Below are positions 1-64,000 of a stretch of DNA of 64,000 nt, piece after piece (the first letter of the stretch is position 1; each line of letters opens with the position of its first letter). The stretch lies in contig NZ_JACHCG010000003.1 of the NCBI RefSeq assembly GCF_014200595.1, positions 410,084 to 474,083 of the forward strand, read 5' to 3'. A model generated the notes under the pieces. The model saw nothing but the letters and a program-made list of their open reading frames with translations. It was not told the DNA's origin and searched no databases. The position numbers and the translations under genes were made by a program. The DNA is from Pedobacter cryoconitis. GTDB taxonomy: Bacteria > Bacteroidota > Bacteroidia > Sphingobacteriales > Sphingobacteriaceae.

Positions 1-89
1 TGGCTATAAAGGGGTTTTTGAGTACGAGGAAGGGGAGTTTAGTTGATCGGGTGAAGAGGTATTTGAAAGGGATTGGTCTTTTAAAGTAG
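1..89 (+). CDS. C-terminal tail of an unidentified protein (truncated by window start)
   Basis: The frame starting at base 3 is open from the window edge to a TAG at 87-89 and reads as 28 residues ending RYLKGIGLLK. The basic, amphipathic composition resembles the C-terminus of a real protein, and a composite hairpin follows 20 bp downstream, as expected at the end of a transcription unit. Too little is visible for a family call. Given the methyltransferase and glycosyltransferases nearby, a polysaccharide-biosynthesis protein is a guess only. Confidence 0.4.
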   Translation, partial: AIKGFLSTRKGSLVDRVKRYLKGIGLLK

Positions 90-110
90 GGTTTCTCCAC
101 CAGGGAAATA

Positions 111-185
111 TAAAAACCTCCGATACTGTCGGCGCCCTTTGTTGGTAAAACCAACGCTGGTCACCTACAGTATCGGAGGTTTTTA
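111..185. repeat. composite hairpin: 19-bp perfect inverted repeat with nested stem
   Basis: The arms 111-129 and 167-185 are perfect reverse complements (19 bp). The 37-nt interval holds a second stem, GTTGGT/ACCAAC (141-146 with 150-155). Both outer arms end in A/T runs (AAAAACC and GGTTTTT), so the element could terminate transcription from either side, between the gene ending at 89 and whatever comes from the right. The nested design is larger than an ordinary terminator and is typical of mobile palindromic (REP/BIME-like) elements. Both readings are inferences. Confidence 0.6.
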
Positions 186-320
186 ATTTCTCAATTGGCA
201 TGACAAGTGCCGCTACTTTTACTTGAAAAGAAGATCTCCTTGTCAGATATTGGGGTGGTTTGGCAGGGTGCAGAGTTAGGTTATGTTTTTAGAATAAAAA
301 GAAATACTACTCCCCTTTTC

Positions 321-545
321 AGAGACGATCTGAAGTAAAAAATTAGTTCAATGTTCAGAAAAAGCCTTTTCCTGAAATGCTCAGGTATAAAAACTGGCTC
401 AATATCCAGACAAAGCCTTTTCCTGAAATGCTCAGATATAAAAGCTGGTTCAATATTCAGACAAAGCACTTTACTGAAATGCTCAGGTATAAAAGCTGAT
501 TCAATATCCAGATAATACTGCTTACTGAAGCTTTAGGATTGCTTT
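321..545. repeat. 51-bp tandem repeat (minisatellite), about four copies
   Basis: Units begin with CTGA at 372, 423 and 474, exactly 51 bp apart, with a degenerate copy from 321 and the start of another at 525. Each good unit contains two short inverted repeats: CCTGA-5 nt-TCAGG, and CTGG-8 nt-CCAG. Because 51 is divisible by three, the minus strand stays open through the array and would encode 17-residue repeats ending in EHFRKR, but no convincing ATG start is present. The array lies directly downstream of the methyltransferase gene. Confidence 0.75.
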
Positions 546-1297
546 TACTTTTGCTTTCTGGCTTCCAGGATGATATATGGGGATAGTTGGCGGGAGTTGA
601 ATGGGATTATTTTTGTGAATACTTTCCCGGCCAGCCACATGGTTTTTTTCAGGAGTTTTACACCAGCTGAGCGTTGTTTTTCGTTTTCAAGCCAGATGCT
701 GAAGTGCCCGAAGTATTTGGACTGGATAACTTCGAGGCCTGCTTTTTTGCAGATTTCTGCCAGGAGCGCCGGGTCCATGCAGGAGATGTTATGTTTGTCG
801 TAATTGGCCCGGTCAAATGATTTCTGAAACCAGCCGTTGATGGCTTTGAAGTTTGGCAGGGTGATGAACAGGGTTCCTCCGGGTTTCACGAAGTCGATGT
901 GGCGCTGGATAATGTCAGTGGTGTCGTTGAAATGCTCAATCAAACCGCAGGATAGGACAAGGTCGTATTGCTGGGTTTCTTTATGGTTGAAGAGATCGGT
1001 TTCTATGCTATGGATATCGCTTTCTTTCAGGTTATTGGCTTTGAGCAGGTCGTTGGTTACGGGCTGGTGAACAAAGTAGTCTAAAAGGGTAACGTCGAGT
1101 TTCAGGTATTTTTTAAGGAAGACGGCATAGTAACCGGGGAATCCACCGAGTTCTATGGCAGTTTTTACTTTTTGGGCCTGGACTATGGTAGTGAGCTCTT
1201 TATGGAAGAGGTAGTTTGCAGGGATATTCACTGACAGTCCTGTTTTGCTTTCCCAATAGTTTACCCAAAATTGTCTGTCTGTTAAAAGGTTATCCAT
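545..1297 (-). CDS. class I SAM-dependent methyltransferase
   Basis: A 250-residue protein with the Rossmann-fold methyltransferase pattern. The SAM-binding motif I appears as AIELGGFPGYYAV near residues 47-59, and a motif IV/post-motif as DLVLSCGLIEHFND near residues 107-120. It belongs to the broad Methyltransf_11/23-like group. The acceptor substrate cannot be read from sequence. The two glycosyltransferases on the other side of a 242-bp divergent intergenic region make a sugar or polysaccharide substrate plausible. The gene ends at the edge of the 51-bp tandem repeat. Confidence 0.85.
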   Translation of the reverse strand: MDNLLTDRQFWVNYWESKTGLSVNIPANYLFHKELTTIVQAQKVKTAIELGGFPGYYAVFLKKYLKLDVTLLDYFVHQPVTNDLLKANNLKESDIHSIETDLFNHKETQQYDLVLSCGLIEHFNDTTDIIQRHIDFVKPGGTLFITLPNFKAINGWFQKSFDRANYDKHNISCMDPALLAEICKKAGLEVIQSKYFGHFSIWLENEKQRSAGVKLLKKTMWLAGKVFTKIIPFNSRQLSPYIILEARKQK

Positions 1298-1340
1298 GTT
1301 TGTTTTCTTTTTTTGTTTTTTTTGCGTTCTCTTCGGGTTA

Positions 1341-1383
1341 ATAACGTCAAATGGGGTACTAGAGTTTGTTGATCTGACGTTAT
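1341..1383. promoter_or_regulatory. 9-bp inverted repeat in the divergent intergenic region
   Basis: ATAACGTCA at 1341-1349 and TGACGTTAT at 1375-1383 are perfect reverse complements 25 bp apart. They lie between the methyltransferase start (1297) and the glycosyltransferase start (1540). A transcription-factor operator or a leader hairpin is possible. The sequence alone does not decide. Confidence 0.35.
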
Positions 1384-1462
1384 GGAAGAAAAATATGTTT
1401 ATTTGTTTATTTTGGGAGACGCAAAATTAATTATATTCAAGGGAAAACAGTTAAAAAATTAA

Positions 1463-1492
1463 TATGCCGCTGAAATTTAGGTGATAAATTTG
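1463..1492 (+). promoter_or_regulatory. possible Bacteroidetes-type promoter for the glycosyltransferases
   Basis: TAAATTTG at 1485-1492 matches the Bacteroidetes -7 consensus TAnnTTTG exactly. The -33 position carries TATG (1463-1466), only a partial match to TTTG. The start site would fall near 1499, about 40 bp before the coding start. An exact -7 match on the minus strand at 1422-1429 could serve the divergent methyltransferase gene. Confidence 0.35.
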
Positions 1493-1539
1493 TTCTGGGC
1501 ATCGGATAAAGGATAACAATTATATGTAATTTTGAACTG

Positions 1540-2811
1540 TTGAAGATAATCCATTTAAATACATACGAGGGAAACGGTGGGGCTGGAAGAGCTTGCCTCC
1601 GGTTAAGTGACGCGCTAAAGGCAAGTGGCGTTGAATCCCGCGTGATGGTGTTTTACCAGTTTAAGGAGAGCAGCAAAGCAGATTCGTTTAGTAAGAGCCT
1701 CTTTCAAAAGGGAAAGGCCATCTTCAATATTTTAGCGGAAAGGTACCTCGCCAAATTTTTAACGAAAGCACTGAAAACACCTTTTTCTTTGCAGTGGTTC
1801 GGCCGCTCTGTAATTGACAATGCCGCATTGAAGGATGCGGACCTGATTCATATTCACTGGATTAATCACGGGTTTTTAACGCCGAAGAGGCTGGCTGAGC
1901 TGGAAGAGCTGGACAAGCCGATCGTCTGGACTTTTCATGATAGCAATGCTTTTACGGGGGGCTGTCATGTGAGGTATGCTTGTGAGAATTTCCATAAGCA
2001 GTGCGGGTCTTGTCCGCTGTTAAAGATTAGTGGCCCTAATGATATTTCTCATTGGAACTGGGTAAGCAAGAAAAAAGGTTATGCAAATCTGGGTTTCCAT
2101 ATTGTTGCACCAAGCCGCTGGATGGCGAGTTCAGTAAAGTTCAGCAGTTTGATGGGCGCAAGAGAAACTACAGTGATCCCAAATACGATTGAGACTAATG
2201 TTTTTAAACCTTATGCGAAGGCCGAAGCTAAGAGGTCTTTGAATATCAATCCTGATAAGTTCGTTTTAATGAGCGGTTTTATGCCTTCTAATAATGACAA
2301 GCATAAAGGGACGGCTTATTTGATTGAAGCCATGAACGATCTGGCCAACAGACCGGGTATCGTCAAAGAAAATATAGAGTTACTGATCTTTGGCAACAAG
2401 GATCAGACTGATGTGCCTGTTTTCCCTTTTAAGACTACTTATCTGGGGAAAATCGATAATGATACTCATCTGGCGAAGTGTTATTCGGCCGCTGATGTGT
2501 TTATTACGGCTTCTCTTGAAGATAATCTACCGAATACGGTTATGGAGAGTCTGGCTTGCGCAACTCCGGTAGTGGCCTTTAAAACAGGTGGCATTCCAGA
2601 CATGGTCGAGCATCTGGTGAATGGCTATTTAGCGGATTATGAATCTGCTGAAGATCTGGCCACGGGTATGGAGTGGTTATACCACGAGGAAAATGCGGCA
2701 GAGATTCAAAAAGAGGCCCGTTTAACTATACTTACACATTTTTCTGAGGCAGTTATTGCCGATAAACACACTGCTTTATATCAATCCCTGATCAATTTAC
2801 ATCCACGTTAA
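1540..2811 (+). CDS. GT4-family glycosyltransferase (GT-B fold)
   Basis: A 423-residue protein with an N-terminal Rossmann-like domain containing the NGGAGRA turn near residues 11-17. A C-terminal Glycos_transf_1 domain carries the nucleotide-sugar signature EDNLPNTVMES near residues 327-337. A cysteine cluster (GGC, AC, QCGSC) at about 140-160 is seen in this Bacteroidetes subfamily. The start is a TTG at 1540: upstream in frame there is a stop at 1507-1509 and no ATG. It probably transfers a sugar to a surface-polysaccharide intermediate in the cytoplasm. The GT2 gene follows 19 bp downstream on the same strand. Confidence 0.88.
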   Translation: MKIIHLNTYEGNGGAGRACLRLSDALKASGVESRVMVFYQFKESSKADSFSKSLFQKGKAIFNILAERYLAKFLTKALKTPFSLQWFGRSVIDNAALKDADLIHIHWINHGFLTPKRLAELEELDKPIVWTFHDSNAFTGGCHVRYACENFHKQCGSCPLLKISGPNDISHWNWVSKKKGYANLGFHIVAPSRWMASSVKFSSLMGARETTVIPNTIETNVFKPYAKAEAKRSLNINPDKFVLMSGFMPSNNDKHKGTAYLIEAMNDLANRPGIVKENIELLIFGNKDQTDVPVFPFKTTYLGKIDNDTHLAKCYSAADVFITASLEDNLPNTVMESLACATPVVAFKTGGIPDMVEHLVNGYLADYESAEDLATGMEWLYHEENAAEIQKEARLTILTHFSEAVIADKHTALYQSLINLHPR

Positions 2812-2830
2812 TCAATTATATTTTCATTTC

Positions 2831-3583
2831 ATGTTGCAGCCAAAGCTAAGTGTCATTACCATCGTATATAATAATGTAAGGGATATCGAACGTACTATGC
2901 TTTCGGTGTTAAATCAAACGTACCCGAATATTGAATATATCCTGATTGACGGCGCTTCAACGGATGGAACAAAAGATATTATTTATAAGTATAAGTCCCG
3001 GCTGGCCCAGTTTATTTCTGAAAAAGACAAGGGGATTTATGATGCGATGAACAAAGGATTGAAATTAGCTACGGGCGATTATATCTTGTTTATGAACTCG
3101 GGAGATGAGATTTATGCGCCTGAAACGGTAACGGATATTTTTGAGACTGCACCTGGAGCTGATATCTATTATGGGGAAACTGAGATGTTTAATGATAACT
3201 GGCAGAGCTTAGGGCAAAGGAGACACCGCGCTCCGGAATGTTTTAGCTGGCGCAGTTTTAAGCATGGAATGAGTATTAGTCATCAGGCTATTTATGTGAA
3301 ACGCAGTTTAACAGAGCCTTATGATTTGCAGTATAAATACAGTTCAGATATTGACTGGATCATTAAGGCTGCGAAAAAGGCATCGAGCATTGTGAATACA
3401 CAGCTTTATGTAGCAAAATATCTGGTTGGCGGAATTTCTAAACAGAAGCATTTTGCGAGCTTAAAGGAACGTTTCCGCATCTTTCATAAGTATTATGGAT
3501 TGATCCCAAACCTGGTTAATCATTTCTGGATTGCAATCAACCTGACACAGTATTATGTAAAGCATAAGAAAACTAACGATTAA
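2831..3583 (+). CDS. GT2-family glycosyltransferase (GT-A fold)
   Basis: A 250-residue protein starting PKLSVITIVYNN, the classic beta-strand of GT2 enzymes, followed by the nucleotide-binding motif LIDGASTDGT near residues 36-45 and NSGDE near 92-96. The later SSDIDW (residue ~175) supplies another acidic motif typical of this group. It lies 19 bp after the GT4 gene, so both are likely co-transcribed and act in the same glycan assembly. The donor and acceptor are unknown. It converges with the serine hydrolase gene, leaving only 28 bp between ends and no visible terminator. Confidence 0.88.
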   Translation: MLQPKLSVITIVYNNVRDIERTMLSVLNQTYPNIEYILIDGASTDGTKDIIYKYKSRLAQFISEKDKGIYDAMNKGLKLATGDYILFMNSGDEIYAPETVTDIFETAPGADIYYGETEMFNDNWQSLGQRRHRAPECFSWRSFKHGMSISHQAIYVKRSLTEPYDLQYKYSSDIDWIIKAAKKASSIVNTQLYVAKYLVGGISKQKHFASLKERFRIFHKYYGLIPNLVNHFWIAINLTQYYVKHKKTND

Positions 3584-3611
3584 ATAAAGTTCGCTGTTTG
3601 TGCCTGTATTG

Positions 3612-4829
3612 TTACTGGCTGATCGCTGATTCTAATGGTGGATTCTTTGGATAAGTAAAAGGTAAACCTGATAAGTAACGACTGACCTTTCTGAAAGGAT
3701 ATCCCCCTGCCCCTTTTTCTGAAAACTGAACAATGATAGTATGAGTCGAAGGATCAATGTATAGTCTTTGTCCTCTCATTCCTTCTGCGGCATAATCTCC
3801 GGTTACTCCTTCTTGCGGAACCCACCATAAATAGTGATGGGCCGATTTCTGCCAGCCTTTAGCGTTTGCAGGAGCTTCATTTCCTAAATTGACGGATTGA
3901 TTAACCCATTGTTCAGGAATTACCTGCTTACCGTTATACCGGCCTTTATTGAGGTACAGGCGGCCTAGTTTAGCTAAATCTATTGCAGTGGACTGAAACC
4001 TGCTGGCGGTATTGGGAAATCCGTTGGGATGATCCAGTCCGAAACTTGCCGGATAAGCAGTACCGATTTTCTTCCAGATTTTATCCTGAAAGTAAGTCGC
4101 AGCTTTTTGCCCCGTTGCATTTTCCAGTGCCCAGGTTAATAAGAAAGCATCTATACTTTTATACTTCCATATAGTACCTGGTTTGTTTGCTGATTTTACT
4201 TGAAGGAGTTCCTTCTTGATGTCTTCCGTATAATAATATTTTGCTTCGTCTGATAAGAAAGCAGCGATAAGGCCACCGTAAACATCTTTGAATTCCAGAC
4301 CGGATTTCATCTCCAGCAAATTTCTGAGCGTAATCTGATTAAATGCCGGATTGTTTTTGAGTTCAGGGACATACTGGATCAGGTGGTCATCCAGGCTTTT
4401 AATTTTCCCTTCTGCTAAAGCCTCTCCTGCCATGATTGACACCATGGTCTTGGCAACAGAGAAAAGTGTGGTCAGCGTGGTATCGCTATGGCCGGGGGCA
4501 AATTTCTGATAGATAATCGTATCATTTCTGATGACCATAAAAACTGTAGCCTTCCCGTCTTTCAGATAGGTAGTAAATGGAACGGATTCATTTTTCCAGT
4601 TCAGTACATGAACAGTATCGAGGTCGTCCCGGTTAACTGCTGCTTTTACAAAATGAAAAGCGGTATCTGAGGGCTGGATAATGACTTGCGGGAATATTTT
4701 ATAGGTACTGGCATCGGGAGACTGATACCGTAAAACACGCACCAGTTCGGGGCGCCAGGTAAACAGCAGCGCAAAAAGAAGCACAATCACTAAAGTTACA
4801 GCCGCAAGCCAGTAGAGAATCCGTTTCAT
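3612..4829 (-). CDS. beta-lactamase-fold serine hydrolase (class C / esterase VIII type)
   Basis: A 405-residue protein with an N-terminal hydrophobic segment (residues ~5-24) that anchors or exports it. The SxxK nucleophile motif appears as FSVAKTM near residue 143, and a YxS-type second motif as YKSIDAFLL near 223. Such proteins act in the periplasm on esters, amides or peptidoglycan peptides. True beta-lactamase activity is not implied. The SDR gene lies just upstream on the same strand, 16 bp away, so the two may form one operon. Confidence 0.85.
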   Translation of the reverse strand: MKRILYWLAAVTLVIVLLFALLFTWRPELVRVLRYQSPDASTYKIFPQVIIQPSDTAFHFVKAAVNRDDLDTVHVLNWKNESVPFTTYLKDGKATVFMVIRNDTIIYQKFAPGHSDTTLTTLFSVAKTMVSIMAGEALAEGKIKSLDDHLIQYVPELKNNPAFNQITLRNLLEMKSGLEFKDVYGGLIAAFLSDEAKYYYTEDIKKELLQVKSANKPGTIWKYKSIDAFLLTWALENATGQKAATYFQDKIWKKIGTAYPASFGLDHPNGFPNTASRFQSTAIDLAKLGRLYLNKGRYNGKQVIPEQWVNQSVNLGNEAPANAKGWQKSAHHYLWWVPQEGVTGDYAAEGMRGQRLYIDPSTHTIIVQFSEKGAGGYPFRKVSRYLSGLPFTYPKNPPLESAISQ

Positions 4830-4845
4830 ATACTGTTTTTGTAGC

Positions 4846-5562
4846 TTATGGGTTTGTAGACCAAAGTCCTGCTTCTTTCACGAACACTCTGCGATTTAAT
4901 TTCAATTGACTCACCACCAATTCTGCAAGATCTTCTGGTTGCATTACTTTGTCCGGATTTCCGTCAGTAAGATTCAAGTCTTTAGCCATATCAGTTGCTA
5001 CGGTACTTGGCGTTAAAGTCGTTACGCGGATATTATGTTTACGGACTTCCTGCATTAAAGATTCTGAAAGACCAATTAATGCAAATTTAGAAGCGCTGTA
5101 AGCACTGGTTACGGCAGCTCCACGCTGGCCTGCTGTAGAAGAAATATTTACGATATCCCCGGTTTTACGGTCAATCATTTCTGGCAGAACAGCACGGGTT
5201 ACGTAATAAGCACCAAATAAATTAACTTTTACAATCTCTTCCCATCTGGCTGGTTCTAATTCCATGAAGGAACCAAAAGAGCTGATCCCTGCGTTGTTGA
5301 TCAGAATATCTATAGCACCTAAATCAGTCTTTACTTTTGCTACAGCAGTATTTACGGAGTCTATGGAAGCCACATCCGCCGTTGCGATAGCGACATGAAC
5401 ATTAAAAGTTTTGAGTTCTTCTGCTACATTTTGCAAATCAGCTTCTGTTCTTGCAATCAGGCCCACATTCACCCCTTCTTGTGCAAGAGCGATCGCCAAA
5501 GCACGACCAATTCCTTTACCAGCACCAGTAATCAGTGCATTTTTTCCTTTTAATGATTCCAT
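4846..5562 (-). CDS. short-chain dehydrogenase/reductase, FabG-like
   Basis: A 238-residue classical SDR. The cofactor motif TGAGKGIG is at residues ~12-19, NNAGI at ~88-92, and a catalytic serine in NISSTAG with YSASK at ~154-158. The length and motifs match 3-oxoacyl-ACP reductase-like enzymes using NADP(H), but this group covers many substrates, and no fatty-acid synthesis gene is adjacent. It probably heads a two-gene unit with the serine hydrolase. Confidence 0.85.
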
Positions 5563-5682
5563 GATCTTATTTATTGAGCTACAAAACTAAGAAACTTTGC
5601 AAAAATTACCCTGCACCTATTACACAATTGATAAAGTATAGTTTTTATCTATCCAAAGCGAAATTTGAGAATGGCCTTCAAA

Positions 5683-5714
5683 CAAAAAATCCCGTAAGCA
5701 ATGCTTACGGGATT
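5683..5714 (-). terminator. intrinsic terminator of typA
   Basis: The arms 5688-5700 (AATCCCGTAAGCA) and 5702-5714 are perfect 13-bp reverse complements. On the minus strand the stem is followed by a T run (TTTTTTG). It lies 21 bp past the typA stop codon. Confidence 0.85.
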
Positions 5715-5734
5715 CAAACTCAATTTATAAGGTC

Positions 5735-7537
5735 TTAGAAGTTTTTACCTTTTATTTTACGTTCACCTTCAGTTAAGTAGATTTTACGTAAACGCATACT
5801 TAATGGAGTGATTTCAATGTACTCATCAGCCTGGATATATTCCATTGCTTCTTCCAGAGAGAACTTAATTGCCGGAGCAATACGGTTACTATCATCTGTA
5901 CCTGATGCACGCATGTTAGTTAAAGCTTTTCCTTTAACAATGTTTACTACTAAATCATTATCACGGATGTGTTCACCCATAATCTGACCTTCATAAACAT
6001 CAACACCAGGATCAACGAAGAAACGACCACGATCCTGTAATTTATCAATTGAATAAGCTGTCGTGCTTCCTTTTTCCATAGAAACCAATACACCATTCAA
6101 TCTTCCAGGAATAGTACCTTTCCAAGGCTCGTAAGCTTTGAAACGGTGAGCCATAATCGCTTCACCACCTGTAGCAGTTAATACGTTATTTCTTAATCCA
6201 ATGATACCACGTGCAGGGATTTCAAACTCTAAATGTTGTAAATCACCTTTTGGCTCCATGATCAACAGTTCACCTTTACGTTGTGTAACCAGTTCAATTA
6301 CTTTACCAGCAACTTCACCCGGTACGTCAACGATCAGTGTTTCAACCGGCTCACATTTCTTACCATCAATTTCTTTGATAATTACCTGTGGCTGTCCTAC
6401 CTGAATTTCGTATCCTTCGCGACGCATAGTCTCGATTAATACTGATAAATGCAGAATACCTCTACCGTATACTAAATAAGCATCAGGTGATTCAGTTTCT
6501 ACAACTTTCAAGGCAAGATTTTTCTCCATCTCTTTGTACAAACGTTCTTTGATACGTTGAGAAGTAACAAATTTACCTTCTTTACCGAAAAATGGTGAGT
6601 TGTTGATTGTGAACAACATGTTCATAGTCGGCTCATCAATTTTGATAACTGGTAATTGCTCAGGAGCTTCAAAATCAGCAATAGTATCACCAATATCAAA
6701 TCCATCAATACCTACAACTGCGCAGATATCACCTGAAAATACTTCAGTAGTACGAATTTTACCTAATCCTTCGAAAGTGTATAATTCTTTTACTCTTGAT
6801 TTTACCATTTTACCATCGCGTTTGATTAAAGTAACCGGCTGGTTTTCTTTAATTGACCCGCGGTGAACACGTCCAACTGCGATACGGCCTACGAAAGATG
6901 AATAATCTAACGAAGTGATCTGCATTTGTAAAGTTCCTTCAATTAATTGCGGAGCTGGGATGTTAGCAACAACTGCATCTAATAAAGGGAAAATATCTGT
7001 AGTTGGTTTAGTGTAATCAGTACTCATCCATCCTTGTTTAGATGAACCGTAGATTACAGGGAAATCCAACTGATCTTCTGTAGCTTCAAGGTTAAAGAAC
7101 AATTCAAAAATCTGCTCATAAACCTCTTCAGGACGGCAGTTTTCTTTATCTACTTTATTTACAACAACAATAGGCTTCAAACCTAAAGCCAAAGCTTTTT
7201 GAGTTACGAAACGAGTTTGAGGCATTGCACCTTCAAACGCATCGCATAACAACAATACACCATCAGCCATTTTTAATACACGTTCAACTTCACCACCGAA
7301 ATCGGCGTGACCAGGTGTATCAATGATATTAATTTTAATATCTTTATACATTACTGAAACGTTTTTGGAAACGATGGTAATACCACGTTCTCTCTCCAGG
7401 TCGTTATTGTCAAGTATTAAGTCACCTGTTTGCTCGTTGTCACGAAAAATAGAACAAGTGTGTAAAATCTTATCAACCAATGTAGTTTTACCGTGGTCAA
7501 CGTGTGCTATAATAGCTATGTTTCTTATTTTTTGCAT
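5735..7537 (-). CDS. typA: translational GTPase TypA/BipA
   Basis: A 600-residue ribosome-binding GTPase of the EF-G superfamily. G1 is AHVDHGKT (residues ~11-18), the switch I region contains RGITI, G3 is DTPGHADF and G4 is NKVD. The BipA-specific C-terminal part follows, with EIPARGIIGLRN and a basic tail. Length matches the family (about 600). TypA acts on the 70S/50S ribosome in assembly and stress adaptation. It appears monocistronic, with its own terminator and a -7 box upstream. Confidence 0.97.
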   Translation of the reverse strand: MQKIRNIAIIAHVDHGKTTLVDKILHTCSIFRDNEQTGDLILDNNDLERERGITIVSKNVSVMYKDIKINIIDTPGHADFGGEVERVLKMADGVLLLCDAFEGAMPQTRFVTQKALALGLKPIVVVNKVDKENCRPEEVYEQIFELFFNLEATEDQLDFPVIYGSSKQGWMSTDYTKPTTDIFPLLDAVVANIPAPQLIEGTLQMQITSLDYSSFVGRIAVGRVHRGSIKENQPVTLIKRDGKMVKSRVKELYTFEGLGKIRTTEVFSGDICAVVGIDGFDIGDTIADFEAPEQLPVIKIDEPTMNMLFTINNSPFFGKEGKFVTSQRIKERLYKEMEKNLALKVVETESPDAYLVYGRGILHLSVLIETMRREGYEIQVGQPQVIIKEIDGKKCEPVETLIVDVPGEVAGKVIELVTQRKGELLIMEPKGDLQHLEFEIPARGIIGLRNNVLTATGGEAIMAHRFKAYEPWKGTIPGRLNGVLVSMEKGSTTAYSIDKLQDRGRFFVDPGVDVYEGQIMGEHIRDNDLVVNIVKGKALTNMRASGTDDSNRIAPAIKFSLEEAMEYIQADEYIEITPLSMRLRKIYLTEGERKIKGKNF

Positions 7538-7542
7538 AAAAT

Positions 7543-7567
7543 GCGCCTAAATTTTGGCGCAAAGATA
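7543..7567 (-). promoter_or_regulatory. -7 promoter element and leader hairpin of typA
   Basis: On the minus strand TATCTTTG (7560-7567) matches TAnnTTTG exactly, 23 bp before the ATG; no good -33 box was found. The predicted transcript would begin within a small GCGCC-8 nt-GGCGC stem (7543-7560). Confidence 0.4.
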
Positions 7568-7766
7568 ACGTAAATAATTGATATATCAGCCTATTACCTA
7601 GGACTATGTCAATATATTTCGCAGAAAAAGCAATCAGGACATTAAATTTCTTTTCCTCTTATTCAAAGATGATTGTGTAACAAAACTGTCCGATCCGTGA
7701 AGAAATAAATTGATAACGCCTGTTTTTTAACAGAAAAAGTGATCTTTAAAGATTGATACCAGAGAT

Positions 7767-8426
7767 ATGAAAGCAATACTAGTTGGTGCAAGCGGATCTA
7801 TAGGCCGCAGTTTACTACAGGACTTATTAAATGATACGCATTATACGGATGTGCTGGTGCTGGTACGCAAAAAATTAACTGTTCAGCACCCTAAATTAAA
7901 TCAACTGGTAATAGATTTTACCCGGCTGAGTGATTATGCAGCAGAAATTAAAGGAAATGCTGTTTTTTGCTGTCTTGGTACGACCAAAAGCCAGACTCCT
8001 GATCAGCAGCAATATCGCCAGATAGACTATCAATATCCGCTGGATATTGCCTGGATGGCGCATACGAATGGCGCAGAAAGTTATCATTTAGTATCAGCAA
8101 TGGGCGCCGACAAAAACTCTTCTTTCTTTTACAACAGAACAAAAGGAGAAGTAGAGCGGGATCTTAAAGTGGTTCCTTTTAAGAGCATCCATATTTACCG
8201 TCCTTCTTTACTGGATGGAGAGAGATCACAAAAACGCTTTGGAGAAAGTATCATGAATAAGCTCATGCATTTTATCAATCCGCTTTTGGTGGGTAAATGG
8301 AGAAAATACAGAAGTATTAAAGTAACTGCTGTAGCCAAAGTAATGTTAGCCCAGTCTCTGAATGAGCAGAAAGGAATATTTATACATCCTTCTGATCAGA
8401 TCCAGGCTTTGAGTGACGTGCTATAA
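7767..8426 (+). CDS. NAD(P)-binding oxidoreductase, TIP30/HTATIP2-like atypical SDR
   Basis: A 219-residue protein beginning MKAILVGASGSIG, an atypical SDR dinucleotide-binding loop (GASGSIG), with CLGTTKS near residue 70 and a YNRTKGEVE segment near 122-130 giving the Y-x3-K pair. This matches the HTATIP2/YwnB-like oxidoreductase group. The substrate is unknown. Its 3' end overlaps the convergent esterase gene by 6 bp. Confidence 0.8.
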   Translation: MKAILVGASGSIGRSLLQDLLNDTHYTDVLVLVRKKLTVQHPKLNQLVIDFTRLSDYAAEIKGNAVFCCLGTTKSQTPDQQQYRQIDYQYPLDIAWMAHTNGAESYHLVSAMGADKNSSFFYNRTKGEVERDLKVVPFKSIHIYRPSLLDGERSQKRFGESIMNKLMHFINPLLVGKWRKYRSIKVTAVAKVMLAQSLNEQKGIFIHPSDQIQALSDVL

Positions 8427-9242
8427 AAACGTTTTTCTTGGAAATGCCCAGCATAAAAACGAAGGTAATGCTTTACCCCAGGTTGCCACATTATGCTTCC
8501 CTCCTACCATTTCATAGTAGAAAATATCATCCTGTCTTTTATACCCCTTTTTGGTTAATTCCCTGATAATATCAATCGTATCATCAATAGAGTCAATGAT
8601 AAAATTACGGTTACGGTCTGCGGTTTCATCTTCCGTTCCGGTCATTAACCAGAACTTTACCCCGGGCTTTCCTTCGGTGTCCCTGATTACCTGGTGCATA
8701 ATGCGGTCGTCATCTGTATAGCCATCCTTCAGGTCTTTTTTTCTCCACCAGAATGAACCAGAGAAAACTCCGGCAATATCAAAGAAGTTGTCATTTTTCC
8801 ATACGATATCGAAAGCTGTCAGTCCACCCAATGAGCATCCTGCGAATGCTCGTTTGCCAAGAAAAGGCATCCCTGTTTCTTGTTCCAGATAAGGCATTAA
8901 TTCAAGGGTGATGAATTTAGAATACGCGTCAGCCTTGCTGCCTCTTGCTGCAAAATCAAGTGTACCGGCTACACCATACTCCTGAAGCCGCTCTGCGGAA
9001 GCCTTAATCGCGGCAACAACAACGGGCTCAATTTTTTGGTCTTCGTATAAACTGCTCAGCGTCTCCTGCAAGTTTAATCCTGCTGCATCCTGCCCATCGT
9101 TTAACAGCAATAAGTTTAATTTTTCATTACCCAGCAAACCGGAAGGATAAAACAACTCTATTTCCACTACACGCTGTAGGTGAACGGACTCTAATTGACG
9201 GGTGACGGGAGTTAACCCAAGAACTGACTTAGTATTATACAT
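8421..9242 (-). CDS. alpha/beta-hydrolase esterase, enterochelin-esterase-like (Esterase D family)
   Basis: A 273-residue putative esterase. The nucleophile elbow is AGCSLGG (Ser near residue 141), followed by an Asp in the MTGTEDET loop and a histidine in GGKHNVATW near the C-terminus. The fold matches the Esterase/Fes family. It is cytoplasmic, as no signal peptide is visible. It is divergent from the operon at 9458, which starts with another esterase, so the two may act on related substrates. Its 3' end overlaps the neighbouring oxidoreductase by 6 bp. Confidence 0.85.
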   Translation of the reverse strand: MYNTKSVLGLTPVTRQLESVHLQRVVEIELFYPSGLLGNEKLNLLLLNDGQDAAGLNLQETLSSLYEDQKIEPVVVAAIKASAERLQEYGVAGTLDFAARGSKADAYSKFITLELMPYLEQETGMPFLGKRAFAGCSLGGLTAFDIVWKNDNFFDIAGVFSGSFWWRKKDLKDGYTDDDRIMHQVIRDTEGKPGVKFWLMTGTEDETADRNRNFIIDSIDDTIDIIRELTKKGYKRQDDIFYYEMVGGKHNVATWGKALPSFLCWAFPRKTFL

Positions 9243-9406
9243 AATTCAACGAATTCCCTTTCTCACAAATTCTCTGCAAATTTAACAATCTCCGGAAATA
9301 ATTTATCTATTTTTTTAAGTGTAAAAGCAAGCTAATTCAATTCAGTCGATGTTTTTACGCCAAAACTTATACAGCTTAAATGAATAAGAATAAATTAGCA
9401 AAACCT

Positions 9407-9437
9407 TTTGGCTTTGAATGAGTTTTACATACCTTCA
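9407..9437 (+). promoter_or_regulatory. candidate promoter of the amidoligase operon
   Basis: TTTG at 9407-9410 is followed after 19 bp by TACCTTCA (9430-9437), which matches six of eight positions of TAnnTTTG. The start codon is 20 bp downstream. Confidence 0.35.
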
Positions 9438-9457
9438 ATATACTAATCGGGAAAGGC

Positions 9458-10162
9458 GTGAAAGAAGAATATAAGAAATGGTACAGCCCCAATTTAAGCG
9501 GCGAGATAGAACTTCTGATTTACGGCCATAGCGGGCAACCTGTCCTGCTTTTTCCAACAAGTAAAGGCCGTTATTATGAAACAAAAGATTTCGGTCTGAT
9601 TGCTTCGGTACAACACTTGGTTGAGCAGGGAAAGATTAAAATATATTGTCCTGATAGTGTCGATGCATTGAGCTGGTATAATAAAGATATATCCCCGGCA
9701 GCCCGTGCGCATAACCATTCCTGGTATGATAAAATGCTGGTTGAAGAACTTTTCCCGCTTGCAGTTCAGGAAACAGGTTATCAGAAAGTGGTTACCGCTG
9801 GCTGTAGTTTTGGCGGCTATCATGCGGCAAACTTTGCGTTCAAACATCCTTCATTAGTGAGTCATCTGTTTAGCATGAGTGGCACGTTTGATATTACTCC
9901 GCAGACAGATGGATTCTATAATGTTGATATTTATTATAATAATCCTGTTGATTTTCTTCCGCGGGATCAGGATCCCGGCCTCTGGCATATCAACATTATA
10001 CTGGGTACAGCAGACCGGGATATTTGTAAGCCTTTTAATGAACGTTTATCAGACATCCTTCATCAGAAAAATATAAACCACTGGCTGGATATCAGACCCA
10101 ATGCTGACCATGACTGGCCAGTGTGGCGACAAATGTTCCCGGATTATTTAGCAAGACTATAA
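9458..10162 (+). CDS. alpha/beta-hydrolase esterase (COG4947-like), first gene of the amidoligase operon
   Basis: A 234-residue protein that starts at a GTG (9458) behind a purine-rich GAAAGG. It shows a short esterase core: LLFPTSKGRYYE near residues 29-40, the nucleophile elbow AGCSFGG (Ser ~114), an Asp in LGTADRD and a His in NADHDWPVW near the end. No signal peptide is visible. It leads a run of co-directional genes for bond-forming enzymes. It may hydrolyse the product or an ester intermediate; that is an inference from context. Confidence 0.82.
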   Translation: MKEEYKKWYSPNLSGEIELLIYGHSGQPVLLFPTSKGRYYETKDFGLIASVQHLVEQGKIKIYCPDSVDALSWYNKDISPAARAHNHSWYDKMLVEELFPLAVQETGYQKVVTAGCSFGGYHAANFAFKHPSLVSHLFSMSGTFDITPQTDGFYNVDIYYNNPVDFLPRDQDPGLWHINIILGTADRDICKPFNERLSDILHQKNINHWLDIRPNADHDWPVWRQMFPDYLARL

Positions 10163-10203
10163 ACAAAATCATAAAAGCTACATCACCTAATTATAAAAAA
10201 TCT

Positions 10204-11346
10204 ATGAAGAAAATAGGCATCTTATTCGGACAGGAACGATCATTTCCTGAAGCCTTCGTGAAACGTGTAAATGAATTAGGAGGCAAAGATTTCCAGGCGG
10301 AATATATCAATATTGATAAAGTATTTCAGGCCGAACCATTGGATTATGCCGTAATTATTGACCGGATTTCTCAGGATGTTCCTTTTTACAGAGCATTGCT
10401 GAAAAATGCAGCAATCACGGGAACCGCAGTGATCAACAATCCTTTTTGGTGGAGTGCTGATGAAAAGTTTTTCAACAATGCGCTGGCTGTCAAATTAGGG
10501 ATACCGGTTCCTAAAACCGCGCTGATCCCTTCTCATGCCAGACCGGATGACACGAATGAAAATTCTTTCAGCAACCTGGCTTTTCCTTTTGACTGGGATA
10601 ATATTTTTGAATATACAGGCTTTCCGGCCTATATGAAACCTTTTGATGGTGGTGGCTGGAAAGAGGTTTATAAGTTAAATGATAGAGACGAATTTTTTGA
10701 TAAACATAGCCAGACGCATCAGTATGTAATGATGCTTCAGGAAGAAATTGAGTTTGACGAGTACTTTAGATGTTATTGTATTGGAGGAAAATATGTACGC
10801 ATCATGCAATATGAGCCGCGTAATCCTGCACATTTAAGGTATGCGGTGGATCACAAACCTTCCAGCGAAAAGCTTTTAAAGACAATTCATGATTACGTAA
10901 TTAAGCTAAATCAGTATTTAGGGTACGATTTTAATACGGTAGAATTTGCGGTGCGTGATGGAATTCCTTATGCTATTGATTTTTGCAATCCTGCGCCTGA
11001 TGCAGATATTGCAAGTGTGGGACAGGAAAATTTCGACTGGGTAGTGGATCATGCTGCGAAATATGCAATAGAAAGAGCAAAAACACAGGTTGATGGGCAG
11101 GATAACTTAACCTGGGGCGAATATGTGAAATCAGCTATTGCTGGAAAACCGTTAGCTGGTGTGAGTAAGCCGGCAAAAGCAGTTCCAGTGAAAGCGGAAA
11201 GTTCAGCAAAGCCGAAGGCAACAAGCTCAGCAAAGCCTAAAGTGGAAAGCCCGGTGAAACCTAAAGTAACGCCAAAAAGCGCTGAACCTGTTAAAAAAGC
11301 AAAAACGGCAGCCCCTGGCAAAACAGCAGCAGCAAAGAAAAAATAG
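10204..11346 (+). CDS. ATP-grasp (RimK/glutathione-synthetase-like) ligase with Lys/Ala/Pro-rich tail
   Basis: The start was set at the ATG at 10204 (MKKIGILFGQE), not the longer frame that overlaps the esterase gene. This gives 380 residues. ATP-grasp features are the lysine strand YMKPFDGGG near residue 145, an MLQEEIEFDEYFR segment, and the metal-binding end VEFAVRDG..AIDFCNPAPD. The family joins a carboxylate to an amine through an acyl phosphate. About 65 C-terminal residues are a low-complexity tail of K, A, P and S resembling histone H1, unusual for this family. The substrate is unknown. Confidence 0.85.
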   Translation: MKKIGILFGQERSFPEAFVKRVNELGGKDFQAEYINIDKVFQAEPLDYAVIIDRISQDVPFYRALLKNAAITGTAVINNPFWWSADEKFFNNALAVKLGIPVPKTALIPSHARPDDTNENSFSNLAFPFDWDNIFEYTGFPAYMKPFDGGGWKEVYKLNDRDEFFDKHSQTHQYVMMLQEEIEFDEYFRCYCIGGKYVRIMQYEPRNPAHLRYAVDHKPSSEKLLKTIHDYVIKLNQYLGYDFNTVEFAVRDGIPYAIDFCNPAPDADIASVGQENFDWVVDHAAKYAIERAKTQVDGQDNLTWGEYVKSAIAGKPLAGVSKPAKAVPVKAESSAKPKATSSAKPKVESPVKPKVTPKSAEPVKKAKTAAPGKTAAAKKK

Positions 11347-11353
11347 ATTCAAT

Positions 11354-11360
11354 AAGGAGG
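11354..11360 (+). promoter_or_regulatory. strong Shine-Dalgarno sequence before the YbdK-like gene
   Basis: AAGGAGG lies 7 nt before the ATG at 11368. Such perfect Shine-Dalgarno sites are uncommon in Bacteroidota and absent from most genes in this window. It fixes the start codon and suggests raised translation of this internal operon gene. Confidence 0.75.
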
Positions 11361-11367
11361 TTTCAAA

Positions 11368-12474
11368 ATGATGAATGAATTTACGCTCGGTGTAGAAGAA
11401 GAATATATGGTCATTGACCCGGTTACGCGCGAGCTAACCTCTCATGATCAGAAAATAGTGGAGGCTGCACAGAAAATCCATAAGGATCAGGTAAAAGCGG
11501 AGATGCACCAGGCAGTGGTGGAAGTTGGAACGGGTATTTGTAAAAATACAGAACAGGCACGCCTTGAAATATCGCAGTTGCGCCATACAGTATCGGTGCT
11601 TGCGGGTGAGCAAGGTCTGCGTATTGGCGCCTCAGGAACCCACCCGTTTTCACATTGGGAAAAGCAATTGATCACTGAGCATCCAAGATACAGCGAAATT
11701 GTCAATGAGCTTCAGGAGGCCGCACGTTCCAACCTGATTTTCGGTTTGCACGTTCATGTGGGTTTCCAATCGCGGGAGCTGGCCATTCATATTGCCAACC
11801 AGGTGCGCTATTTTCTGCCCCATGTATTTGCTTTATCTACAAATTCACCTTTTTGGGAAGGCAGAAACACCGGGTATAAATCATACAGAACCAAGATCTT
11901 TGATAAGTTTCCAAGAACCGGTATCCCTGATGTATTCAATAGTATTGAAGATTATGATAACTATGTCAAGCTATTGATTAAAACCAATAGTATTGATAAT
12001 GCTAAAAAGATCTGGTGGGATATCCGTGTACATCCTTTCTTTGAAACCATTGAATTCAGAATTTGTGATTGTCCGATGCTGATCGATGAAACGATGGCTT
12101 TTGTAGCTTTATTCCAGGCATTATGTGCTAAATTATATAAGCTTCGCCTGCAAAACATGAGCTTTATCAATTATTCAAGGGCGCTGATCAATGAGAATAA
12201 ATGGCGGGCTGCCCGTTATGGGATTGATGGGAACCTGATTGATTTTGGTAAAGAAATGGAGATTAACTGCCGCAATCTCGTTTTAGAATTATTAGATTTT
12301 GTGGACGATGTTGTGGATGAACTGGGTTGCAGAGAAGATCTTAACTATATCCACAAGATCCTTGAAAATGGTACAGGTGCAGATAGACAACTTGCAATTT
12401 ATTCACAGACGGGTAGCTTTGAATCGGTTGTAGATTATATTACTTCACAAACTTTAATCGGGGCACACGGATGA
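11368..12474 (+). CDS. carboxylate-amine ligase, YbdK/GCS2 family
   Basis: A 368-residue glutamate-cysteine-ligase type 2 family enzyme. It starts FTLGVEEEYMVID, the diagnostic glutamate-rich strand, and later shows HVHVGF near residue 126 and WWDIRVHP..TIEFRICD near 212-231. These residues bind Mg-ATP and the amino-acid carboxylate. E. coli YbdK has weak gamma-glutamyl-cysteine ligase activity, but the natural product of most members is unknown. The stop overlaps the next start (ATGA). The operon context suggests a dedicated ligase rather than a glutathione enzyme. Confidence 0.92.
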   Translation: MMNEFTLGVEEEYMVIDPVTRELTSHDQKIVEAAQKIHKDQVKAEMHQAVVEVGTGICKNTEQARLEISQLRHTVSVLAGEQGLRIGASGTHPFSHWEKQLITEHPRYSEIVNELQEAARSNLIFGLHVHVGFQSRELAIHIANQVRYFLPHVFALSTNSPFWEGRNTGYKSYRTKIFDKFPRTGIPDVFNSIEDYDNYVKLLIKTNSIDNAKKIWWDIRVHPFFETIEFRICDCPMLIDETMAFVALFQALCAKLYKLRLQNMSFINYSRALINENKWRAARYGIDGNLIDFGKEMEINCRNLVLELLDFVDDVVDELGCREDLNYIHKILENGTGADRQLAIYSQTGSFESVVDYITSQTLIGAHG

Positions 12475-13301
12475 CAGAACAGTTAAAAGAAATTAAAGTT
12501 GCAGTAATAGACATGAATAACGGATTCCCCAACCAGGGACTGAGAGGCATTCTGAATATTGTATCCACTTATAAAGAAGACCATGCACTGAATTTATCCA
12601 TTCAGGTATTTGATCTGAGGGTAAAAGATGAAATTCCCGGAACGGAGTTTGATATTTATATTTCAAGCGGTGGCCCGGGCAGTCCTTATGAAGGAGAAGG
12701 TCAGGCATGGGAAAACTCGTTTTTCAACTTACTGGATAATCTGGAAGCCTATAATCAAGCACACGAAGATAAAAAGTATGCTTTTTTAATTTGTCACTCT
12801 TTCCAGATGGCCTGCCGCAAATATGGCTTGGGACTGGTTACCGAACGAAAGTCTAATGCTTTCGGGATTTTCCCGGTCACTTTAACAGAACAGGGAGAAA
12901 ATGATATTATTTATGCAGGCCTGACTAATCCATTTTACGCAATTGATAGCAGAGACTGGCAGGTCTTGGATGCTGAAGATGAGACTTTTAATGCAACTGG
13001 AGCAGAAGTTCTGGCACTTGAAAAAGAACGTCCTCATGTTGATCTGGAGCGTTGTATCATGTCCATTCGTTTCTCTAAAGAATTTGTGGGCACACAATTT
13101 CATCCTGAAGCTGATCCCGACGGAATGCGGTTATATCTGCTCGAAGAAGAAAAGAAAAACACCATTATTGCCGCTCATGGGGAAGAAAAATACCTGGATA
13201 TGCTGGAAAGTCTCGACAATCCGGACAGGATCCTGCTGACTCAAAAAACTATATTACCCAATTTTTTAACCGAAGCTATTCAATTTCTTAAAGAAGCCTG
13301 A
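12471..13301 (+). CDS. class I glutamine amidotransferase-like protein
   Basis: A 276-residue GATase1 domain. The nucleophile region is FLICHSFQMACRKYG with Cys near residue 105, in place of the usual GxCxG. The catalytic His-x-Glu is in GTQFHPEADPDG near residue 207. It overlaps the YbdK-like gene by 4 bp, so coupled translation is likely. A stand-alone GATase could deliver ammonia to a partner ligase, or act as a peptidase/gamma-glutamyl hydrolase. The neighbouring ATP-grasp enzymes are candidate partners. Confidence 0.85.
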   Translation: MTEQLKEIKVAVIDMNNGFPNQGLRGILNIVSTYKEDHALNLSIQVFDLRVKDEIPGTEFDIYISSGGPGSPYEGEGQAWENSFFNLLDNLEAYNQAHEDKKYAFLICHSFQMACRKYGLGLVTERKSNAFGIFPVTLTEQGENDIIYAGLTNPFYAIDSRDWQVLDAEDETFNATGAEVLALEKERPHVDLERCIMSIRFSKEFVGTQFHPEADPDGMRLYLLEEEKKNTIIAAHGEEKYLDMLESLDNPDRILLTQKTILPNFLTEAIQFLKEA

Positions 13302-13302
13302 T

Positions 13303-14496
13303 ATGGTCCGTACTTACAGGGAATATTTTAACCGGAACTTTACCACAGACAAGTATGTAAACTTTTTACGTGTACTTGGCGAAGATTATCCGCCATTAAC
13401 TATCAGATTTGCTGAAACACCTGTATTCATTCCTGATGATTTAAAAAATCAGCTGATCGAAGCGGGTGAAGAGATTATCAAATTAATCAAACAGCCCGGC
13501 TTTAAAGCCCTTACTGATAGTGCTATTCCTAAAGAATGGATAGTTCCCAATGAAAATGATCATCCTCATTTCCTGGCCTTCGATTTTGGGATCTGTAAAG
13601 ATGAACAAGGCCGGTTAGTACCCAGGCTGATAGAGATGCAGGGCTTCCCTTCCTTATTTGGTTTTCAGGCACATCTGGCTGATGCTTATAAAGAAGCTTT
13701 CGAGCTGGATGAACTTGCTGATTTCAGCCCGTTTTTCCATGGAATAAACCAGCAAAATTATATTGCTTTATTGAAAAAAGTGATTCTGGGGCGTTTTGAG
13801 CCCAAAGAGGTCGCCTTAATGGATATCGATGCACCCAATCAGAAAACAGCTATCGATTTCTTTGTCACAGCCAAACATTTAGGGATCCCAATTCTAAGTT
13901 TAACGGATATTTTCAAAGAAGGCAATCAGCTATTTTATAATGAACAGGGTAAAAAAATACGGTTAAGAAGAATATATAACCGCCTGATCTTTGATGAAGT
14001 GAGTACACAGCAAGACTTATTTAAGCTTAGCTTCGACCCGAGAGAAGACCTTGACATCGAATGGATTACACACCCCAACTGGTTTTATAGGATCAGCAAA
14101 TTCACCATGCCCTTTTTAAAGAACGAATTTGTACCTGAAACCCGGTTTTTAAATACCATTGAAGTTATACCTGAAGATCTGGATAACTACGTACTCAAAC
14201 CCTTGTTTTCATTTGCAGGGATGGGTGTAATTATAGACCTCACCAAGGCTGATATCGACGGGATAACTGATGCTGAGAACTGGATTTTGCAACGAAAAGT
14301 AAATTATGAACCTGTTGTTCAATCACCCGATGGGCTGGTTAAAGCAGAGCTCAGATTGCTCTATATCTGGCCTGACGGAGAAGAACCTCAATTGTGTATT
14401 AACCTGGCCCGTTTAAGCAGGGGAAAAATGATCGGAGTACGCTATAATGCCGATTTTGACTGGGTAGGTGGCACTGTGGGGCTCATGGCCCAGTAA
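13303..14496 (+). CDS. ATP-grasp-like protein of unknown function, last gene of the amidoligase operon
   Basis: A 397-residue soluble protein one base after the GATase stop codon. I do not recognise a named family. The C-terminal half looks ATP-grasp-like: NYVLKPLFSFAGMGVIID near residues 290-307 resembles the lysine/glycine-rich nucleotide loop, and AELRLLYIW follows near 345. The N-terminal half carries FLAFDFGI and PRLIEMQGFPSLFGFQ, with an acidic residue where glutathionylspermidine-synthase-like enzymes bind metal. A second ligase of the pathway is the best reading. Confidence 0.6.
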   Translation: MVRTYREYFNRNFTTDKYVNFLRVLGEDYPPLTIRFAETPVFIPDDLKNQLIEAGEEIIKLIKQPGFKALTDSAIPKEWIVPNENDHPHFLAFDFGICKDEQGRLVPRLIEMQGFPSLFGFQAHLADAYKEAFELDELADFSPFFHGINQQNYIALLKKVILGRFEPKEVALMDIDAPNQKTAIDFFVTAKHLGIPILSLTDIFKEGNQLFYNEQGKKIRLRRIYNRLIFDEVSTQQDLFKLSFDPREDLDIEWITHPNWFYRISKFTMPFLKNEFVPETRFLNTIEVIPEDLDNYVLKPLFSFAGMGVIIDLTKADIDGITDAENWILQRKVNYEPVVQSPDGLVKAELRLLYIWPDGEEPQLCINLARLSRGKMIGVRYNADFDWVGGTVGLMAQ

Positions 14497-14546
14497 ATTT
14501 ACATTTAGCAGACTCCCTGAATAAATCAATTGATTATAATTGTATT

Positions 14547-14705
14547 ATGGATATTCAAGCTATTTTAGTAGGACTTTTATTTGTTGCAGCACTATTTTAT
14601 ATAGGCCGCATCATTTATCGCGCCGTATCCCCAAAAAGTGGCGGATGCGGATCTAATTGCAAATGTGGTGTAGATTTCTCTAATATTGAAACTAAGAATA
14701 AATAG
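14547..14705 (+). CDS. FeoB-associated Cys-rich membrane protein
   Basis: A 52-residue protein: one transmembrane helix (residues ~4-22), a short basic stretch, then a cysteine motif CGSNCKCG near 34-41. This matches the small FeoB-associated Cys-rich family (PF12669 type), usually encoded beside the ferrous iron transporter FeoB. No feoA or feoB is in this window. A 12-bp palindrome AATCAATTGATT (14524-14535) sits just upstream. A Crp/Fnr regulator follows 17 bp downstream. Confidence 0.75.
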   Translation: MDIQAILVGLLFVAALFYIGRIIYRAVSPKSGGCGSNCKCGVDFSNIETKNK

Positions 14706-14722
14706 TTTTCATCTATATCAAT

Positions 14723-15310
14723 ATGTTCCAACAGCTTAAAGATTACCTGCAAAAAAGAATTACAGTAACTGATGAGCAGTTTGAACTGATTTCAAGAGAT
14801 ATTAAGGTCAAAGTCATTGAAAAAAACCAGGTGCTTGTTGCTCCGGGTGAAATCAACTCCAAGGGTTATTTTGTCACTGAAGGACTTTTACGCTGCTATT
14901 CTATTGATAGTAAAGCAAAGGTGAATATCATTCAGTTTGCTCCTGAAAACTGGTGGATGTCTGAAAGAAACAGTCTTTTCAATGAACCATCCGATTTCTA
15001 TATTGATGCCGTAGAGCGAACTATAGTATTGCAGATCCCTAAAAACTATTTCGATGATGCAGCAAAAAATATCCCTTGTTTTGCTGATCTCAATTATACC
15101 ATGCTGAACAATTCGATCCGCTTTATGCAAAAAAGGATCAATATGTTATTAAGTGCAACTGCTGAAGAAAGATACCTTGATTTTATCAAACTCTATCCTA
15201 ACCTGACACTTCGCGTACCTCAATGGATGATTGCCTCCTATCTGGGCATTACACCAGAGTCTTTAAGCAGAGTACGTAAAGACCTCGCACACAAACATTT
15301 CAAAGTTTAA
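14723..15310 (+). CDS. Crp/Fnr-family transcriptional regulator
   Basis: A 195-residue protein with an N-terminal cyclic-nucleotide-binding-like beta-roll (LVAPGEINSKGYFVTEGLLR at ~38-57) and a C-terminal winged helix with the recognition helix ITPESLSRVRKDL near the end. Arginine and glutamate residues for cAMP binding are not obvious, and no Fnr-type cysteine set is present, so the effector is unknown. This compact form is common in Bacteroidota. Its neighbours (FeoB-associated protein, YceI) do not define a regulon. Confidence 0.9.
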   Translation: MFQQLKDYLQKRITVTDEQFELISRDIKVKVIEKNQVLVAPGEINSKGYFVTEGLLRCYSIDSKAKVNIIQFAPENWWMSERNSLFNEPSDFYIDAVERTIVLQIPKNYFDDAAKNIPCFADLNYTMLNNSIRFMQKRINMLLSATAEERYLDFIKLYPNLTLRVPQWMIASYLGITPESLSRVRKDLAHKHFKV

Positions 15311-15396
15311 TTATTTCTTATCATACATCAACACCCACGCCTAACATTAGCTTTAGATTTGTGTTATAATAAAAACCAATATTAAAACTAAAGATT

Positions 15397-15927
15397 ATGG
15401 CAACTACTAAATGGGTATTAGATCCAACACACAGTGAACTTCAATTTAAAGTAAAACATTTGATGATCTCTACCGTTACTGGTAGCTTCAATGAATTTTC
15501 TGCGGAATTAGATACTGACAATGATGATTTTGAACATTCAGCTGTTTCTTTCAAAGCAGGTGTAGATTCTATCGATACTGGTAATAAAGACAGAGATGGT
15601 CACTTGAAAAGTGGTGATTTCTTTAATGCAGCTGATTTCCCATCTGTTTCTTTTGTTTCGACTTCATTCACTAAAGATGGCAGTGATTATCAATTAAAAG
15701 GTGACCTGACTATCAAAGATGTAACTAAACCAGTTACGCTGGATGTTGAATTTGGTGGAACTGCACAAGATCCATGGGGAAATACTAAAGCTGGTTTTAC
15801 CATCAAAGGAAAAATAAACAGAACTGATTTCGGTCTGACTTACAATGCAGCATTAGAAACTGGTGGTGTAATGTTAGGTGAAGAAGTTAAAATTTTAGGC
15901 GAATTGCAATTCGCAAAACAAGCTTAG
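15397..15927 (+). CDS. YceI-family lipid-binding-like protein
   Basis: A 176-residue YceI domain covering the whole protein, beginning TKWVLDPTHSELQFKVKH and containing LKSGDFFNAADFPSVSF near residues 69-85. The fold is a lipocalin-like barrel that binds polyisoprenoids or other lipids. No signal peptide is visible, so it may be cytoplasmic, unlike E. coli YceI. A TAGATTTG -7 box lies at 15354-15361, 36 bp before the start. Confidence 0.92.
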   Translation: MATTKWVLDPTHSELQFKVKHLMISTVTGSFNEFSAELDTDNDDFEHSAVSFKAGVDSIDTGNKDRDGHLKSGDFFNAADFPSVSFVSTSFTKDGSDYQLKGDLTIKDVTKPVTLDVEFGGTAQDPWGNTKAGFTIKGKINRTDFGLTYNAALETGGVMLGEEVKILGELQFAKQA

Positions 15928-15979
15928 TCAATTTGCTCTTTAAAAGCTGGTTTATTCCTTTTTACAAAAACGATTTCTT

Positions 15980-16852
15980 ATGGAAACCACTATAAAATCT
16001 GTTTCGGCTGTTTTAGCTGCACCAACACCACATATGGTCGGTGATGGGTTTAAAGTGAGTAACTTTTTCCCTGGAGGCTACAAAATTAAAATGAGCCCTT
16101 TTTATATGCTCGATTTTAATGATAAGATGGAGCTTCCGCCAACTAATCAATTACGCGGCGTTGGCGTGCATCCGCACCGGGGTTTTGAAACGGTGACGAT
16201 TGCTTATCATGGCGCCATTGCGCATCATGACAGTGCCGGAAACAGTGGAGTTATTTATCCAGGTGATGTACAGTGGATGACAGCAGCAAGCGGTATCCTG
16301 CATAAAGAATATCATGAAAAGGAATTCAGCAAAAAAGGCGGCCCTTTCCAAATGGTTCAGCTGTGGGTAAACCTGCCCGCTAAAGATAAAATGAGTAAAC
16401 CTAAGTATCAGGCGATTCAAAATGATACTATCGAAAGATATATTTTACCGGAAGATGCAGGTACTGTAGAGGTTATTGCAGGTGAGTATAAGGACGTCAA
16501 AGGCGCTGCGACCACCTTCACCTCTATGAACGTATATAATGTGCGTCTAAATGCTGATGGAGAAACTGTCTTCAATTTCCCTGCTGATTTTAATACCGGA
16601 ATATTGATTATAGAGGGAAGCCTGATCATCAATGGAGAGTTAGCAGCTGGAAATGAGTTTGTATATTTTAAGAATGACGGGGAAGAAATCAGGGTTAAGG
16701 CATCACAGGACAGTATTATACTGGTATTGAGCGGTGAACCTATTCACGAACCTATTGCACAATACGGCCCATTTTTAATGAATAACCAGGCAGAAATAAA
16801 ATTAGCAATAAGCGATTATAACGAAGGAAAATTTGGTTACCTCGAAGATTAA
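15980..16852 (+). CDS. pirin-family bicupin
   Basis: A 290-residue bicupin. The metal-binding motif HPHRGFETVT is near residues 56-65, with further histidines in AHHDSAGN and GILHKEYHE, together typical of pirin. Pirins are Fe-binding cupins, some acting as quercetin dioxygenases. The physiological substrate here is unknown. The last seven codons and the stop lie inside a long palindrome that ends the gene. It follows YceI by 52 bp and may share its transcript. Confidence 0.92.
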   Translation: METTIKSVSAVLAAPTPHMVGDGFKVSNFFPGGYKIKMSPFYMLDFNDKMELPPTNQLRGVGVHPHRGFETVTIAYHGAIAHHDSAGNSGVIYPGDVQWMTAASGILHKEYHEKEFSKKGGPFQMVQLWVNLPAKDKMSKPKYQAIQNDTIERYILPEDAGTVEVIAGEYKDVKGAATTFTSMNVYNVRLNADGETVFNFPADFNTGILIIEGSLIINGELAAGNEFVYFKNDGEEIRVKASQDSIILVLSGEPIHEPIAQYGPFLMNNQAEIKLAISDYNEGKFGYLED

Positions 16853-16873
16853 TCTTCGAGGTAACCAAATTTT
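16828..16873. terminator. 46-bp perfect palindrome, bidirectional terminator overlapping the pirin stop codon
   Basis: The two 23-nt arms 16828-16850 and 16851-16873 are exact reverse complements with no spacer. The TAA stop (16850-16852) sits at the centre. The arms end in A/T runs, so the hairpin could stop pirin transcription and that of the convergent lipoprotein gene, which ends 6 bp further on. Confidence 0.8.
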
Positions 16874-16878
16874 CTCAT

Positions 16879-17094
16879 TTATTTTTTAACGGGCTTCGAG
16901 TGATCTGTCTGTAAACTATCAATTAGCGTGGTATCAGAACTCTTTTGCTGCGCTGGCTGTGAAGAAGCCTTAATATTAGTATCTATTTTTACTGAATCAG
17001 GAACTTTCTCACTTCCTTTATCACCCATAGTACAGGATGAAATAGAAAGGACAGTTATTCCCGCTACGAGTAAACATTGGAACGAATTTTTCAT
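16879..17094 (-). CDS. small lipoprotein of unknown function
   Basis: The start at 17094 (MKNSFQC) gives 71 residues and places a normal signal peptide at the N-terminus; the frame runs seven codons further upstream. The lipobox is LSISSC near residues 18-23. The mature part is short, hydrophilic and rich in Ser, Lys, Asp and Thr, without a recognisable domain. It is probably attached to the inner or outer membrane. Confidence 0.7.
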   Translation of the reverse strand: MKNSFQCLLVAGITVLSISSCTMGDKGSEKVPDSVKIDTNIKASSQPAQQKSSDTTLIDSLQTDHSKPVKK

Positions 17095-17139
17095 AATAAG
17101 GGTTTTCCTAAACAACCCCTTGCAGCGCCAATTGTTTTT

Positions 17140-17616
17140 TTATTTTTCAATCAGGCAGACTGCATAAGCAACCACTCCTTCTTCCCGGCCAATAAAACCC
17201 ATCGTTTCATTGGTGGTCGCTTTAATCGAAATATCTTCTGTTGACATGCCTATAGCATCTGCAATATTTTGCTGCATTTGTGGAATATGCGGATTGATTT
17301 TCGGTGCTTCCAGACATAACATCGCATCGATATTGCCAATGCTCCAGCCTTTCTCTGTTAACAATTTCACTGTTTCCTGCAAAAGGATAACACTGCTGAT
17401 CCCTTTCCACCTTGGGTCTGTATTTTTAAAATGGAAGCCGATATCCCGAAGGTTCGCAGCCCCTAATAAAGCATCACAAATTGCATGTAATAAAACATCA
17501 GCATCTGAATGTCCAAATGCTCCCTGATGGTGTTCAAGATTCACTCCTCCAACCACAAATGGATGACCACCTTTTAACTGGTGTACGTCGAATCCAAATC
17601 CTACTTTAATCTTCAT
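17140..17616 (-). CDS. ispF: 2-C-methyl-D-erythritol 2,4-cyclodiphosphate synthase
   Basis: A 158-residue protein with the IspF signature throughout: GFGFDVHQL at residues ~5-13 (Zn ligands Asp and His), EHHQGAFGHSDADVLLHAICDALLGAA near 29-55, DIGFHF near 60 and ATTNETMGFIGR near 134-145. It makes the cyclic diphosphate of the MEP isoprenoid pathway in the cytoplasm as a trimer. It lies 12 bp downstream of porV on the same strand, a co-transcription unrelated in function. Confidence 0.97.
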   Translation of the reverse strand: MKIKVGFGFDVHQLKGGHPFVVGGVNLEHHQGAFGHSDADVLLHAICDALLGAANLRDIGFHFKNTDPRWKGISSVILLQETVKLLTEKGWSIGNIDAMLCLEAPKINPHIPQMQQNIADAIGMSTEDISIKATTNETMGFIGREEGVVAYAVCLIEK

Positions 17617-17628
17617 TTTTATTTATAT

Positions 17629-18813
17629 TTATTTACTGGTATTCCCCAAATTAAACAGTAAGGTAAACCTTAAAGTATTTGCCAAAGGGCTTTTTCTTGC
17701 ACTTGCAGCCAGGTAAGATACATCGAAATTAAAACTTTCATATTTAAAGCCTGTACCTAAAGTAAAATATCTTCTGTCTCCTTTGTCCGGACTTTCATAA
17801 AAATACCCGGTCCGGAGCGCAAATTTCTTATTGTACCAGTATTCCAGTCCTGAAGCAATATTGATCTCCTTTACTTCTTCGCTGAAACCTCCCGGTGCAT
17901 CACTGAAAGAACCAAAGATACCTGAAGGAACAGAACGGTCAGGATCTCTGCCAGACTGTATACTTCCATCCTGATTGTAGACAGGCTGGGTAGGTACCAA
18001 AAGTTTATTAAAATCCAGTGCAAGCGTTATCTCATTATAATCATCCAGGATCAGTGTTGCAGCTCCCCCGACTTTCAGGTTTGTCGGCAGAAAATAACTC
18101 TGACCTCCATCCATATAGCTCATTTTTGTACCGATGTTCGAAATATTCGCACCTGCGGATACAATTGCATCATGTCCAAGCATATAAGTTGGCTTTTTGA
18201 AATAAGCAGAGACATCTACTGCAAGAGATTTACCCGCTTTAGATTGCTGTCCGACGCCAAAATTCCCGGCAGCCAGGTTTGAATAAATATACCTGACAGA
18301 GGTTCCCAAAGAAAATGAATCTCCAAAACGGCGTGCAAAAGTTGCATCAATCGCCAGCTCACTTGGATTAGAAGTACCCAGATCCTGCTGATTTGCATCA
18401 GTCAGCTGTATTTTACCCAGGGAAAAATAACGCATGGAAGCAGCTAAGGTTGTTCTGTCATCCAGTTTATAAAATCCGCTCAGATAGCCCAGGTTAATGT
18501 CAGAAACAATACTTCTCAGCCATGGACTATAAGAAGCTGAAAACCCGTATTTCTCTTCCAGAAAAGCAAGTTTGGAAGGGTTGATACTTCCAGAATTTGC
18601 ATCTGGTGCGATCGCCACACCGGCCTCTCCCATTCCTCCCACTCTTGCATCGGGCGTGATCAGTAAAAACGGGACTGCCGTTCTTAAACTGTTCAACCTG
18701 CTGCCGTTAGTTTGGGTTTCTGGCGTCTGCGCTTGTAGTGAGAAAGTTTTTACAGCAAAAAAGAAGCAAATCAATAGAAATCTTGAAGAGCACTTCAGTT
18801 TTATTATCCTCAT
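17629..18813 (-). CDS. porV: type IX secretion outer-membrane protein PorV (LptO)
   Basis: A 394-residue FadL-like beta-barrel with a signal peptide (cut after about residue 29, ...SLQAQ). The N-terminal segment contains AVPFLLITPDARVGGMGEAG, characteristic of PorV, and the end returns to short amphipathic strands with a terminal LLFNLG. PorV shuttles T9SS cargo from the translocon to the attachment complex at the outer membrane. It is divergent from gldJ, an arrangement consistent with T9SS. No porU is in view. Confidence 0.92.
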   Translation of the reverse strand: MRIIKLKCSSRFLLICFFFAVKTFSLQAQTPETQTNGSRLNSLRTAVPFLLITPDARVGGMGEAGVAIAPDANSGSINPSKLAFLEEKYGFSASYSPWLRSIVSDINLGYLSGFYKLDDRTTLAASMRYFSLGKIQLTDANQQDLGTSNPSELAIDATFARRFGDSFSLGTSVRYIYSNLAAGNFGVGQQSKAGKSLAVDVSAYFKKPTYMLGHDAIVSAGANISNIGTKMSYMDGGQSYFLPTNLKVGGAATLILDDYNEITLALDFNKLLVPTQPVYNQDGSIQSGRDPDRSVPSGIFGSFSDAPGGFSEEVKEINIASGLEYWYNKKFALRTGYFYESPDKGDRRYFTLGTGFKYESFNFDVSYLAASARKSPLANTLRFTLLFNLGNTSK

Positions 18814-19031
18814 TAATTGATTTTCTTTTTCAGGTTCATAGATAGGTATGGGTCAGTGTTGACTCTCTTTTTCAAATATAATTTAAATAAGCAATTTATT
18901 TAAGTTAAGACTTAACATTTGTGCGGATATATATTGCAAGATGTTAATCTATGATGATATTATTCAATTATTTTGTTTCATCGATCTTTTTTTGTGTAAT
19001 TTTAACAGTTAGAATAGCTCAATACGCAATT

Positions 19032-20636
19032 ATGGAAAAAACATACCTATATTCATTTGCTTTTTTATTGTCTGTTTCCTCAATAATTTCGTGCACATCG
19101 AAAAAAAGTGCAACCTCCGAAAAGACAGGATTAGCATACAATAGACCAGAAAACGGAGGGTTTCAGGTAAATAACAAATTCAAACGCGGACCTGGTCCGG
19201 GCCTGGTTGAAATTGAAGGTGGTGTATTTGTGATGAGCGGAAGCGCAACCAATGTTCCGGGACAGGAGCTTAAGGATTATAACCACAAAAGAGAAACGAC
19301 TGTATCTTCCTTCTACATGGATGAAACAGAGGTTTCCAATACCAACTGGTTAGAATACCTGAACTGGATCAGAAAAGTTGATCCGACTAACTACGAATAT
19401 TATTACAATGAGTTACCTGATACGCTGGTTTGGCGCAGGCCCCTTTCTTACAATGAACCTTACGTTGACAATTACCTGAGACACCCTGCTTACCAGGACT
19501 ATCCTGTAGTAGGCGTGAGCTGGGAACAGGCACAAAGATACTGTGAATGGAGAACGGATATTGTCAATGAATCTCTTTTAAGAGAGCAAAACTATATGAC
19601 CAGTTACAAGGACCTGAACGGTACCGGTAAAAATGGTAAAAAAACAAATGCAGCAGCTACTGCGGCTAAACCAACAGGCCCTTTCAATACGGACATTTAT
19701 TTAAATGGACAGTATGACGATAAAGGAACCAAGGCGATGAAAGATTTCAGCCCTGCGGCTACTGCTGCCAATGCAAATGCCAAAGGTCAAAAAGGTGGTG
19801 CGACCAGAAATGTAAGGTTAGAAGATGGTATTATCAAACAACCTTACCGTTTGCCTACAGAAGCTGAATGGGAATATGCAGCTTTAGGCTTGATTGGAAA
19901 TACGAACTACGAGAACATCTCCAGCAATAAAATCTATCCATGGGATGGCCTTGGTATCAGTTCTGCGAAGAATAAAACCCGTGGTTTAATCCTTGCCAAC
20001 TTTAAAAGAACTAAAGGTGACTATATGGGGGTTGGTGGTACACTGAATGATAAGGGAAGTATTACGGTTCCGGTTCGTTCTTATGTGCCTAATGATTTCG
20101 GTTTATACAATATGGCTGGAAACGTGAATGAGTGGGTAGCCGATGTTTACCGTTCTAATACTTTTGCAGATGCAGATGCTTTAAACCCATACAGGGGAAA
20201 TTATTACCAGGATAAAAAAGTTGCCGATCCGCTAACCGGAAGATTAGAGAAAGATGCTTACAACAGACCAATTATGACTGCTGCTGTATCTGGTAAAAAA
20301 CAAACCTGGGCAGAGAAACAAGCCGCAACTGCTAAAGCTGATACGGTGAAGAATTCTTATGCAGACCAAAGAGGTTTCCGCGATGAGGAAAACAAACTAT
20401 ATGGTGAGATTACACTGGTAAACAATAAATCAAGAGTTTACAAAGGTGGTTCATGGGATGACCAGGCATTATGGTTAAACCCTGCAACCAGACGATTCTT
20501 ACCACAAGATGAATCTACTGCTGATATTGGTTTCCGCTGTGCAATGACCATGCTGGGCGCTTCTGAGATCCGTTCTGTCGGAAAACCTCAGTTTAAGCCT
20601 AAACAGCAAAAGCCTTTCAACGCAAAAAAGAAATAA
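19032..20636 (+). CDS. gldJ: gliding motility / T9SS lipoprotein GldJ
   Basis: The start at 19032 (MEKTYLYS) gives 534 residues and a proper lipoprotein signal with lipobox SIISC; the longer frame adds 27 unlikely residues. A formylglycine-generating-enzyme (SUMF1) fold follows, with EVSNTNWLEYLNW near residue 98, LPTEAEWEYAALG near 278, NMAGNVNEWVAD near 361 and GGSWDD..FRCAM at the end. GldJ supports assembly of the gliding motor and T9SS. The pairing with porV favours GldJ over GldK. A GTTAAG-A-CTTAAC palindrome (18904-18916) lies in the divergent promoter region. Confidence 0.88.
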   Translation: MEKTYLYSFAFLLSVSSIISCTSKKSATSEKTGLAYNRPENGGFQVNNKFKRGPGPGLVEIEGGVFVMSGSATNVPGQELKDYNHKRETTVSSFYMDETEVSNTNWLEYLNWIRKVDPTNYEYYYNELPDTLVWRRPLSYNEPYVDNYLRHPAYQDYPVVGVSWEQAQRYCEWRTDIVNESLLREQNYMTSYKDLNGTGKNGKKTNAAATAAKPTGPFNTDIYLNGQYDDKGTKAMKDFSPAATAANANAKGQKGGATRNVRLEDGIIKQPYRLPTEAEWEYAALGLIGNTNYENISSNKIYPWDGLGISSAKNKTRGLILANFKRTKGDYMGVGGTLNDKGSITVPVRSYVPNDFGLYNMAGNVNEWVADVYRSNTFADADALNPYRGNYYQDKKVADPLTGRLEKDAYNRPIMTAAVSGKKQTWAEKQAATAKADTVKNSYADQRGFRDEENKLYGEITLVNNKSRVYKGGSWDDQALWLNPATRRFLPQDESTADIGFRCAMTMLGASEIRSVGKPQFKPKQQKPFNAKKK

Positions 20637-20655
20637 GATCAAAATATAAGCTCAT

Positions 20656-20690
20656 AAAAAAAGAGGGACCTTTCAGGTCCCTCTTTTTTT
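20656..20690. terminator. bidirectional intrinsic terminator between gldJ and the biotin carrier gene
   Basis: The arms 20656-20671 and 20675-20690 pair through GAGGGACCT/AGGTCCCTC with flanking A and T runs, giving a 16-bp stem and a 3-nt loop. It ends gldJ on the plus strand and the long minus-strand block that finishes at 20701. Confidence 0.9.
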
Positions 20691-20700
20691 ATTTAGATAA

Positions 20701-21201
20701 TTATACAAATTCTATCAAAACCTGGTTTTTCTCTACTTTATCACCTTTACTGATATAGATCTTTTTGACCACTCCTTCCGTGACTGATTTCAGCATATTC
20801 TCCATTTTCATCGCCTCCAATATAAGCAGGTTATCACCTTTCTTAATCTCCTGCCCCTCAACCACACTGATGTTTAACACTAAACCCGGCATAGGTGCTT
20901 TAACTTCTTTTGCTACTTTCCCACTACCGGCTGCCATTCCCATTGCTTTCAGTAAACTATCAAACTGATCTTCAATACCTACTTCGTATAGTTTTCCATT
21001 TATTTTAATAACCGAAGTCTTATCGTCATGGTTTTCAGAAACCACTTCAGCGTTGTACGACTTATTTTTATAGATGAAATGCAGGTGACCATCCTGAAGT
21101 TCTCTTATATCGACCGGGATCGCTTCACCATTCAATTGCAAACTATCATTTACAGCTGATAAATCGAAATTATAAGTATCATTTACTTTGAGCTTATACA
21201 T
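20701..21201 (-). CDS. biotin carboxyl carrier protein (biotinyl-lipoyl domain)
   Basis: A 166-residue protein. The C-terminal half is a biotinyl domain with the biotin attachment site EAMKMEN (Lys near residue 131), preceded by KAPMPGLV, the usual start of the domain. The N-terminal half looks like the linker/BT region of acyl-CoA carboxylases. It would carry CO2 for an acetyl-, propionyl- or methylcrotonyl-type carboxylase, whose other subunits are not in the window. It lies 1 bp after the DUF4159 stop. Confidence 0.88.
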   Translation of the reverse strand: MYKLKVNDTYNFDLSAVNDSLQLNGEAIPVDIRELQDGHLHFIYKNKSYNAEVVSENHDDKTSVIKINGKLYEVGIEDQFDSLLKAMGMAAGSGKVAKEVKAPMPGLVLNISVVEGQEIKKGDNLLILEAMKMENMLKSVTEGVVKKIYISKGDKVEKNQVLIEFV

Positions 21202-21202
21202 A

Positions 21203-21862
21203 TTAATGGGTTAAAACATAACTGACTAAATTTGCGCCCATTTTAAGCGCATTATTTCTTTTTTCGGCTGTATCTCCCGGGTAGGTGCCAAAGTCTTCCC
21301 AGCCGTTCCCTAAATCACACTCATAGGTATAATAACAAACTATTCTACCCTCCCATAACAAAGCAAAGCCCTGCGCACGTTTTCCATCATGCTCGTGGAT
21401 TTTAGGCAGGCCATTCGGAAATTTAAATTTTTCACTATAGATTGGGTGATTAGCTGGTAATTCGATAAATGATACCTCAGGAAATACTTTTTTCATCTGC
21501 ACCCTTACATATTTATCCAGGCCATAGTTATCATCTATATGCAAAAACCCTCCCCCTATTAAATAACGGCGGATATTCTGAGCTTCCTGCGCACTAAACA
21601 CCACATTCCCGTGCCCGGTCATATAGATAAAAGGATAATTAAAGATTTCGGGGCTGCCAGCTTCTGCAACGGCTTCTTCGGGAGCGAAATTAGTATGCAG
21701 ATTCTGATTACAAAAGGCTGCGAGGTTAACTAAAGCGGTTCTGTTTCCATACCAATCCCCTCCACCATTATATTTAAGTCTTGCCAGCTGATAAGCAGGC
21801 GTATGAAAACTGCTGGTCAGTAAAACCAATAAAGGAAAAAAGATCAGGAGTTTTAATTTCAT
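21203..21862 (-). CDS. DUF4159-domain protein, exported
   Basis: A 219-residue protein with a signal peptide (residues 1 to about 20, ending ..SSFHTPA). The body matches DUF4159, containing RLKYNGGGDWYGN near residues 28-40 and the glycine/histidine-rich YMTGHGNVVFS and GGGFLHIDDNYG. The fold resembles a glutamine-amidotransferase-like domain of unknown function. The start overlaps the rsmE stop by 4 bp (ATGA), so both are translated together. Confidence 0.85.
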   Translation of the reverse strand: MKLKLLIFFPLLVLLTSSFHTPAYQLARLKYNGGGDWYGNRTALVNLAAFCNQNLHTNFAPEEAVAEAGSPEIFNYPFIYMTGHGNVVFSAQEAQNIRRYLIGGGFLHIDDNYGLDKYVRVQMKKVFPEVSFIELPANHPIYSEKFKFPNGLPKIHEHDGKRAQGFALLWEGRIVCYYTYECDLGNGWEDFGTYPGDTAEKRNNALKMGANLVSYVLTH

Positions 21863-22563
21863 CTATTTAAGTAATTCACCTCAAAACATGCGGCTAAAGC
21901 AGCAGTTTCTGTCCTGAGACGTGTATTACCTAAAGTTAATGGTTTAAAGTCATTTTGCAAAGCCAGTTGAATTTCATTTGGTGTGAAATCTCCTTCCGGC
22001 CCGATCAGGATCAGGTAACGCTGACCTGGTTTTGAAACCTGGCTGATAAAACCGCGTGGTTCTCCGTCTACACAATGTGCAATCATTTTATAGTCGGCGG
22101 TATGTTTACTAATAAACTCCTTAAAGCCCATCGCATCATTTAATACCGGATGATAAGCTTGTAAAGATTGTTTGACCGCCGAAGTGATCACTTTATTCAA
22201 GCGCTCTTCTTTGACAATCTTACGCTCTGAACGCTCACAGATCAGCGGGGTAATCATATCAATTCCAATTTCCGTCGCTTTCTCCAGGAACCATTCCAGC
22301 CTGTCTATATTTTTTGTAGGAGCCACGGCAATATGAAGGCCGTGGTTTCTCTTTTGATATTCCCTGGTGGTCTTCAACACACGCAGGGTTACATTTCTTT
22401 TAGATTCAGCGATAATCTCTGCTTCATACAGCCCGCCTTTACCATCAATCAGGTGAACAACATCACCAATCACCAAACGCAGTACTTTCATACAGTGCCT
22501 GCTTTCTTCCTCATTTAAAATATAGGAATCAGCGGTAATATCCGGCGTATAAAAAACATGCAT
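21859..22563 (-). CDS. rsmE: 16S rRNA (uracil-1498-N3)-methyltransferase RsmE
   Basis: A 234-residue SPOUT methyltransferase. An N-terminal PUA-like part is followed by the C-terminal knot: IGPEGDFTPNEI near residue 188 and LGNTRLRTETAA near 214 form the SAM site. It methylates U1498 of 16S rRNA in the 30S subunit. It is followed by DUF4159 with a 4-bp overlap. Confidence 0.95.
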   Translation of the reverse strand: MHVFYTPDITADSYILNEEESRHCMKVLRLVIGDVVHLIDGKGGLYEAEIIAESKRNVTLRVLKTTREYQKRNHGLHIAVAPTKNIDRLEWFLEKATEIGIDMITPLICERSERKIVKEERLNKVITSAVKQSLQAYHPVLNDAMGFKEFISKHTADYKMIAHCVDGEPRGFISQVSKPGQRYLILIGPEGDFTPNEIQLALQNDFKPLTLGNTRLRTETAALAACFEVNYLNR

Positions 22564-22574
22564 CTTATCTAATT

Positions 22575-23900
22575 TTAGTGATTATCTACCAGGTCATTGT
22601 TACTGATCACTAATTCAAGCTTGATCGTTTCAATGTTTTGTTCTGTTTTTTTAAGGATGGTAAATAAATAGCCGTAACATTCTTCACTATCCCCTACGTC
22701 AGGTATTTTTCCGAAAGCATGGGATACCAAACCACCAACAGTATCAAAATCCAGATCTTCAGGAAGATCATGCGGAAGGTGTTCATTCACATCGTAAACC
22801 GTTGCATAAGCATTGATCACGAATTCCGTATCAGAAATCTTTTCTACAGTAGGTTTCTCTTCATCATATTCATCCTGAATCTCCCCTACAATTTCTTCTA
22901 CAATATCTTCCAGTGTCACCATACCAGCCGTACCGCCGAATTCATCGATGACAATAGCAATCTGAATGCGTTTCTGCTGAAGCTCACTTAACAGATCATT
23001 GATCTTTTTCGTTTCCGGAACGAAATAAGGCTTTCTGATAATATCTTTTAATGACCATTCTTTATTCCCTGCCAGTAAAGGCAAAACATCCTTAGCGTGT
23101 ATAATACCAATGATCTTATCAATAATATCATCGTATACCGGCATTCTGGAGTATCCTTCAGCAATGATCAGTGTAATCACTTCTTCTTTTGGCGTAGACA
23201 GTTCGATACCCGAAATCTTGGTTCTGGGTACCATAATATTTTTAACCACACGTTCATTGAAATCAAAAACGTTGCGGATGAGTTCATGCTCGTTGTTATC
23301 CAGCGCGCCACTCTCTCTTCCCTGATCTAACAGGTAATATAGTTCTTCTGTACTGTGTACCGCCTCGTGACCACCAACTGTCGAAATACCAAAAACTTTC
23401 AGGATAATATTCGCAAACCCATTCAGTAACCAGATAAACGGTCTGAAAACTACATAGAAAATCTGTAACGGAACAGAGATAAAAAGTGTAGTGGCTACAG
23501 GGCGCTGAATAGCGATAGATTTCGGTGCAAGCTCTCCGAATACGATGTGCATAATCGTAATAAAACTGAATGCAATAATTGGAGAAGCAGTTTTCGAGAA
23601 AGAATCGATGAATGCAGGGGACTGGTTTAATGAAGTTAATAGATTGTGTAACAGATGTTCCATTACTGATTCTCCAACCCAGCCTAATCCCAGTGATGCT
23701 AATGTAATACCCAGCTGCGTTGCAGCCAGGTATCCATCAAGATGTTGTGTAATATATTTAGCAATATTAGCTACTCTATTACCAGATTTAGCCTTAATTT
23801 CTATTTGCGACGCTCTGACTTTAACGATTGCAAACTCAGCTGCAACGAAAAAGCCGTTTAAGACGACTAAGAAAAAGGTTAAGAATATTTGAAAGCCCAT
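22575..23900 (-). CDS. HlyC/CorC-family CNNM transporter-like protein
   Basis: A 441-residue membrane protein. An N-terminal CNNM (DUF21) part carries about four hydrophobic segments, followed by a CBS pair (VPRTKISGIELS near 220 and EFGGTAGMVTLEDIVEE near 315-331) and a C-terminal CorC_HlyC domain. Such proteins are linked to Mg/Co efflux; the old name haemolysin is misleading. The start codon shares one base with the stop codon of the upstream pyrophosphatase gene. Confidence 0.92.
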   Translation of the reverse strand: MGFQIFLTFFLVVLNGFFVAAEFAIVKVRASQIEIKAKSGNRVANIAKYITQHLDGYLAATQLGITLASLGLGWVGESVMEHLLHNLLTSLNQSPAFIDSFSKTASPIIAFSFITIMHIVFGELAPKSIAIQRPVATTLFISVPLQIFYVVFRPFIWLLNGFANIILKVFGISTVGGHEAVHSTEELYYLLDQGRESGALDNNEHELIRNVFDFNERVVKNIMVPRTKISGIELSTPKEEVITLIIAEGYSRMPVYDDIIDKIIGIIHAKDVLPLLAGNKEWSLKDIIRKPYFVPETKKINDLLSELQQKRIQIAIVIDEFGGTAGMVTLEDIVEEIVGEIQDEYDEEKPTVEKISDTEFVINAYATVYDVNEHLPHDLPEDLDFDTVGGLVSHAFGKIPDVGDSEECYGYLFTILKKTEQNIETIKLELVISNNDLVDNH

Positions 23901-24451
23901 TAAGAGTTGTTTCTAAATGTACTATTATAAAGTTCTATACTTTCTTCAATAACTTTATAAGCATAAGTAACGCCCATCAACTTTTCGATAGTTACGTTCT
24001 TTTCTTCTAAAGCTTTATAATCCTGGAAGAATCTTACGATTTCTTTCATCTGGTGTGGTGGCAATTCAGAGATGTCATTGATATAGTTTACTGACATATC
24101 ATTTTTTGCAACAGCGATGATTTTATCATCCTGCTCACCATTATCCACCATGTGCATTACACCAATAACTTTTGCCTCAACAATAGATAAAGGATAAACA
24201 TCCACAGAACACAAAACAAGAATATCTAATGGGTCATTGTCATCACAGTAAGTCTGAGGAATGAAACCATAGTTTGCAGGATACATTACAGAAGAAAACA
24301 GGACACGATCCAATTTAATCAAATGAGAGTCTTTATCTATTTCGTATTTAGCTTTTGATCCTTTAGGAATTTCAATAATAGCATTTACCGATTCTGGTAA
24401 ATTAGCACCTGGAGAAACACTGTGCCAGGGATGTTTTGTGTCTATTTGCAT
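23900..24451 (-). CDS. ppa: soluble inorganic pyrophosphatase (family I)
   Basis: A 183-residue family I pyrophosphatase, with the Mg-binding [11 protein letters not shown] near residues 70-80 and an upstream [13 protein letters not shown] strand carrying the conserved Glu/Lys. It hydrolyses PPi from biosynthesis in the cytoplasm. It sits in a minus-strand block between dedA (15 bp upstream) and the CorC-like gene. Confidence 0.95.
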
Positions 24452-24466
24452 TTTTTTTTAATGTTG

Positions 24467-25111
24467 TTATTTATTCTCTTCGTTTGTATGTACCCGCTTC
24501 TTCAAAAAAGTATAGAGCAGCGGGATAGTAGTTATAACCATAAAACCTACAATAATATAAAGCAGGTAAGCGTTGATTTCCTTTTCAAATTTCCTGCCAA
24601 GAAAATAGCCCAGCAAAGTTAAAGATGTTATCCATAAAAAAGCACCACAAATATTATATAGTGCGAACTTCTTAAAATCAAGTCTGACAACTCCGGCAAT
24701 GATTGGCGCAAAAGTCCTGACAATGGGAACAAACCGTCCCATGATTAAAGCAAAAGCACCTTGTTTGTGATAGTAAGCTTCAGCAGCTTTAAGATAACGC
24801 TTTTTGAAGAAAAAAGTGTCTTTACGATCGTATAAAACCGGCCCTGTTTTCTTACCAAACCAATAACCGGTGAAATTTCCTGAAACAGCCGATGCAATCA
24901 GACCAAAGATAAGCACGTAAATATTTACGTCAAGTTTACCCGTCGCCACGAACATCCCGGCAAGAAACAGTAAGTAATCCCCAGGTAAGAAAAATCCAAA
25001 AAATAATCCTGTCTCAGCAAAAATTACGAATATCAGGACGTAAAAGCCACCTTCTTTAAGTAATTTCTCAGGATCAATAAAGTGATGTACGGAGGTCCAG
25101 AAATCGTGCAT
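24467..25111 (-). CDS. DedA-family membrane protein
   Basis: A 214-residue protein with about five membrane segments and the SNARE-associated/DedA domain: FFGFFLPGDYLLFLAG near residues 38-53, GNFTGYWFGKKTG near 79-91 and GRFVPIVRTFAPIIAG near 125-140, the arginine motif of the family. DedA proteins act as flippases or carriers for polyprenyl phosphate or phospholipid. It starts 45 bp after the nuoN stop with no terminator, so it may be read through from nuo. Confidence 0.92.
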   Translation of the reverse strand: MHDFWTSVHHFIDPEKLLKEGGFYVLIFVIFAETGLFFGFFLPGDYLLFLAGMFVATGKLDVNIYVLIFGLIASAVSGNFTGYWFGKKTGPVLYDRKDTFFFKKRYLKAAEAYYHKQGAFALIMGRFVPIVRTFAPIIAGVVRLDFKKFALYNICGAFLWITSLTLLGYFLGRKFEKEINAYLLYIIVGFMVITTIPLLYTFLKKRVHTNEENK

Positions 25112-25155
25112 AGTTCAAGTAATCGTAAAATTACAAATAATTTCCTGAGAAATGC

Positions 25156-26529
25156 CTATATCAGATTTAATATTATAGTTGGATAAACTCCTAAGAATAT
25201 CGTGATGATTACCGATAAAATTAAAACCACTTTGTATTGAACCGGCGTTTCTAACACCACCTCTGCGCCTTCTTTAAAGTACATGGCCACAATTACTCTT
25301 AAGTAATAGTAAAAGCCTACAAGCGCATTTAAAATCGCAAATGCAACCAGGTAAATCTGGTACTCATTCATCACATTTAAAAACATCAGGTATTTTCCTA
25401 TAAAACCAGCAGTAAGCGGTATACCAGCAAGAGAAAGCATCGCAATAGTTAATGCAAGTGCCACTAAAGGATTACGTTTTCCTAATCCGTTGAAACTCTC
25501 AAAATTATCATGACCTGTTTTCTGTTTCACCAGAATTAATACTGCGAAAGCAATAATACTGGCAAAAGTATAGGCTGCTGCATAAACCATCACATTGTTT
25601 GCCGAATTGGCAGTCAAAGTAACTAAAGAGAATAACAGGTAACCTGCATGAGAGATACTTGAGTAAGCAAGCATTCTTTTGAAGTTCTTTTGGAAAAGGG
25701 CTGTCACGTTACCAATAAATAAGGTAATGCATACAATAGCCATCAATGGCGGCATCCAGAAATCATGAAGCGGAGCAAAAGTACCAGCGAAAAGACGCAG
25801 AAAGGCTGCAAAACCAGCAGTTTTTACTACCGTAGACATGAAAGCAGTAATCAGAGAAGGTGCGCCTTCATATACATCCGGAGTCCAGAAGTGGAAAGGT
25901 GCAGCACCGATTTTGAAACACAGCCCTACCATGATCAGGATTACCCCAGGATAAAACAATGGGGATACTGCCTGATAGTTTCCGATCAGGTACTGATTAA
26001 TTGCATGCAGGCTGAATGAACCTGTAGCACCATAAACTAAAGTGATCCCGAATAAAAGGAAACCTGTAGAAAAGGCACCCATCAGGAAGTACTTTAAAGA
26101 AGCCTCATTGGAAGCAAAATTGTTCTTCCGGATACCCGCAAGGATATATAAAGCCACAGACATAATTTCTATTCCAATAAATAACATGGACATATTGGTA
26201 TAAGATACCATAATCACGATACCCGCAAGAGCAAATAAGATCAAAGTATAATATTCCGCTACGTTCTCACTGTCTTTAGCAAAGTAATTCTGCGTCAGTA
26301 AAAAGATGAAAATCGTTCCTAAAATAGTAAGAGATGAAAAAGCGATGGCAAAATTATCCATCTCCATCATTCCGTAATACACGGTATTAGAATTCCAGGC
26401 GGTAACTGCAAAGGCCAGAGAGATCAATAACCCCACAAGAGTTAGTGGTAACAAAGCTTTCTTCGCTTTGAATAAACCTGCATAAAGCACCGCTAAAGCT
26501 GTAACAACAATTGTTATAATGATATTCAT
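25156..26529 (-). CDS. nuoN: NADH-quinone oxidoreductase subunit N
   Basis: A 457-residue proton-translocating antiporter-like subunit with about 14 hydrophobic segments. It shows YFLMGAFSTGFLLFG near residue 147, FHFWTPDVYEGAP near 219 and RMLAYSSISHAGY near 285, the conserved charged positions of this subunit. It is the last gene of the nuo operon and forms part of the membrane arm of complex I. Confidence 0.96.
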   Translation of the reverse strand: MNIIITIVVTALAVLYAGLFKAKKALLPLTLVGLLISLAFAVTAWNSNTVYYGMMEMDNFAIAFSSLTILGTIFIFLLTQNYFAKDSENVAEYYTLILFALAGIVIMVSYTNMSMLFIGIEIMSVALYILAGIRKNNFASNEASLKYFLMGAFSTGFLLFGITLVYGATGSFSLHAINQYLIGNYQAVSPLFYPGVILIMVGLCFKIGAAPFHFWTPDVYEGAPSLITAFMSTVVKTAGFAAFLRLFAGTFAPLHDFWMPPLMAIVCITLFIGNVTALFQKNFKRMLAYSSISHAGYLLFSLVTLTANSANNVMVYAAAYTFASIIAFAVLILVKQKTGHDNFESFNGLGKRNPLVALALTIAMLSLAGIPLTAGFIGKYLMFLNVMNEYQIYLVAFAILNALVGFYYYLRVIVAMYFKEGAEVVLETPVQYKVVLILSVIITIFLGVYPTIILNLI

Positions 26530-26533
26530 TTCC

Positions 26534-28000
26534 TTATTTTACCGATGTTAATTTTTGATTTACCTGTTCTAATAATTGTTGTACCGAAGCTTCTGATAAA
26601 TGCAGAATTGGTTTAGGATATACTCCCAATACGATAATCAACGCACAAATTATAACCAATACAATTTGTTCAGTTCCTTTAATGTCTGCAAATCCAAGTG
26701 TTAGTTCATTGGTTTTGCCTAACATGATGTTCTGGTACAGGCGGAACATATATACCGCACCAAAAATAACTGTCAATCCTGCAAATACGACAGCCCAGAT
26801 ATTATACTGGTAGATACCGATCAGCAATAGAAACTCTCCGATAAAGCCGTTAGTTCCCGGTAAAGCTACTGTTCCCAATACAATGATCAGAAATGCAATG
26901 GCCAGTTTTGGTGCTGATTTCGCAATACCACCCAATTCAGCAATCGTATTTGTTTTTACCCTGGAGAAAATAATGTCCAGTACAAAGAATAAACCGATCA
27001 CGTTTACACCGTGACTTAACATTTGAATCATTGCACCTTGCATACCTTGCGTATTTAAAGCAAAGATACCCGCAGAAATCAACCCTACGTGGGCAATTGA
27101 TGAATAAGCAATTAGTCTCTTCGCATCTTTCTGTCTGAAAGCAATTAAAGAAGCATATACAATTCCGATGATAGACAAAATAATTGCAGTATTACCCCAT
27201 TCCTCTACACCTGCCGGAACAATTGGCAATAACCATCTGATCACACCATAAATACCCATTTTCAACATGATACCCGAAAGTAACATCGTACCTGCTGCCG
27301 GTGCCTCAGTATAGGTATCCGGCTGCCACGTATGGAAAGGGAAAATTGGCATTTTAATCGCAAAAGCAATAAAGAACGACCAGAATATCCAGCCCTGCTG
27401 AACAGGATCCAAATGAAGCTGATAGAATGCTTGTATATCAAAGTTATGTGCCGGGTTTTGTAAGTACAGGTAAATGATACCTAATAACATGAATAAAGAA
27501 CCAGCAATAGTGTAAACGAAGAACTTCATGTTTACTTTAATACGGTCTTTACCTCCCCAGATTGCGCAAATAAAGTAAATTGGAATTAATGCAGCTTCCC
27601 ATCCGATATAGAATAAGAAAGCATCCATTGCTGTAAATACAACCAGTAAACCTGCCTGCATAAATAAGATTAGAGCAAAGAAACCAGCTGGTGATTTATA
27701 GTTATGCTGATAACTGGCCAGGATAATAATCGGTACCAGCACATTGGTCAGCAAAACTGTGATTAAGCTGATCCCGTCGATACCTGCATGGAAATGAATT
27801 CCAAGATCCTGAATCCAGGGTAAGTTGACGACAAATTGTGTACTTGCATCCGGGATAAACTGTCCGGCAACAACAGCTGTTAATGCCAATGAAGCAACAG
27901 CGAAAACCAGGGCTACATGTTTAGCGGCATTGCCGGTAAATGCTGTAACCAGTGCACCAACTACTGGCAGAAATATTAGAAGTATTAAAAGTTGTTCCAT
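26534..28000 (-). CDS. nuoM: NADH-quinone oxidoreductase subunit M
   Basis: A 488-residue antiporter-like membrane subunit. Conserved spots are IGWEAALIPIYF near residues 132-143, FPFHTWQPDTYTEAP near 221-235 and KRLIAYSSIAHVG near 294-306. Length matches NuoM (about 490-510). It lies 4 bp before nuoN and 21 bp after nuoL. Confidence 0.96.
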   Translation of the reverse strand: MEQLLILLIFLPVVGALVTAFTGNAAKHVALVFAVASLALTAVVAGQFIPDASTQFVVNLPWIQDLGIHFHAGIDGISLITVLLTNVLVPIIILASYQHNYKSPAGFFALILFMQAGLLVVFTAMDAFLFYIGWEAALIPIYFICAIWGGKDRIKVNMKFFVYTIAGSLFMLLGIIYLYLQNPAHNFDIQAFYQLHLDPVQQGWIFWSFFIAFAIKMPIFPFHTWQPDTYTEAPAAGTMLLSGIMLKMGIYGVIRWLLPIVPAGVEEWGNTAIILSIIGIVYASLIAFRQKDAKRLIAYSSIAHVGLISAGIFALNTQGMQGAMIQMLSHGVNVIGLFFVLDIIFSRVKTNTIAELGGIAKSAPKLAIAFLIIVLGTVALPGTNGFIGEFLLLIGIYQYNIWAVVFAGLTVIFGAVYMFRLYQNIMLGKTNELTLGFADIKGTEQIVLVIICALIIVLGVYPKPILHLSEASVQQLLEQVNQKLTSVK

Positions 28001-28021
28001 TATGTTTTCTTGGACGATCTT

Positions 28022-29914
28022 TTATAGAGATAAATAAGTATACAATAACAACGAGATGATTCCAACCACCATCATAAAAATATAGAACCCAACATTACCT
28101 GATTGCAGTAATCTGACTCCTTTACTTGCTTCCGATGTGCTCCATCCTAAACCATTGACAATACCGTCAATAATCTTTTTATCAAATACCTTATAAAAGA
28201 ATACTGAAATAGCATCCAGAGGTTTTCTGATTAAAGTATCATAAATCTCATCTACATAGAATTTATGATAAGATAGTTTAGCCAATGCAGAACGTTGTCC
28301 TTCGTCTGCCACAGGAACGTGGTTTTGTTTCACGTATTTACTATAAGCAAATGCGATAGAAATCAATACCCCTACAACTGAAACAGCCATTAAAATATAT
28401 TCAGTAGCATGGTCCGGTGCTTCTCCATGATGCTGGATAACCGGCGCAAGCCAATGTGATAACCAATGTGAACCTCCCAATGACTCCGGAACACCAATTG
28501 CACCACCGATAGCTGAAAGCACGGCAAGCACGATTAATGGAATGGTCATACTTTTTGGAGACTCATGGATTTTTTCTTCCGCATGGTGTGTTCCTCTGTA
28601 TTTACCAAAAAAGGTAAGGAACAACATTCTGAACATATAGAATGCAGTTAAAAAGGCAGTGAATACACCAATTGCCCACATTACTTTGTTATACTCGTAT
28701 ACATGAGAAAGGATCTCGTCTTTCGAGAAGAAACCTGAGAACGGAGGTAAACCTGAAATCGCAATCGTACCAATCAGCATGGTTAAGAAAGTAACCGGAA
28801 GTTTTTTACGTAAACCACCCATATGTCTCATATCCTGCTCATGGTGCATCGCATGGATCACCGACCCTGCACATAAGAACAATAATGCTTTAAAGAAAGC
28901 ATGTGTAATGACGTGGAAGAAAGAACCGTTATAAGCACCAACACCCAATCCCAAGAACATATATCCCAATTGAGATACAGTAGAATAAGCCAGTACTTTT
29001 TTAATATCTGTTTGTGTCAGGGCAATTAATGCACCCATAACAGCTGTTGCCAGACCAATAATTGCAATTAAGTGCTGAACTACAGGAGCCAGATCAAATA
29101 ATACATTTGAACGTGCAATCATATAGATACCAGCAGTTACCATTGTTGCCGCGTGAATCAGGGCAGAAACAGGCGTTGGACCAGCCATCGCATCCGGTAA
29201 CCAGGTAAACAATGGAATTTGTGCAGATTTACCGCAGGCACCCACAAATAATAATAAAGCAATTAATGCAATAGTAGAATTGCCGGAAACCATATTACCT
29301 GCCAGCGGGAATATTTTAGAGAACTCCACACTACCGAAAGTAGTGAAGATCAGGAATACCGCGATTAAGAAGCCTAAATCACCGATACGGTTCATGACGA
29401 AGGCTTTCTTTGCTGCTGTTGCATAACTGCTGTTGGTAAACCAGAAGCCGATCAGTAAGTAAGAGCATAAACCAACACCCTCCCATCCGATAAACATCAC
29501 GATATAGTTTGATCCAAGAACCAGCAACAACATGAAAAAGATAAACAAGTTTAAATAGCTGAAGAATTTACCGAATCCTTCATCATCATGCATATACCCG
29601 ATCGAGTATACATGAATCAGGAAACCGATTCCGGTGATGATCAGCAACATGATTGAACTCAATGGATCTACCAGGAAGGAAACCGGAATTTTTAATGAAC
29701 CGGCACTGATCCAGTCAAACAAGAAAATCTCGTGCGATTTCACAGCATCATTGCCTAAAGCTAAAAAGATGCCGATACTAATCACAAAAGATATGAATAT
29801 CACGCTACTCCCAATAAAACCGATCAGGTTTTTGGATAATGTATTTCTCCCAAGACCGTTGATGATAAAGCCTAAAAGAGGAATTAACGGAACCAGCCAA
29901 ACTAAATTTATCAT
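28022..29914 (-). CDS. nuoL: NADH-quinone oxidoreductase subunit L
   Basis: A 630-residue distal proton-pumping subunit. It has HVYSIGYM near residue 101, GWEGVGLCSYLLIGFW near 143-158, FTWLPDAMAGPTPVSALIHAATMV near 241-264 and the C-terminal lateral-helix region. Length agrees with the family (600-660). It lies 21 bp after nuoK. Confidence 0.96.
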   Translation of the reverse strand: MINLVWLVPLIPLLGFIINGLGRNTLSKNLIGFIGSSVIFISFVISIGIFLALGNDAVKSHEIFLFDWISAGSLKIPVSFLVDPLSSIMLLIITGIGFLIHVYSIGYMHDDEGFGKFFSYLNLFIFFMLLLVLGSNYIVMFIGWEGVGLCSYLLIGFWFTNSSYATAAKKAFVMNRIGDLGFLIAVFLIFTTFGSVEFSKIFPLAGNMVSGNSTIALIALLLFVGACGKSAQIPLFTWLPDAMAGPTPVSALIHAATMVTAGIYMIARSNVLFDLAPVVQHLIAIIGLATAVMGALIALTQTDIKKVLAYSTVSQLGYMFLGLGVGAYNGSFFHVITHAFFKALLFLCAGSVIHAMHHEQDMRHMGGLRKKLPVTFLTMLIGTIAISGLPPFSGFFSKDEILSHVYEYNKVMWAIGVFTAFLTAFYMFRMLFLTFFGKYRGTHHAEEKIHESPKSMTIPLIVLAVLSAIGGAIGVPESLGGSHWLSHWLAPVIQHHGEAPDHATEYILMAVSVVGVLISIAFAYSKYVKQNHVPVADEGQRSALAKLSYHKFYVDEIYDTLIRKPLDAISVFFYKVFDKKIIDGIVNGLGWSTSEASKGVRLLQSGNVGFYIFMMVVGIISLLLYTYLSL

Positions 29915-29935
29915 TTTATAATTTATTCTTAATAA

Positions 29936-30265
29936 TTACCACTTAAGGCGATTCAATACATTAATATCTGTAGACTGCGTATTTCTGTAAACCATTACAA
30001 TAATACTTAAGCCCACTGCTACTTCGGCCGCTGCCAGAGCCATGATGAAAAATACAAACACCTGCCCCGAAGGATCGTTGCTATGTACAGAGAAAGCAGT
30101 AAGTAATAAATTAACAGCATTCAGCATCAATTCTACCGACATAAAAATTACGATAGCATTTCTGCGGGTGAGTACGCCTATTACACCGATGGTGAAAATG
30201 ATAGCACTTAACCATATATAATGATTAAGCGGTACACCCTGTAAGGTTTGAGTAAGATTATTCAC
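29936..30265 (-). CDS. nuoK: NADH-quinone oxidoreductase subunit K
   Basis: A 109-residue membrane protein with three helices and the signature SVELMLNAVNLLL near residues 44-56, including the conserved Glu of the proton path, and AAAEVAVGLSI near 78-88 with the second Glu. Its start shares a base with the nuoJ stop, indicating coupled translation. Confidence 0.96.
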   Translation of the reverse strand: MNNLTQTLQGVPLNHYIWLSAIIFTIGVIGVLTRRNAIVIFMSVELMLNAVNLLLTAFSVHSNDPSGQVFVFFIMALAAAEVAVGLSIIVMVYRNTQSTDINVLNRLKW

Positions 30266-30762
30266 TATACTTTTTCTTTTTTAGTTAATAATACGGCACC
30301 CACCATAGCTGTAAGCAATAGAATTGAAGACAACTCGAAAGGCAGCATAAATGGACCGAACAATTCTTTACCCAGGTTCTTAACCAGACCTAAGTTTGGA
30401 TTCTGCAATACCAATGGATCAGATACAGCTGTAGCCTTTAAAGAGCCAATCAGTGTCACTACCAGACAACATCCGGCAACGATACCTACAACCTTTACTA
30501 AACCAGACTTCAGTGGCTCATTCTCTTTATTTAGATTGAGCAGCATCAGGACAAACAGGAAGAGTACCATAATTGCCCCCATGTACACAATAAAGTTTAC
30601 CACTGCCAGAAACTGCGCATTAAGCAAAATGTAATGGACTGTGAACGTAAAAAACGTTACGATCAGATAAAGTACACTATGCACCGGGTTCTTTGCGGAA
30701 ATCACCATCAGTGAAAAGAAAATACTTAAAAAAGCGACCAAATAGAATACTGATGTACCCAT
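30265..30762 (-). CDS. nuoJ: NADH-quinone oxidoreductase subunit J
   Basis: A 165-residue membrane subunit with five hydrophobic segments and VNFIVYMGAIMVLFLFVLML near residues 55-74, the typical NuoJ helix with its pi-bulge tyrosine region. It begins 80 bp after nuoI, the largest internal gap of the operon apart from nuoA-nuoB, and that gap holds a hairpin and a -7 box. Confidence 0.95.
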   Translation of the reverse strand: MGTSVFYLVAFLSIFFSLMVISAKNPVHSVLYLIVTFFTFTVHYILLNAQFLAVVNFIVYMGAIMVLFLFVLMLLNLNKENEPLKSGLVKVVGIVAGCCLVVTLIGSLKATAVSDPLVLQNPNLGLVKNLGKELFGPFMLPFELSSILLLTAMVGAVLLTKKEKV

Positions 30763-30781
30763 TTATTATTTTTGTTTTAAA

Positions 30782-30835
30782 GCCGTAAACGGCAAATGTA
30801 TAAACTGTTTATATCAAGAAGCGACTACACGCTTC
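30782..30835 (-). promoter_or_regulatory. hairpins and possible internal promoter between nuoI and nuoJ
   Basis: On the minus strand GAAGCG-6 nt-CGCTTC (30818-30835) follows the nuoI stop, then TACATTTG (30793-30800), an exact TAnnTTTG, then a GCCGT-2 nt-ACGGC stem (30782-30793). No good -33 box is visible. This could set a separate level for nuoJKLMN. Confidence 0.4.
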
Positions 30836-30842
30836 AATTTCA

Positions 30843-31343
30843 TTATTTCTTTAAAAGAGGCTCTTCTACCAGTTTGTCTTTACCGTAAATAAAGTCTTTA
30901 CGCAGATAATCTGAAGGAACAATCGGCCCGTCCAGGTAAATTGCTTCTTTCGGACAAGCTTCTTCACATAAACCACAAAAAATGCAGCGCAGCATATTGA
31001 TTTCATATACGGCAGCGTATTTCTCTTCTCTATACAAATCCTTCTCTTCTGGTTTACGTTCAGCAGCAATCATGGTGATCGCTTCCGCAGGGCATGACAA
31101 TGCACATAATCCACAAGCCGTACAACGTTCTTTACCGTCCTCATCTCTTTTCAGGGAATGCATCCCTCTCCAGTTGATAGACATTTCACGCTGAACTTCA
31201 GGATACCTGATTGTCGCTTCTTTTTTGAAGAAGTGACTGATCGTAATAGCCAGACCCTTTCCTAATGCAGGCAGATACATCCGCTCCGCAAAATTAAGTG
31301 GCTTTTGTATTAATATTTTCTTTTTACTGGTTAATGGTTCCAT
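30843..31343 (-). CDS. nuoI: NADH-quinone oxidoreductase subunit I (8Fe ferredoxin)
   Basis: A 166-residue subunit with two 4Fe-4S motifs, CTACGLCALSCP near residues 68-79 and CIFCGLCEEACP near 113-124, which bind clusters N6a and N6b. It is a peripheral-arm protein joining NuoCDB and NuoH. It lies 33 bp after the nuoH stop. Confidence 0.96.
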   Translation of the reverse strand: MEPLTSKKKILIQKPLNFAERMYLPALGKGLAITISHFFKKEATIRYPEVQREMSINWRGMHSLKRDEDGKERCTACGLCALSCPAEAITMIAAERKPEEKDLYREEKYAAVYEINMLRCIFCGLCEEACPKEAIYLDGPIVPSDYLRKDFIYGKDKLVEEPLLKK

Positions 31344-31376
31344 TAAACCTCCTTTTATATTCCGCTGAGCGGATAG

Positions 31377-32417
31377 TTAAAACTTTTCTACTATTGCAAT
31401 CACAATACCTGTGATAATTACGTTCGCTATGGCAATTGGGATCAGCACTTTCCAGCCCAGATGCATCAGCTGATCATAACGGAAACGGGGAATTGTCCAT
31501 CTCACCCACATAAAGAAAAATATGAATGCAAATATTTTAGCGAACAATACAGCCGTTCCGATTAATGGAGCAATTACAGGCCCAACCTGCGTCAGTACCC
31601 AGTCCATACCCGGATAGTTATATCCTCCGAAGTATAGCGTTGCCATGACTGCCGAAGACACAAACATATTGATATATTCCGCAAACAGGTAAAAACCTAA
31701 TTTCATCGAAGAATACTCCGTGTGGTATCCACCAATTAATTCAGTTTCACATTCCGGTAAATCGAATGGTGCTCTGTTAGTTTCAGCAAATGCGCAGATG
31801 ATAAATAACAGGAAGCCTAATGGCTGATAAAGCACATTCCAGCGCCATCCATGTTGCATATCCACGATTTCTTTTAAACTCATGGTGTTGGTCACCAATA
31901 ACAAAGCGATAATAGAAAGTCCCATTGCCACCTCATAACTGATATTTTGCGAAGCCGCACGAATAGCACTTAAAAGAGAGTATTTATTGTTAGAAGCCCA
32001 TCCACCGATCATTACACCGTATACACTCAGAGAAACTACGCCGAAAATGTATAAAACACCAACGTTAATATCGGTAACCTGCAATGGAATAACTCTTCCG
32101 GCAGCAGTTGTAATCGGGCTTCCCCATGGAATAACAGCAGTTCCGATACAGGCGGTCAGCATTGCTAAACCCGGCCCAACCATAAACAGCCACTTGTTCG
32201 CATGCGTAGGAATAATTTCTTCCTTCATGAACATTTTCAGTCCGTCTGCCAATGGCTGCAAGATCCCGAAAGGGCCTGCACGGTCTGGTCCAAGTCTATC
32301 CTGCAAGAAAGCAGCAACTTTTCTTTCCGCATATGTAGAATACATAGCGATAACTAAACTTATACCAAAAATGATAGCGACCAGTATAAATTTTTCTATG
32401 ACGAATGAGATATCCAT
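31377..32417 (-). CDS. nuoH: NADH-quinone oxidoreductase subunit H
   Basis: A 346-residue membrane subunit with about eight helices. ERKVAAFLQDRLGPDRAG (residues ~31-48) and AETNRAPFDLPECETELIGG (near 211-230) are its defining loops, shaping the quinone entry site. The start codon shares one base with the nuoG stop. Confidence 0.97.
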   Translation of the reverse strand: MDISFVIEKFILVAIIFGISLVIAMYSTYAERKVAAFLQDRLGPDRAGPFGILQPLADGLKMFMKEEIIPTHANKWLFMVGPGLAMLTACIGTAVIPWGSPITTAAGRVIPLQVTDINVGVLYIFGVVSLSVYGVMIGGWASNNKYSLLSAIRAASQNISYEVAMGLSIIALLLVTNTMSLKEIVDMQHGWRWNVLYQPLGFLLFIICAFAETNRAPFDLPECETELIGGYHTEYSSMKLGFYLFAEYINMFVSSAVMATLYFGGYNYPGMDWVLTQVGPVIAPLIGTAVLFAKIFAFIFFFMWVRWTIPRFRYDQLMHLGWKVLIPIAIANVIITGIVIAIVEKF

Positions 32418-33421
32418 TAGAATTTAGCGGTTTTTTCCAGTTCAACTTTATTAGCTTCCTGCAAACGAAGATCTTCCTGAATTACAGGTAATGGGATCAT
32501 CGTTTCGTAATGATTAGAAGAGATTACCGAAGTATCACTGATATGCGTAGGATGCTCAATAGTCCAGTCTGCTGTTTTCTTTTTATCGAAACGGCAAGTG
32601 TTACAAATGAACTCCTCCACTTCACCATAAATGTCTTTACGGGCAGTTACCCTTAAAACATCTTCTCCTTTATACCATAAAGTCACTTTACCACTACAAG
32701 TAGGGCAATCTCTATGTGCATCCACAGGTTTTGTAAACCAAACCCTGTTTTTGAAACGGAAAGTTTTATCAGTTAAAGCACCAACCGGACATACATCAAT
32801 CACGTTTCCGGAGAAATCGTTATCAACAGCAGTCTGGATATAAGTAGAAATTTCTGAGTGATCACCTCTGTTTAAGATACCATGAACACGTTTATTAGTG
32901 ATCTGATCTGCTGTAAACACACAACGGTAGCATAAAATGCACCTGTTCATATGTAACTGGATCTTATCTCCTATATCGATACGCTCAAATGTACGGCGCT
33001 CAAATTCATAACGTGTTTTTTGTAAACCGTGCTCATAACCCAGATTCTGCAAATCGCATTCTCCGGCCTGGTCACATACCGGACAATCCAGCGGGTGATT
33101 AATCAACAGCATCTCTACCACACCACTTCTGGCTTCAATTACTTCAGGAGAAGTAATATTCTGCACTTCCATTCCGTCCATTACTGTTGTACGGCACGAA
33201 GCAACCAGCTTAGGCATTGGTCTCGGGTCTTTTTCAGATCCCTTGCTTACTTTTACGATACAAGTACGGCACTTACCTCCGCTACCTTCCAATTTGGAAT
33301 AGTAGCACATTGCAGGAGGCACAATGTCTCCGCCAATTTGCCTTGCAGCATTCAGGATCGTTGTACCGGGCTCTACTTCGACGGTTATCCCGTCTATGGT
33401 TACCTTAACTTTTTCACTCAT
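32417..33421 (-). CDS. nuoG: short NADH-quinone oxidoreductase subunit G (2Fe-2S/4Fe-4S protein)
   Basis: The start at 33421 (MSEKVKVTIDG) gives 334 residues; the longer frame adds 13 unlikely residues. The cysteine sets are present in order: 2Fe-2S ligands around CYYS..CRTC, the His/Cys set HPLDCPVCDQAGEC near residue 96, CILCYRC near 142 with CPVGA near 189, and a CPTC..CNTC pair near 217-252. The protein then stops, so the large molybdopterin-oxidoreductase-like domain of the usual 700-900-residue NuoG is absent. I believe short forms are usual in this group, but have no comparison here. Confidence 0.9.
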   Translation of the reverse strand: MSEKVKVTIDGITVEVEPGTTILNAARQIGGDIVPPAMCYYSKLEGSGGKCRTCIVKVSKGSEKDPRPMPKLVASCRTTVMDGMEVQNITSPEVIEARSGVVEMLLINHPLDCPVCDQAGECDLQNLGYEHGLQKTRYEFERRTFERIDIGDKIQLHMNRCILCYRCVFTADQITNKRVHGILNRGDHSEISTYIQTAVDNDFSGNVIDVCPVGALTDKTFRFKNRVWFTKPVDAHRDCPTCSGKVTLWYKGEDVLRVTARKDIYGEVEEFICNTCRFDKKKTADWTIEHPTHISDTSVISSNHYETMIPLPVIQEDLRLQEANKVELEKTAKF

Positions 33422-33482
33422 TGTTAAATGATATTCTTTTATCATTCCTGCGTTTCTCAATCAAAAAACCCAGGTCTGACAG

Positions 33483-34850
33483 TTAATTTTCCTGTTTTAC
33501 TTCTGCTTTAGGAATCGGCACTGCATAATTAGCGATACCATAATTTCCCTGAAGACTTTTTATAGGCTCTTTCACATGCCATTCAAACTCATCTCTGAAA
33601 TGTCTGATTGCACTTGCGACAGGCCATGCAGCAGCATCTCCTAAAGGACAAATTGTATTTCCTTCGATCTTTTTAGACACATCAACCAATAAGTCAATAT
33701 CACTCATCTTACCATGTCCATGTTCCAGTCTGTGTAATACTTTTTCCATCCATCCAGTACCTTCACGGCATGGAGAACACTGACCACAGCTTTCATGGTG
33801 ATAAAAGCGGGAAAAGTTCCAGGTATTTCTTACAATACACTGATCTTCATCAAAAGCGATAAAACCACCTGAACCTAACATAGTCCCGGTAGCAAATCCA
33901 CCTTCAGAAAGAGATTCGTAACTCATTAAACGTGGTTCACCGTTTGCTAATTTAAGCGTCAGGTTAGCAGGCAATACCGGAACAGAAGAACCTCCGGCTA
34001 CAGTAGCCTTCAATCTTTTGCCATTGGCAATACCACCACAATATTCATCAGAATAAATGAACTCTTCTACCGGAAGGCCCAATTCTATTTCGTAAACACC
34101 TGGTCTGACCAGATTACCCGAAGCAGAAATCAGTTTCGTTCCTGTACTGCGTCCAATACCGATTTTCATGTATTCATCACCGCCGTCATTAATAATAGGC
34201 ACGACTGCGGCAATAGATTCTACGTTGTTCACTACAGTCGGGCAGCCATATAAACCAGCGATAGCCGGGAATGGTGGTTTAATCCTTGGATTACCCCTTT
34301 TACCTTCAAGTGATTCTAATAAAGCCGTTTCCTCACCGCAGATATAAGCTCCGCCACCCGGCTGAACATAAACCTCCAGATCATAACCCGACCCTAAAAT
34401 GTTTTTTCCTAAAAAGCCGGCAGCTTTTGCTTCTGCGATTGCTCTTTCCAGAATCCTGATTTGCGGCATCATCTCTCCACGTACGTAGATATAAGATGTG
34501 TTAGCGCCCAATGCATAACTTGACACAATCATTCCTTCAATTAAAGCATGAGGAATGTAAGTCATCAGATAACGGTCTTTGAAAGTACCCGGCTCTGATT
34601 CGTCAGCATTACATACCAGGTAGCGGGCAACACCTTCTGGTTTTGCCAGAAAGCTCCACTTCATTCCTGTAGGGAAACCTGCACCGCCACGTCCGCGTAA
34701 GCCAGACTTTTTAACCTCTTCCACCACTTCATCAGGGGTCAGGGTTTTCAAAGCTTTCTCCACAGCACGGTACCCGCCTTTTTGGCGGTAAACATCAAGT
34801 GTATTGATGCCTGGTACGTTTATATGTTCTAATAAGAGTTTACGGGCCAT
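33483..34850 (-). CDS. nuoF: NADH-quinone oxidoreductase subunit F
   Basis: A 455-residue flavoprotein. GRGGAGFPTGMKW near residues 53-65 binds FMN and NADH, AYICGEETAL near 178-187 follows, and CGQCSPCREG near 357-366 plus a later CPLG cysteine bind cluster N3. It oxidises NADH at the tip of the peripheral arm. It shares one base with the nuoE stop. Confidence 0.97.
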   Translation of the reverse strand: MARKLLLEHINVPGINTLDVYRQKGGYRAVEKALKTLTPDEVVEEVKKSGLRGRGGAGFPTGMKWSFLAKPEGVARYLVCNADESEPGTFKDRYLMTYIPHALIEGMIVSSYALGANTSYIYVRGEMMPQIRILERAIAEAKAAGFLGKNILGSGYDLEVYVQPGGGAYICGEETALLESLEGKRGNPRIKPPFPAIAGLYGCPTVVNNVESIAAVVPIINDGGDEYMKIGIGRSTGTKLISASGNLVRPGVYEIELGLPVEEFIYSDEYCGGIANGKRLKATVAGGSSVPVLPANLTLKLANGEPRLMSYESLSEGGFATGTMLGSGGFIAFDEDQCIVRNTWNFSRFYHHESCGQCSPCREGTGWMEKVLHRLEHGHGKMSDIDLLVDVSKKIEGNTICPLGDAAAWPVASAIRHFRDEFEWHVKEPIKSLQGNYGIANYAVPIPKAEVKQEN

Positions 34851-35362
34851 TATTTTTTGCGTAATTCTTCTATCAATGTGTCTACCTTTTGATTGTCGAG
34901 GTTTTCATAAAAAGTGTATTCAGGGCCTATTTGCAGAACCGGGCCATAACCACAGGCTGCAAGACATTCAACACCTCTCCAGCTGAATAAACCATCAGCT
35001 GTAACCTCTCCTTCTTTCACCCCAAGAGTCTGTTCCATATGCTCCATCAGTTTTTCCGCTCCTACCAGGCAGCAAGGCCCGGTGCGGCAAACTTCTAAAA
35101 CATATTTACCCTTTGGCTGCAAGAAATACATACTGTAAAAAGAGGCTACCTCGTAAACTTCGATAGGTTCAATTTTTAAATATGCAGCTACTTTATCCAT
35201 CGCATTGGAGCTTAACCAACCTAATTCTGCCTGAACTTCGTGAAGTATAGGCAATAGGGCAGATTTTTGTTTCCCTTGCGGATATCTACTTGAAATTTCA
35301 TCACACTTTGCGATCAAAGCTGATGAAAACTCTACTGGTTGTTGTTCTTCTACTTTAAGCAT
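34850..35362 (-). CDS. nuoE: NADH-quinone oxidoreductase subunit E
   Basis: A 170-residue thioredoxin-fold 2Fe-2S protein. The ligands are CRTGPCC near residues 91-97 and CLAACGYGP near 132-140. Its start overlaps the nuoD end by 8 bp. It works with NuoF in the NADH-dehydrogenase module. Confidence 0.95.
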   Translation of the reverse strand: MLKVEEQQPVEFSSALIAKCDEISSRYPQGKQKSALLPILHEVQAELGWLSSNAMDKVAAYLKIEPIEVYEVASFYSMYFLQPKGKYVLEVCRTGPCCLVGAEKLMEHMEQTLGVKEGEVTADGLFSWRGVECLAACGYGPVLQIGPEYTFYENLDNQKVDTLIEELRKK

Positions 35363-36569
35363 CTAATTCTCCGGCAATAATATTCATACTACTCATGTTG
35401 ATAATGGCATCAGACAATAACATTCCTTCACTCATCTTTGCATACATGGAATAATTGATAAAACTAGGTCTTCTGAAGTGCAGACGGTAAGGTGTTCTTC
35501 CGCCATCATTGATCAGATAAAAACCAAGTTCTCCGTTTCCGCCTTCAACAGCATGATATACTTCTGCTTTAGGTGCATCAATCTCTCCCATTACAATTTT
35601 GAAATGGTAAATCAAGGCCTCCATATTGTTGTATACTTCTTCTTTAGCAGGTAAATAGAAATCTGGCACATCTGCGTGGAAAACTCCGGCAGGTTCATGT
35701 TTGATTTTCTCCAATGCCTGTTCAATCAGACTTACACTCTGCCACATTTCTTCGTTACGCACTAAATAGCGATCGTAAATATCACCGCTTGTACCTACAG
35801 GAACTTCGAAATCGAACTCATCATAAGAACAATAAGGCTCACTTACGCGTACATCATAGTCTACACCGGTTGCACGTAACAAAGGGCCGCTCCAGCTGTA
35901 ATCCAAAGCTTGTTCCGGTGTAACACAGGCAACGCCGGCAGTACGGTCAATAAAGATACGGTTACGGTTAAGCAGGCTTTCAAACTCCCTTAAAGCAACA
36001 GGGAATTCTTTTAAGAATTTATTGATTTTAGCAAAGGCGATGTCGTTGAAATCTCTTTCAAAACCACCTATACGGCCAATATTTGTTGTTAAACGCGCAC
36101 CACATATTTCTTCATAAATTTCATAGATATGCTCTCTGAACTGGAAAAGATATAAGAAGGTGGTTGTTGCACCGGTATCCTGCGCGATAATCGTATTACA
36201 GATAATGTGATCTGAAATACGCGCCAGTTCCATGACGATAATCCTCAGATAATCTACACGTTTAGGTACTTTTATATTTAACAGTTTCTCTACTGTCATG
36301 TGCCATCCCATATTGTTAATAGGTGATGAGCAGTAGTTTAACCTGTCTGTAAGGGGCGTAATCTGATAGAATGGCCTGTGTTCAGCAATCTTTTCAAAGG
36401 CGCGGTGAATATACCCGATGGTAGAAACTCCGCTCACAATACGTTCTCCGTCTAATTGAAGTACGTTTTGAAAAACACCGTGTGTTGCAGGGTGAGTCGG
36501 ACCTAAGTTTAAGGTCACCAGCTCATTCTGAGGATCGTTGTCTGTATATACTGGTTGATTGTGATTCAT
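35355..36569 (-). CDS. nuoD: NADH-quinone oxidoreductase subunit D
   Basis: The start at 36569 (MNHNQPVY) gives 404 residues and puts the gene just after nuoC, 4 bp apart; a longer frame would overlap it. NLGPTHPATHGV near residues 22-33 is the quinone-site His loop, RLNYCSSP near 75-82 and IGGFERDFND near 156-165 follow, and the end is IIAGELDA. NuoC and NuoD are separate here, unlike the E. coli fusion. Confidence 0.96.
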   Translation of the reverse strand: MNHNQPVYTDNDPQNELVTLNLGPTHPATHGVFQNVLQLDGERIVSGVSTIGYIHRAFEKIAEHRPFYQITPLTDRLNYCSSPINNMGWHMTVEKLLNIKVPKRVDYLRIIVMELARISDHIICNTIIAQDTGATTTFLYLFQFREHIYEIYEEICGARLTTNIGRIGGFERDFNDIAFAKINKFLKEFPVALREFESLLNRNRIFIDRTAGVACVTPEQALDYSWSGPLLRATGVDYDVRVSEPYCSYDEFDFEVPVGTSGDIYDRYLVRNEEMWQSVSLIEQALEKIKHEPAGVFHADVPDFYLPAKEEVYNNMEALIYHFKIVMGEIDAPKAEVYHAVEGGNGELGFYLINDGGRTPYRLHFRRPSFINYSMYAKMSEGMLLSDAIINMSSMNIIAGELDA

Positions 36570-36573
36570 GTTC

Positions 36574-37074
36574 TTATCTACCAAAGTATTCGTCTTTTTT
36601 ATCAACTCTGTTCGGATCTTCCAAAGGATATTGTTTCAACATCGGATGAACATTCAGTTCGTCCATATTTAAAATCCTTCTTAAATCGGGGTGACCTTCG
36701 AATTTAACGCCGAAGAAGTCATATGTTTCTCTTTCCATCCAGTTTGCACCGTTCCACAGAACAGTAGCGGTTGGGATTGAAGGGGTTTGTTCATGGATGA
36801 ATACCTTCACTCTGATCCTGATTTTGTTTACCATGTTATGTAAGTGGTAAACTACAGCGATATGTTTAGTGTCAGGGTAATGCACTGCGGTGATATCAGT
36901 CAGGAAAGCAAATTTAGCACCTTCTGTTTCTTTCAGATACGTAAGTACATCGATAATTACATCTTTAGTGGTTTGTACAGTCAGCAAACCATATGGTTCG
37001 TTCACTCCACTCACTTTAGCTCCGAAACGGGCAGCTAACAGCTCTATTACGCTACTATTGTTAACCTCTGCCAT
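36574..37074 (-). CDS. nuoC: NADH-quinone oxidoreductase subunit C
   Basis: A 166-residue 30-kDa-type subunit, with ERETYDFFGVKFEGHPDLRR near residues 113-132 as its signature and LKQYPLEDPNRVDKKDEYF at the end. It packs against NuoD in the quinone module. Its start shares one base with the nuoB stop. Confidence 0.95.
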   Translation of the reverse strand: MAEVNNSSVIELLAARFGAKVSGVNEPYGLLTVQTTKDVIIDVLTYLKETEGAKFAFLTDITAVHYPDTKHIAVVYHLHNMVNKIRIRVKVFIHEQTPSIPTATVLWNGANWMERETYDFFGVKFEGHPDLRRILNMDELNVHPMLKQYPLEDPNRVDKKDEYFGR

Positions 37075-37616
37075 TATTCGATTCCGTATGAAGCCAACAT
37101 TTTTTTATACTGCTCAGAATCTCTTCTTCTGCCAGATTCGTTTCTTACTAATTCCTGGATCTTACCGAAACCGTCCAAAATAGCTTCTGGTCTTGGCGGA
37201 CAGCCAGGAACGTAAACATCTACCGGGATAATCTCATCGATTCCCTGTAAAACTGAGTAAGTGTCAAAAATACCACCGCTTGAGGCACATGCACCTACTG
37301 CCATTACCCAACGGGGTTCTGCCATCTGTAAATACACTTGCTTTAGTACAGGACTCATTTTTTTAGCTATGGTACCCATAACCATTAATAAGTCTGCCTG
37401 ACGGGGAGAAAAACTTAAACGTTCTGAACCAAAACGACCGAAATCATAGTGTGAACCCATTGTAGCCATGAATTCAATTCCACAGCATGAGGTTGCAAAT
37501 GGCAATGGCCATAATGAATGGGAACGGGCTAAGCCAATAACCTTGTCTAAAGAGGTAGCGAAAAAGCCAGATCCTTCAATGCCTGGAGGCGCGTCTACTA
37601 TATTGATGTCACTCAT
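37074..37616 (-). CDS. nuoB: NADH-quinone oxidoreductase subunit B
   Basis: The start was set at the ATG at 37616 (MSDINIVDAPPG), giving 180 residues; an upstream TTG adds four codons. The N2 cluster ligands are the tandem cysteines in ATSCCGIEFMA near residue 40, a Cys in GACASSGGIFD near 104 and CPPRPEA near 134. NuoB passes electrons to quinone. A terminator-like hairpin ends 10 bp before the start codon. Confidence 0.96.
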   Translation of the reverse strand: MSDINIVDAPPGIEGSGFFATSLDKVIGLARSHSLWPLPFATSCCGIEFMATMGSHYDFGRFGSERLSFSPRQADLLMVMGTIAKKMSPVLKQVYLQMAEPRWVMAVGACASSGGIFDTYSVLQGIDEIIPVDVYVPGCPPRPEAILDGFGKIQELVRNESGRRRDSEQYKKMLASYGIE

Positions 37617-37626
37617 ATCATAAAAC

Positions 37627-37666
37627 AAAAAAGGCTCATTCTAATACAGAATGAACCACAAATCTA
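37627..37666 (-). terminator. terminator-like hairpin and -7 box between nuoA and nuoB
   Basis: On the minus strand GGTTCATTC (37649-37657) pairs with GAATGAGCC (37633-37641), nine pairs with one G-T wobble and a 7-nt loop, followed at once by six T residues, the form of an intrinsic terminator. TAGATTTG (37659-37666) just upstream matches the -7 consensus exactly but has no -33 box at the right spacing. The site could attenuate transcription after nuoA, or hold an internal promoter. Confidence 0.6.
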
Positions 37667-37722
37667 CAATATTTAGAGCCAAATTGGCTTAGTCTATCTC
37701 GATTTAGAACCGATCTAAATAA

Positions 37723-38094
37723 TTAGTTCCAGTCGAGTGCTTTCTTTTTCAAAATGTAAATAAAGCCTAATAAAAGGGTCGCCATAAAGACAAACATTTC
37801 GATTAATCCCGGCCATCCAAGTTCTCTGAAATTCACAGCCCATGGATACATAAAGATAACTTCAACGTCGAATAGTACGAATAAGATAGCGACAAGGAAG
37901 TATTTAATGGAGAATGGCTGACGCGCGTTTCCGACTACTTTTACTCCGGCTTCAAATGTACCTAGCTTGTCACTGGTTTTACGTGAGGGGCCTAAGAAAT
38001 GTGTAGCGATAAGAGTGACTACAACAAAGCCAAGGGCTACGATAACCTGGAAAATGATAGGTAAAAAATCTGAGGGTAAACTCTGCGTTTCCAT
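37723..38094 (-). CDS. nuoA: NADH-quinone oxidoreductase subunit A
   Basis: A 123-residue membrane protein with three helices. The loop between helices 1 and 2 contains KLGTFEAGVKVVGNARQPFS near residues 43-62; the usual cysteine of this YECG-type loop is replaced (FEAG). FVLFDVEVIFMYPW near 71-84 is the other family signature. It is the first gene of the nuo operon. Confidence 0.95.
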   Translation of the reverse strand: METQSLPSDFLPIIFQVIVALGFVVVTLIATHFLGPSRKTSDKLGTFEAGVKVVGNARQPFSIKYFLVAILFVLFDVEVIFMYPWAVNFRELGWPGLIEMFVFMATLLLGFIYILKKKALDWN

Positions 38095-38112
38095 ATAATC
38101 TTAATTAGGCCA

Positions 38113-38143
38113 CAAAAGTAAAAGAAAAAAGGGGTAAATCAAA
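38113..38143 (-). promoter_or_regulatory. nuo operon promoter
   Basis: On the minus strand TTTG (38140-38143), a 19-bp spacer and TACTTTTG (38113-38120) match the Bacteroidetes consensus in full. The start site should lie near 38106, about 12 bp before the nuoA ATG, giving a very short leader. The -33 box overlaps the proximal arm of the inverted repeat described next. Confidence 0.75.
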
Positions 38144-38239
38144 TAGTTAAAAGTGACTTACCATGTTCGGACGGCATTTCTTTGCCTGAAAAGGCAAAAA
38201 TGCATTGTCCTTACATTAGCAAGCCACTTTTAACTATTT
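38141..38239. repeat. 99-bp composite inverted repeat upstream of nuo
   Basis: The arms 38141-38159 and 38221-38239 are reverse complements over 19 bp with one mismatch. Nested inside are TTTGCC/GGCAAA, GCAT/ATGC and GGAC/GTCC pairings, which together form a single long cruciform. The architecture is similar to the element at 111-185, but the sequence is different. It abuts the nuo promoter, so it may be a regulatory site, a structured RNA or an inserted palindromic repeat. Confidence 0.6.
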
Positions 38240-38555
38240 CATTCTGCATCCCTGTCTGGTGTTTTACAAGAGGCACAAATTAAGATCAATGCGCTCTTAG
38301 GAAATGTTGGCTGGAGGTGAAAGAGAAGAAATAGACGTTATGACTTAAGGAGAAACTATTTGATGGAGCTGATAAGTATTATTAAGACATGGCTTTTAGA
38401 AGAAATTAAATGATTCTTTTGAATGGGAATCATTCTCCCTTTGCCCGTTTTCTCCACATCGTGTTGCTGTATTGTACATTTTATTATTTGCTTGTATGTT
38501 TTAGCATTAATAAAGAAAACATCTTCTAATGGCTTTATATGGATTTCTGAGACAT
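38240..38555. other. non-coding stretch between the nuo upstream element and the TPR gene terminator
   Basis: I see no supported gene here. Only very short frames occur, such as a 16-codon one ending at about 38410, with no family resemblance. No tRNA or clear promoter was recognised. Confidence 0.5.
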
Positions 38556-38588
38556 AAAAAAGGCCACCTTTAAGGGTAGCCTTTTTTT
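38556..38588 (-). terminator. intrinsic terminator of the TPR gene
   Basis: On the minus strand GGCTACC pairs with GGTGGCC (one T-G wobble), flanked by A and T runs that extend the stem and give a T tail. It lies 24 bp past the stop codon. Confidence 0.85.
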
Positions 38589-38612
38589 TATTTTAAGTAT
38601 TTAAATTAAATA

Positions 38613-40331
38613 CTATTTCTTTTTTAATGGAGCTTTTGCAGCAGGGGCAGCTAATTGTTTTGCACCAGCTAATGCATTTGCATTTGCAGGGTCAATAGCT
38701 AATGCCTTTTTGAAATAGTCACCTGCTTTTGCTTTATCTGAAGTAGTATAGGCAAATCCTAAGTTAGTATAAGCTTCAACTAAGTTTCTTTTCTCAGCTT
38801 CAGCTGCACCTAATTCAGGTTTTTTAACAGTTACTAAATCCAGGTATTGCTCATAGTAAGGAACTAATAAGCCTTTTGGGTTAGTCTGATCATCCATCAA
38901 ACGCGCAACACGTGCTCTCATGATGTAAGCCAAAGTGAATTCAGGTGAAACTTTATTTAAGTGTGCTAAAGCTGAGTCAGCTTCTACTAAAATAGTTTTG
39001 CTTGGATTCTTTTTGTCTCTGTCTTTGTTTGCATAATCAAAGTAATCAGCAGAAGCCAGGTAGTAATAGTTAGTTAATGAACCTTTACCGTTTGGATTCA
39101 ATTTGATCGCATCTTTATAAACAGCAGCTGACTGATCGTATTTTTTGTTTGTGTATAATGCTTTACCAACATCTTCTAATGCTTCTACGTTTGTAGAATC
39201 TTTAGCGATTGCTGTTCTGATGCTTTTTAAGGCTAAGCTATCTTGTCCTGCAACTAACTGAGCTTTACCTAGGTAAAGGTAATCGGCAGCGATTAAACGG
39301 GAAGTATCAGAGTTTTTAGCGAAGAAATCAGTTAATAATTTCAAACTCTCAGGGCTTTTGTTTTCAGCTGCTGAGTATGCTTGTAAACGGTTGATTACTA
39401 ATGTTTTTTGGTTGTTAGGATATAATTTCGCGATATCAGCTGTTTCAGTTTCTAAAGCTTTGAAGTCTTTTGCATAAAACAAGAACTGTGCGTAACGTAA
39501 TCTTGTATCGAAAGATTTGTCAGTCAGGTCCATGTATTTTTTGTAGTTCTCTAAAGCTTGTTTAGATTTTTCTGCATAGTGAGCTGGCTCAAAGTTTGCC
39601 CATTGCATGTATAATTCAGCAATTTCACGGTAAGCAGGACCATAGTTAGGGTCAGCTGTGATTACTTCTTTCAATTGTGTCTCAGACTCAGGAAATGCTC
39701 TTGATTCTTTGTACATTCTTCCGATCTGAACTTTAGCTCTTACTAAGCCTTCATTGATGTTCAATGCACGTAAGTAATTGCTTAATGCTTCAGAATTTTT
39801 TTTCTGTGCTGCGTATAAATCACCTAAAGCCAAAAATGTCTCAGGATCTTTATCAGCTGCATCTACTTCGTCAGCTTTTGTTAAGTTAGTTAAAGCTGCT
39901 GCAAAATCTGGTTTGTCTTGCTCCAGGTAAGCTTTACCAATGTATAAGTATGGAGTGTGGTCTTTTTTAGAAGCTAATCCAAGAGCTTTATCAAAATTAG
40001 TTTTTGCTGATGCTGCATTGTTAGATGCAAGATCCACATGTCCTAATCCAACATAGTTTAATGCATACTTAGGATCAGCAGCAATTCCTTTAGTAAAAAC
40101 TGCTTTAGCAGAATCTACATACTCATTATGCAGATATACATCACCTAAGTTAAAATAGTTCTCCCCTTTACCCGCCTGAGAACTTACTAGTGATTTAAGC
40201 ATAGAAGTTGCTTTAGCATATTGCTCAGCATCAATTGCTTTTTTTGCATCACTTAAGTTTTGAGCAAAAGAGGCAGAACCCATCACTACTAAACCTAAAC
40301 TTAAGGTTATTGCTTTCTTTGTCATTTTCAT
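38613..40331 (-). CDS. exported tetratricopeptide-repeat protein
   Basis: A 572-residue protein with a signal peptide (first ~23 residues, ending ASFAQ) and many TPR units such as NYFNLGDVYLHNEYVDSAK near 57, ALNYVGLGHVDLASNN near 88, and further units to the C-terminus; the final one reads AGDYFKKALAIDPANANAL. The tail is AAPAAKAPLKKK. It is predicted periplasmic and probably a scaffold. It lies downstream of the TonB operon on the same strand, 141 bp beyond the pstS-like gene, so a link to that system is possible. Confidence 0.85.
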   Translation of the reverse strand: MKMTKKAITLSLGLVVMGSASFAQNLSDAKKAIDAEQYAKATSMLKSLVSSQAGKGENYFNLGDVYLHNEYVDSAKAVFTKGIAADPKYALNYVGLGHVDLASNNAASAKTNFDKALGLASKKDHTPYLYIGKAYLEQDKPDFAAALTNLTKADEVDAADKDPETFLALGDLYAAQKKNSEALSNYLRALNINEGLVRAKVQIGRMYKESRAFPESETQLKEVITADPNYGPAYREIAELYMQWANFEPAHYAEKSKQALENYKKYMDLTDKSFDTRLRYAQFLFYAKDFKALETETADIAKLYPNNQKTLVINRLQAYSAAENKSPESLKLLTDFFAKNSDTSRLIAADYLYLGKAQLVAGQDSLALKSIRTAIAKDSTNVEALEDVGKALYTNKKYDQSAAVYKDAIKLNPNGKGSLTNYYYLASADYFDYANKDRDKKNPSKTILVEADSALAHLNKVSPEFTLAYIMRARVARLMDDQTNPKGLLVPYYEQYLDLVTVKKPELGAAEAEKRNLVEAYTNLGFAYTTSDKAKAGDYFKKALAIDPANANALAGAKQLAAPAAKAPLKKK

Positions 40332-40472
40332 CCGTTTTCTGTTTGATTTTTAAAGGTAATGAAGCTTGCATGGAAAATGCAGGTTCATCGGTTACTTATT
40401 TTTTATTTATTGTATAAGCTAATTCGTTTTTTTCTATTACCTGACTACTGAAAGCCACGGCTCAATATAATA

Positions 40473-41378
40473 TTAATTTTCCTTTTTTATATTAATCTCT
40501 CTCGGATTCATCTTATTTGGCCCCAATCCCGATTTCAAAACGATTAACTGACCTCTCTGGCCCGTTAACCACGTTGCAAAACCCGTGCCTAAACCATTTT
40601 TACCTTCTGCATTAATAATATAAACATTCCTTAAGAAAGGATATATACCATCAATTAAGTTCTTTTGAGTAGGCTTATAGAAGGTATCATCACCTTTTTT
40701 GCCCTTGGTGTTTTTTACACCCATAACTTTCACCTGATCGGTAAAGTCCTGCTGATCACGGCCATTTTTCATTAACCAGTTCACCCCAACAACCCCAATA
40801 TAGTTCTTATGCTCTGCAACGTATTTTATAACGTCTTTATTATTCTGTAAAGTATAAATACCTGACTTAGGTAATTCTTTAATTTGAGAAAGGTCCTTAA
40901 AATAGCGCAGTGTGCTTGAATAAGCGTTATCAAAAACCAGTTGTTTGCCTGAAGTGGAGGTACCTTTCATGATCGAAATCACTTCATAAGCAGTAATCGT
41001 CGAATCCGGGTTATCATTTCCCGTAATCAGTGCGATGCCGTCAATAGCGAATCTCGAAGTAAAAATCGGGATACTTCTCTTGCTGTATGCCTTTTCTTCG
41101 TCAGCTGTAAGCATTCTCGATAAAACAGCAACCCTTACGCTATCATTTAAGAAAGTAGGCAGGATTTTATTTTCATTGCCCTGAACCAATTCAAACCTGG
41201 CATCCGGGTAGTCCAGTTTAAAAACCTCAATCTGATCTTCCAGAACTGAAGAAAAACTCTCGTCAACAAGTAATTTTAACGTACCTGAAACACGGGATGC
41301 TTCCCCATCATCACTCTTAGGCTTTTGCTTACAAGCAATGAATAAAAATAATGGCAGGATAAAAATCAGCTTCTTCAT
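40473..41378 (-). CDS. PstS-like substrate-binding lipoprotein
   Basis: A 301-residue protein with a lipoprotein signal (LFLFIAC near residues 11-17). The mature part matches the PBP-like (PstS) fold: LKLLVDESFSSVLEDQIEVF near 35-54, and IDGIALITGNDNPDSTIT near 112-129, where phosphate-binding proteins recognise the ligand. No Pst permease or ATPase genes accompany it. Its position after TonB/ExbBD genes suggests a role in that system or a phosphate-sensing role. It starts 1 bp after the small membrane-protein gene ends. Confidence 0.8.
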   Translation of the reverse strand: MKKLIFILPLFLFIACKQKPKSDDGEASRVSGTLKLLVDESFSSVLEDQIEVFKLDYPDARFELVQGNENKILPTFLNDSVRVAVLSRMLTADEEKAYSKRSIPIFTSRFAIDGIALITGNDNPDSTITAYEVISIMKGTSTSGKQLVFDNAYSSTLRYFKDLSQIKELPKSGIYTLQNNKDVIKYVAEHKNYIGVVGVNWLMKNGRDQQDFTDQVKVMGVKNTKGKKGDDTFYKPTQKNLIDGIYPFLRNVYIINAEGKNGLGTGFATWLTGQRGQLIVLKSGLGPNKMNPREINIKKEN

Positions 41379-41379
41379 G

Positions 41380-41604
41380 CTAGTTGTCTTTTTGATTAAT
41401 CAAACGGAAAAATCTTATCACCGCATAAACGATCAGTAATAGTCCGAATAAGATACGGTAAGTAGGCTTAATTTCGAAAGGGATGTCTTTCCAGAAGATT
41501 AATGCGACTCCAAGAACCACATACATGGTCAACATCACCAGGCCTAAAATGAACAGAAATCGCTGTTGAGGCGATTTCTGTTTGAATGTATTGAAATTAA
41601 ACAT
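41380..41604 (-). CDS. small two-helix membrane protein of unknown function
   Basis: A 74-residue protein with two hydrophobic segments (about residues 16-37 and 47-65) and charged ends. No family is recognised. It lies between tonB (14 bp upstream) and the pstS-like gene (1 bp downstream), so it is part of the same operon and may be an accessory of the ExbB/ExbD complex. Confidence 0.7.
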   Translation of the reverse strand: MFNFNTFKQKSPQQRFLFILGLVMLTMYVVLGVALIFWKDIPFEIKPTYRILFGLLLIVYAVIRFFRLINQKDN

Positions 41605-41618
41605 TATTGTAATAATAT

Positions 41619-42440
41619 TTAGTTAGATAAAGTGAAACTGATCGGGATGTTATATTTAACACGAACAGGTTTACCATTCTGTATACCAGGAGTCCATTTT
41701 GGACTGGCCTTTAATACTCTGATAGCCTCTTCATCAGTACCACCACCTAATTTACGCTCAACTTTAATATCAGTCAGACGACCATCTTTCTCAACTACGA
41801 AAGATAAGAACACCTTACCCTGAATATTATTTTCCTGAGCCATAGGAGGATATCTTACTGCTTTATGCAAGTATGCATAAAACTTGTCCATACCTCCAGG
41901 GAAACCTGGCTGAGTTTCGATACTTACGAAGTCATAGACTTTAGTATCTTCCACTACTGCCGCTTGTTTAGGGCCTTCTCCTACTGGACCAACCACAACA
42001 ATATCAGCACCCGGGTCACCCTCAATTGTTTTCTGACCTGGGTCAGCAGCTTTTAATTGCTCAATCTGAGGAGGATCTTCATCACGAACCTGGTTATCCG
42101 GTTTTACAATCGGAGGAGGGAACTTGATTTGATCCGTCTTTGGTGGCGGTGGCTCAACCGGTGGCGGTGGAGGTGTTTTTGGATCCACCGGAGGCGGAGG
42201 TGCAACAGTAACTTCAACTTGTTTCACAATCTCCTCTTCAGGAAGCTGACCCTTGATCAAAGTAACGATCTTAGGTAAAAGAAACAAAAATATAAAAGCT
42301 GCCGAAGCAAAAAGTAGTGCTCTTGAAGTATTTGCGCCATTTTGTTTACGTAACTCGTAAGCTCCGTATTCTTTGTTCTTTTTAGCGAAAATAACATCAA
42401 GCCATTCCTTATTGAATAAATCTATTTTAGATCCGAACAT
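41619..42440 (-). CDS. tonB: energy transducer TonB
   Basis: A 273-residue protein with an N-terminal cytoplasmic stretch, one membrane helix (about residues 42-60), a proline-rich periplasmic linker (KTPPPPPVEPPPP near 90-102) and a C-terminal TonB domain with PPMAQENNIQGKVFLSFVVE near 196-215. It passes proton-motive energy from ExbB/ExbD to outer-membrane receptors. The membrane helix is further from the N-terminus than in E. coli TonB, as is usual in Bacteroidota. Confidence 0.93.
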   Translation of the reverse strand: MFGSKIDLFNKEWLDVIFAKKNKEYGAYELRKQNGANTSRALLFASAAFIFLFLLPKIVTLIKGQLPEEEIVKQVEVTVAPPPPVDPKTPPPPPVEPPPPKTDQIKFPPPIVKPDNQVRDEDPPQIEQLKAADPGQKTIEGDPGADIVVVGPVGEGPKQAAVVEDTKVYDFVSIETQPGFPGGMDKFYAYLHKAVRYPPMAQENNIQGKVFLSFVVEKDGRLTDIKVERKLGGGTDEEAIRVLKASPKWTPGIQNGKPVRVKYNIPISFTLSN

Positions 42441-42467
42441 TGCTTGTTATTTAAAATGTTAATAATA

Positions 42468-43004
42468 TTATAAAAGATTCTGAGATTTCATGAATGCTTT
42501 TTCAGCATCAGTGATGTTTTCATCATCAATTGCAGGAGCCGACTTGATTCCGGTAATTGCTAACTCATCCATGATATCAACAAAGTTTTTATAGGTAGCG
42601 CCAGAAGTAGGTTTAATCACCATAACGATAGATTTACCACTTGCAGCCTGTACTTTTTGTTTGTTATCCAGTATCGATTTTCTGATCTGAGTAAAATCCT
42701 GAACTTCAGGAGCTGATTTTCCAGCTTCTCCCATGTACCAGGCAACCTTGTTATTTTTACCTAACAAAATCGTCATGGTCTGAGATGCTCTTAATTCAAG
42801 TCTCTGCTCATTTTTCTCATCTTTATCTGGCTTCGCAATATCCATTGCGATTGGTTTATTCAGCGTGGTGGTTAACATGAAGAAGGTAATCAATAAGAAC
42901 GCTAAATCAACCATCGCGGTTAAATCTACTTTCGTAGACGATTTCTTACTCCTTACTTTCCCACCCTTTTTGCCACCCCCGCCGGAGGTATCTAATTCTG
43001 CCAT
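42468..43004 (-). CDS. exbD: ExbD/TolR biopolymer transport protein (second copy)
   Basis: A 178-residue protein with a short basic N-terminus, the membrane helix following KVDLTAMVDLAFLLITFFML (Asp near residue 32 in the proton path) and a periplasmic ExbD domain. It follows the first exbD by 7 bp. Two different ExbD proteins probably assemble on one ExbB pentamer. Confidence 0.92.
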   Translation of the reverse strand: MAELDTSGGGGKKGGKVRSKKSSTKVDLTAMVDLAFLLITFFMLTTTLNKPIAMDIAKPDKDEKNEQRLELRASQTMTILLGKNNKVAWYMGEAGKSAPEVQDFTQIRKSILDNKQKVQAASGKSIVMVIKPTSGATYKNFVDIMDELAITGIKSAPAIDDENITDAEKAFMKSQNLL

Positions 43005-43011
43005 GTTTTAA

Positions 43012-43626
43012 TTATTTGCTACCGCCTTCAGCAGTGGTGATTAAACTGAATTTGTTAATTTTTTGTTTTTGAAGGATGTCAACAATTTTCTTTACCATCG
43101 GGTAGCCTTCTTCAGCGTCACCTTTGATAGATACTCTCATTCCTTCAGAATGCAGCTCAGCAACAGCTTTACGGGATTGAAGAATCCAATCTGCCAATTG
43201 ATTATTGGTAGAATCGGTAGGTATACCTGTTTCCAGACCTGATTTCTTTCTTTTATCTCCGTCCAGCATCACAAACTGTTTTAAACTCTGGATTGGCACA
43301 CCGAATGATCCAATAACGCTAAAGCGTTTTTTCTCTTCTGGTGTAAAACTGATCTTATATTGCTCACCAATTTTTTCAAGCGTAGCTACTTTGATATCCT
43401 GACCAGCAGCTTCGAAGAAAACTTTGTCTGCACCAATCGTTAAAATCGCGATGTCCTTTTCAGGAACCTTGATTTTATACGTTGACGTAGGAAGTCTTAC
43501 ATCCAAAGGGTCCGGTTGTTTTGCAGTCGCTGATAAAATAAAGTAAGTAAGTAACAGGAAGGACACGTCGCACATGGCGGTCATATCAATCGAGGTACTC
43601 TTTCTTTGAACCTTTGCTCTAGGCAT
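43012..43626 (-). CDS. exbD: ExbD/TolR biopolymer transport protein (first copy)
   Basis: A 204-residue protein with the motif SIDMTAMCDVSFLLLTYFIL near residues 12-31 (membrane helix with the conserved Asp) and a periplasmic domain ending in DAEEGYPMVKKIVDILQK. Its sequence differs clearly from the second copy. It lies 86 bp after exbB. Confidence 0.92.
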   Translation of the reverse strand: MPRAKVQRKSTSIDMTAMCDVSFLLLTYFILSATAKQPDPLDVRLPTSTYKIKVPEKDIAILTIGADKVFFEAAGQDIKVATLEKIGEQYKISFTPEEKKRFSVIGSFGVPIQSLKQFVMLDGDKRKKSGLETGIPTDSTNNQLADWILQSRKAVAELHSEGMRVSIKGDAEEGYPMVKKIVDILQKQKINKFSLITTAEGGSK

Positions 43627-43712
43627 AATTTTAAAAATTACTTATGTTTTGTATAATGATGTTAATTCTTCCGGTTTTCCATAAAGCCGGTAAAAAAAAA
43701 TTACATTATTTT

Positions 43713-44540
43713 CTATTTATGCGTAGAAGCATAAGTTTGGATGATGCTAAAACCAGCTTCATCAATTGCATAAGTTAATTTATCAATTTTAGAAGTCAGG
43801 ATGTTGTACATGATAATCGCTAAAGTTGAAGTACCGATACCAGTTGCAGTATTGATAAGTGCCTCAGAGATACCTGTTGCTAACGCTGCTGAATCCGGAG
43901 CTCCAGAAGCACCTAAACCACCGAAGGCCTTGATCATACCTGTTACTGTTCCTAATAATCCCATTAATGTACCAACAGATACTAATGTTGCGATTACTGT
44001 TAAGTTTTGCTCTAACATTGGCATTTCTAATGTTGTAGCTTCTTCGATATCTTTCTGGATAGCTAAACATTTCTGGTCTGTGTCCATGTTTGCTTCAACT
44101 TCCATCTCACGATATTTTTTCAAACCAGATTTGATTACGTTAGCAACCGAACCTTGTTGTTTATCGCACTCAGCCATAGCTGCTTCGATATTATTTGAAT
44201 TTAAAAGTGCTTGTACTTTTTTCACAAAAGCATCTAAACTAGATGTACCAGTTGCTTTTCCGATAACGATGAAACGTTCTACTGAGAATACGATTACCAT
44301 TAAAAGCATACCCATTAAGATTGGAACGATTGGTCCACCTTTGTAAGCCATACCTGCATAGTTACCAACTTTAGGTAAGTTCTCAACGTTGTTGTCAATA
44401 AAGTTATTTGCATCTCCAAGAACGAATTTATAAATAAGTGCCGCGATGATAATACAAATTGGAATGACTAGAGTAGCGAATAGATTTGAAGCTGATGAGC
44501 TTTCCTTTTTAACTGTTGTTGGTTTTGGTGCGTTTGCCAT
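43713..44540 (-). CDS. exbB: MotA/TolQ/ExbB proton channel protein
   Basis: The start at 44540 (MANAPKPTT) gives 275 residues, with a normal start region; the longer frame adds 22 residues of poor composition. It has three membrane helices and the large cytoplasmic loop. VSVGTLMGLLGTVTGMIKAF near residues 193-212 holds the conserved small-residue channel helix, followed by SEALINTATGIGTS. It supplies the proton path to the ExbD proteins and TonB. Confidence 0.92.
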   Translation of the reverse strand: MANAPKPTTVKKESSSASNLFATLVIPICIIIAALIYKFVLGDANNFIDNNVENLPKVGNYAGMAYKGGPIVPILMGMLLMVIVFSVERFIVIGKATGTSSLDAFVKKVQALLNSNNIEAAMAECDKQQGSVANVIKSGLKKYREMEVEANMDTDQKCLAIQKDIEEATTLEMPMLEQNLTVIATLVSVGTLMGLLGTVTGMIKAFGGLGASGAPDSAALATGISEALINTATGIGTSTLAIIMYNILTSKIDKLTYAIDEAGFSIIQTYASTHK

Positions 44541-44638
44541 TTTTTTAGTTTTTGAGTTTTTAGTACTTTGTTTTTTTAAATTTAGATTAAATATCTTGTA
44601 ATACACACAACGACGAATAGAATCAAATGTTGCAATAA

Positions 44639-44668
44639 CAAATCTACAACTTTGATTTTAATTCCAAA
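44639..44668 (-). promoter_or_regulatory. promoter of the exbB-exbD-exbD-tonB operon
   Basis: On the minus strand TTTG (44665-44668), an 18-bp spacer and TAGATTTG (44639-44646) match the Bacteroidetes consensus. The start would lie near 44632, leaving a leader of about 90 nt. Confidence 0.65.
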
Positions 44669-44735
44669 TTAAATTATCATTACCAGGTAAATTTGATTTT
44701 CGCAATAAATCTATCGTCGCGTAGCTATTATTAAA

Positions 44736-44765
44736 AAAGATTGTCCCGGTTAGAAGACAATCTTT
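44736..44765 (-). terminator. intrinsic terminator of pckA
   Basis: AAAGATTGTC (44736-44745) and GACAATCTTT (44756-44765) are perfect 10-bp arms with a 10-nt loop. On the minus strand the stem runs into a T tract. It lies about 55 bp past the pckA stop codon. Confidence 0.8.
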
Positions 44766-44820
44766 CACAATGAAAACTAAAAAAAAATTCAAATGCAAAT
44801 TTTTCCTTAAAAAAAATGAT

Positions 44821-46425
44821 TTAAAGTGTGTTTTCTACAACTTTTGGGACTGATTTCAGTATTTCATCGTTTGCGAACTCTTCAAATTGCTTAAAGTTGT
44901 CAATAAACGCTTTAGCAAGTTCGTTTGCTTTCTGATCATATTGATGTTTGTCTGACCAGGTATTTCTTGGGTTTAAAATTTCGGAAGGAACGCCCGGACA
45001 AGCATCCGGCATTTGTAATCCGAAAACAGAATGTTCAGTAAATGTTGCTGAAGTTAACCCGCCATTTAATGCCGCAGTAATTAAAGCACGCGTATAACTT
45101 AATTTCATCCGGCTGCCTGTACCGTAAGCACCACCACTCCAGCCTGTATTCACTAACCAGACATTCACTTTGTGTTCTTCCATCTTCTTTCCAAGCAGAT
45201 CTGCGTATTTAGTTGGGTGTAAAGGCAGGAAAGCCTTTCCAAAACAAGCAGAGAAAGTTACCTGAGGCTCAGTTACCCCAGCTTCTGTACCTGCAACCTT
45301 AGCCGTATATCCGGAAATGAAATGAAACATGGCCTGACCAGGATTTAATTTTGACAACGGAGGTAAAACACCGAAAGCATCTGCCGTCAGGAAGAAAATA
45401 TTCTTGGGAATACCTGCAATAGAAGGTAAAACCGCATTGTCAATATAGTTTATAGGGTAAGCTACCCTTGTATTTTCAGTTTTTTCAATATTTGAATAAT
45501 CAACCGTCCTGGTATCCGGGAAATAATTGATATTCTCCAGCAAAGCCCCGAATTTAATAGCATTATAGATCTGTGGCTCCTTTTCAGCAGTCAGATCTAC
45601 ACATTTAGCATAACATCCGCCTTCAAAATTAAAGACAGAGCTATCTCCCCAGCCATGTTCATCATCACCAATTAATCCTCTTGCAGGATCAGCAGACAAC
45701 GTTGTTTTACCAGTACCAGATAAGCCAAAGAAAATCGCAGTATCCCCCTGAACACCAACATTGGCAGAACAGTGCATGGATAAAGTATTTTTCAATTCAG
45801 GCAGAATGAAGTTCAAAACAGAGAAAATACCTTTTTTGATTTCACCTGTATAACCTGTTCCACCGATTAATATGATTTTGTCCGTGAAATTCAGGATCGC
45901 AAAATTAGCCTGACGCGTACCATCAACTGCCGGATCGGCCAGAAATGTTGGCGCAGCTATGATTGTCCACTCCGGATTTTCAATAACTTCTCCTTCCTCT
46001 GGTCTGAGGAACAAATTATTAGCAAATAGATTTTGATAAGCGGTTTCAGTGATAACTCTGATACTCATTTTGTAGGCTTCATCCGCACAAGCATAAGCAT
46101 CCCTCACATAAAACTTGTCTTTGTTAAGATGTGCACAAACTTTGTGCAATAAAGACTCGAAATTTGATTGACTAAACTGGATATTAATATCGCCCCACCA
46201 AACTGAATCCCTCGTTACCTCATCCAGCACTATAAACCTGTCCTTTGGCGAACGACCAGTAAATTTACCAGTATCAATTGCCAAAGCACCTGAAGATGAG
46301 AGTGTACCCTCTCCGTTATTGATCGCTTCTTCCACCAGTTCCGGTACACTTAACTGATAGTATGCATTCTCAGTACCCAAATTCAACCGGGATAAGTCTG
46401 GTTTAGGCATTAAAACTTTGCTCAT
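44821..46425 (-). CDS. pckA: phosphoenolpyruvate carboxykinase (ATP)
   Basis: A 534-residue enzyme. The kinase-1 loop GLSGTGKTTLSADP is near residues 235-248, the kinase-2 motif GDDEHGWGD near 253-261, and FTGRSPKDRF near 54-63 binds oxaloacetate. It converts oxaloacetate and ATP to PEP and CO2, the first committed step of gluconeogenesis. The gene appears monocistronic with its own terminator. Confidence 0.97.
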   Translation of the reverse strand: MSKVLMPKPDLSRLNLGTENAYYQLSVPELVEEAINNGEGTLSSSGALAIDTGKFTGRSPKDRFIVLDEVTRDSVWWGDINIQFSQSNFESLLHKVCAHLNKDKFYVRDAYACADEAYKMSIRVITETAYQNLFANNLFLRPEEGEVIENPEWTIIAAPTFLADPAVDGTRQANFAILNFTDKIILIGGTGYTGEIKKGIFSVLNFILPELKNTLSMHCSANVGVQGDTAIFFGLSGTGKTTLSADPARGLIGDDEHGWGDSSVFNFEGGCYAKCVDLTAEKEPQIYNAIKFGALLENINYFPDTRTVDYSNIEKTENTRVAYPINYIDNAVLPSIAGIPKNIFFLTADAFGVLPPLSKLNPGQAMFHFISGYTAKVAGTEAGVTEPQVTFSACFGKAFLPLHPTKYADLLGKKMEEHKVNVWLVNTGWSGGAYGTGSRMKLSYTRALITAALNGGLTSATFTEHSVFGLQMPDACPGVPSEILNPRNTWSDKHQYDQKANELAKAFIDNFKQFEEFANDEILKSVPKVVENTL

Positions 46426-46445
46426 AAAATGATTATTTGTTTAGG

Positions 46446-46453
46446 CAAAGCTA
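46446..46453 (-). promoter_or_regulatory. -7 promoter box of pckA
   Basis: On the minus strand TAGCTTTG matches TAnnTTTG exactly, 20 bp before the start codon. No TTTG is found at the expected -33 distance, so an activator may be needed. Confidence 0.4.
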
Positions 46454-46558
46454 AGGAGATATTTATTGAAAAATTATCATTTCAAAGGAAATATTTCACT
46501 TATTGTGGCATATACACTATAGATCAACAATCTATATATCAACGTTTTAGCAACCGTA

Positions 46559-46912
46559 TTATCCGCCAGATTTTTTCACTTTATAGCCTTCTTTTTGAAG
46601 CATCAAAACTACCTTATCTCTGAAGTCACCCTGCACCATAATCTCCCCATCTTTAGCACTTCCGCCTACCCCGCATTTGGTCTTCAGCATTTTTGATAAT
46701 TTCTCCAGATCCTCTGCATTTCCACGAAAACCCGTAATCAGCGTAACCGCTTTACCGCCTCTGTTTTTCTTGTCAAGCATCACCCGCAAATCTTGCTGAT
46801 TATTGGCAATTACTTCCTGTGGTGCCTCGTTTTCAGTTTCATAGCTGAAAGAAGGATCAGTAGAATACATGATCCCGCCAAGATCTCTCAATGATTTTTT
46901 ATTCGGTTTCAT
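46559..46912 (-). CDS. SUI1/YciH-type translation factor
   Basis: A 117-residue protein whose last ~70 residues form the SUI1 (eIF1-like) domain: GGKAVTLITGFRG near residues 52-64 and KCGVGGSAKDGEIMVQGDFRD near 79-99 (the basic loop). The N-terminal 45 residues are variable. It may influence start-codon selection, by analogy with eIF1, but its bacterial role is little known. The start overlaps the end of the upstream lipid-kinase gene by 14 bp. Confidence 0.92.
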   Translation of the reverse strand: MKPNKKSLRDLGGIMYSTDPSFSYETENEAPQEVIANNQQDLRVMLDKKNRGGKAVTLITGFRGNAEDLEKLSKMLKTKCGVGGSAKDGEIMVQGDFRDKVVLMLQKEGYKVKKSGG

Positions 46913-47822
46913 CTATTGATTTTTTAATTGTAACTCCCATTGCTGCCGGAACAATTACATTTAAAGACAGCGGTGAAATTGTTACTTCAATCTCTCTGCC
47001 CATAAAATAAGGTTCCCCATCAATGTGGATAGCAGCATCCTCCACCCGGGTAATCTGTATATTTTTCCCCTGGATAATTTCAACCAGGTCAGATCTGTCC
47101 GTACTGGCATTCAGCATATGATAAGCTAACAGGGGTATTTTATATAATGGAAACGATTTGATAATACAAACATCCAGCAAACCATCCGTTACAGAGGCAT
47201 GCGGTGACACATGTGCATTATTTCCATACTGAGAAGAATTCGCCACACTGACTACAAAAGCCGTTCTGGTATACCCTACCCCATCCACCCGGATGTGATA
47301 GGTCTCAGGTTTATAATTAATCATTTCTTTGAGCCCTAATTTGAAATACCCTGTTAAGCCTCTTTTTTTATTGCCCACAAAAACAGAACTGATATGTGCA
47401 TCAAATCCCATCCCGGCCATATTGAAGAAAAACTTATCATTAAATGTACCTGTATCAATTTTCGTGACGATCAGCTCATTTAATACCTGGATCGCTTTAG
47501 CTGTATTCATCGGTATTTTTAAAAACCGGGCCAAACCATTTCCCGACCCAAAGGGGATGATACCCAGGATCTTTTGCTGCTGCATAACTTTCGCCGCAAT
47601 TTCATTGATCGTCCCGTCACCGCCAACAGCAACAATAATATCAAAGTTCTTATTTGCAGCTTCTTCCGCTATCTCAGCCGCATGTCCTACATACTCCGTA
47701 AAGCTAAAATTAGGGTTAAATTTGGATCTGTCCAGATTCGCATCAATGATAGCAGGTATCTTTAATTTATCCTTACCCCCGGAGATAGGATTAATAATAA
47801 ATAGAATGTTCGACTTTGCCAA
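46899..47822 (-). CDS. diacylglycerol-kinase-family lipid kinase (YegS/LCB5-like)
   Basis: A 307-residue protein. Its catalytic N-terminal domain contains IINPISGGKDK near residues 8-18, VAVGGDGTINEIAAKV near 63-78 and IPFGSGNGLARFL near 91-103; a C-terminal beta-sandwich follows. It phosphorylates a lipid such as diacylglycerol or a sphingolipid-like base, the latter plausible because Sphingobacteriaceae make sphingolipids (inference). It overlaps the SUI1 gene. Confidence 0.92.
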   Translation of the reverse strand: MAKSNILFIINPISGGKDKLKIPAIIDANLDRSKFNPNFSFTEYVGHAAEIAEEAANKNFDIIVAVGGDGTINEIAAKVMQQQKILGIIPFGSGNGLARFLKIPMNTAKAIQVLNELIVTKIDTGTFNDKFFFNMAGMGFDAHISSVFVGNKKRGLTGYFKLGLKEMINYKPETYHIRVDGVGYTRTAFVVSVANSSQYGNNAHVSPHASVTDGLLDVCIIKSFPLYKIPLLAYHMLNASTDRSDLVEIIQGKNIQITRVEDAAIHIDGEPYFMGREIEVTISPLSLNVIVPAAMGVTIKKSIDETE

Positions 47823-47862
47823 AGGGATATGATTTAATTATGGCACAAAATAATTGATATTT

Positions 47863-47894
47863 TTTGACTATTTTGAATATATATAGTAATTTTG
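47863..47894 (+). promoter_or_regulatory. metK promoter
   Basis: TTTG (47863-47866), a 20-bp spacer and TAATTTTG (47887-47894) match the Bacteroidetes promoter consensus. The start would fall about 7 bp later, just before the riboswitch. Confidence 0.75.
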
Positions 47895-47903
47895 CAATAT
47901 AAA

Positions 47904-47970
47904 GGTGGACTGATTTGCGATGTTATGTTAGCATGACGGGATTGCAACCACGTAAAAAAAAGTGCTAACC
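47904..47970 (+). ncRNA. SAM-II-type riboswitch upstream of metK
   Basis: The conserved SAM-II strings are present in order: a GTGG strand (47905-47908), CTGATTTG, ATTGCAA, the closing CCAC (48-bp domain, 47948-47951), TAAA and GCTAAC. The closing strand pairs with GTGG as helix P1. GTTAGC (47927-47932) and GCTAAC (47964-47969) are perfect complements and form the required pseudoknot. The loop region carries an extra GTTATG/CATGAC hairpin pairing. The next gene, 85 bp away, makes S-adenosylmethionine, so SAM would lower its own synthesis. The call rests on motif recall, without a covariance search. Confidence 0.85.
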
Positions 47971-48055
47971 ATTCATACACTTCATTTTACTGCCTGTTTT
48001 TACGGGGTCATTGTCCATTTTAAAGAATTGTTGATTATTTAACTAATTATTTAAA

Positions 48056-49324
48056 ATGTCATATTTATTTACATCAGAATCTGTTTCTGAAGGTCATCCT
48101 GATAAAGTAGCAGATCAAATTTCGGATGCACTAATTGATAATTTTTTAGCATTTGATCCTGAATCAAAAGTTGCTTGTGAGACTTTAGTAACTACCGGAC
48201 AAGTTTTTCTTGCCGGAGAAGTTAAATCAACAGCCTATCTTGACGTGCAAAAGATCGCAAGAGAAGTAATCAATAAAATTGGTTATACTAAAGGTGAATA
48301 TATGTTTGATAGTAACTCTTGTAGTGTACTGTCTGCTATTCATGAGCAATCTCCGGATATTAACCAGGGTGTAGACAAAGAAGACAAAACTACTCAGGGA
48401 GCTGGTGACCAGGGAATGATGTTTGGTTATGCAACCAGAGAGACTGAAAACTTCATGCCTCTTGCACTTGACCTTGCGCACAAAATCCTGATTGAATTAG
48501 CTGCAATCCGTCGTGAAAACACGGAAATTACTTATTTACGTCCGGATGCAAAATCCCAGGTCACTTTAGAGTACAATGATAACAATGAGCCTGTAAGAAT
48601 CGATTCTATCGTGGTTTCTACACAACATGATGATTTTGATGAAGAGCAGACCATGCTTAAAAAGATAAAAGAAGATATTATCAATATCCTGATCCCACGT
48701 GTATCAAGCCAATATCCTCAGTTCAGCAAATTGTTCAACAAGGATATCAAATATCACATTAATCCAACTGGTAAGTTTGTGATCGGTGGTCCTCACGGAG
48801 ATACTGGCTTAACTGGAAGAAAGATCATTGTTGATACTTACGGTGGTAAAGGTGCTCACGGTGGTGGTGCATTTTCAGGAAAAGATCCATCTAAAGTTGA
48901 CCGTTCGGCAGCTTATGCAACCAGACACATCGCTAAAAACCTGGTGGCAGCTGGTGTTGCAGATGAAATCCTGGTACAGGTATCTTATGCAATCGGTGTT
49001 GCTCAGCCTATGGGTATTTACGTAAATACTTACGGAACAGCTAAGGTTAAATCAGCAGATGGCAAATTGCTTACTGATGGTGAAATAGCGAAAGAAGTAG
49101 AAAAAATCTTCGATATGACTCCTTACGGTATTGAGACCCGTTTAAAATTAAGAAATCCTATTTATTCAGAAACTGCTGCTTACGGACACTTTGGTAAAAA
49201 CAATGAAGTGATTACCAAAATCTTTAAAGCATCTAACGGTACTGAAAAAGAAGTTACAGTTGAATTGTTCACCTGGGAAAAATTAGATTTTGTAGACGCA
49301 GTTAAAAAAGCGTTCTCTCTATAA
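48056..49324 (+). CDS. metK: S-adenosylmethionine synthetase
   Basis: A 422-residue enzyme. [19 protein letters not shown] near residues 7-25 holds the methionine/ATP site, [17 protein letters not shown] near 116-132 and the P-loop-like [14 protein letters not shown] near 243-256 follow, and [19 protein letters not shown] near 264-282 is the second signature. It makes SAM from methionine and ATP. The transcript starts with the SAM-II riboswitch and ends in a strong terminator. Confidence 0.98.
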
Positions 49325-49350
49325 TCCGGTAAGGCAAAAAATACAGTATA

Positions 49351-49382
49351 AAGGGCGACGTCTTCACAGACATCGCCCTTTT
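49351..49382 (+). terminator. intrinsic terminator of metK
   Basis: AAGGGCGA (49351-49358) and TCGCCCTT (49373-49380) are perfect complements, extended inside by GTCT/AGAC after one mismatch, and followed by a short T run. Confidence 0.85.
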
Positions 49383-49568
49383 GCATTTAGGATTTTAGTT
49401 AGCTTCTGAGCAGGTTATCTATGAATCCATGTCCGGTCTGCGGCAAGTCCATAGCGAGCCAGGTAACTACTTAACATGGCCACAAAACGAATGGAAAATC
49501 AGCAGTTTTAATTCAGATTTTACCGCTAAAACCAGAATAAATCGTATCATTAATCAAAATACGAGATT

Positions 49569-51116
49569 ATGATACGCAGATTTATATTTATCCTCTTTAT
49601 CGGGCTTCAGCTGGGAAGGGTTTCCGCACAGACTAAAACACCTGATGAGCTGTATGGCCAGTTGTTTATTGATGTGCAAATGCAGAATGTGCTGAAAGAC
49701 GGTAAAACTTTTGTGGATTGTATCCCAAAAAGAGATCCGGCAAAAATACTGGAAGACTATCTGAAATTAAAAGCTGCTAAAACTAATTTTAGCACCAGGG
49801 CTTTTGTAAATGATAACTTTATTTTTCCGGATACCAATACTACAGTTGTGACGACAGCAAATCAGCCCGTAGCCGAACATATTAACCAGCTTTGGGAAGC
49901 ACTGCGCCGTAAACCCGCAGAAAAAATTGCCAATAGTTCGCTGCTTGACCTCCCTAACCCTTATATCGTTCCCGGCGGACGCTTCAGAGAAGTTTATTAT
50001 TGGGATAGTTATTTTACGATGCTGGGTCTGCAAGTATCCGGAGAAAATGAGACTATTGAAAATATGGTCAAAAACTTCGCTTACCTGATTGAGCAAAATG
50101 GCCACATTCCAAACGGGAACAGAAACTATTACCTCAGCAGGTCGCAACCTCCATTTTTCTCACTGATGATTGGACTGCTTGCCCAAATCAAAGGAAATGA
50201 AGCCTATTCCACTTACTTACCAGCACTGGAAAAAGAATATGCCTATTGGATGGATCAGTCTGCACCAACTAAACACGTGGTAGTTATGCCCGATGGAAGT
50301 AAGCTGAACCGCTATTACGACCAGTTAAATACACCAAGACAAGAATCCTATAAAGAGGACGTACTGATCGGCCAGCAAACCGAAGCAAAAAATCCGGAAG
50401 TATACCGTGACATCAGGTCAGCAGCAGAGAGTGGCTGGGATTTCAGCAGCAGGTGGTTAGCAGATGGCATGCAATTAAAGACTATTCAAACTACACAACT
50501 TGTTCCTGTAGATCTGAATTGCTTATTATATAACCTGGAACTCACCCTACAGAAATGTTATGCACTTCAACACGATGTAGTCAAAGAAAAGCAGTATCAA
50601 ACCCTGGCCTTAAAAAGGAAAGCCAGTATCCAGAAATATTTCTGGTCACCAAAGTATTCCTGGTTCACAGATTACAGTCTTAAAACTAAAAACCAATCCC
50701 CTGTGTTGAGTCTGGCAGGGATGTTTCCATTATCCTTCAACCTGGCCGGCCAAAAACAAGCTAAACTGGTTAAGAATACCTTACAACAAAAATTCCTGAA
50801 AGCAGGGGGATTAGTTTCTACACCATTAAATACACATCAACAATGGGATTCGCCTAACGGATGGGCCCCTTTACAATGGATGGCTATCACCGGACTGGGT
50901 AATTATGGCTTTCATGAGCTGGAGAAACAGATTGCTGTCCGCTGGATTAATTTAAATACCAGCGTGTATAAGCGTACAGGAAAACTAATGGAGAAATACA
51001 ATGTAGTAAACCTGCAACTGAAAGCCGGAGGTGGAGAATATGCTTCTCAGGATGGATTTGGATGGACTAATGGGGTCTTAATTTCCCTGATGAAAAAATA
51101 CGGCTACACGAAATAA
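49569..51116 (+). CDS. treA: periplasmic alpha,alpha-trehalase (GH37)
   Basis: A 515-residue enzyme with a signal peptide (first ~20 residues, RVSAQ). The GH37 signatures are PGGRFREVYYWDSYF near residues 137-151 and QWDSPNGWAPLQW near 423-435. The catalytic acid lies in ESGWDFSSRW near 287. It splits trehalose to two glucose molecules in the periplasm. It may share a transport or catabolic role with the glycoside-hydrolase-like gene at 53273. Confidence 0.95.
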   Translation: MIRRFIFILFIGLQLGRVSAQTKTPDELYGQLFIDVQMQNVLKDGKTFVDCIPKRDPAKILEDYLKLKAAKTNFSTRAFVNDNFIFPDTNTTVVTTANQPVAEHINQLWEALRRKPAEKIANSSLLDLPNPYIVPGGRFREVYYWDSYFTMLGLQVSGENETIENMVKNFAYLIEQNGHIPNGNRNYYLSRSQPPFFSLMIGLLAQIKGNEAYSTYLPALEKEYAYWMDQSAPTKHVVVMPDGSKLNRYYDQLNTPRQESYKEDVLIGQQTEAKNPEVYRDIRSAAESGWDFSSRWLADGMQLKTIQTTQLVPVDLNCLLYNLELTLQKCYALQHDVVKEKQYQTLALKRKASIQKYFWSPKYSWFTDYSLKTKNQSPVLSLAGMFPLSFNLAGQKQAKLVKNTLQQKFLKAGGLVSTPLNTHQQWDSPNGWAPLQWMAITGLGNYGFHELEKQIAVRWINLNTSVYKRTGKLMEKYNVVNLQLKAGGGEYASQDGFGWTNGVLISLMKKYGYTK

Positions 51117-51168
51117 AAAAGAAAACCATTTATAGAAGGCTTTGTTTAATAAGCAAACAATCTTTATT

Positions 51169-51516
51169 ATGGAACAACCAGCGGAAATGAACACACTTAG
51201 CCAGATTTTAGAAAAATTAAGGCAAAAAGGGTTAGATAACGAAATAAAGATGACCGACCATGGTAAAATGCAAGGTGTTGGTCTGCACAAAATCTATGTA
51301 CCGGAAGATCTGACAATCATAAAAACTTATCGTTTTGAAGGTGACTCAGATCCGGCAGATAATTCTGTGCTTTATTTGTTAGAAGACAAAGATGGCCAGA
51401 TTGGCTATATCATTGATGCCTATGGCATGTACAGCTCTCATGAAGGAACGGGTTTTGATGATTTTCTCAAAAAGATCCCTACTGCCGATAGAGACCTGCA
51501 AGAATTATTTAAATAG
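51169..51516 (+). CDS. small conserved Bacteroidetes protein (often named phosphoribosylpyrophosphate synthetase)
   Basis: The start at 51169 (MEQPAEMN) gives 115 residues; the longer frame begins at a TTG without support. The protein resembles a group that databases often label phosphoribosylpyrophosphate synthetase, with YRFEGDSDPADNSVLYLLE near residues 57-75 and VIDAYG-like IIDAYGMYSS near 84-93. It lacks a PRPP-binding loop and is far too short for that enzyme, so the name is probably wrong. The function is unknown. A terminator follows directly. Confidence 0.75.
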   Translation: MEQPAEMNTLSQILEKLRQKGLDNEIKMTDHGKMQGVGLHKIYVPEDLTIIKTYRFEGDSDPADNSVLYLLEDKDGQIGYIIDAYGMYSSHEGTGFDDFLKKIPTADRDLQELFK

Positions 51517-51526
51517 TCAGTCAAAT

Positions 51527-51560
51527 GAAAAAAGGAAAACGGAAAAGTTTTCCTTTTTTC
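51527..51560 (+). terminator. intrinsic terminator between the small protein and the P450 gene
   Basis: GAAAAAAGGAAAAC (51527-51540) and GTTTTCCTTTTTTC (51547-51560) are perfect 14-bp complements with a 6-nt loop. The right arm includes the T run. Confidence 0.85.
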
Positions 51561-51603
51561 ATTTACACAGTTTTTCTATCCATTGAGGACGCTTCATTTT
51601 AAA

Positions 51604-52782
51604 ATGAAGTATCACCTTTTCAGGTTAGCTACTTTTGATGAAGTCACTAACCAGCAACTCATGGATACCGGAATTATTTTAGATTGGAATACAACTGAAC
51701 CACATCAATTCTATGCTCAAAAAAGGGCAGCACATCAGGTTCATTATGATAAGGCACAACAAAGCTGGATCATTTACGGTTATCCACAAGCTAAAGAGGT
51801 ATTACTAAATCAGGATGCACTTATCCCTCAAATTAAAACCGATCAGACTGGTCTGAATCAAAATGCGGTTAAATTGATTCAACAATTAGCCAGACTAAGT
51901 AATTTTGAACAGCATCAGCAATCTAGAGATGCAGCATTGCAGATTTACAATCAAATGCAACCCGTCGTCATCAATGCGCTGCTTGATTCATTATTGAAAA
52001 AAACTAGCGCAGGAGCACCTGTGGATTGGGTTGAGGTGGTTTGTAAAAAACTACCCGCACTCTATATCTTAAAGAGCCTGGGTATCGGAACAGAAGATTG
52101 TAATTTAATTATCGGTTATCTTCCCATACTGGTCAGGATCATGTCTCCCGGGCAAACTTCAGAAGACATTTTACAGCTGAATGAGCTGCTCGGCTTTTTA
52201 TTCTCTTTATTGCAAAAATATCTGCCGGATATTAAAACAGCTCAAAATAATTTATACCCCGGGGAATGGACAACACTATTGATCTCTAATCTTATTGGCC
52301 TGTTAATTCAGAGCTATGATGCAGGAAGAGGCTTGCTAACCAATACAGTCTTGCAGCTTGCCCGCCATCAATTGCCTGTTCCTGTATCAGAAGGAGCAAA
52401 CCATTTCAAAGAAGCTGTTATGGAGACCCTGCGTTTTGACCCGCCAATACATTTAACCCGGAGAATTGCGGGAAAGGATCTTTTGATAGGCGATCAGTTG
52501 ATAAAAGAGGGAGAAATGATTATCATTTTATTAGCAGCAGCTAATCTTGATCCTCAAATATTTGAATCTCCCCTAACCTATAACCCTTCCAGAAGCAATA
52601 ACCAGGAGCACCTGGCTTTTGGTGCAGGTCATCATCAATGCCTGGCTAAACATTTAACGATGCACCTTACTGCCGAAACCTTTAAAATTTTACACCACCG
52701 TATTCAAATACTACCCCAGTCCTTAACCTACGAGCCACTCTTAAATGCCAGGCTGGTTAAAAACCTATTTATTACCCTTTAA
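51604..52782 (+). CDS. cytochrome P450 of unusual active-site type
   Basis: The start at 51604 (MKYHLFRL) gives 392 residues; an upstream TTG frame adds seven. The heme-binding loop is FGAGHHQCLAKHL near residues 340-352 with the Cys ligand, and the K-helix ExxR is ETLRFDPP near 279. The I-helix segment reads GLLIQSYDAGRGLLTN near 237-252, where most P450s have A/G-G-x-D/E-T. The acid-alcohol pair that normally guides oxygen protonation is thus absent. Substrate unknown. The ABM-domain gene follows 13 bp downstream. Confidence 0.88.
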   Translation: MKYHLFRLATFDEVTNQQLMDTGIILDWNTTEPHQFYAQKRAAHQVHYDKAQQSWIIYGYPQAKEVLLNQDALIPQIKTDQTGLNQNAVKLIQQLARLSNFEQHQQSRDAALQIYNQMQPVVINALLDSLLKKTSAGAPVDWVEVVCKKLPALYILKSLGIGTEDCNLIIGYLPILVRIMSPGQTSEDILQLNELLGFLFSLLQKYLPDIKTAQNNLYPGEWTTLLISNLIGLLIQSYDAGRGLLTNTVLQLARHQLPVPVSEGANHFKEAVMETLRFDPPIHLTRRIAGKDLLIGDQLIKEGEMIIILLAAANLDPQIFESPLTYNPSRSNNQEHLAFGAGHHQCLAKHLTMHLTAETFKILHHRIQILPQSLTYEPLLNARLVKNLFITL

Positions 52783-52795
52783 AAAATCAAGAAAA

Positions 52796-53140
52796 ATGAT
52801 CGCAGTAATTTTTGAAGTCATCCCGGCAGCGGGTAAAAAGGCAGACTACCTGGCCATTGCTGCAAAACTTTATCCTGAACTTTCCAATATAACGGGATTT
52901 ATTTCCATCGAAAGGTTCCAGAGCCTGATACAGCCGGATAAAATCTTATCTCTTTCATTTTGGGAAAGTGAGAAAGCAATTCTGGAATGGAGAAATATAG
53001 AAATGCACCGGGATGCACAGTCACAAGGCCGTAATGTGATTTTTAAAGATTATCATTTAAGAATAGCCACAGTGGTAAGAGATTATGGAATGTTTGATCG
53101 TAAAGAAGCTCCGGCAGATAGCAGAGCTGCACTTGGATAG
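52796..53140 (+). CDS. antibiotic-biosynthesis-monooxygenase (ABM) fold protein
   Basis: The start at 52796 (MIAVIFEVIP) gives 114 residues; a longer frame overlaps the P450 gene. It is a single ABM-like ferredoxin-fold domain: the N-terminal strand MIAVIFEV, GFISIERFQS near residues 39-48 and LSLSFWESEKAILEWRN near 55-71. Such proteins are small cofactor-free oxygenases or heme-degrading-like enzymes, or have no known activity. The 13-bp spacing suggests co-transcription with the P450 gene. Confidence 0.82.
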   Translation: MIAVIFEVIPAAGKKADYLAIAAKLYPELSNITGFISIERFQSLIQPDKILSLSFWESEKAILEWRNIEMHRDAQSQGRNVIFKDYHLRIATVVRDYGMFDRKEAPADSRAALG

Positions 53141-53190
53141 CCAAATATTGCTGAATATAGCTCCTGATCAAACGTTTGCGTTAATTTTCA

Positions 53191-53206
53191 ACCCCAAATC
53201 AGGGGT
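53191..53206 (+). terminator. weak terminator-like hairpin after the ABM gene
   Basis: ACCCC (53191-53195) pairs with GGGGT (53202-53206) around a 6-nt loop, followed by GTTTTC. The stem is short. Its position, 50 bp after the stop codon and before the next gene, is its main support. Confidence 0.3.
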
Positions 53207-53272
53207 GTTTTCAGGCCTTTCGTGATTAAAATGAATACCTTCAGCTTAGGAAAACATCCCTAACCTAAGACC

Positions 53273-56200
53273 ATGTCCAGATTAATCCAGATCAAATTTC
53301 TATCCAAAGCTATCCTTGGGGTCGCTTTACTTTTAAGCATCAATTGTACAGTCACTCAGGCACAACAATTAAAATATCTGACCGGCAACAGCAGCTGGAA
53401 CCCTGATTCATTAGGTAACCATCGTGCAGTCGTTACAGTTTTTGTTGCTGGTGCAGTAGCAAAAACAGTTATTGACTGGCGAAGAAAGGATGATCCCGCA
53501 ACTAAAGAAATTATTGTAGTGGATGCGCGCTCCAATCAGCGCATACTAAATGTAAAAACGGAGAACCTGACCAGAGAAACGGGAACAATTTATTTCGAGC
53601 CAGTCTCCGGTGCAGGAAAATATTATATTTATTATCTTCCTTTTCATGTGCAGCCGGGCTCAAATTATCCGACAGCAGTTTATAAAAAACCAGCTGACCG
53701 GGCTGCTTTAGCCTGGAAGAATAAAATCAGTGGTAAAACAATAGCGACTAAAGTAGATTACCTGGAATCGTATAACCAGTTAAACAGTTTTTACCCTATG
53801 GAAGTCATCGCCACGGCAAAAGAAGCCGCAAGCCTGATTGCTAAAAACAAAAACCAGCCTTACCTGATTTTTCCGGAAGACAGGTTACACCCTGTAAAAA
53901 TGGAAAAAGATCTGCCGCAACGCTGGGTGTTAAAGGGAACAACCCAAACCTTTACAGATACAGCTGCCCGGGGTGAAAATTTCAGTTTTCAGTTAGGGCT
54001 GTATGCCTTTTCAAAAGACCTGCAAAAGGTAAACTTAAAATTTACCGATTTAAAAAGCACTGATGGTGCTGTTATCCCCGCTGCTCTGCTTTCGTGCCTT
54101 AATACTGATGGTATTAACTGGGATAATAAAGTATTAAAGAAACAAGTGGATGTGCATAAAGGCGAAATCCAATCTCTATGGTGTTTACTGGATATTCCGG
54201 AAGACGCAAAACCTGCCACTTATAACGGAACAGTTACAGTCATGGCTGAGGGGACAACAGCTGTTCCCATACAGCTCAAAATAGTAGTCAGTCCAAAAAA
54301 GGCGATTAACGGAGGGGTAAACGAACCTTGGAAACAAACTCGTCTGACCTGGCTGAATTCATCTTTAGGTCAGAAAAATGAATTGATCAAACCTTATACC
54401 GCTTTAAAAATAGATGGAAATACGATCAGTTTGTTAGGAAGAAAAATGATTCTGGGGAATGACGGGATGCCGGCACAAATCCAATCTTTCTTTACAGAAG
54501 AAATGACAGCAATTGATCAGCAACCGAGGCCGCTGTTAGCAGCTCCTTTTGCTTTGATTGCCGAAGAAACAGATGGTTCAGTTCTCCAGTGGAAAACGGG
54601 AAAACCCGAAATCAAACAAACAGCACCGGGTCAGGTGGAATGGACAGCCTTAAATACAGCACCCAAATTAAAGATGGAAGTAAAAGCCAGCCTGGAGTTT
54701 GACGGATTTATCAATTATACCATTAAGCTTACTGCCTTAAAAGAGTTAAAACTTAAAGACATCAGAATGGTCATTCCTTTCCAAAAACAAGTGGCTGAAT
54801 ATATGATGGGTTTGAATTTAAAAGGCGGAAAAATACCTGCTGATTATCAATGGAAATGGGATGTAGCTCATAAAAATCAGGATGGCGCCTGGATTGGGGC
54901 AGTAAATGCGGGTCTGCGTTTCTCTTTAAAAGATGAGCACTACACCCGCCCTTTAAACACCAATTTCTATCTGGATAAACCACTTTTATTACCAGGCTCC
55001 TGGGGAAATCAGGACAAGGGAGGAATCGACATCAAACAAAACACCTCAAATACTGCTGTAACCAACTATAGCGGTGCAAGGGAAATGAAAGCCGGCGATA
55101 CACTTTATTATAATTTCAATTTAATGATTACGCCTTTCCATACGCTTCAGACCGAAGATCAATGGGCAACAAGGTATTATCACAAGTATAATAATGTAGA
55201 TACGATAAAAGCCACAGGAGCGACTGTCATCAACATTCACCATGGAACTGCCATTAATCCTTATATCAATTATCCTTTTATCGCACATGAGGAGATGAAG
55301 AGTTATATAGACTCAGCACATCACCTGGGTTTAAAAGTAAAAATATACAATACCGTACGGGAGGTATCTAACAGCGCTTATGAATTAGCTCCTTTAAGAA
55401 GTTTGGGACATGAGATATTCTCCAAAGGTAAAGGAGGTGGTTATGCCTGGTTACAGGAACATTTGAATGCAGATTATATTGCAGCCTGGTATGTCCCCGA
55501 AGTAAAAGATGCAGCGATTATAAACAGTGGAATGAGCCGCTGGCATAATTACTATGTGGAAGGAATGAGCTGGCTGGTACAAAATGTTGGAATTGATGGC
55601 ATCTATCTGGATGATGTGGCCTACGACAGAACGACCATGAAAAGAATAAAAAGAGTATTAACTCAAAACGGCCACCCTGGTATTATTGACTTGCACTCAG
55701 CGAATCAATATAATAAACGCGATGGTTTTAATAACAGCGCCAATTTATACATGGATCATTTCCCTTATTTAAACAGGCTGTGGTTTGGAGAAAACTTCGA
55801 CTATGAGAACAATACACCAGATTTTTATCTGACAGAAATTTCGGGGATTCCATTTGGGCTAATGGGCGAGATGCTGGAAGGCGGAGGTAATCCATGGAGA
55901 GGCATGGTTTATGGAATGACTAACCGTATGCCATGGTCTGCGAATGCAGATCCACGACCTATCTGGAAGGTCTGGGACAGTTTCGGTCTTCAAAATAGCC
56001 GGATGATCGGATACTGGGTAAAAAACAATCCGGTCAAAACAACTGCTACTGATGTTTTGGCTACTGTTTATTTAAAAGATAAAAAGGCATTGATTGCGAT
56101 AGCAAGCTGGGCTAAAGAAGATACGAAGGTGAAACTTCAGCTGAACTGGAAAGCTTTAGGAATTGATCCCAAAAAAGTAACGCTTAAAGCGCCTGCTATC

Positions 56201-56287
56201 CGGAATTTTCAACAGGCAGGGACTTTTGCTGTCAACGACGAAATTCCGGTTAAAAAGGGAGAAGGCTTATTGTTGATTCTGGAGTGA
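53273..56287 (+). CDS. large exported glycoside-hydrolase-like protein (GH123-N/DUF6067 type)
   Basis: A 1004-residue protein with a signal peptide (cut near residue 30, ..TVTQAQ). Beta-rich regions fill the N-terminal 600 residues, including LKYLTGNSSWNPDSLGNHRA near 33-52 and FSFQLGLYAF near 237. A TIM-barrel-like region follows around 640-900, with IHHGTAINPYINYPF near 655, AWYVPEVKDAA near 740 and GIDGIYLDDVAYDR near 774-787, whose acidic residues are candidates for catalysis. A C-terminal beta-sandwich ends the protein. It probably acts on a glycan in the periplasm or outside the cell. The family name is my best match. Confidence 0.72.
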   Translation: MSRLIQIKFLSKAILGVALLLSINCTVTQAQQLKYLTGNSSWNPDSLGNHRAVVTVFVAGAVAKTVIDWRRKDDPATKEIIVVDARSNQRILNVKTENLTRETGTIYFEPVSGAGKYYIYYLPFHVQPGSNYPTAVYKKPADRAALAWKNKISGKTIATKVDYLESYNQLNSFYPMEVIATAKEAASLIAKNKNQPYLIFPEDRLHPVKMEKDLPQRWVLKGTTQTFTDTAARGENFSFQLGLYAFSKDLQKVNLKFTDLKSTDGAVIPAALLSCLNTDGINWDNKVLKKQVDVHKGEIQSLWCLLDIPEDAKPATYNGTVTVMAEGTTAVPIQLKIVVSPKKAINGGVNEPWKQTRLTWLNSSLGQKNELIKPYTALKIDGNTISLLGRKMILGNDGMPAQIQSFFTEEMTAIDQQPRPLLAAPFALIAEETDGSVLQWKTGKPEIKQTAPGQVEWTALNTAPKLKMEVKASLEFDGFINYTIKLTALKELKLKDIRMVIPFQKQVAEYMMGLNLKGGKIPADYQWKWDVAHKNQDGAWIGAVNAGLRFSLKDEHYTRPLNTNFYLDKPLLLPGSWGNQDKGGIDIKQNTSNTAVTNYSGAREMKAGDTLYYNFNLMITPFHTLQTEDQWATRYYHKYNNVDTIKATGATVINIHHGTAINPYINYPFIAHEEMKSYIDSAHHLGLKVKIYNTVREVSNSAYELAPLRSLGHEIFSKGKGGGYAWLQEHLNADYIAAWYVPEVKDAAIINSGMSRWHNYYVEGMSWLVQNVGIDGIYLDDVAYDRTTMKRIKRVLTQNGHPGIIDLHSANQYNKRDGFNNSANLYMDHFPYLNRLWFGENFDYENNTPDFYLTEISGIPFGLMGEMLEGGGNPWRGMVYGMTNRMPWSANADPRPIWKVWDSFGLQNSRMIGYWVKNNPVKTTATDVLATVYLKDKKALIAIASWAKEDTKVKLQLNWKALGIDPKKVTLKAPAIRNFQQAGTFAVNDEIPVKKGEGLLLILE

Positions 56288-56397
56288 TTTTCAGCGTCCA
56301 ATTTGCGATTATAGAATGACCACTTAGATAATTTTATCAACGTAGTTAACAAACAAAAACACAACACACTGATAAAAAGATACTTAAATAAATATTT

Positions 56398-56428
56398 AAG
56401 TGAAAAATAATTGAATTATTTTTCACTT
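56398..56428. repeat. AT-rich 15-bp perfect inverted repeat
   Basis: The arms 56398-56412 and 56414-56428 are exact complements with a 1-nt centre. It may end transcription of the large hydrolase gene, although the stem is almost free of G and C. The site is 110 bp past the stop codon. It could also be an operator for a TetR-type repressor. Confidence 0.45.
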
Positions 56429-56519
56429 ATGTCACCACTTAGAGAATTAATGTGATCTAACTTTGTGATGTGTGAATCTTTGAGAAGATTAGAAATCGTT
56501 CTTACCAACATTAATTAGT

Positions 56520-56557
56520 ATACCTCATGGCTTTAGGTGTGTTTAGCCATGAGGTAT
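56520..56557. terminator. hairpin at the 3' end of the TetR gene
   Basis: ATACCTCATGGCT (56520-56532) and AGCCATGAGGTAT (56545-56557) are perfect 13-bp complements with a 12-nt loop. The TetR gene ends 3 bp away. A clear T run is lacking on the minus strand, and on the plus strand only CTTTT follows, so terminator function is uncertain. Confidence 0.5.
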
Positions 56558-56560
56558 CTT

Positions 56561-57220
56561 TTAGATTGATTTTTTCTTTTTACTTCCAAAACAAAGCTCT
56601 ACTATTTTTCTTACTGCCCTGGTAATCTCTTTTCTTCCTGCCTCGGTGTTCAGATCAAGGCCACACAAGGTACTAGCGTTCTTTTTAGTATGTAATACAG
56701 AATAATAAATTCCGCAGATAATAATTGCCGAAACAGCTCTGAAATTGACATCTGAGTCCTTAAAATAAGGATCTGTTAATTTTAGAAGTTCCTCTCCCAT
56801 AGCTTCACGTTTTCTGCTCAGGTCATTTAAAATATTACTTTTTTCCGAGATCTCCCAAAGGATAATCCGTTGCATTTCATCTTCATTGAAAAAGAAATCA
56901 AATTGGTTTTCGAAGATACTGGACGAAAACTCAATCATAGTTTGCTTTTTATTGGACGCAACTGCCGCATCACTCACTTTTTTAGAAAAAGTGACCCAGT
57001 AATCTCTTTCTATGAGATACGTTTCAATCAAAGAATCAACTGTACCAAAATAGCGATAGATCAGTTTTTTACTGACACCTGCGCTTTTAGCAATGGCATT
57101 TACACCCAATCCAGTATAACCCGTTGACCGGATGATTTCCCCTACTGCATCAATAAGCTTTCGCTCTGTTAGTTTCCTGTTTTTCGGCTCCGTTTTATTC
57201 AAAACATTTTTATCCAGCAT
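56561..57220 (-). CDS. TetR/AcrR-family transcriptional regulator
   Basis: A 219-residue regulator. The N-terminal helix-turn-helix reads TGLGVNAIAKSAGVSKKLIYRYFGTVDSLIE near residues 35-65. The C-terminal part is the ligand-binding, dimerisation domain (no known family subtype). The effector and target genes are unknown. It is divergent from the Fic gene, whose upstream region holds repeats. Confidence 0.92.
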   Translation of the reverse strand: MLDKNVLNKTEPKNRKLTERKLIDAVGEIIRSTGYTGLGVNAIAKSAGVSKKLIYRYFGTVDSLIETYLIERDYWVTFSKKVSDAAVASNKKQTMIEFSSSIFENQFDFFFNEDEMQRIILWEISEKSNILNDLSRKREAMGEELLKLTDPYFKDSDVNFRAVSAIIICGIYYSVLHTKKNASTLCGLDLNTEAGRKEITRAVRKIVELCFGSKKKKSI

Positions 57221-57243
57221 AATCTCTTTCGTAGGAATTTATT

Positions 57244-57273
57244 CAAAAATAGAGTTTTATGTAATCTTTCAAA
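57244..57273 (-). promoter_or_regulatory. TetR gene promoter
   Basis: On the minus strand TTTG (57270-57273), an 18-bp spacer and TATTTTTG (57244-57251) match the Bacteroidetes consensus, 23 bp before the start codon. Confidence 0.6.
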
Positions 57274-57340
57274 CTTATTTTTTAGTTGATTTAATTAAGA
57301 AGCAGAGGAATTAATTACGCACAGCTTAGAAGTAATCCCA

Positions 57341-57437
57341 TATGCGGTGATTAAATCATCTATTCACCGCATAATTGCATCGAATAGGTAGAATGAGCCG
57401 AATAATCTGTATATTCACTGCATAATTGCGGCGAATA
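57341..57437. promoter_or_regulatory. operator-like repeats upstream of the fic gene
   Basis: TATGCGGTGA (57341-57350) and TCACCGCATA (57364-57373) are a perfect inverted repeat. The right half continues into a 26-bp direct repeat: 57361-57386 and 57412-57437 differ at three positions and are 51 bp apart, and the second copy runs into the ATG of fic. Three TCACyGCA-type sites would suit binding by a dimeric or tetrameric winged-helix protein. Confidence 0.6.
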
Positions 57438-58549
57438 TGTACATCCATCAACAAAACAACTGGCCCGACTTTTACTGGAACACAGAAAATCTAACTAAGA
57501 AACTCGGCGAAGTAAGATACCGTCAGGGCAAAATATTGGGTCAGATGAGTGCACTTGGCTTTGACCTCAGAGAAGAAACAATCCTCCAAACACTTACACT
57601 GGATGTTACTAAATCCAGTGAAATTGAGGGAGTAATGCTGGATAATGAACAAGTCCGTTCTTCTATCGCTAAACGCCTGGGCATAGAGATCGCTGGTGCG
57701 ATACCACCAGAGCGCCATGTAGATGGAGTAGTAGAAATGATGCTGGACGCTATTCAGCATTATCAGCAGCCTTTATCTATGGAAAGATTAAACAATTGGC
57801 ACGGAGCTTTATTTCCCACCGGACGCAGTGGACTTTATAAAATAAAAGTAGCCGAATTGCGCGACGGCCCTATGCAGGTTGTATCTGGTGCAATGGGTAA
57901 AGAAAAAATACATTTTGAAGCACCTTCTGCCGAGAGACTTTCTGCCGAAATGACCAAGTTTATAAACTGGTTTAATAACGATCAGCATCTTGATCCGGTT
58001 ATCAAAGCTGCGCTCGCACATATCTGGTTTGTCACCATACATCCCTTCGATGATGGAAATGGCCGTATAACAAGAGCAATCACAGATATGTTCCTGGCCA
58101 GAGCAGACCAAACAGAGAACCGTTTCTACAGTATGTCTGCTCAAATACAAAAAGACCGGAATCAGTATTACGAAATCCTTGAAAAAACTCAAAAAGGATC
58201 ATTGGATATCACTGCCTGGATAAATTGGTTTTTAGATTGCTTATACCGCGCAATGGATAGTACAGATCTTATACTGGATGCGATCAGGACCAGAACCCTT
58301 TTTTGGGAAGTAAACCGGAATACTGTATTTAATGTCCGTCAGCAAAAAATGGTTGATCAGCTGCTCGATGGATTCTTTGGAAATTTAACGGTTTCAAAAT
58401 GGTCAAAAATCACTAAAGCATCTAAGGATACCGCGCTACGGGATATTCAGGATTTAGTTAAAAAAAATATACTCCTCCAGCAAGGTGCTGGCAGGAGTAC
58501 AAATTATAAGCTCAATTTCATTGGAAAACAGATTAATCAATTAGTTTAA
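57437..58549 (+). CDS. Fic-family AMP-transferase with N-terminal inhibitory helix
   Basis: A 370-residue protein. A DUF4172-like N-terminal part contains the inhibitory motif SSEIEG near residues 60-65, as in class II Fic enzymes. The Fic core motif HPFDDGNGR is near 202-210, with the catalytic His. A C-terminal winged-helix-like region (DTALRDIQDLVKKNILLQ near 335-352) could bind DNA. It would transfer AMP from ATP to a protein target. The repeats upstream suggest autoregulation. Its 3' end overlaps the convergent MACPF gene by 17 bp. Confidence 0.92.
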   Translation: MYIHQQNNWPDFYWNTENLTKKLGEVRYRQGKILGQMSALGFDLREETILQTLTLDVTKSSEIEGVMLDNEQVRSSIAKRLGIEIAGAIPPERHVDGVVEMMLDAIQHYQQPLSMERLNNWHGALFPTGRSGLYKIKVAELRDGPMQVVSGAMGKEKIHFEAPSAERLSAEMTKFINWFNNDQHLDPVIKAALAHIWFVTIHPFDDGNGRITRAITDMFLARADQTENRFYSMSAQIQKDRNQYYEILEKTQKGSLDITAWINWFLDCLYRAMDSTDLILDAIRTRTLFWEVNRNTVFNVRQQKMVDQLLDGFFGNLTVSKWSKITKASKDTALRDIQDLVKKNILLQQGAGRSTNYKLNFIGKQINQLV

Positions 58550-59564
58550 CCTGCTGATCAGCTATATATTTACTGATGTATGTTTTCACCTCTGCTTTTT
58601 TAACAGGATCAGTAATCAGTTGATCTAAGGAAACTAACCCATTTTGTCTGATTCCAATGAATGCTGCATTTTCCTTTGTGTTACTCCGTAACCATTCTGT
58701 AATATTAATTTTAGTAGTTTTAAATCGGGGATCTGCTTTAAGCGTCGAGGTATCACCCCCCACAGCATCATAAACTATTTTTTGTGAAGAAACTGCTGCA
58801 AGATCTCTTGCATTAGGCTTATCCAGCTGTCCTGAAAACAAACCAAATACATTTTTTAGTGCAACAGTAAAATTTGAAGATACGACAGCAGTTGTTCTTT
58901 CCCCATCTTTGTCCTTAGCTACCGCCTGGTAGATAATATTAAGTTTCTGCCCAACTTCAATACCTGTAAGCACATGAGTACCATATTTCCCAACCAGATC
59001 AGCACTGCTCATAGCCAGTATATCCTGCGTAAACTCTGGAGTTAAATAACCTTCATTATAACGCATGATTGCGTAGTATATCCGGGAGATCAATGAATAA
59101 TTTCCATAAATATATTTCCGCGAAAATGAATCTTTATCAGGAAATGAGGCTGTAATCGTTCCTTTGAACAGGTAAGAGTTTTTTCCCTCTCCGCCAGGAG
59201 ATCGGAATTGTCCAACAAAATGTTCTGCATTTGAACCAAAAACAACAAATGGTTCCATCGAACTGCCATAACCTATATTAAAATTATTGTCATTGTCTTT
59301 CGCAAGTCCTAATACATCGATCGCCTGTCCGCGTACAGCAGATATATGTTCATATTTGCCAGTGATATCATATCCAAATCCAAGCATGCTATAAACGCCA
59401 TTCCCCTTAGGATCTGGTTGATTAGTCACATTTTGTATCTTTGAAACAGTTACAATAGTATCTGGCACATAAACGGGATCAGGATATATTATTGGATTTT
59501 CAGTTGATTTTTTACAAGAAGTAAATGCTGCACATATGGCAAGAAGAAGAAGAATATTTTTCAC
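58533..59564 (-). CDS. MACPF/perforin-domain lipoprotein
   Basis: A 343-residue protein with a lipoprotein signal (CAAFTSC near residues 11-17). The MACPF signature is YGTHVLTGIEVG near residues 193-204 (Y-G-T-H), followed by strand-rich sequence. The Bacteroidales secreted antimicrobial proteins (BSAPs) are lipoproteins of this domain type that kill related strains. This one is shorter. Pore formation is inferred. It is the last gene of a minus-strand set with the PPTase, C-domain and beta-barrel genes. Confidence 0.88.
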   Translation of the reverse strand: MKNILLLLAICAAFTSCKKSTENPIIYPDPVYVPDTIVTVSKIQNVTNQPDPKGNGVYSMLGFGYDITGKYEHISAVRGQAIDVLGLAKDNDNNFNIGYGSSMEPFVVFGSNAEHFVGQFRSPGGEGKNSYLFKGTITASFPDKDSFSRKYIYGNYSLISRIYYAIMRYNEGYLTPEFTQDILAMSSADLVGKYGTHVLTGIEVGQKLNIIYQAVAKDKDGERTTAVVSSNFTVALKNVFGLFSGQLDKPNARDLAAVSSQKIVYDAVGGDTSTLKADPRFKTTKINITEWLRSNTKENAAFIGIRQNGLVSLDQLITDPVKKAEVKTYISKYIADQQVKLID

Positions 59565-59613
59565 AGAAATAATTTCAATAAGATTTTAATAAAAAATTTA
59601 TCAAATATACTAA

Positions 59614-60291
59614 TTAGAACTTCTTTATTACTTCTAAGTTTTTAACATTATCACTCAATGCAATATGGGACATATATTCATCTTCAATGTTTATTCTTCT
59701 CAAATACCATTTATTCTCCTGGAAAGTGCCAATACTTAATTGACTGTCTATAACTACACTTTTCAGGGGAATATTCAGCCCTCTTCCATCACCTTTTAAA
59801 ATACTTTCTTTTAAAGTCCATAACGTATAAAAAGAATGTAATGGATTACTGGAATCCTGGATCATGACCTGCTGGATCTTATTCATAGAGACTTCCAGAT
59901 AGTCTTCTACATCCAGAGGGACTATCTTTTCGATATCAATTCCAACTTTAATTCCCCTGGCAATCGCACAAACTACCACTGCGCCCGAATGAGAAATATT
60001 AAAATCTATATCACCATCCATATATGGCCTTTGAAATTCAGTAAACTTCAAGTCCTCCAGACAATTGCTTTCATAACCAAAATCTCTTAGCGCCGCTAAT
60101 AAAAGTGCCTTCCCTAAAAATTGCAGTTTCCGGTCCTGAGTTAGTCTGTAACGCATTATTTTATCGTATAAAACTAACGGAAGCTCAGGGATATAATCCT
60201 GATAGGCCTCTTCACTCACCTGATCACTCACTTTGGCATAAAATACTTTTACATCATAGTAATCGGGAGCATCGGTTAAAATCGTCCTCAT
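59614..60291 (-). CDS. 4'-phosphopantetheinyl transferase (Sfp type)
   Basis: A 225-residue protein with the Sfp-type motifs NISHSGAVVVCAIA near residues 98-111, VGIDIEKI near 116-123 and FYTLWTLKESILKGDGRG near 156-173 (W-x3-KE), which bind Mg and CoA. It converts an apo carrier protein to its pantetheinyl form. The carrier protein is not in the window. It lies 90 bp after the C-domain gene and 49 bp before the MACPF gene, so it should belong to their pathway. Confidence 0.92.
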   Translation of the reverse strand: MRTILTDAPDYYDVKVFYAKVSDQVSEEAYQDYIPELPLVLYDKIMRYRLTQDRKLQFLGKALLLAALRDFGYESNCLEDLKFTEFQRPYMDGDIDFNISHSGAVVVCAIARGIKVGIDIEKIVPLDVEDYLEVSMNKIQQVMIQDSSNPLHSFYTLWTLKESILKGDGRGLNIPLKSVVIDSQLSIGTFQENKWYLRRINIEDEYMSHIALSDNVKNLEVIKKF

Positions 60292-60381
60292 ACAATTGTT
60301 AATTTAAAATGTGAATATCATTTGGCCTGAAATCACAGCCATATTATCCTGCGGAAAAGCGGGATGTGTTTAGCATACTAC

Positions 60382-62022
60382 CTATTGAATATATGCCGAT
60401 AAGGGGATATCCCTGTTTTTGAGAATTACGTGTATAACCTTAAAAAAGACGTCAAACATATTTTCAATAGCAGCAGGGCTATAGTTGAGTTTATTATATT
60501 GCGTATTGATGGAGATGCAGTTTATATTTTCATTAATGGTGAATTTAAGATCTCCGAGTCCGGACCCGATATCTGAATGATATGGAGTCATATTTTCTAT
60601 TTCCACATCAGGCACACTCAGAAAATTCAGCATAATGGGAGATAAATCATTGACTGGTAAATCCAGATCTTTCATAATCATTTGCTGTGCATAAAACCTA
60701 TGGTCAGAAGCCACCATAATATTATCGGTGACGTTTTTCACAAACTCATTGAATGTTAAACCATTATCTTCTTCTATACAAATTATTATTTCTGAAGTTA
60801 ACCAGCCAACAATCGATTCAAAATCTTTAAGAACCCGATTACTATAAGCAAGACAATATCTCACACTGACTATATTTTCTGTTTTATAAAATACAATAGA
60901 AAGGATAGCGGTCAGTGTCATAAATAATGTCGATTCCGACTCCATTGAAAGCTTTCTTAATTCTATAAGCAAATACGGACTGATATAAGTCTTATAACTA
61001 GCTCCCGGCGCAGGGTACAAAGAGACAACAGTGCCTACCGCTTCCGCATATTTCTCAATATTTTCTTTATTAAGATATTTCCTGATCTCTTCTTCAAGCG
61101 TTTTTTTATAAGATATCTTACCAAAAGTAAGTGCCCTGGGATCTCCAATCTTCTTCCAGTGCTGTTGATTGAGTGCAATACTTCTGGAGATAGCCTTTCT
61201 GTAAAACTCGCTGGATATTTTGCCCTTTTCACTTTTCAGGAATCGGTTTGCCCAGCGTGAATAATCTAAATACTGCATTTTTTGCTCTGGTAGCGGGTTT
61301 GGCTCTCCTTTCTTAAACGCAGTATAAAGCCGCATGATTTCATGCTTTAAGATCTTAACTGACCCGTCATCAGAAATTGCATGGTGCATAGAAATATACA
61401 AGCCCTGCAAGTCATTCGAATATACGACAATTGTAAATGCAATGAATGGTGCTTTTTGAAGATCAAACAAAACATTTGTTGCTTTCTCACTGAATCTCGC
61501 ATATTTAATGGCTTCGTCTTTTTCCTTTGAAAGATCAAGATAACCAATTTCAAAGCCTGGCGGAAGATCATCATATATCTTTTGTCTCACCTGCCCATCA
61601 ATCAAGAGCAAATAAGTACGCAAACTATCATGCCGTTTTACTACCGTAAAGATAGCTTTACGCATGGCCTCAATATCGAGTGCCTCAATTTGCAGCTGAA
61701 AATTCTGGTTATGTAAAAAACTGCCGGCAATTAAATAACGGAAAAATGATTTCTTTTGCTGGTGCGTAGTTTCATAATCCTTATCTTCTCTCGATTTCTC
61801 ATAGTAGTCTGTGTCTTTTATACTAAACCATTTTTCGGAGTTAACGGCTGAATGTTTGCGTTTAGCCTCTTTAATGAAGGCAATAAGGTGTTCTTTATTT
61901 TTTCTGACCTCTGCTAAAATACCTGAAAAATCAAAACCCGGAGGCATTTCAAGTTTTAGCTGGTCACTGACAACATCTATCCTGATATTGTTGCATTTTA
62001 ACTTATAGATGAGCGTTTCCAT
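60382..62022 (-). CDS. stand-alone NRPS-type condensation-domain protein with TubC-like docking domain
   Basis: A 546-residue protein. The first ~55 residues (IYKLKCNNIRIDVVSDQLKL near 5-24, then LAEVRKNKEHLIAFIKE) resemble the TubC N-terminal docking domain. A condensation domain follows, with the catalytic HHAISDDG near residues 213-220; the seventh position of HHxxxDG is D instead of G. No adenylation, carrier or thioesterase domain is joined to it. The docking domain implies a partner megasynthase. It lies 25 bp after the receptor gene. Confidence 0.85.
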   Translation of the reverse strand: METLIYKLKCNNIRIDVVSDQLKLEMPPGFDFSGILAEVRKNKEHLIAFIKEAKRKHSAVNSEKWFSIKDTDYYEKSREDKDYETTHQQKKSFFRYLIAGSFLHNQNFQLQIEALDIEAMRKAIFTVVKRHDSLRTYLLLIDGQVRQKIYDDLPPGFEIGYLDLSKEKDEAIKYARFSEKATNVLFDLQKAPFIAFTIVVYSNDLQGLYISMHHAISDDGSVKILKHEIMRLYTAFKKGEPNPLPEQKMQYLDYSRWANRFLKSEKGKISSEFYRKAISRSIALNQQHWKKIGDPRALTFGKISYKKTLEEEIRKYLNKENIEKYAEAVGTVVSLYPAPGASYKTYISPYLLIELRKLSMESESTLFMTLTAILSIVFYKTENIVSVRYCLAYSNRVLKDFESIVGWLTSEIIICIEEDNGLTFNEFVKNVTDNIMVASDHRFYAQQMIMKDLDLPVNDLSPIMLNFLSVPDVEIENMTPYHSDIGSGLGDLKFTINENINCISINTQYNKLNYSPAAIENMFDVFFKVIHVILKNRDIPLSAYIQ

Positions 62023-62047
62023 AGTTTTCTTTTTGCTTAAGCGCAGG

Positions 62048-64000
62048 CTACAATTTTGGACTGGCCCTTCTGTTCAGGTCCTCAGCACCTGTCCCTCTTG
62101 ATTTCGAAGATTTTACTGTTTGTTTTCCAAAGCTATAGCTAAAGGTTAAAGTTGCCTTCCGGCTTACCCACCGGTTATAAATGGCAAGATCCAGGTTTTG
62201 ATATTTAAGAGATCCTGTGTATTGAGAATTCAGGAAAATGTCACTTACATTCAATTTCAGTTTGGCTCTCTTTTCTGCAAATGTTTTTTGGATTCCCGCA
62301 TCAAAATTATACCGGGGTTTAATAGCCCTTTCTATGCCATAGACATAAGGTGAAACATAAGCGAAGTTCAATTCAGCACTCCAGGTATCTGAAATTTTAA
62401 TCGCATTATAAATATTAATATTGTAGGCCAGTTTACCCGCATAAAAATTTCCGCCCAGTAAGCCCATATCCGTAAATTTATTATAATACAGATTAAACTG
62501 GTTCTGCATCGACCACCACGGCCTGATGTTTAACGGGAAGGAAAGGTTAGCAGAGTAATTCTTAAAATTACCCAGGTTACCTTGTATGGCTTTAATTACC
62601 TTGGTAGAATCATTTTGTTCGGTTAGCTGAACGATATAATCTTTAGTATTTGAATACCCAAGAGATAGCGTTGCCAGGCCTTTATAAGTATAACTGATTT
62701 CAAAGTTATCTGTAAACTGCGGCTTTAGAAACGGGTTCCCCTGATCTAAAGTATAAGGATCCTGGAAAAACACGAAAGGATTGAGCTGCTGATAGTTCGG
62801 GCGGTCAATCCTCCTGCTGTAGGAGTACCTGATCGAATTGTCAGCATCAATGGTCTGACTCACAAATACCGAAGGAAATAAAGACAGGTAATTGCTGTCT
62901 ACTACCTTGTTATCTGTGATAGAATTTCCATTTGAATGTGTCAATTCTGCACGCATACCTGCCTGAACGCTCCATTTATCCCATTTTTTATTAAAATTTA
63001 CATAAGCTGAATTGACGTTTTCTTTATAGATGAACTTATTGGATTGTAAAGGATCATTCTGCCAGTTCCCACTCAGCAGCCTTTCAAAACCATAATCATT
63101 TATCGTCTTTACATAATCACTTTTAAGTCCAGTTTCAAAAACAAGTCCTTCTTGTAGTGGCAGCGTCAAATCAACACGGCCAGTCAAAATATCTATTTTG
63201 GATTCCGTACTGTTCCGCTGTGTCTGATTATCAGTCAGCAGGTTATCAGCATCAAAAAAGTTAGTATTGAAATCCTGGTTCCTTTTATTGTTGTAACCAG
63301 AATAAGTTGCGTCAAAGCGTATACCAGCCCCTGTTTTATTAAAATCTCTTTTCAGGTTAAAGTTTGTCGTGATATACCTGCGTGGCGCATAAGTGGATGA
63401 ATTTTGTTGTAAGGAACTGGAAACACCAGATTCCCCGCCACTGATATGTGTATTGCTCACCCCGTTAATATCATCTTTAACTACCCCCCCATCCACTAAT
63501 ATGCCGATACTGGTCTTCTCTGAAGGAGAAAAGTCAACACCAAATTTCCCTGTTACTCCTTTTCCAACTTTAGGCTGGGTCAGGTACTGATCAAATACAC
63601 TGGTTTTATCGTTAAAATTCACATTCCTCTTGAGCGTGGTTTCATTATAATCTGCACTTCTGTACTGATTGACATTTCCATACACATTCCACTTTTCTGT
63701 CCTGTGGTTCAGGCTCAGGTTCGCAAATTCACGCCAGAGGTCTTTCGGGCCATAAGGAACGATTCCATTCCCCACACTTGTGGAAAAACTACCGTTGGTG
63801 CCGAATAATTTACTTTTCTTTAATTTGATGTCGATGATACCCGCGTTGCCGGAAGCATCGTATTTGGCCGAAGGATTAGCAATAATATCAATAGTAGCTA
63901 CCTGATCACTGGTCATACTTTTTAACAAATTGGCCAGGTCAGTACTTGATAGATAGTTCTTTCTTCCATCGATCATAACCAGCACCCCGCTTTTATTTTT
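62048..64000 (-). CDS. TonB-dependent-receptor-like outer-membrane beta-barrel protein (5' end outside window)
   Basis: The frame is open to the window end, with five codons before the first possible start, so the gene continues beyond 64000. The visible ~650 residues begin in the plug-like region (VMIDGRKNYLSSTDLANLLKSM, then DIIANPSAKYDASGNAGII), and continue as the strand-rich Outer-membrane beta-barrel family 3 domain with the terminal strand FSYSFGKQ. It would import or bind an unknown ligand at the outer membrane, energised by TonB. The C-domain gene follows 25 bp downstream. Confidence 0.88.
   Translation of the reverse strand, partial: KNKSGVLVMIDGRKNYLSSTDLANLLKSMTSDQVATIDIIANPSAKYDASGNAGIIDIKLKKSKLFGTNGSFSTSVGNGIVPYGPKDLWREFANLSLNHRTEKWNVYGNVNQYRSADYNETTLKRNVNFNDKTSVFDQYLTQPKVGKGVTGKFGVDFSPSEKTSIGILVDGGVVKDDINGVSNTHISGGESGVSSSLQQNSSTYAPRRYITTNFNLKRDFNKTGAGIRFDATYSGYNNKRNQDFNTNFFDADNLLTDNQTQRNSTESKIDILTGRVDLTLPLQEGLVFETGLKSDYVKTINDYGFERLLSGNWQNDPLQSNKFIYKENVNSAYVNFNKKWDKWSVQAGMRAELTHSNGNSITDNKVVDSNYLSLFPSVFVSQTIDADNSIRYSYSRRIDRPNYQQLNPFVFFQDPYTLDQGNPFLKPQFTDNFEISYTYKGLATLSLGYSNTKDYIVQLTEQNDSTKVIKAIQGNLGNFKNYSANLSFPLNIRPWWSMQNQFNLYYNKFTDMGLLGGNFYAGKLAYNINIYNAIKISDTWSAELNFAYVSPYVYGIERAIKPRYNFDAGIQKTFAEKRAKLKLNVSDIFLNSQYTGSLKYQNLDLAIYNRWVSRKATLTFSYSFGKQTVKSSKSRGTGAEDLNRRASPKL

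Follow-up and report, generated by a model that had tools for sequence, protein, structure and literature searches.

Genes at the distal end of an NRPS/PKS cluster of probable N-acyl-D-asparagine prodrug type in Pedobacter cryoconitis, and an adjoining MACPF lipoprotein gene

The residues on which the prodrug peptidase ClbP depends are described in the excerpts of PMC9889268 available to us: S95, K98 and Y186 are catalytic, N331 and S188 belong to the pocket, E92 has an orienting role and W466 contacts the acyl chain. According to the same excerpts, N331 is strictly conserved in prodrug peptidases and a change of W466 abolished activity, while the survey of ClbP relatives names Firmicutes, Proteobacteria and Actinobacteria, the words "Bacteroidetes" and "Bacteroidota" being absent from the main text (PMC9889268). 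The MACPF lipoproteins of Bacteroidales known as BSAPs are bactericidal, as stated in the available excerpts of PMC12853789.

The DNA considered here is a stretch of 64,000 nucleotides from Pedobacter cryoconitis (the window), at whose end the original prediction had placed a four-gene operon, with the idea of a toxin or surface system in which a MACPF protein is linked to a peptide or lipid product. Our analysis shows that these four genes lie at the distal end of a long cluster, transcribed leftwards, that probably makes an N-acyl-D-asparagine-capped prodrug peptide-polyketide, and indicates that the MACPF gene is most likely a separately expressed neighbour.

The four genes and the cluster beyond the window

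The four genes lie on the minus strand. The outermost one encodes an 820-aa outer-membrane beta-barrel protein with an N-terminal carboxypeptidase-regulatory-like domain (62048..64000 in the window; OMP_b-brl_3 382–383 bits, CarboxypepD_reg 41.8 bits), which continues to position 64510 and is complete just past the window end (C3:472131-474593, that is, window 62048-64510). It is followed by a lone condensation-domain (C) protein of 546 aa with an N-terminal TubC-like docking segment (60382..62022; Condensation 161 bits; active-site motif HHAISDD), by a 4'-phosphopantetheinyl transferase (PPTase) of Sfp-like size (225 aa; 59614..60291; ACPS 35 bits, cut-off 25) and by a MACPF lipoprotein of 343 aa with a GTG start, a lipobox cysteine at position 17 and a YGTH motif (58533..59564; MACPF 25.9 bits, cut-off 21.5). 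The gaps between them are of 25, 90 and 49 bp, and the 3' end of the MACPF gene overlaps a convergent Fic gene by 17 bp. The gene identities of the original prediction were borne out by the family scores, and the common strand and short gaps by the coordinates of the reading frames.

Extension past position 64,000 placed the four genes at the 3' end of a minus-strand NRPS/PKS cluster of about 82 kb (G000:C3:468616-550410, G000 being the genome studied here). The same-strand run goes on from the window into the synthetases with gaps of −119 to 130 bp and a single one of 443 bp. By domain search, the assembly line comprises eight synthetases with 17 carrier domains and three KS-AT modules; no Pfam thioesterase domain was found in the eight synthetases. 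The guess that carrier proteins would lie beyond 64 kb was therefore correct, and the 17 carrier domains provide partners for the C protein and the PPTase, both of which are accounted for by the cluster. The window PPTase would activate these carrier domains; it is one of six PF01648 matches in the genome, which rules out that it is the only member of its family there. Further cluster genes encode the SbnA member of the SbnA/SbnB 2,3-diaminopropionate pair (382.5 bits, cut-off 349.95), an SbnB-like protein (293.8 bits, below the cut-off of 326.9), and asparagine-synthase-like, racemase and aromatic-hydroxylase-like proteins, with an UpxY antiterminator gene (140.7 bits, cut-off 100) at the 5' end.

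Starter protein, peptidase-exporter and related loci

The starter protein shows the domain order FAAL-T-C-A-T-E in the domain search. The pocket of its A domain reads DLTKIGEVG, and all six readable starters, that of G000 included, carry DLTKIGEVG or DLTKIGEIG, codes which we take to specify Asn. Another product of the cluster unites a ClbP-like peptidase and an ABC exporter in one chain (Beta-lactamase 37-349, ABC_membrane 500-737, ABC_tran 826-958), the exporter part scoring as a cyclic peptide exporter (361.4 bits, cut-off 286.2). The full fusion was found at eight loci in seven of the 145 genus genomes searched, with Walker A in every one and an exact LSGGQ/E in five. The peptidase part matched full-length ClbP with E 1.2e-48 over query residues 43-475, and the equivalents of ClbP residues were mapped by hand from this alignment. 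Those of S95, K98 and Y186 were kept in all eight proteins, as were those of N331 (D-Asn pocket) and W466 (acyl contact). The equivalent of S188 was Thr in all eight, and that of E92 was Gln in five, including G000, and Glu in three; given these two replacements, the specificity for D-Asn may be relaxed. The best match to a solved structure was Protein flp (E 6.6e-51, query 35-358), slightly ahead of ClbP; this S12 protein does not belong to the prodrug peptidases.

Judging from their sequences, the starter and the peptidase-exporter fusion give the cluster hallmarks of N-acyl-D-Asn prodrug systems such as those of zwittermicin, colibactin and edeine. In such a mechanism the exporter-peptidase would move an inert precursor to the periplasm and then cut off the acyl-D-Asn cap, and the outer-membrane barrel might serve for passage, uptake or self-protection.

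Concerning the rest of the genus, seven related loci were found in six other genomes. A second PF00144 protein and a racemase occurred in all seven, AsnB and an A-T-C protein in six and the starter in five, the remainder being cut by contig or stretch ends; neither MACPF nor lone C was found in the stretches read of the seven loci. A Pfam thioesterase domain was absent from the last synthetases of four of the five related lines scanned and present in that of G305a, which rules out that no related line has a thioesterase. The eight loci suggest that Sphingobacteriaceae have their own family of N-acyl-D-Asn prodrug clusters. Such a family in Bacteroidota is the point of interest, and the conserved cap and peptidase offer a direct handle for finding the products.

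The free-standing condensation proteins

The window lone C protein consists of a C domain without A or T domains, and a paralogue 49% identical to it is encoded directly after the last synthetase (C3:483478-485130). The original prediction of a C domain with a docking domain held well for the former (161 bits), while TubC by itself stayed below its cut-off of 26 bits in the window protein (14.2) and also in the paralogue (21.8). Residues 1-260 of the window protein match the start of a cluster NRPS (E 1.3e-18) in which the TubC domain is over the cut-off (50.7 bits). A search of the protein database, with scoring confined to the 7,999 candidates that had most words in common with the query, gave four proteins at E<=1e-10, query and paralogue included; one of them, P0002, is a relative at 71%. 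The 24 matches in the PDB were all NRPS C domains, none of them named VibH. In genome contigs, the single sequence found no relative by exact 8-residue patterns, an insensitive procedure, and the alignment found one 20% match, on a Candidatus Aminicenantes contig.

The two docking-plus-C proteins may act in trans on the finished, carrier-bound chain, most likely by coupling it with an acceptor that offers a free amine or hydroxyl group, a step that would also release it. The proposed trans role is a testable step. Against it, the five related lines scanned were all without lone C, those that have no thioesterase domain included, so another release route must exist.

It is unlikely that the window protein arose by duplication of the C3:483478-485130 protein and is now decaying, with no catalytic role. 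The presence of the 49% paralogue in the same cluster would agree with this, and so would the replacement of the final Gly of HHxxxDG by Asp (by Glu in the paralogue); against it, H213, H214 and D218 are invariant in the three rows compared (both paralogues and P0002), and the frame is open at full length. The narrow sense of the original prediction, in which the four genes by themselves form a small system dedicated to a toxin or to the cell surface, appears highly improbable: the single strand and short gaps suit it, but the same-strand run goes on into the synthetases, and a lone C paralogue sits beside the last of these. Moreover, with the lone C as query, no match at E<=1e-20 appeared outside G000 among 201 family genomes, and the two other genomes matched at E<=1e-25 among 145 of the genus showed only 25-31% identity within frames of 1554-6772 aa. 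As the matches were confined to G000 or to large frames, no conserved four-gene unit was found in either set. There is also little probability that the cluster makes a siderophore or a product of another class, with the ClbP-like fusion as an ordinary peptidase-transporter. SbnA and SbnB are used for the siderophore staphyloferrin B, so these enzymes serve siderophores too; an outer-membrane receptor is present as well, and Protein flp leads the PDB matches of the peptidase part. What speaks against this is an Asn-type, epimerase-bearing starter loaded by FAAL. To this is added the retention of N331 and W466, the positions singled out in the excerpts of PMC9889268.

The MACPF lipoprotein and its possible link to the cluster

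The gap between the PPTase and MACPF genes (59565..59613, minus strand, 10% GC) contains TATATTTG with a TANNTTTG box, and among the 22 positive gaps no other has TANNTTTG, for which the count expected by composition is 0.11 over the gap plus 20 bases. We take TANNTTTG to resemble the Bacteroidetes −7 box; no −33 box to match it was seen in the gap, and the motif is absent from the cluster's own 5' gaps too. The box is a weak indication of a promoter-like element proper to the MACPF gene, and the 49-bp same-strand gap is compatible with co-transcription. In the protein, the lipobox C17 is invariant in the 24 MACPF rows compared. The best NCBIfam match was BSAP5a at 48.6 bits, far below the family cut-off of 500; only 10 residues follow the Pfam match, and there is no C-terminal receptor-binding domain. 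The sequence gave no meaningful match among solved structures.

Two relatives at 58-59% (P0006 and P0007) occurred among the matches listed, and they grouped with the window protein in the tree (support 100/100; midpoint root, some long branches, row L171 being a 59-residue fragment). The window protein lies apart from a 43-row clade which holds 29 of the 31 fetched same-genus rows and all 18 cmk-arfB rows; this disfavours its being the ordinary MACPF of the genus moved beside the cluster. Among 399 family genomes, close relatives at E<=1e-75 were found only in G000; the lineage is as rare as that of the lone C. A stretch of G152 considered as a case of MACPF near PPTase was rejected: about 9 kb separate the PPTase relative (C2:250016) from a weak match (C2:259504, E 6.8e-4) to residues 4-132 of the MACPF protein, which leaves out the MACPF core, and the synthetases of the cluster had no match in that stretch. 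A literature search joining MACPF and nonribosomal peptide synthetase gene cluster returned only a review of gut microbe interactions, judging by its title.

The MACPF lipoprotein could belong to the working cluster as a pore former at the cell surface, expressed together with the antibiotic, which might for example open the outer membrane of competitors to a bulky product or serve the producer's own export or protection. This is rather unlikely. Its position on the same strand, 49 bp 3' of the PPTase, favours it, as does a lineage different from the usual MACPF of the genus; close relatives are very few for this protein, as they are for the lone C, and the two could therefore be transmitted jointly; the bactericidal BSAPs (excerpts of PMC12853789) are a precedent. 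On the other side, MACPF was found in none of the seven related loci in the stretches read, and NRPS, PPTase or lone C in none of 40 fetched MACPF loci within about 8 kb, results that tell against a tie to the peptide product. The 58-59% MACPF relatives are not accompanied by PPTases of intermediate identity (none between 46 and 95% among the 120 matches listed), hence the MACPF lineage seems not to travel with the window PPTase. The composition, with a GC3 (0.250) below that of every other gene among 31, and the weak promoter-like box also argue for independence. More specifically, a two-part weapon could be imagined, in which the cluster would export and uncap a bulky peptide-polyketide and MACPF would perforate the outer membrane of rivals to admit it, uniting a nonribosomal product and a complement-like pore; we consider it very unlikely. 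Most of what was to speak against the original prediction has been found, namely an upstream NRPS/PKS cluster that accounts for both the C domain and the PPTase, and a location elsewhere for the relatives of MACPF. A functional link in this single case, between the MACPF protein and its neighbouring cluster, keeps a small probability. Most likely, the MACPF protein is a surface lipoprotein expressed on its own, encoded next to the cluster and standing outside its mechanism; the lesson is that genes do not form a system merely by being neighbours.

Comparison with known systems

The cluster resembles the N-acyl-D-asparagine prodrug clusters (zwittermicin, colibactin, paenilamicin, edeine, amicoumacin, xenocoumacin) in its acyl-Asn starter with epimerase and in a ClbP-type S12 peptidase with N331 and W466, the fusion of the peptidase to an ABC half-transporter being shared with ZmaM, PamJ and EdeA. 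It differs from them in belonging to Bacteroidota, in the loading of the acyl chain by a FAAL domain within the starter protein, in Thr for S188 and Gln for E92, in the lack of a thioesterase domain in the synthetases and in its two free-standing docking-plus-C proteins. With regard to the latter, the proposed action in trans of a condensation domain alone on a carrier-bound chain recalls the free-standing amide synthases VibH and SchH, from which the window lone C is distinguished by its TubC-like docking segment. The MACPF protein appears similar to the Bacteroidales BSAP pore-forming lipoproteins in its lipobox cysteine and MACPF domain, but falls far below the BSAP5a cut-off and is without their C-terminal receptor-binding domain. 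Finally, the presence of a predicted UpxY-family antiterminator gene at the 5' end of the cluster is a likeness to the UpxY-family NusG paralogues.

Window-end genes and the cluster beyond them

The four minus-strand open reading frames claimed for the window end were present as predicted, with gaps of 25, 90 and 49 bp, and Pfam (OMP_b-brl_3, Condensation, ACPS and MACPF) agreed with their description as barrel receptor, lone condensation (C) protein, PPTase and MACPF lipoprotein. The barrel gene extends beyond the window, and its full frame (C3:472131-474593 on contig C3 of the source genome) encodes 820 aa. The carrier proteins guessed to lie beyond 64 kb were found on extending the sequence, with 17 carrier domains. 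The four genes were not borne out as a dedicated system: the segment is the tail of an NRPS/PKS cluster of the prodrug type.

The window covers G000:C3:410084-474083 of a 6.35-Mb genome, in which the lone C protein gave 42 matches, one of them a paralogue of 49% identity some 11 kb away past the window end; many lie in very large same-strand frames up to C3:547393, and others on contigs C1 and C2. The cluster frames were listed from C3:466000-585999. In the direction of transcription, a UpxY antiterminator (140.7 bits, cut-off 100) is followed by a minus-strand ORF of 92 aa with no family match, a stand-alone thioesterase, the starter synthetase (FAAL-T-C-A-T-E), an aromatic amino acid hydroxylase-like protein, an ORF without assignment, SbnA (382.5 bits, cut-off 349.95) and an SbnB-like protein (293.8 bits, under the cut-off of 326.9). 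Then come four synthetases (C-A-T-KS-AT-T-C-A-T-E-C-A-T, C-A-T, C-C-A-T-C-A-T and KS-AT-KR-T-C-A-T-C), an Asn synthase-like protein (AsnB), three further synthetases (A-T-C; partial C-partial A-T-C-A-T, at C3:494491-499026, L015:10491-15026 in the fetched stretch; and KS-AT-T-C-A-T-C-A-T), the lone C paralogue, a trehalose-phosphate synthase-like GT20 protein (C3:481926-483446), a DUF6734 protein, a ClbP-like peptidase-ABC exporter fusion, a second PF00144 protein (its TPR match below threshold), an Asp/Glu-type racemase, a cupin and the window's barrel, lone C, PPTase and MACPF genes. The listed genes form an uninterrupted minus-strand run from MACPF (C3:468616) to the 92-aa ORF (ending at C3:550410), about 82 kb with MACPF and 81 kb without it. 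From MACPF to past the antiterminator, 27 neighbour pairs were measured, and in 22 of them the genes are separated by a positive gap; gaps inside the run range from -119 to 130 bp, with a single exception of 443. At E<=0.001 the eight synthetases gave no match to a thioesterase domain.

Some other features were observed in and around the cluster. The synthetase that begins with incomplete C and A domains ahead of an intact T looks as if the middle of a module had been lost. A trehalase gene (window 49569-51116) lies roughly 20 kb from the GT20 gene, and ordinary Complex I-type (Nuo) genes occupy window 25156-34850 on the minus strand. A second small biosynthetic locus may lie past the 5′ end of the cluster, where a lantibiotic dehydratase-like gene (C3:554452-557613; L018:14452-16000 in the fetched stretch) has a histidine kinase-like gene and response-regulator-like ORFs in its vicinity.

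Related loci and the position of the MACPF gene

The fusion protein was searched in 145 genus genomes at E<=1e-80 and matched in nine, the source included. Six others showed 50-55% identity over nearly the full length, giving seven related loci (G061, G210, G212, G300, G306 and two in G305, here G305a and G305b), while in G211 and G270 the match was limited to the exporter end. In stretches of 60-100 kb round the seven loci (G306 stopping at a contig end, G305a cut on its 5′ side), ORFs were assigned by best match to the cluster ORFs. The second PF00144 protein and the racemase were found at 7/7 loci, AsnB and the A-T-C protein at 6/7 (one of the latter shorter), the starter at 5/7, a NusG-like gene at 4/7 and the cupin at 3/7; a PPTase of the cluster type occurred at G061 only (30%). 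The two G305 clusters (G305:C1:4120053-4179574 and 6055917-6108578; stretches L109-L118) are both of the prodrug type and differ from each other; in the first, the last synthetase ends in a thioesterase.

No ORF in these stretches had the MACPF or the lone C protein as best match, and four of the six related genomes carry a MACPF gene elsewhere, about 250 kb away in G300. In the source genome the MACPF match is single. Relatives occur in 41 of 201 family genomes (E<=1e-3) and 32 of 145 genus genomes (E<=1e-40), the source counted in both. Forty MACPF loci were inspected, mostly as 17-kb stretches (four shorter, at contig ends): the best match in each of the 31 other genus genomes, and in 9 of the 31 genomes outside the genus. 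At E<=1e-8 the cluster PPTase, lone C, barrel, C-A-T, PKS and FAAL queries matched at 0/40, and the fusion query matched in two at 24-28%, as expected of ABC transporters. The genes cmk and arfB adjoin MACPF in 18 of the 40, all within the genus (18/31; e.g., stretches L138 and L140), a position that looks conserved. In a 64-row tree, the window MACPF joins only the database proteins P0006 and P0007 (100/100), its only database relatives above 41% identity besides itself, and it stands outside a 43-row clade that contains 29 of the 31 genus rows.

The MACPF gene may be co-transcribed with the PPTase gene, as judged from their common strand and the 49-bp gap. This gap has 10% GC and is the only one of the 22 positive gaps with TANNTTTG, a box resembling the Bacteroidetes -7 promoter element (expected 0.11 by composition, counting the gap plus 20 bases). 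Since no fitting -33 box was found in the gap, and the motif is absent from the cluster's own 5′ gaps, the evidence for a separate promoter is weak. The GC3 of MACPF is 0.250, versus 0.312-0.449 in the other 30 genes counted in cluster and flanks. Five of the eight best PPTase relatives in family genomes share their stretch with NRPS-like genes, adjacent or one gene off (L055, L056, L057, L060 and L061 of L054-L061). Among 120 listed of 138 PPTase relatives, none fell between 46% and 95% identity, so the window MACPF lineage seems, from these comparisons, not to travel with an orthologous PPTase. Considering the 0/40 MACPF loci and 0/7 related loci, the proposed tie between MACPF and the cluster product was not supported, and the lipoprotein is most likely a neighbour of the cluster.

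The MACPF gene starts with GTG, apparently like that of P0007, whose sequence opens with V, and its 3′ end shares 17 bp with the end of a convergent Fic gene. The protein has a YGTH motif and a lipobox cysteine, C17, invariant across 24 alignment rows; the BSAP features used for comparison come from the accessible part of PMC12853789. The genome has six PF01648 matches, the window PPTase among them, and a PPTase-family domain lies within a 1438-aa open frame (G000:C2:194160-194384 in the source genome).

Probable prodrug logic and the lone C proteins

The starter A-domain pocket is DLTKIGEVG, which we take to be an Asn code; read by eye against such codes, the other pockets would presumably include one for Thr, three for Ser and a Cys-like one, several being undecided. 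The fusion protein aligned with full-length ClbP (E 1.2e-48, query 43-475), although its best structure match, at E 6.6e-51 over query 35-358, was Protein flp, which belongs to the S12 proteins but not to the prodrug group. ClbP residue numbers were transferred by hand from the alignment. Equivalents of S95, K98 and Y186 (catalytic), N331 (binding D-Asn) and W466 (essential, in the membrane part), as described in the accessible text of PMC9889268, are retained in 8/8 proteins, the source protein and its relatives. The S188 position is Thr in all eight and the E92 position is Gln in five, the source included; in that same text, E92 to Gln gave more cleavage of a D-Asp substrate. With this variation, the preference for a D-Asn cap may be relaxed. 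The two positions also represent natural diversity in the D-Asn pocket (L009:11884-14952 in the source genome, and seven relatives).

Pedobacter lipopeptide NRPS clusters have been described (PMC12181424), the words "prodrug" and "zwittermicin" being absent from the main text as available, and in the accessible part of PMC9248904 zwittermicin appears in a reference title only. No published Bacteroidota or Pedobacter prodrug cluster of the ClbP type was found in a literature search with little coverage of subscription journals; the cluster is of a known kind, apparently little noticed in Bacteroidota.

Concerning the lone C proteins, each has a docking-like segment at its N-terminus, followed by a C domain that retains the two His and the Asp of HHxxxD and has Asp or Glu in place of the final Gly. 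Scoring the 7,999 database candidates with most shared words gave four matches at E<=1e-10, query and paralogue counted; the relative P0002 has 71% identity. The last synthetase terminates after a carrier domain, and its end is overlapped by the paralogue frame by one base. A lone C protein could be thought necessary for release, but four of the five related lines scanned lack a terminal thioesterase as well as a lone C. By Pfam, at these five of the seven loci, the last synthetases carried a thioesterase at G305a and none at G210, G212, G300 and G305b (G305b and one G300 protein covered C-terminally only). The last synthetase of G210 (L106:4799-9757) has a pyridoxal-dependent decarboxylase domain within an A domain, before the final T. 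It seems reasonable to interpret that the lone C proteins would act in trans on the finished chain, which might be transferred to a free amine or hydroxyl. Transfer to an amine is proposed by likeness to VibH, SchH and the terminal C domain of glidonin, for which transfer to a free amine is reported in the accessible text of PMC10587159.
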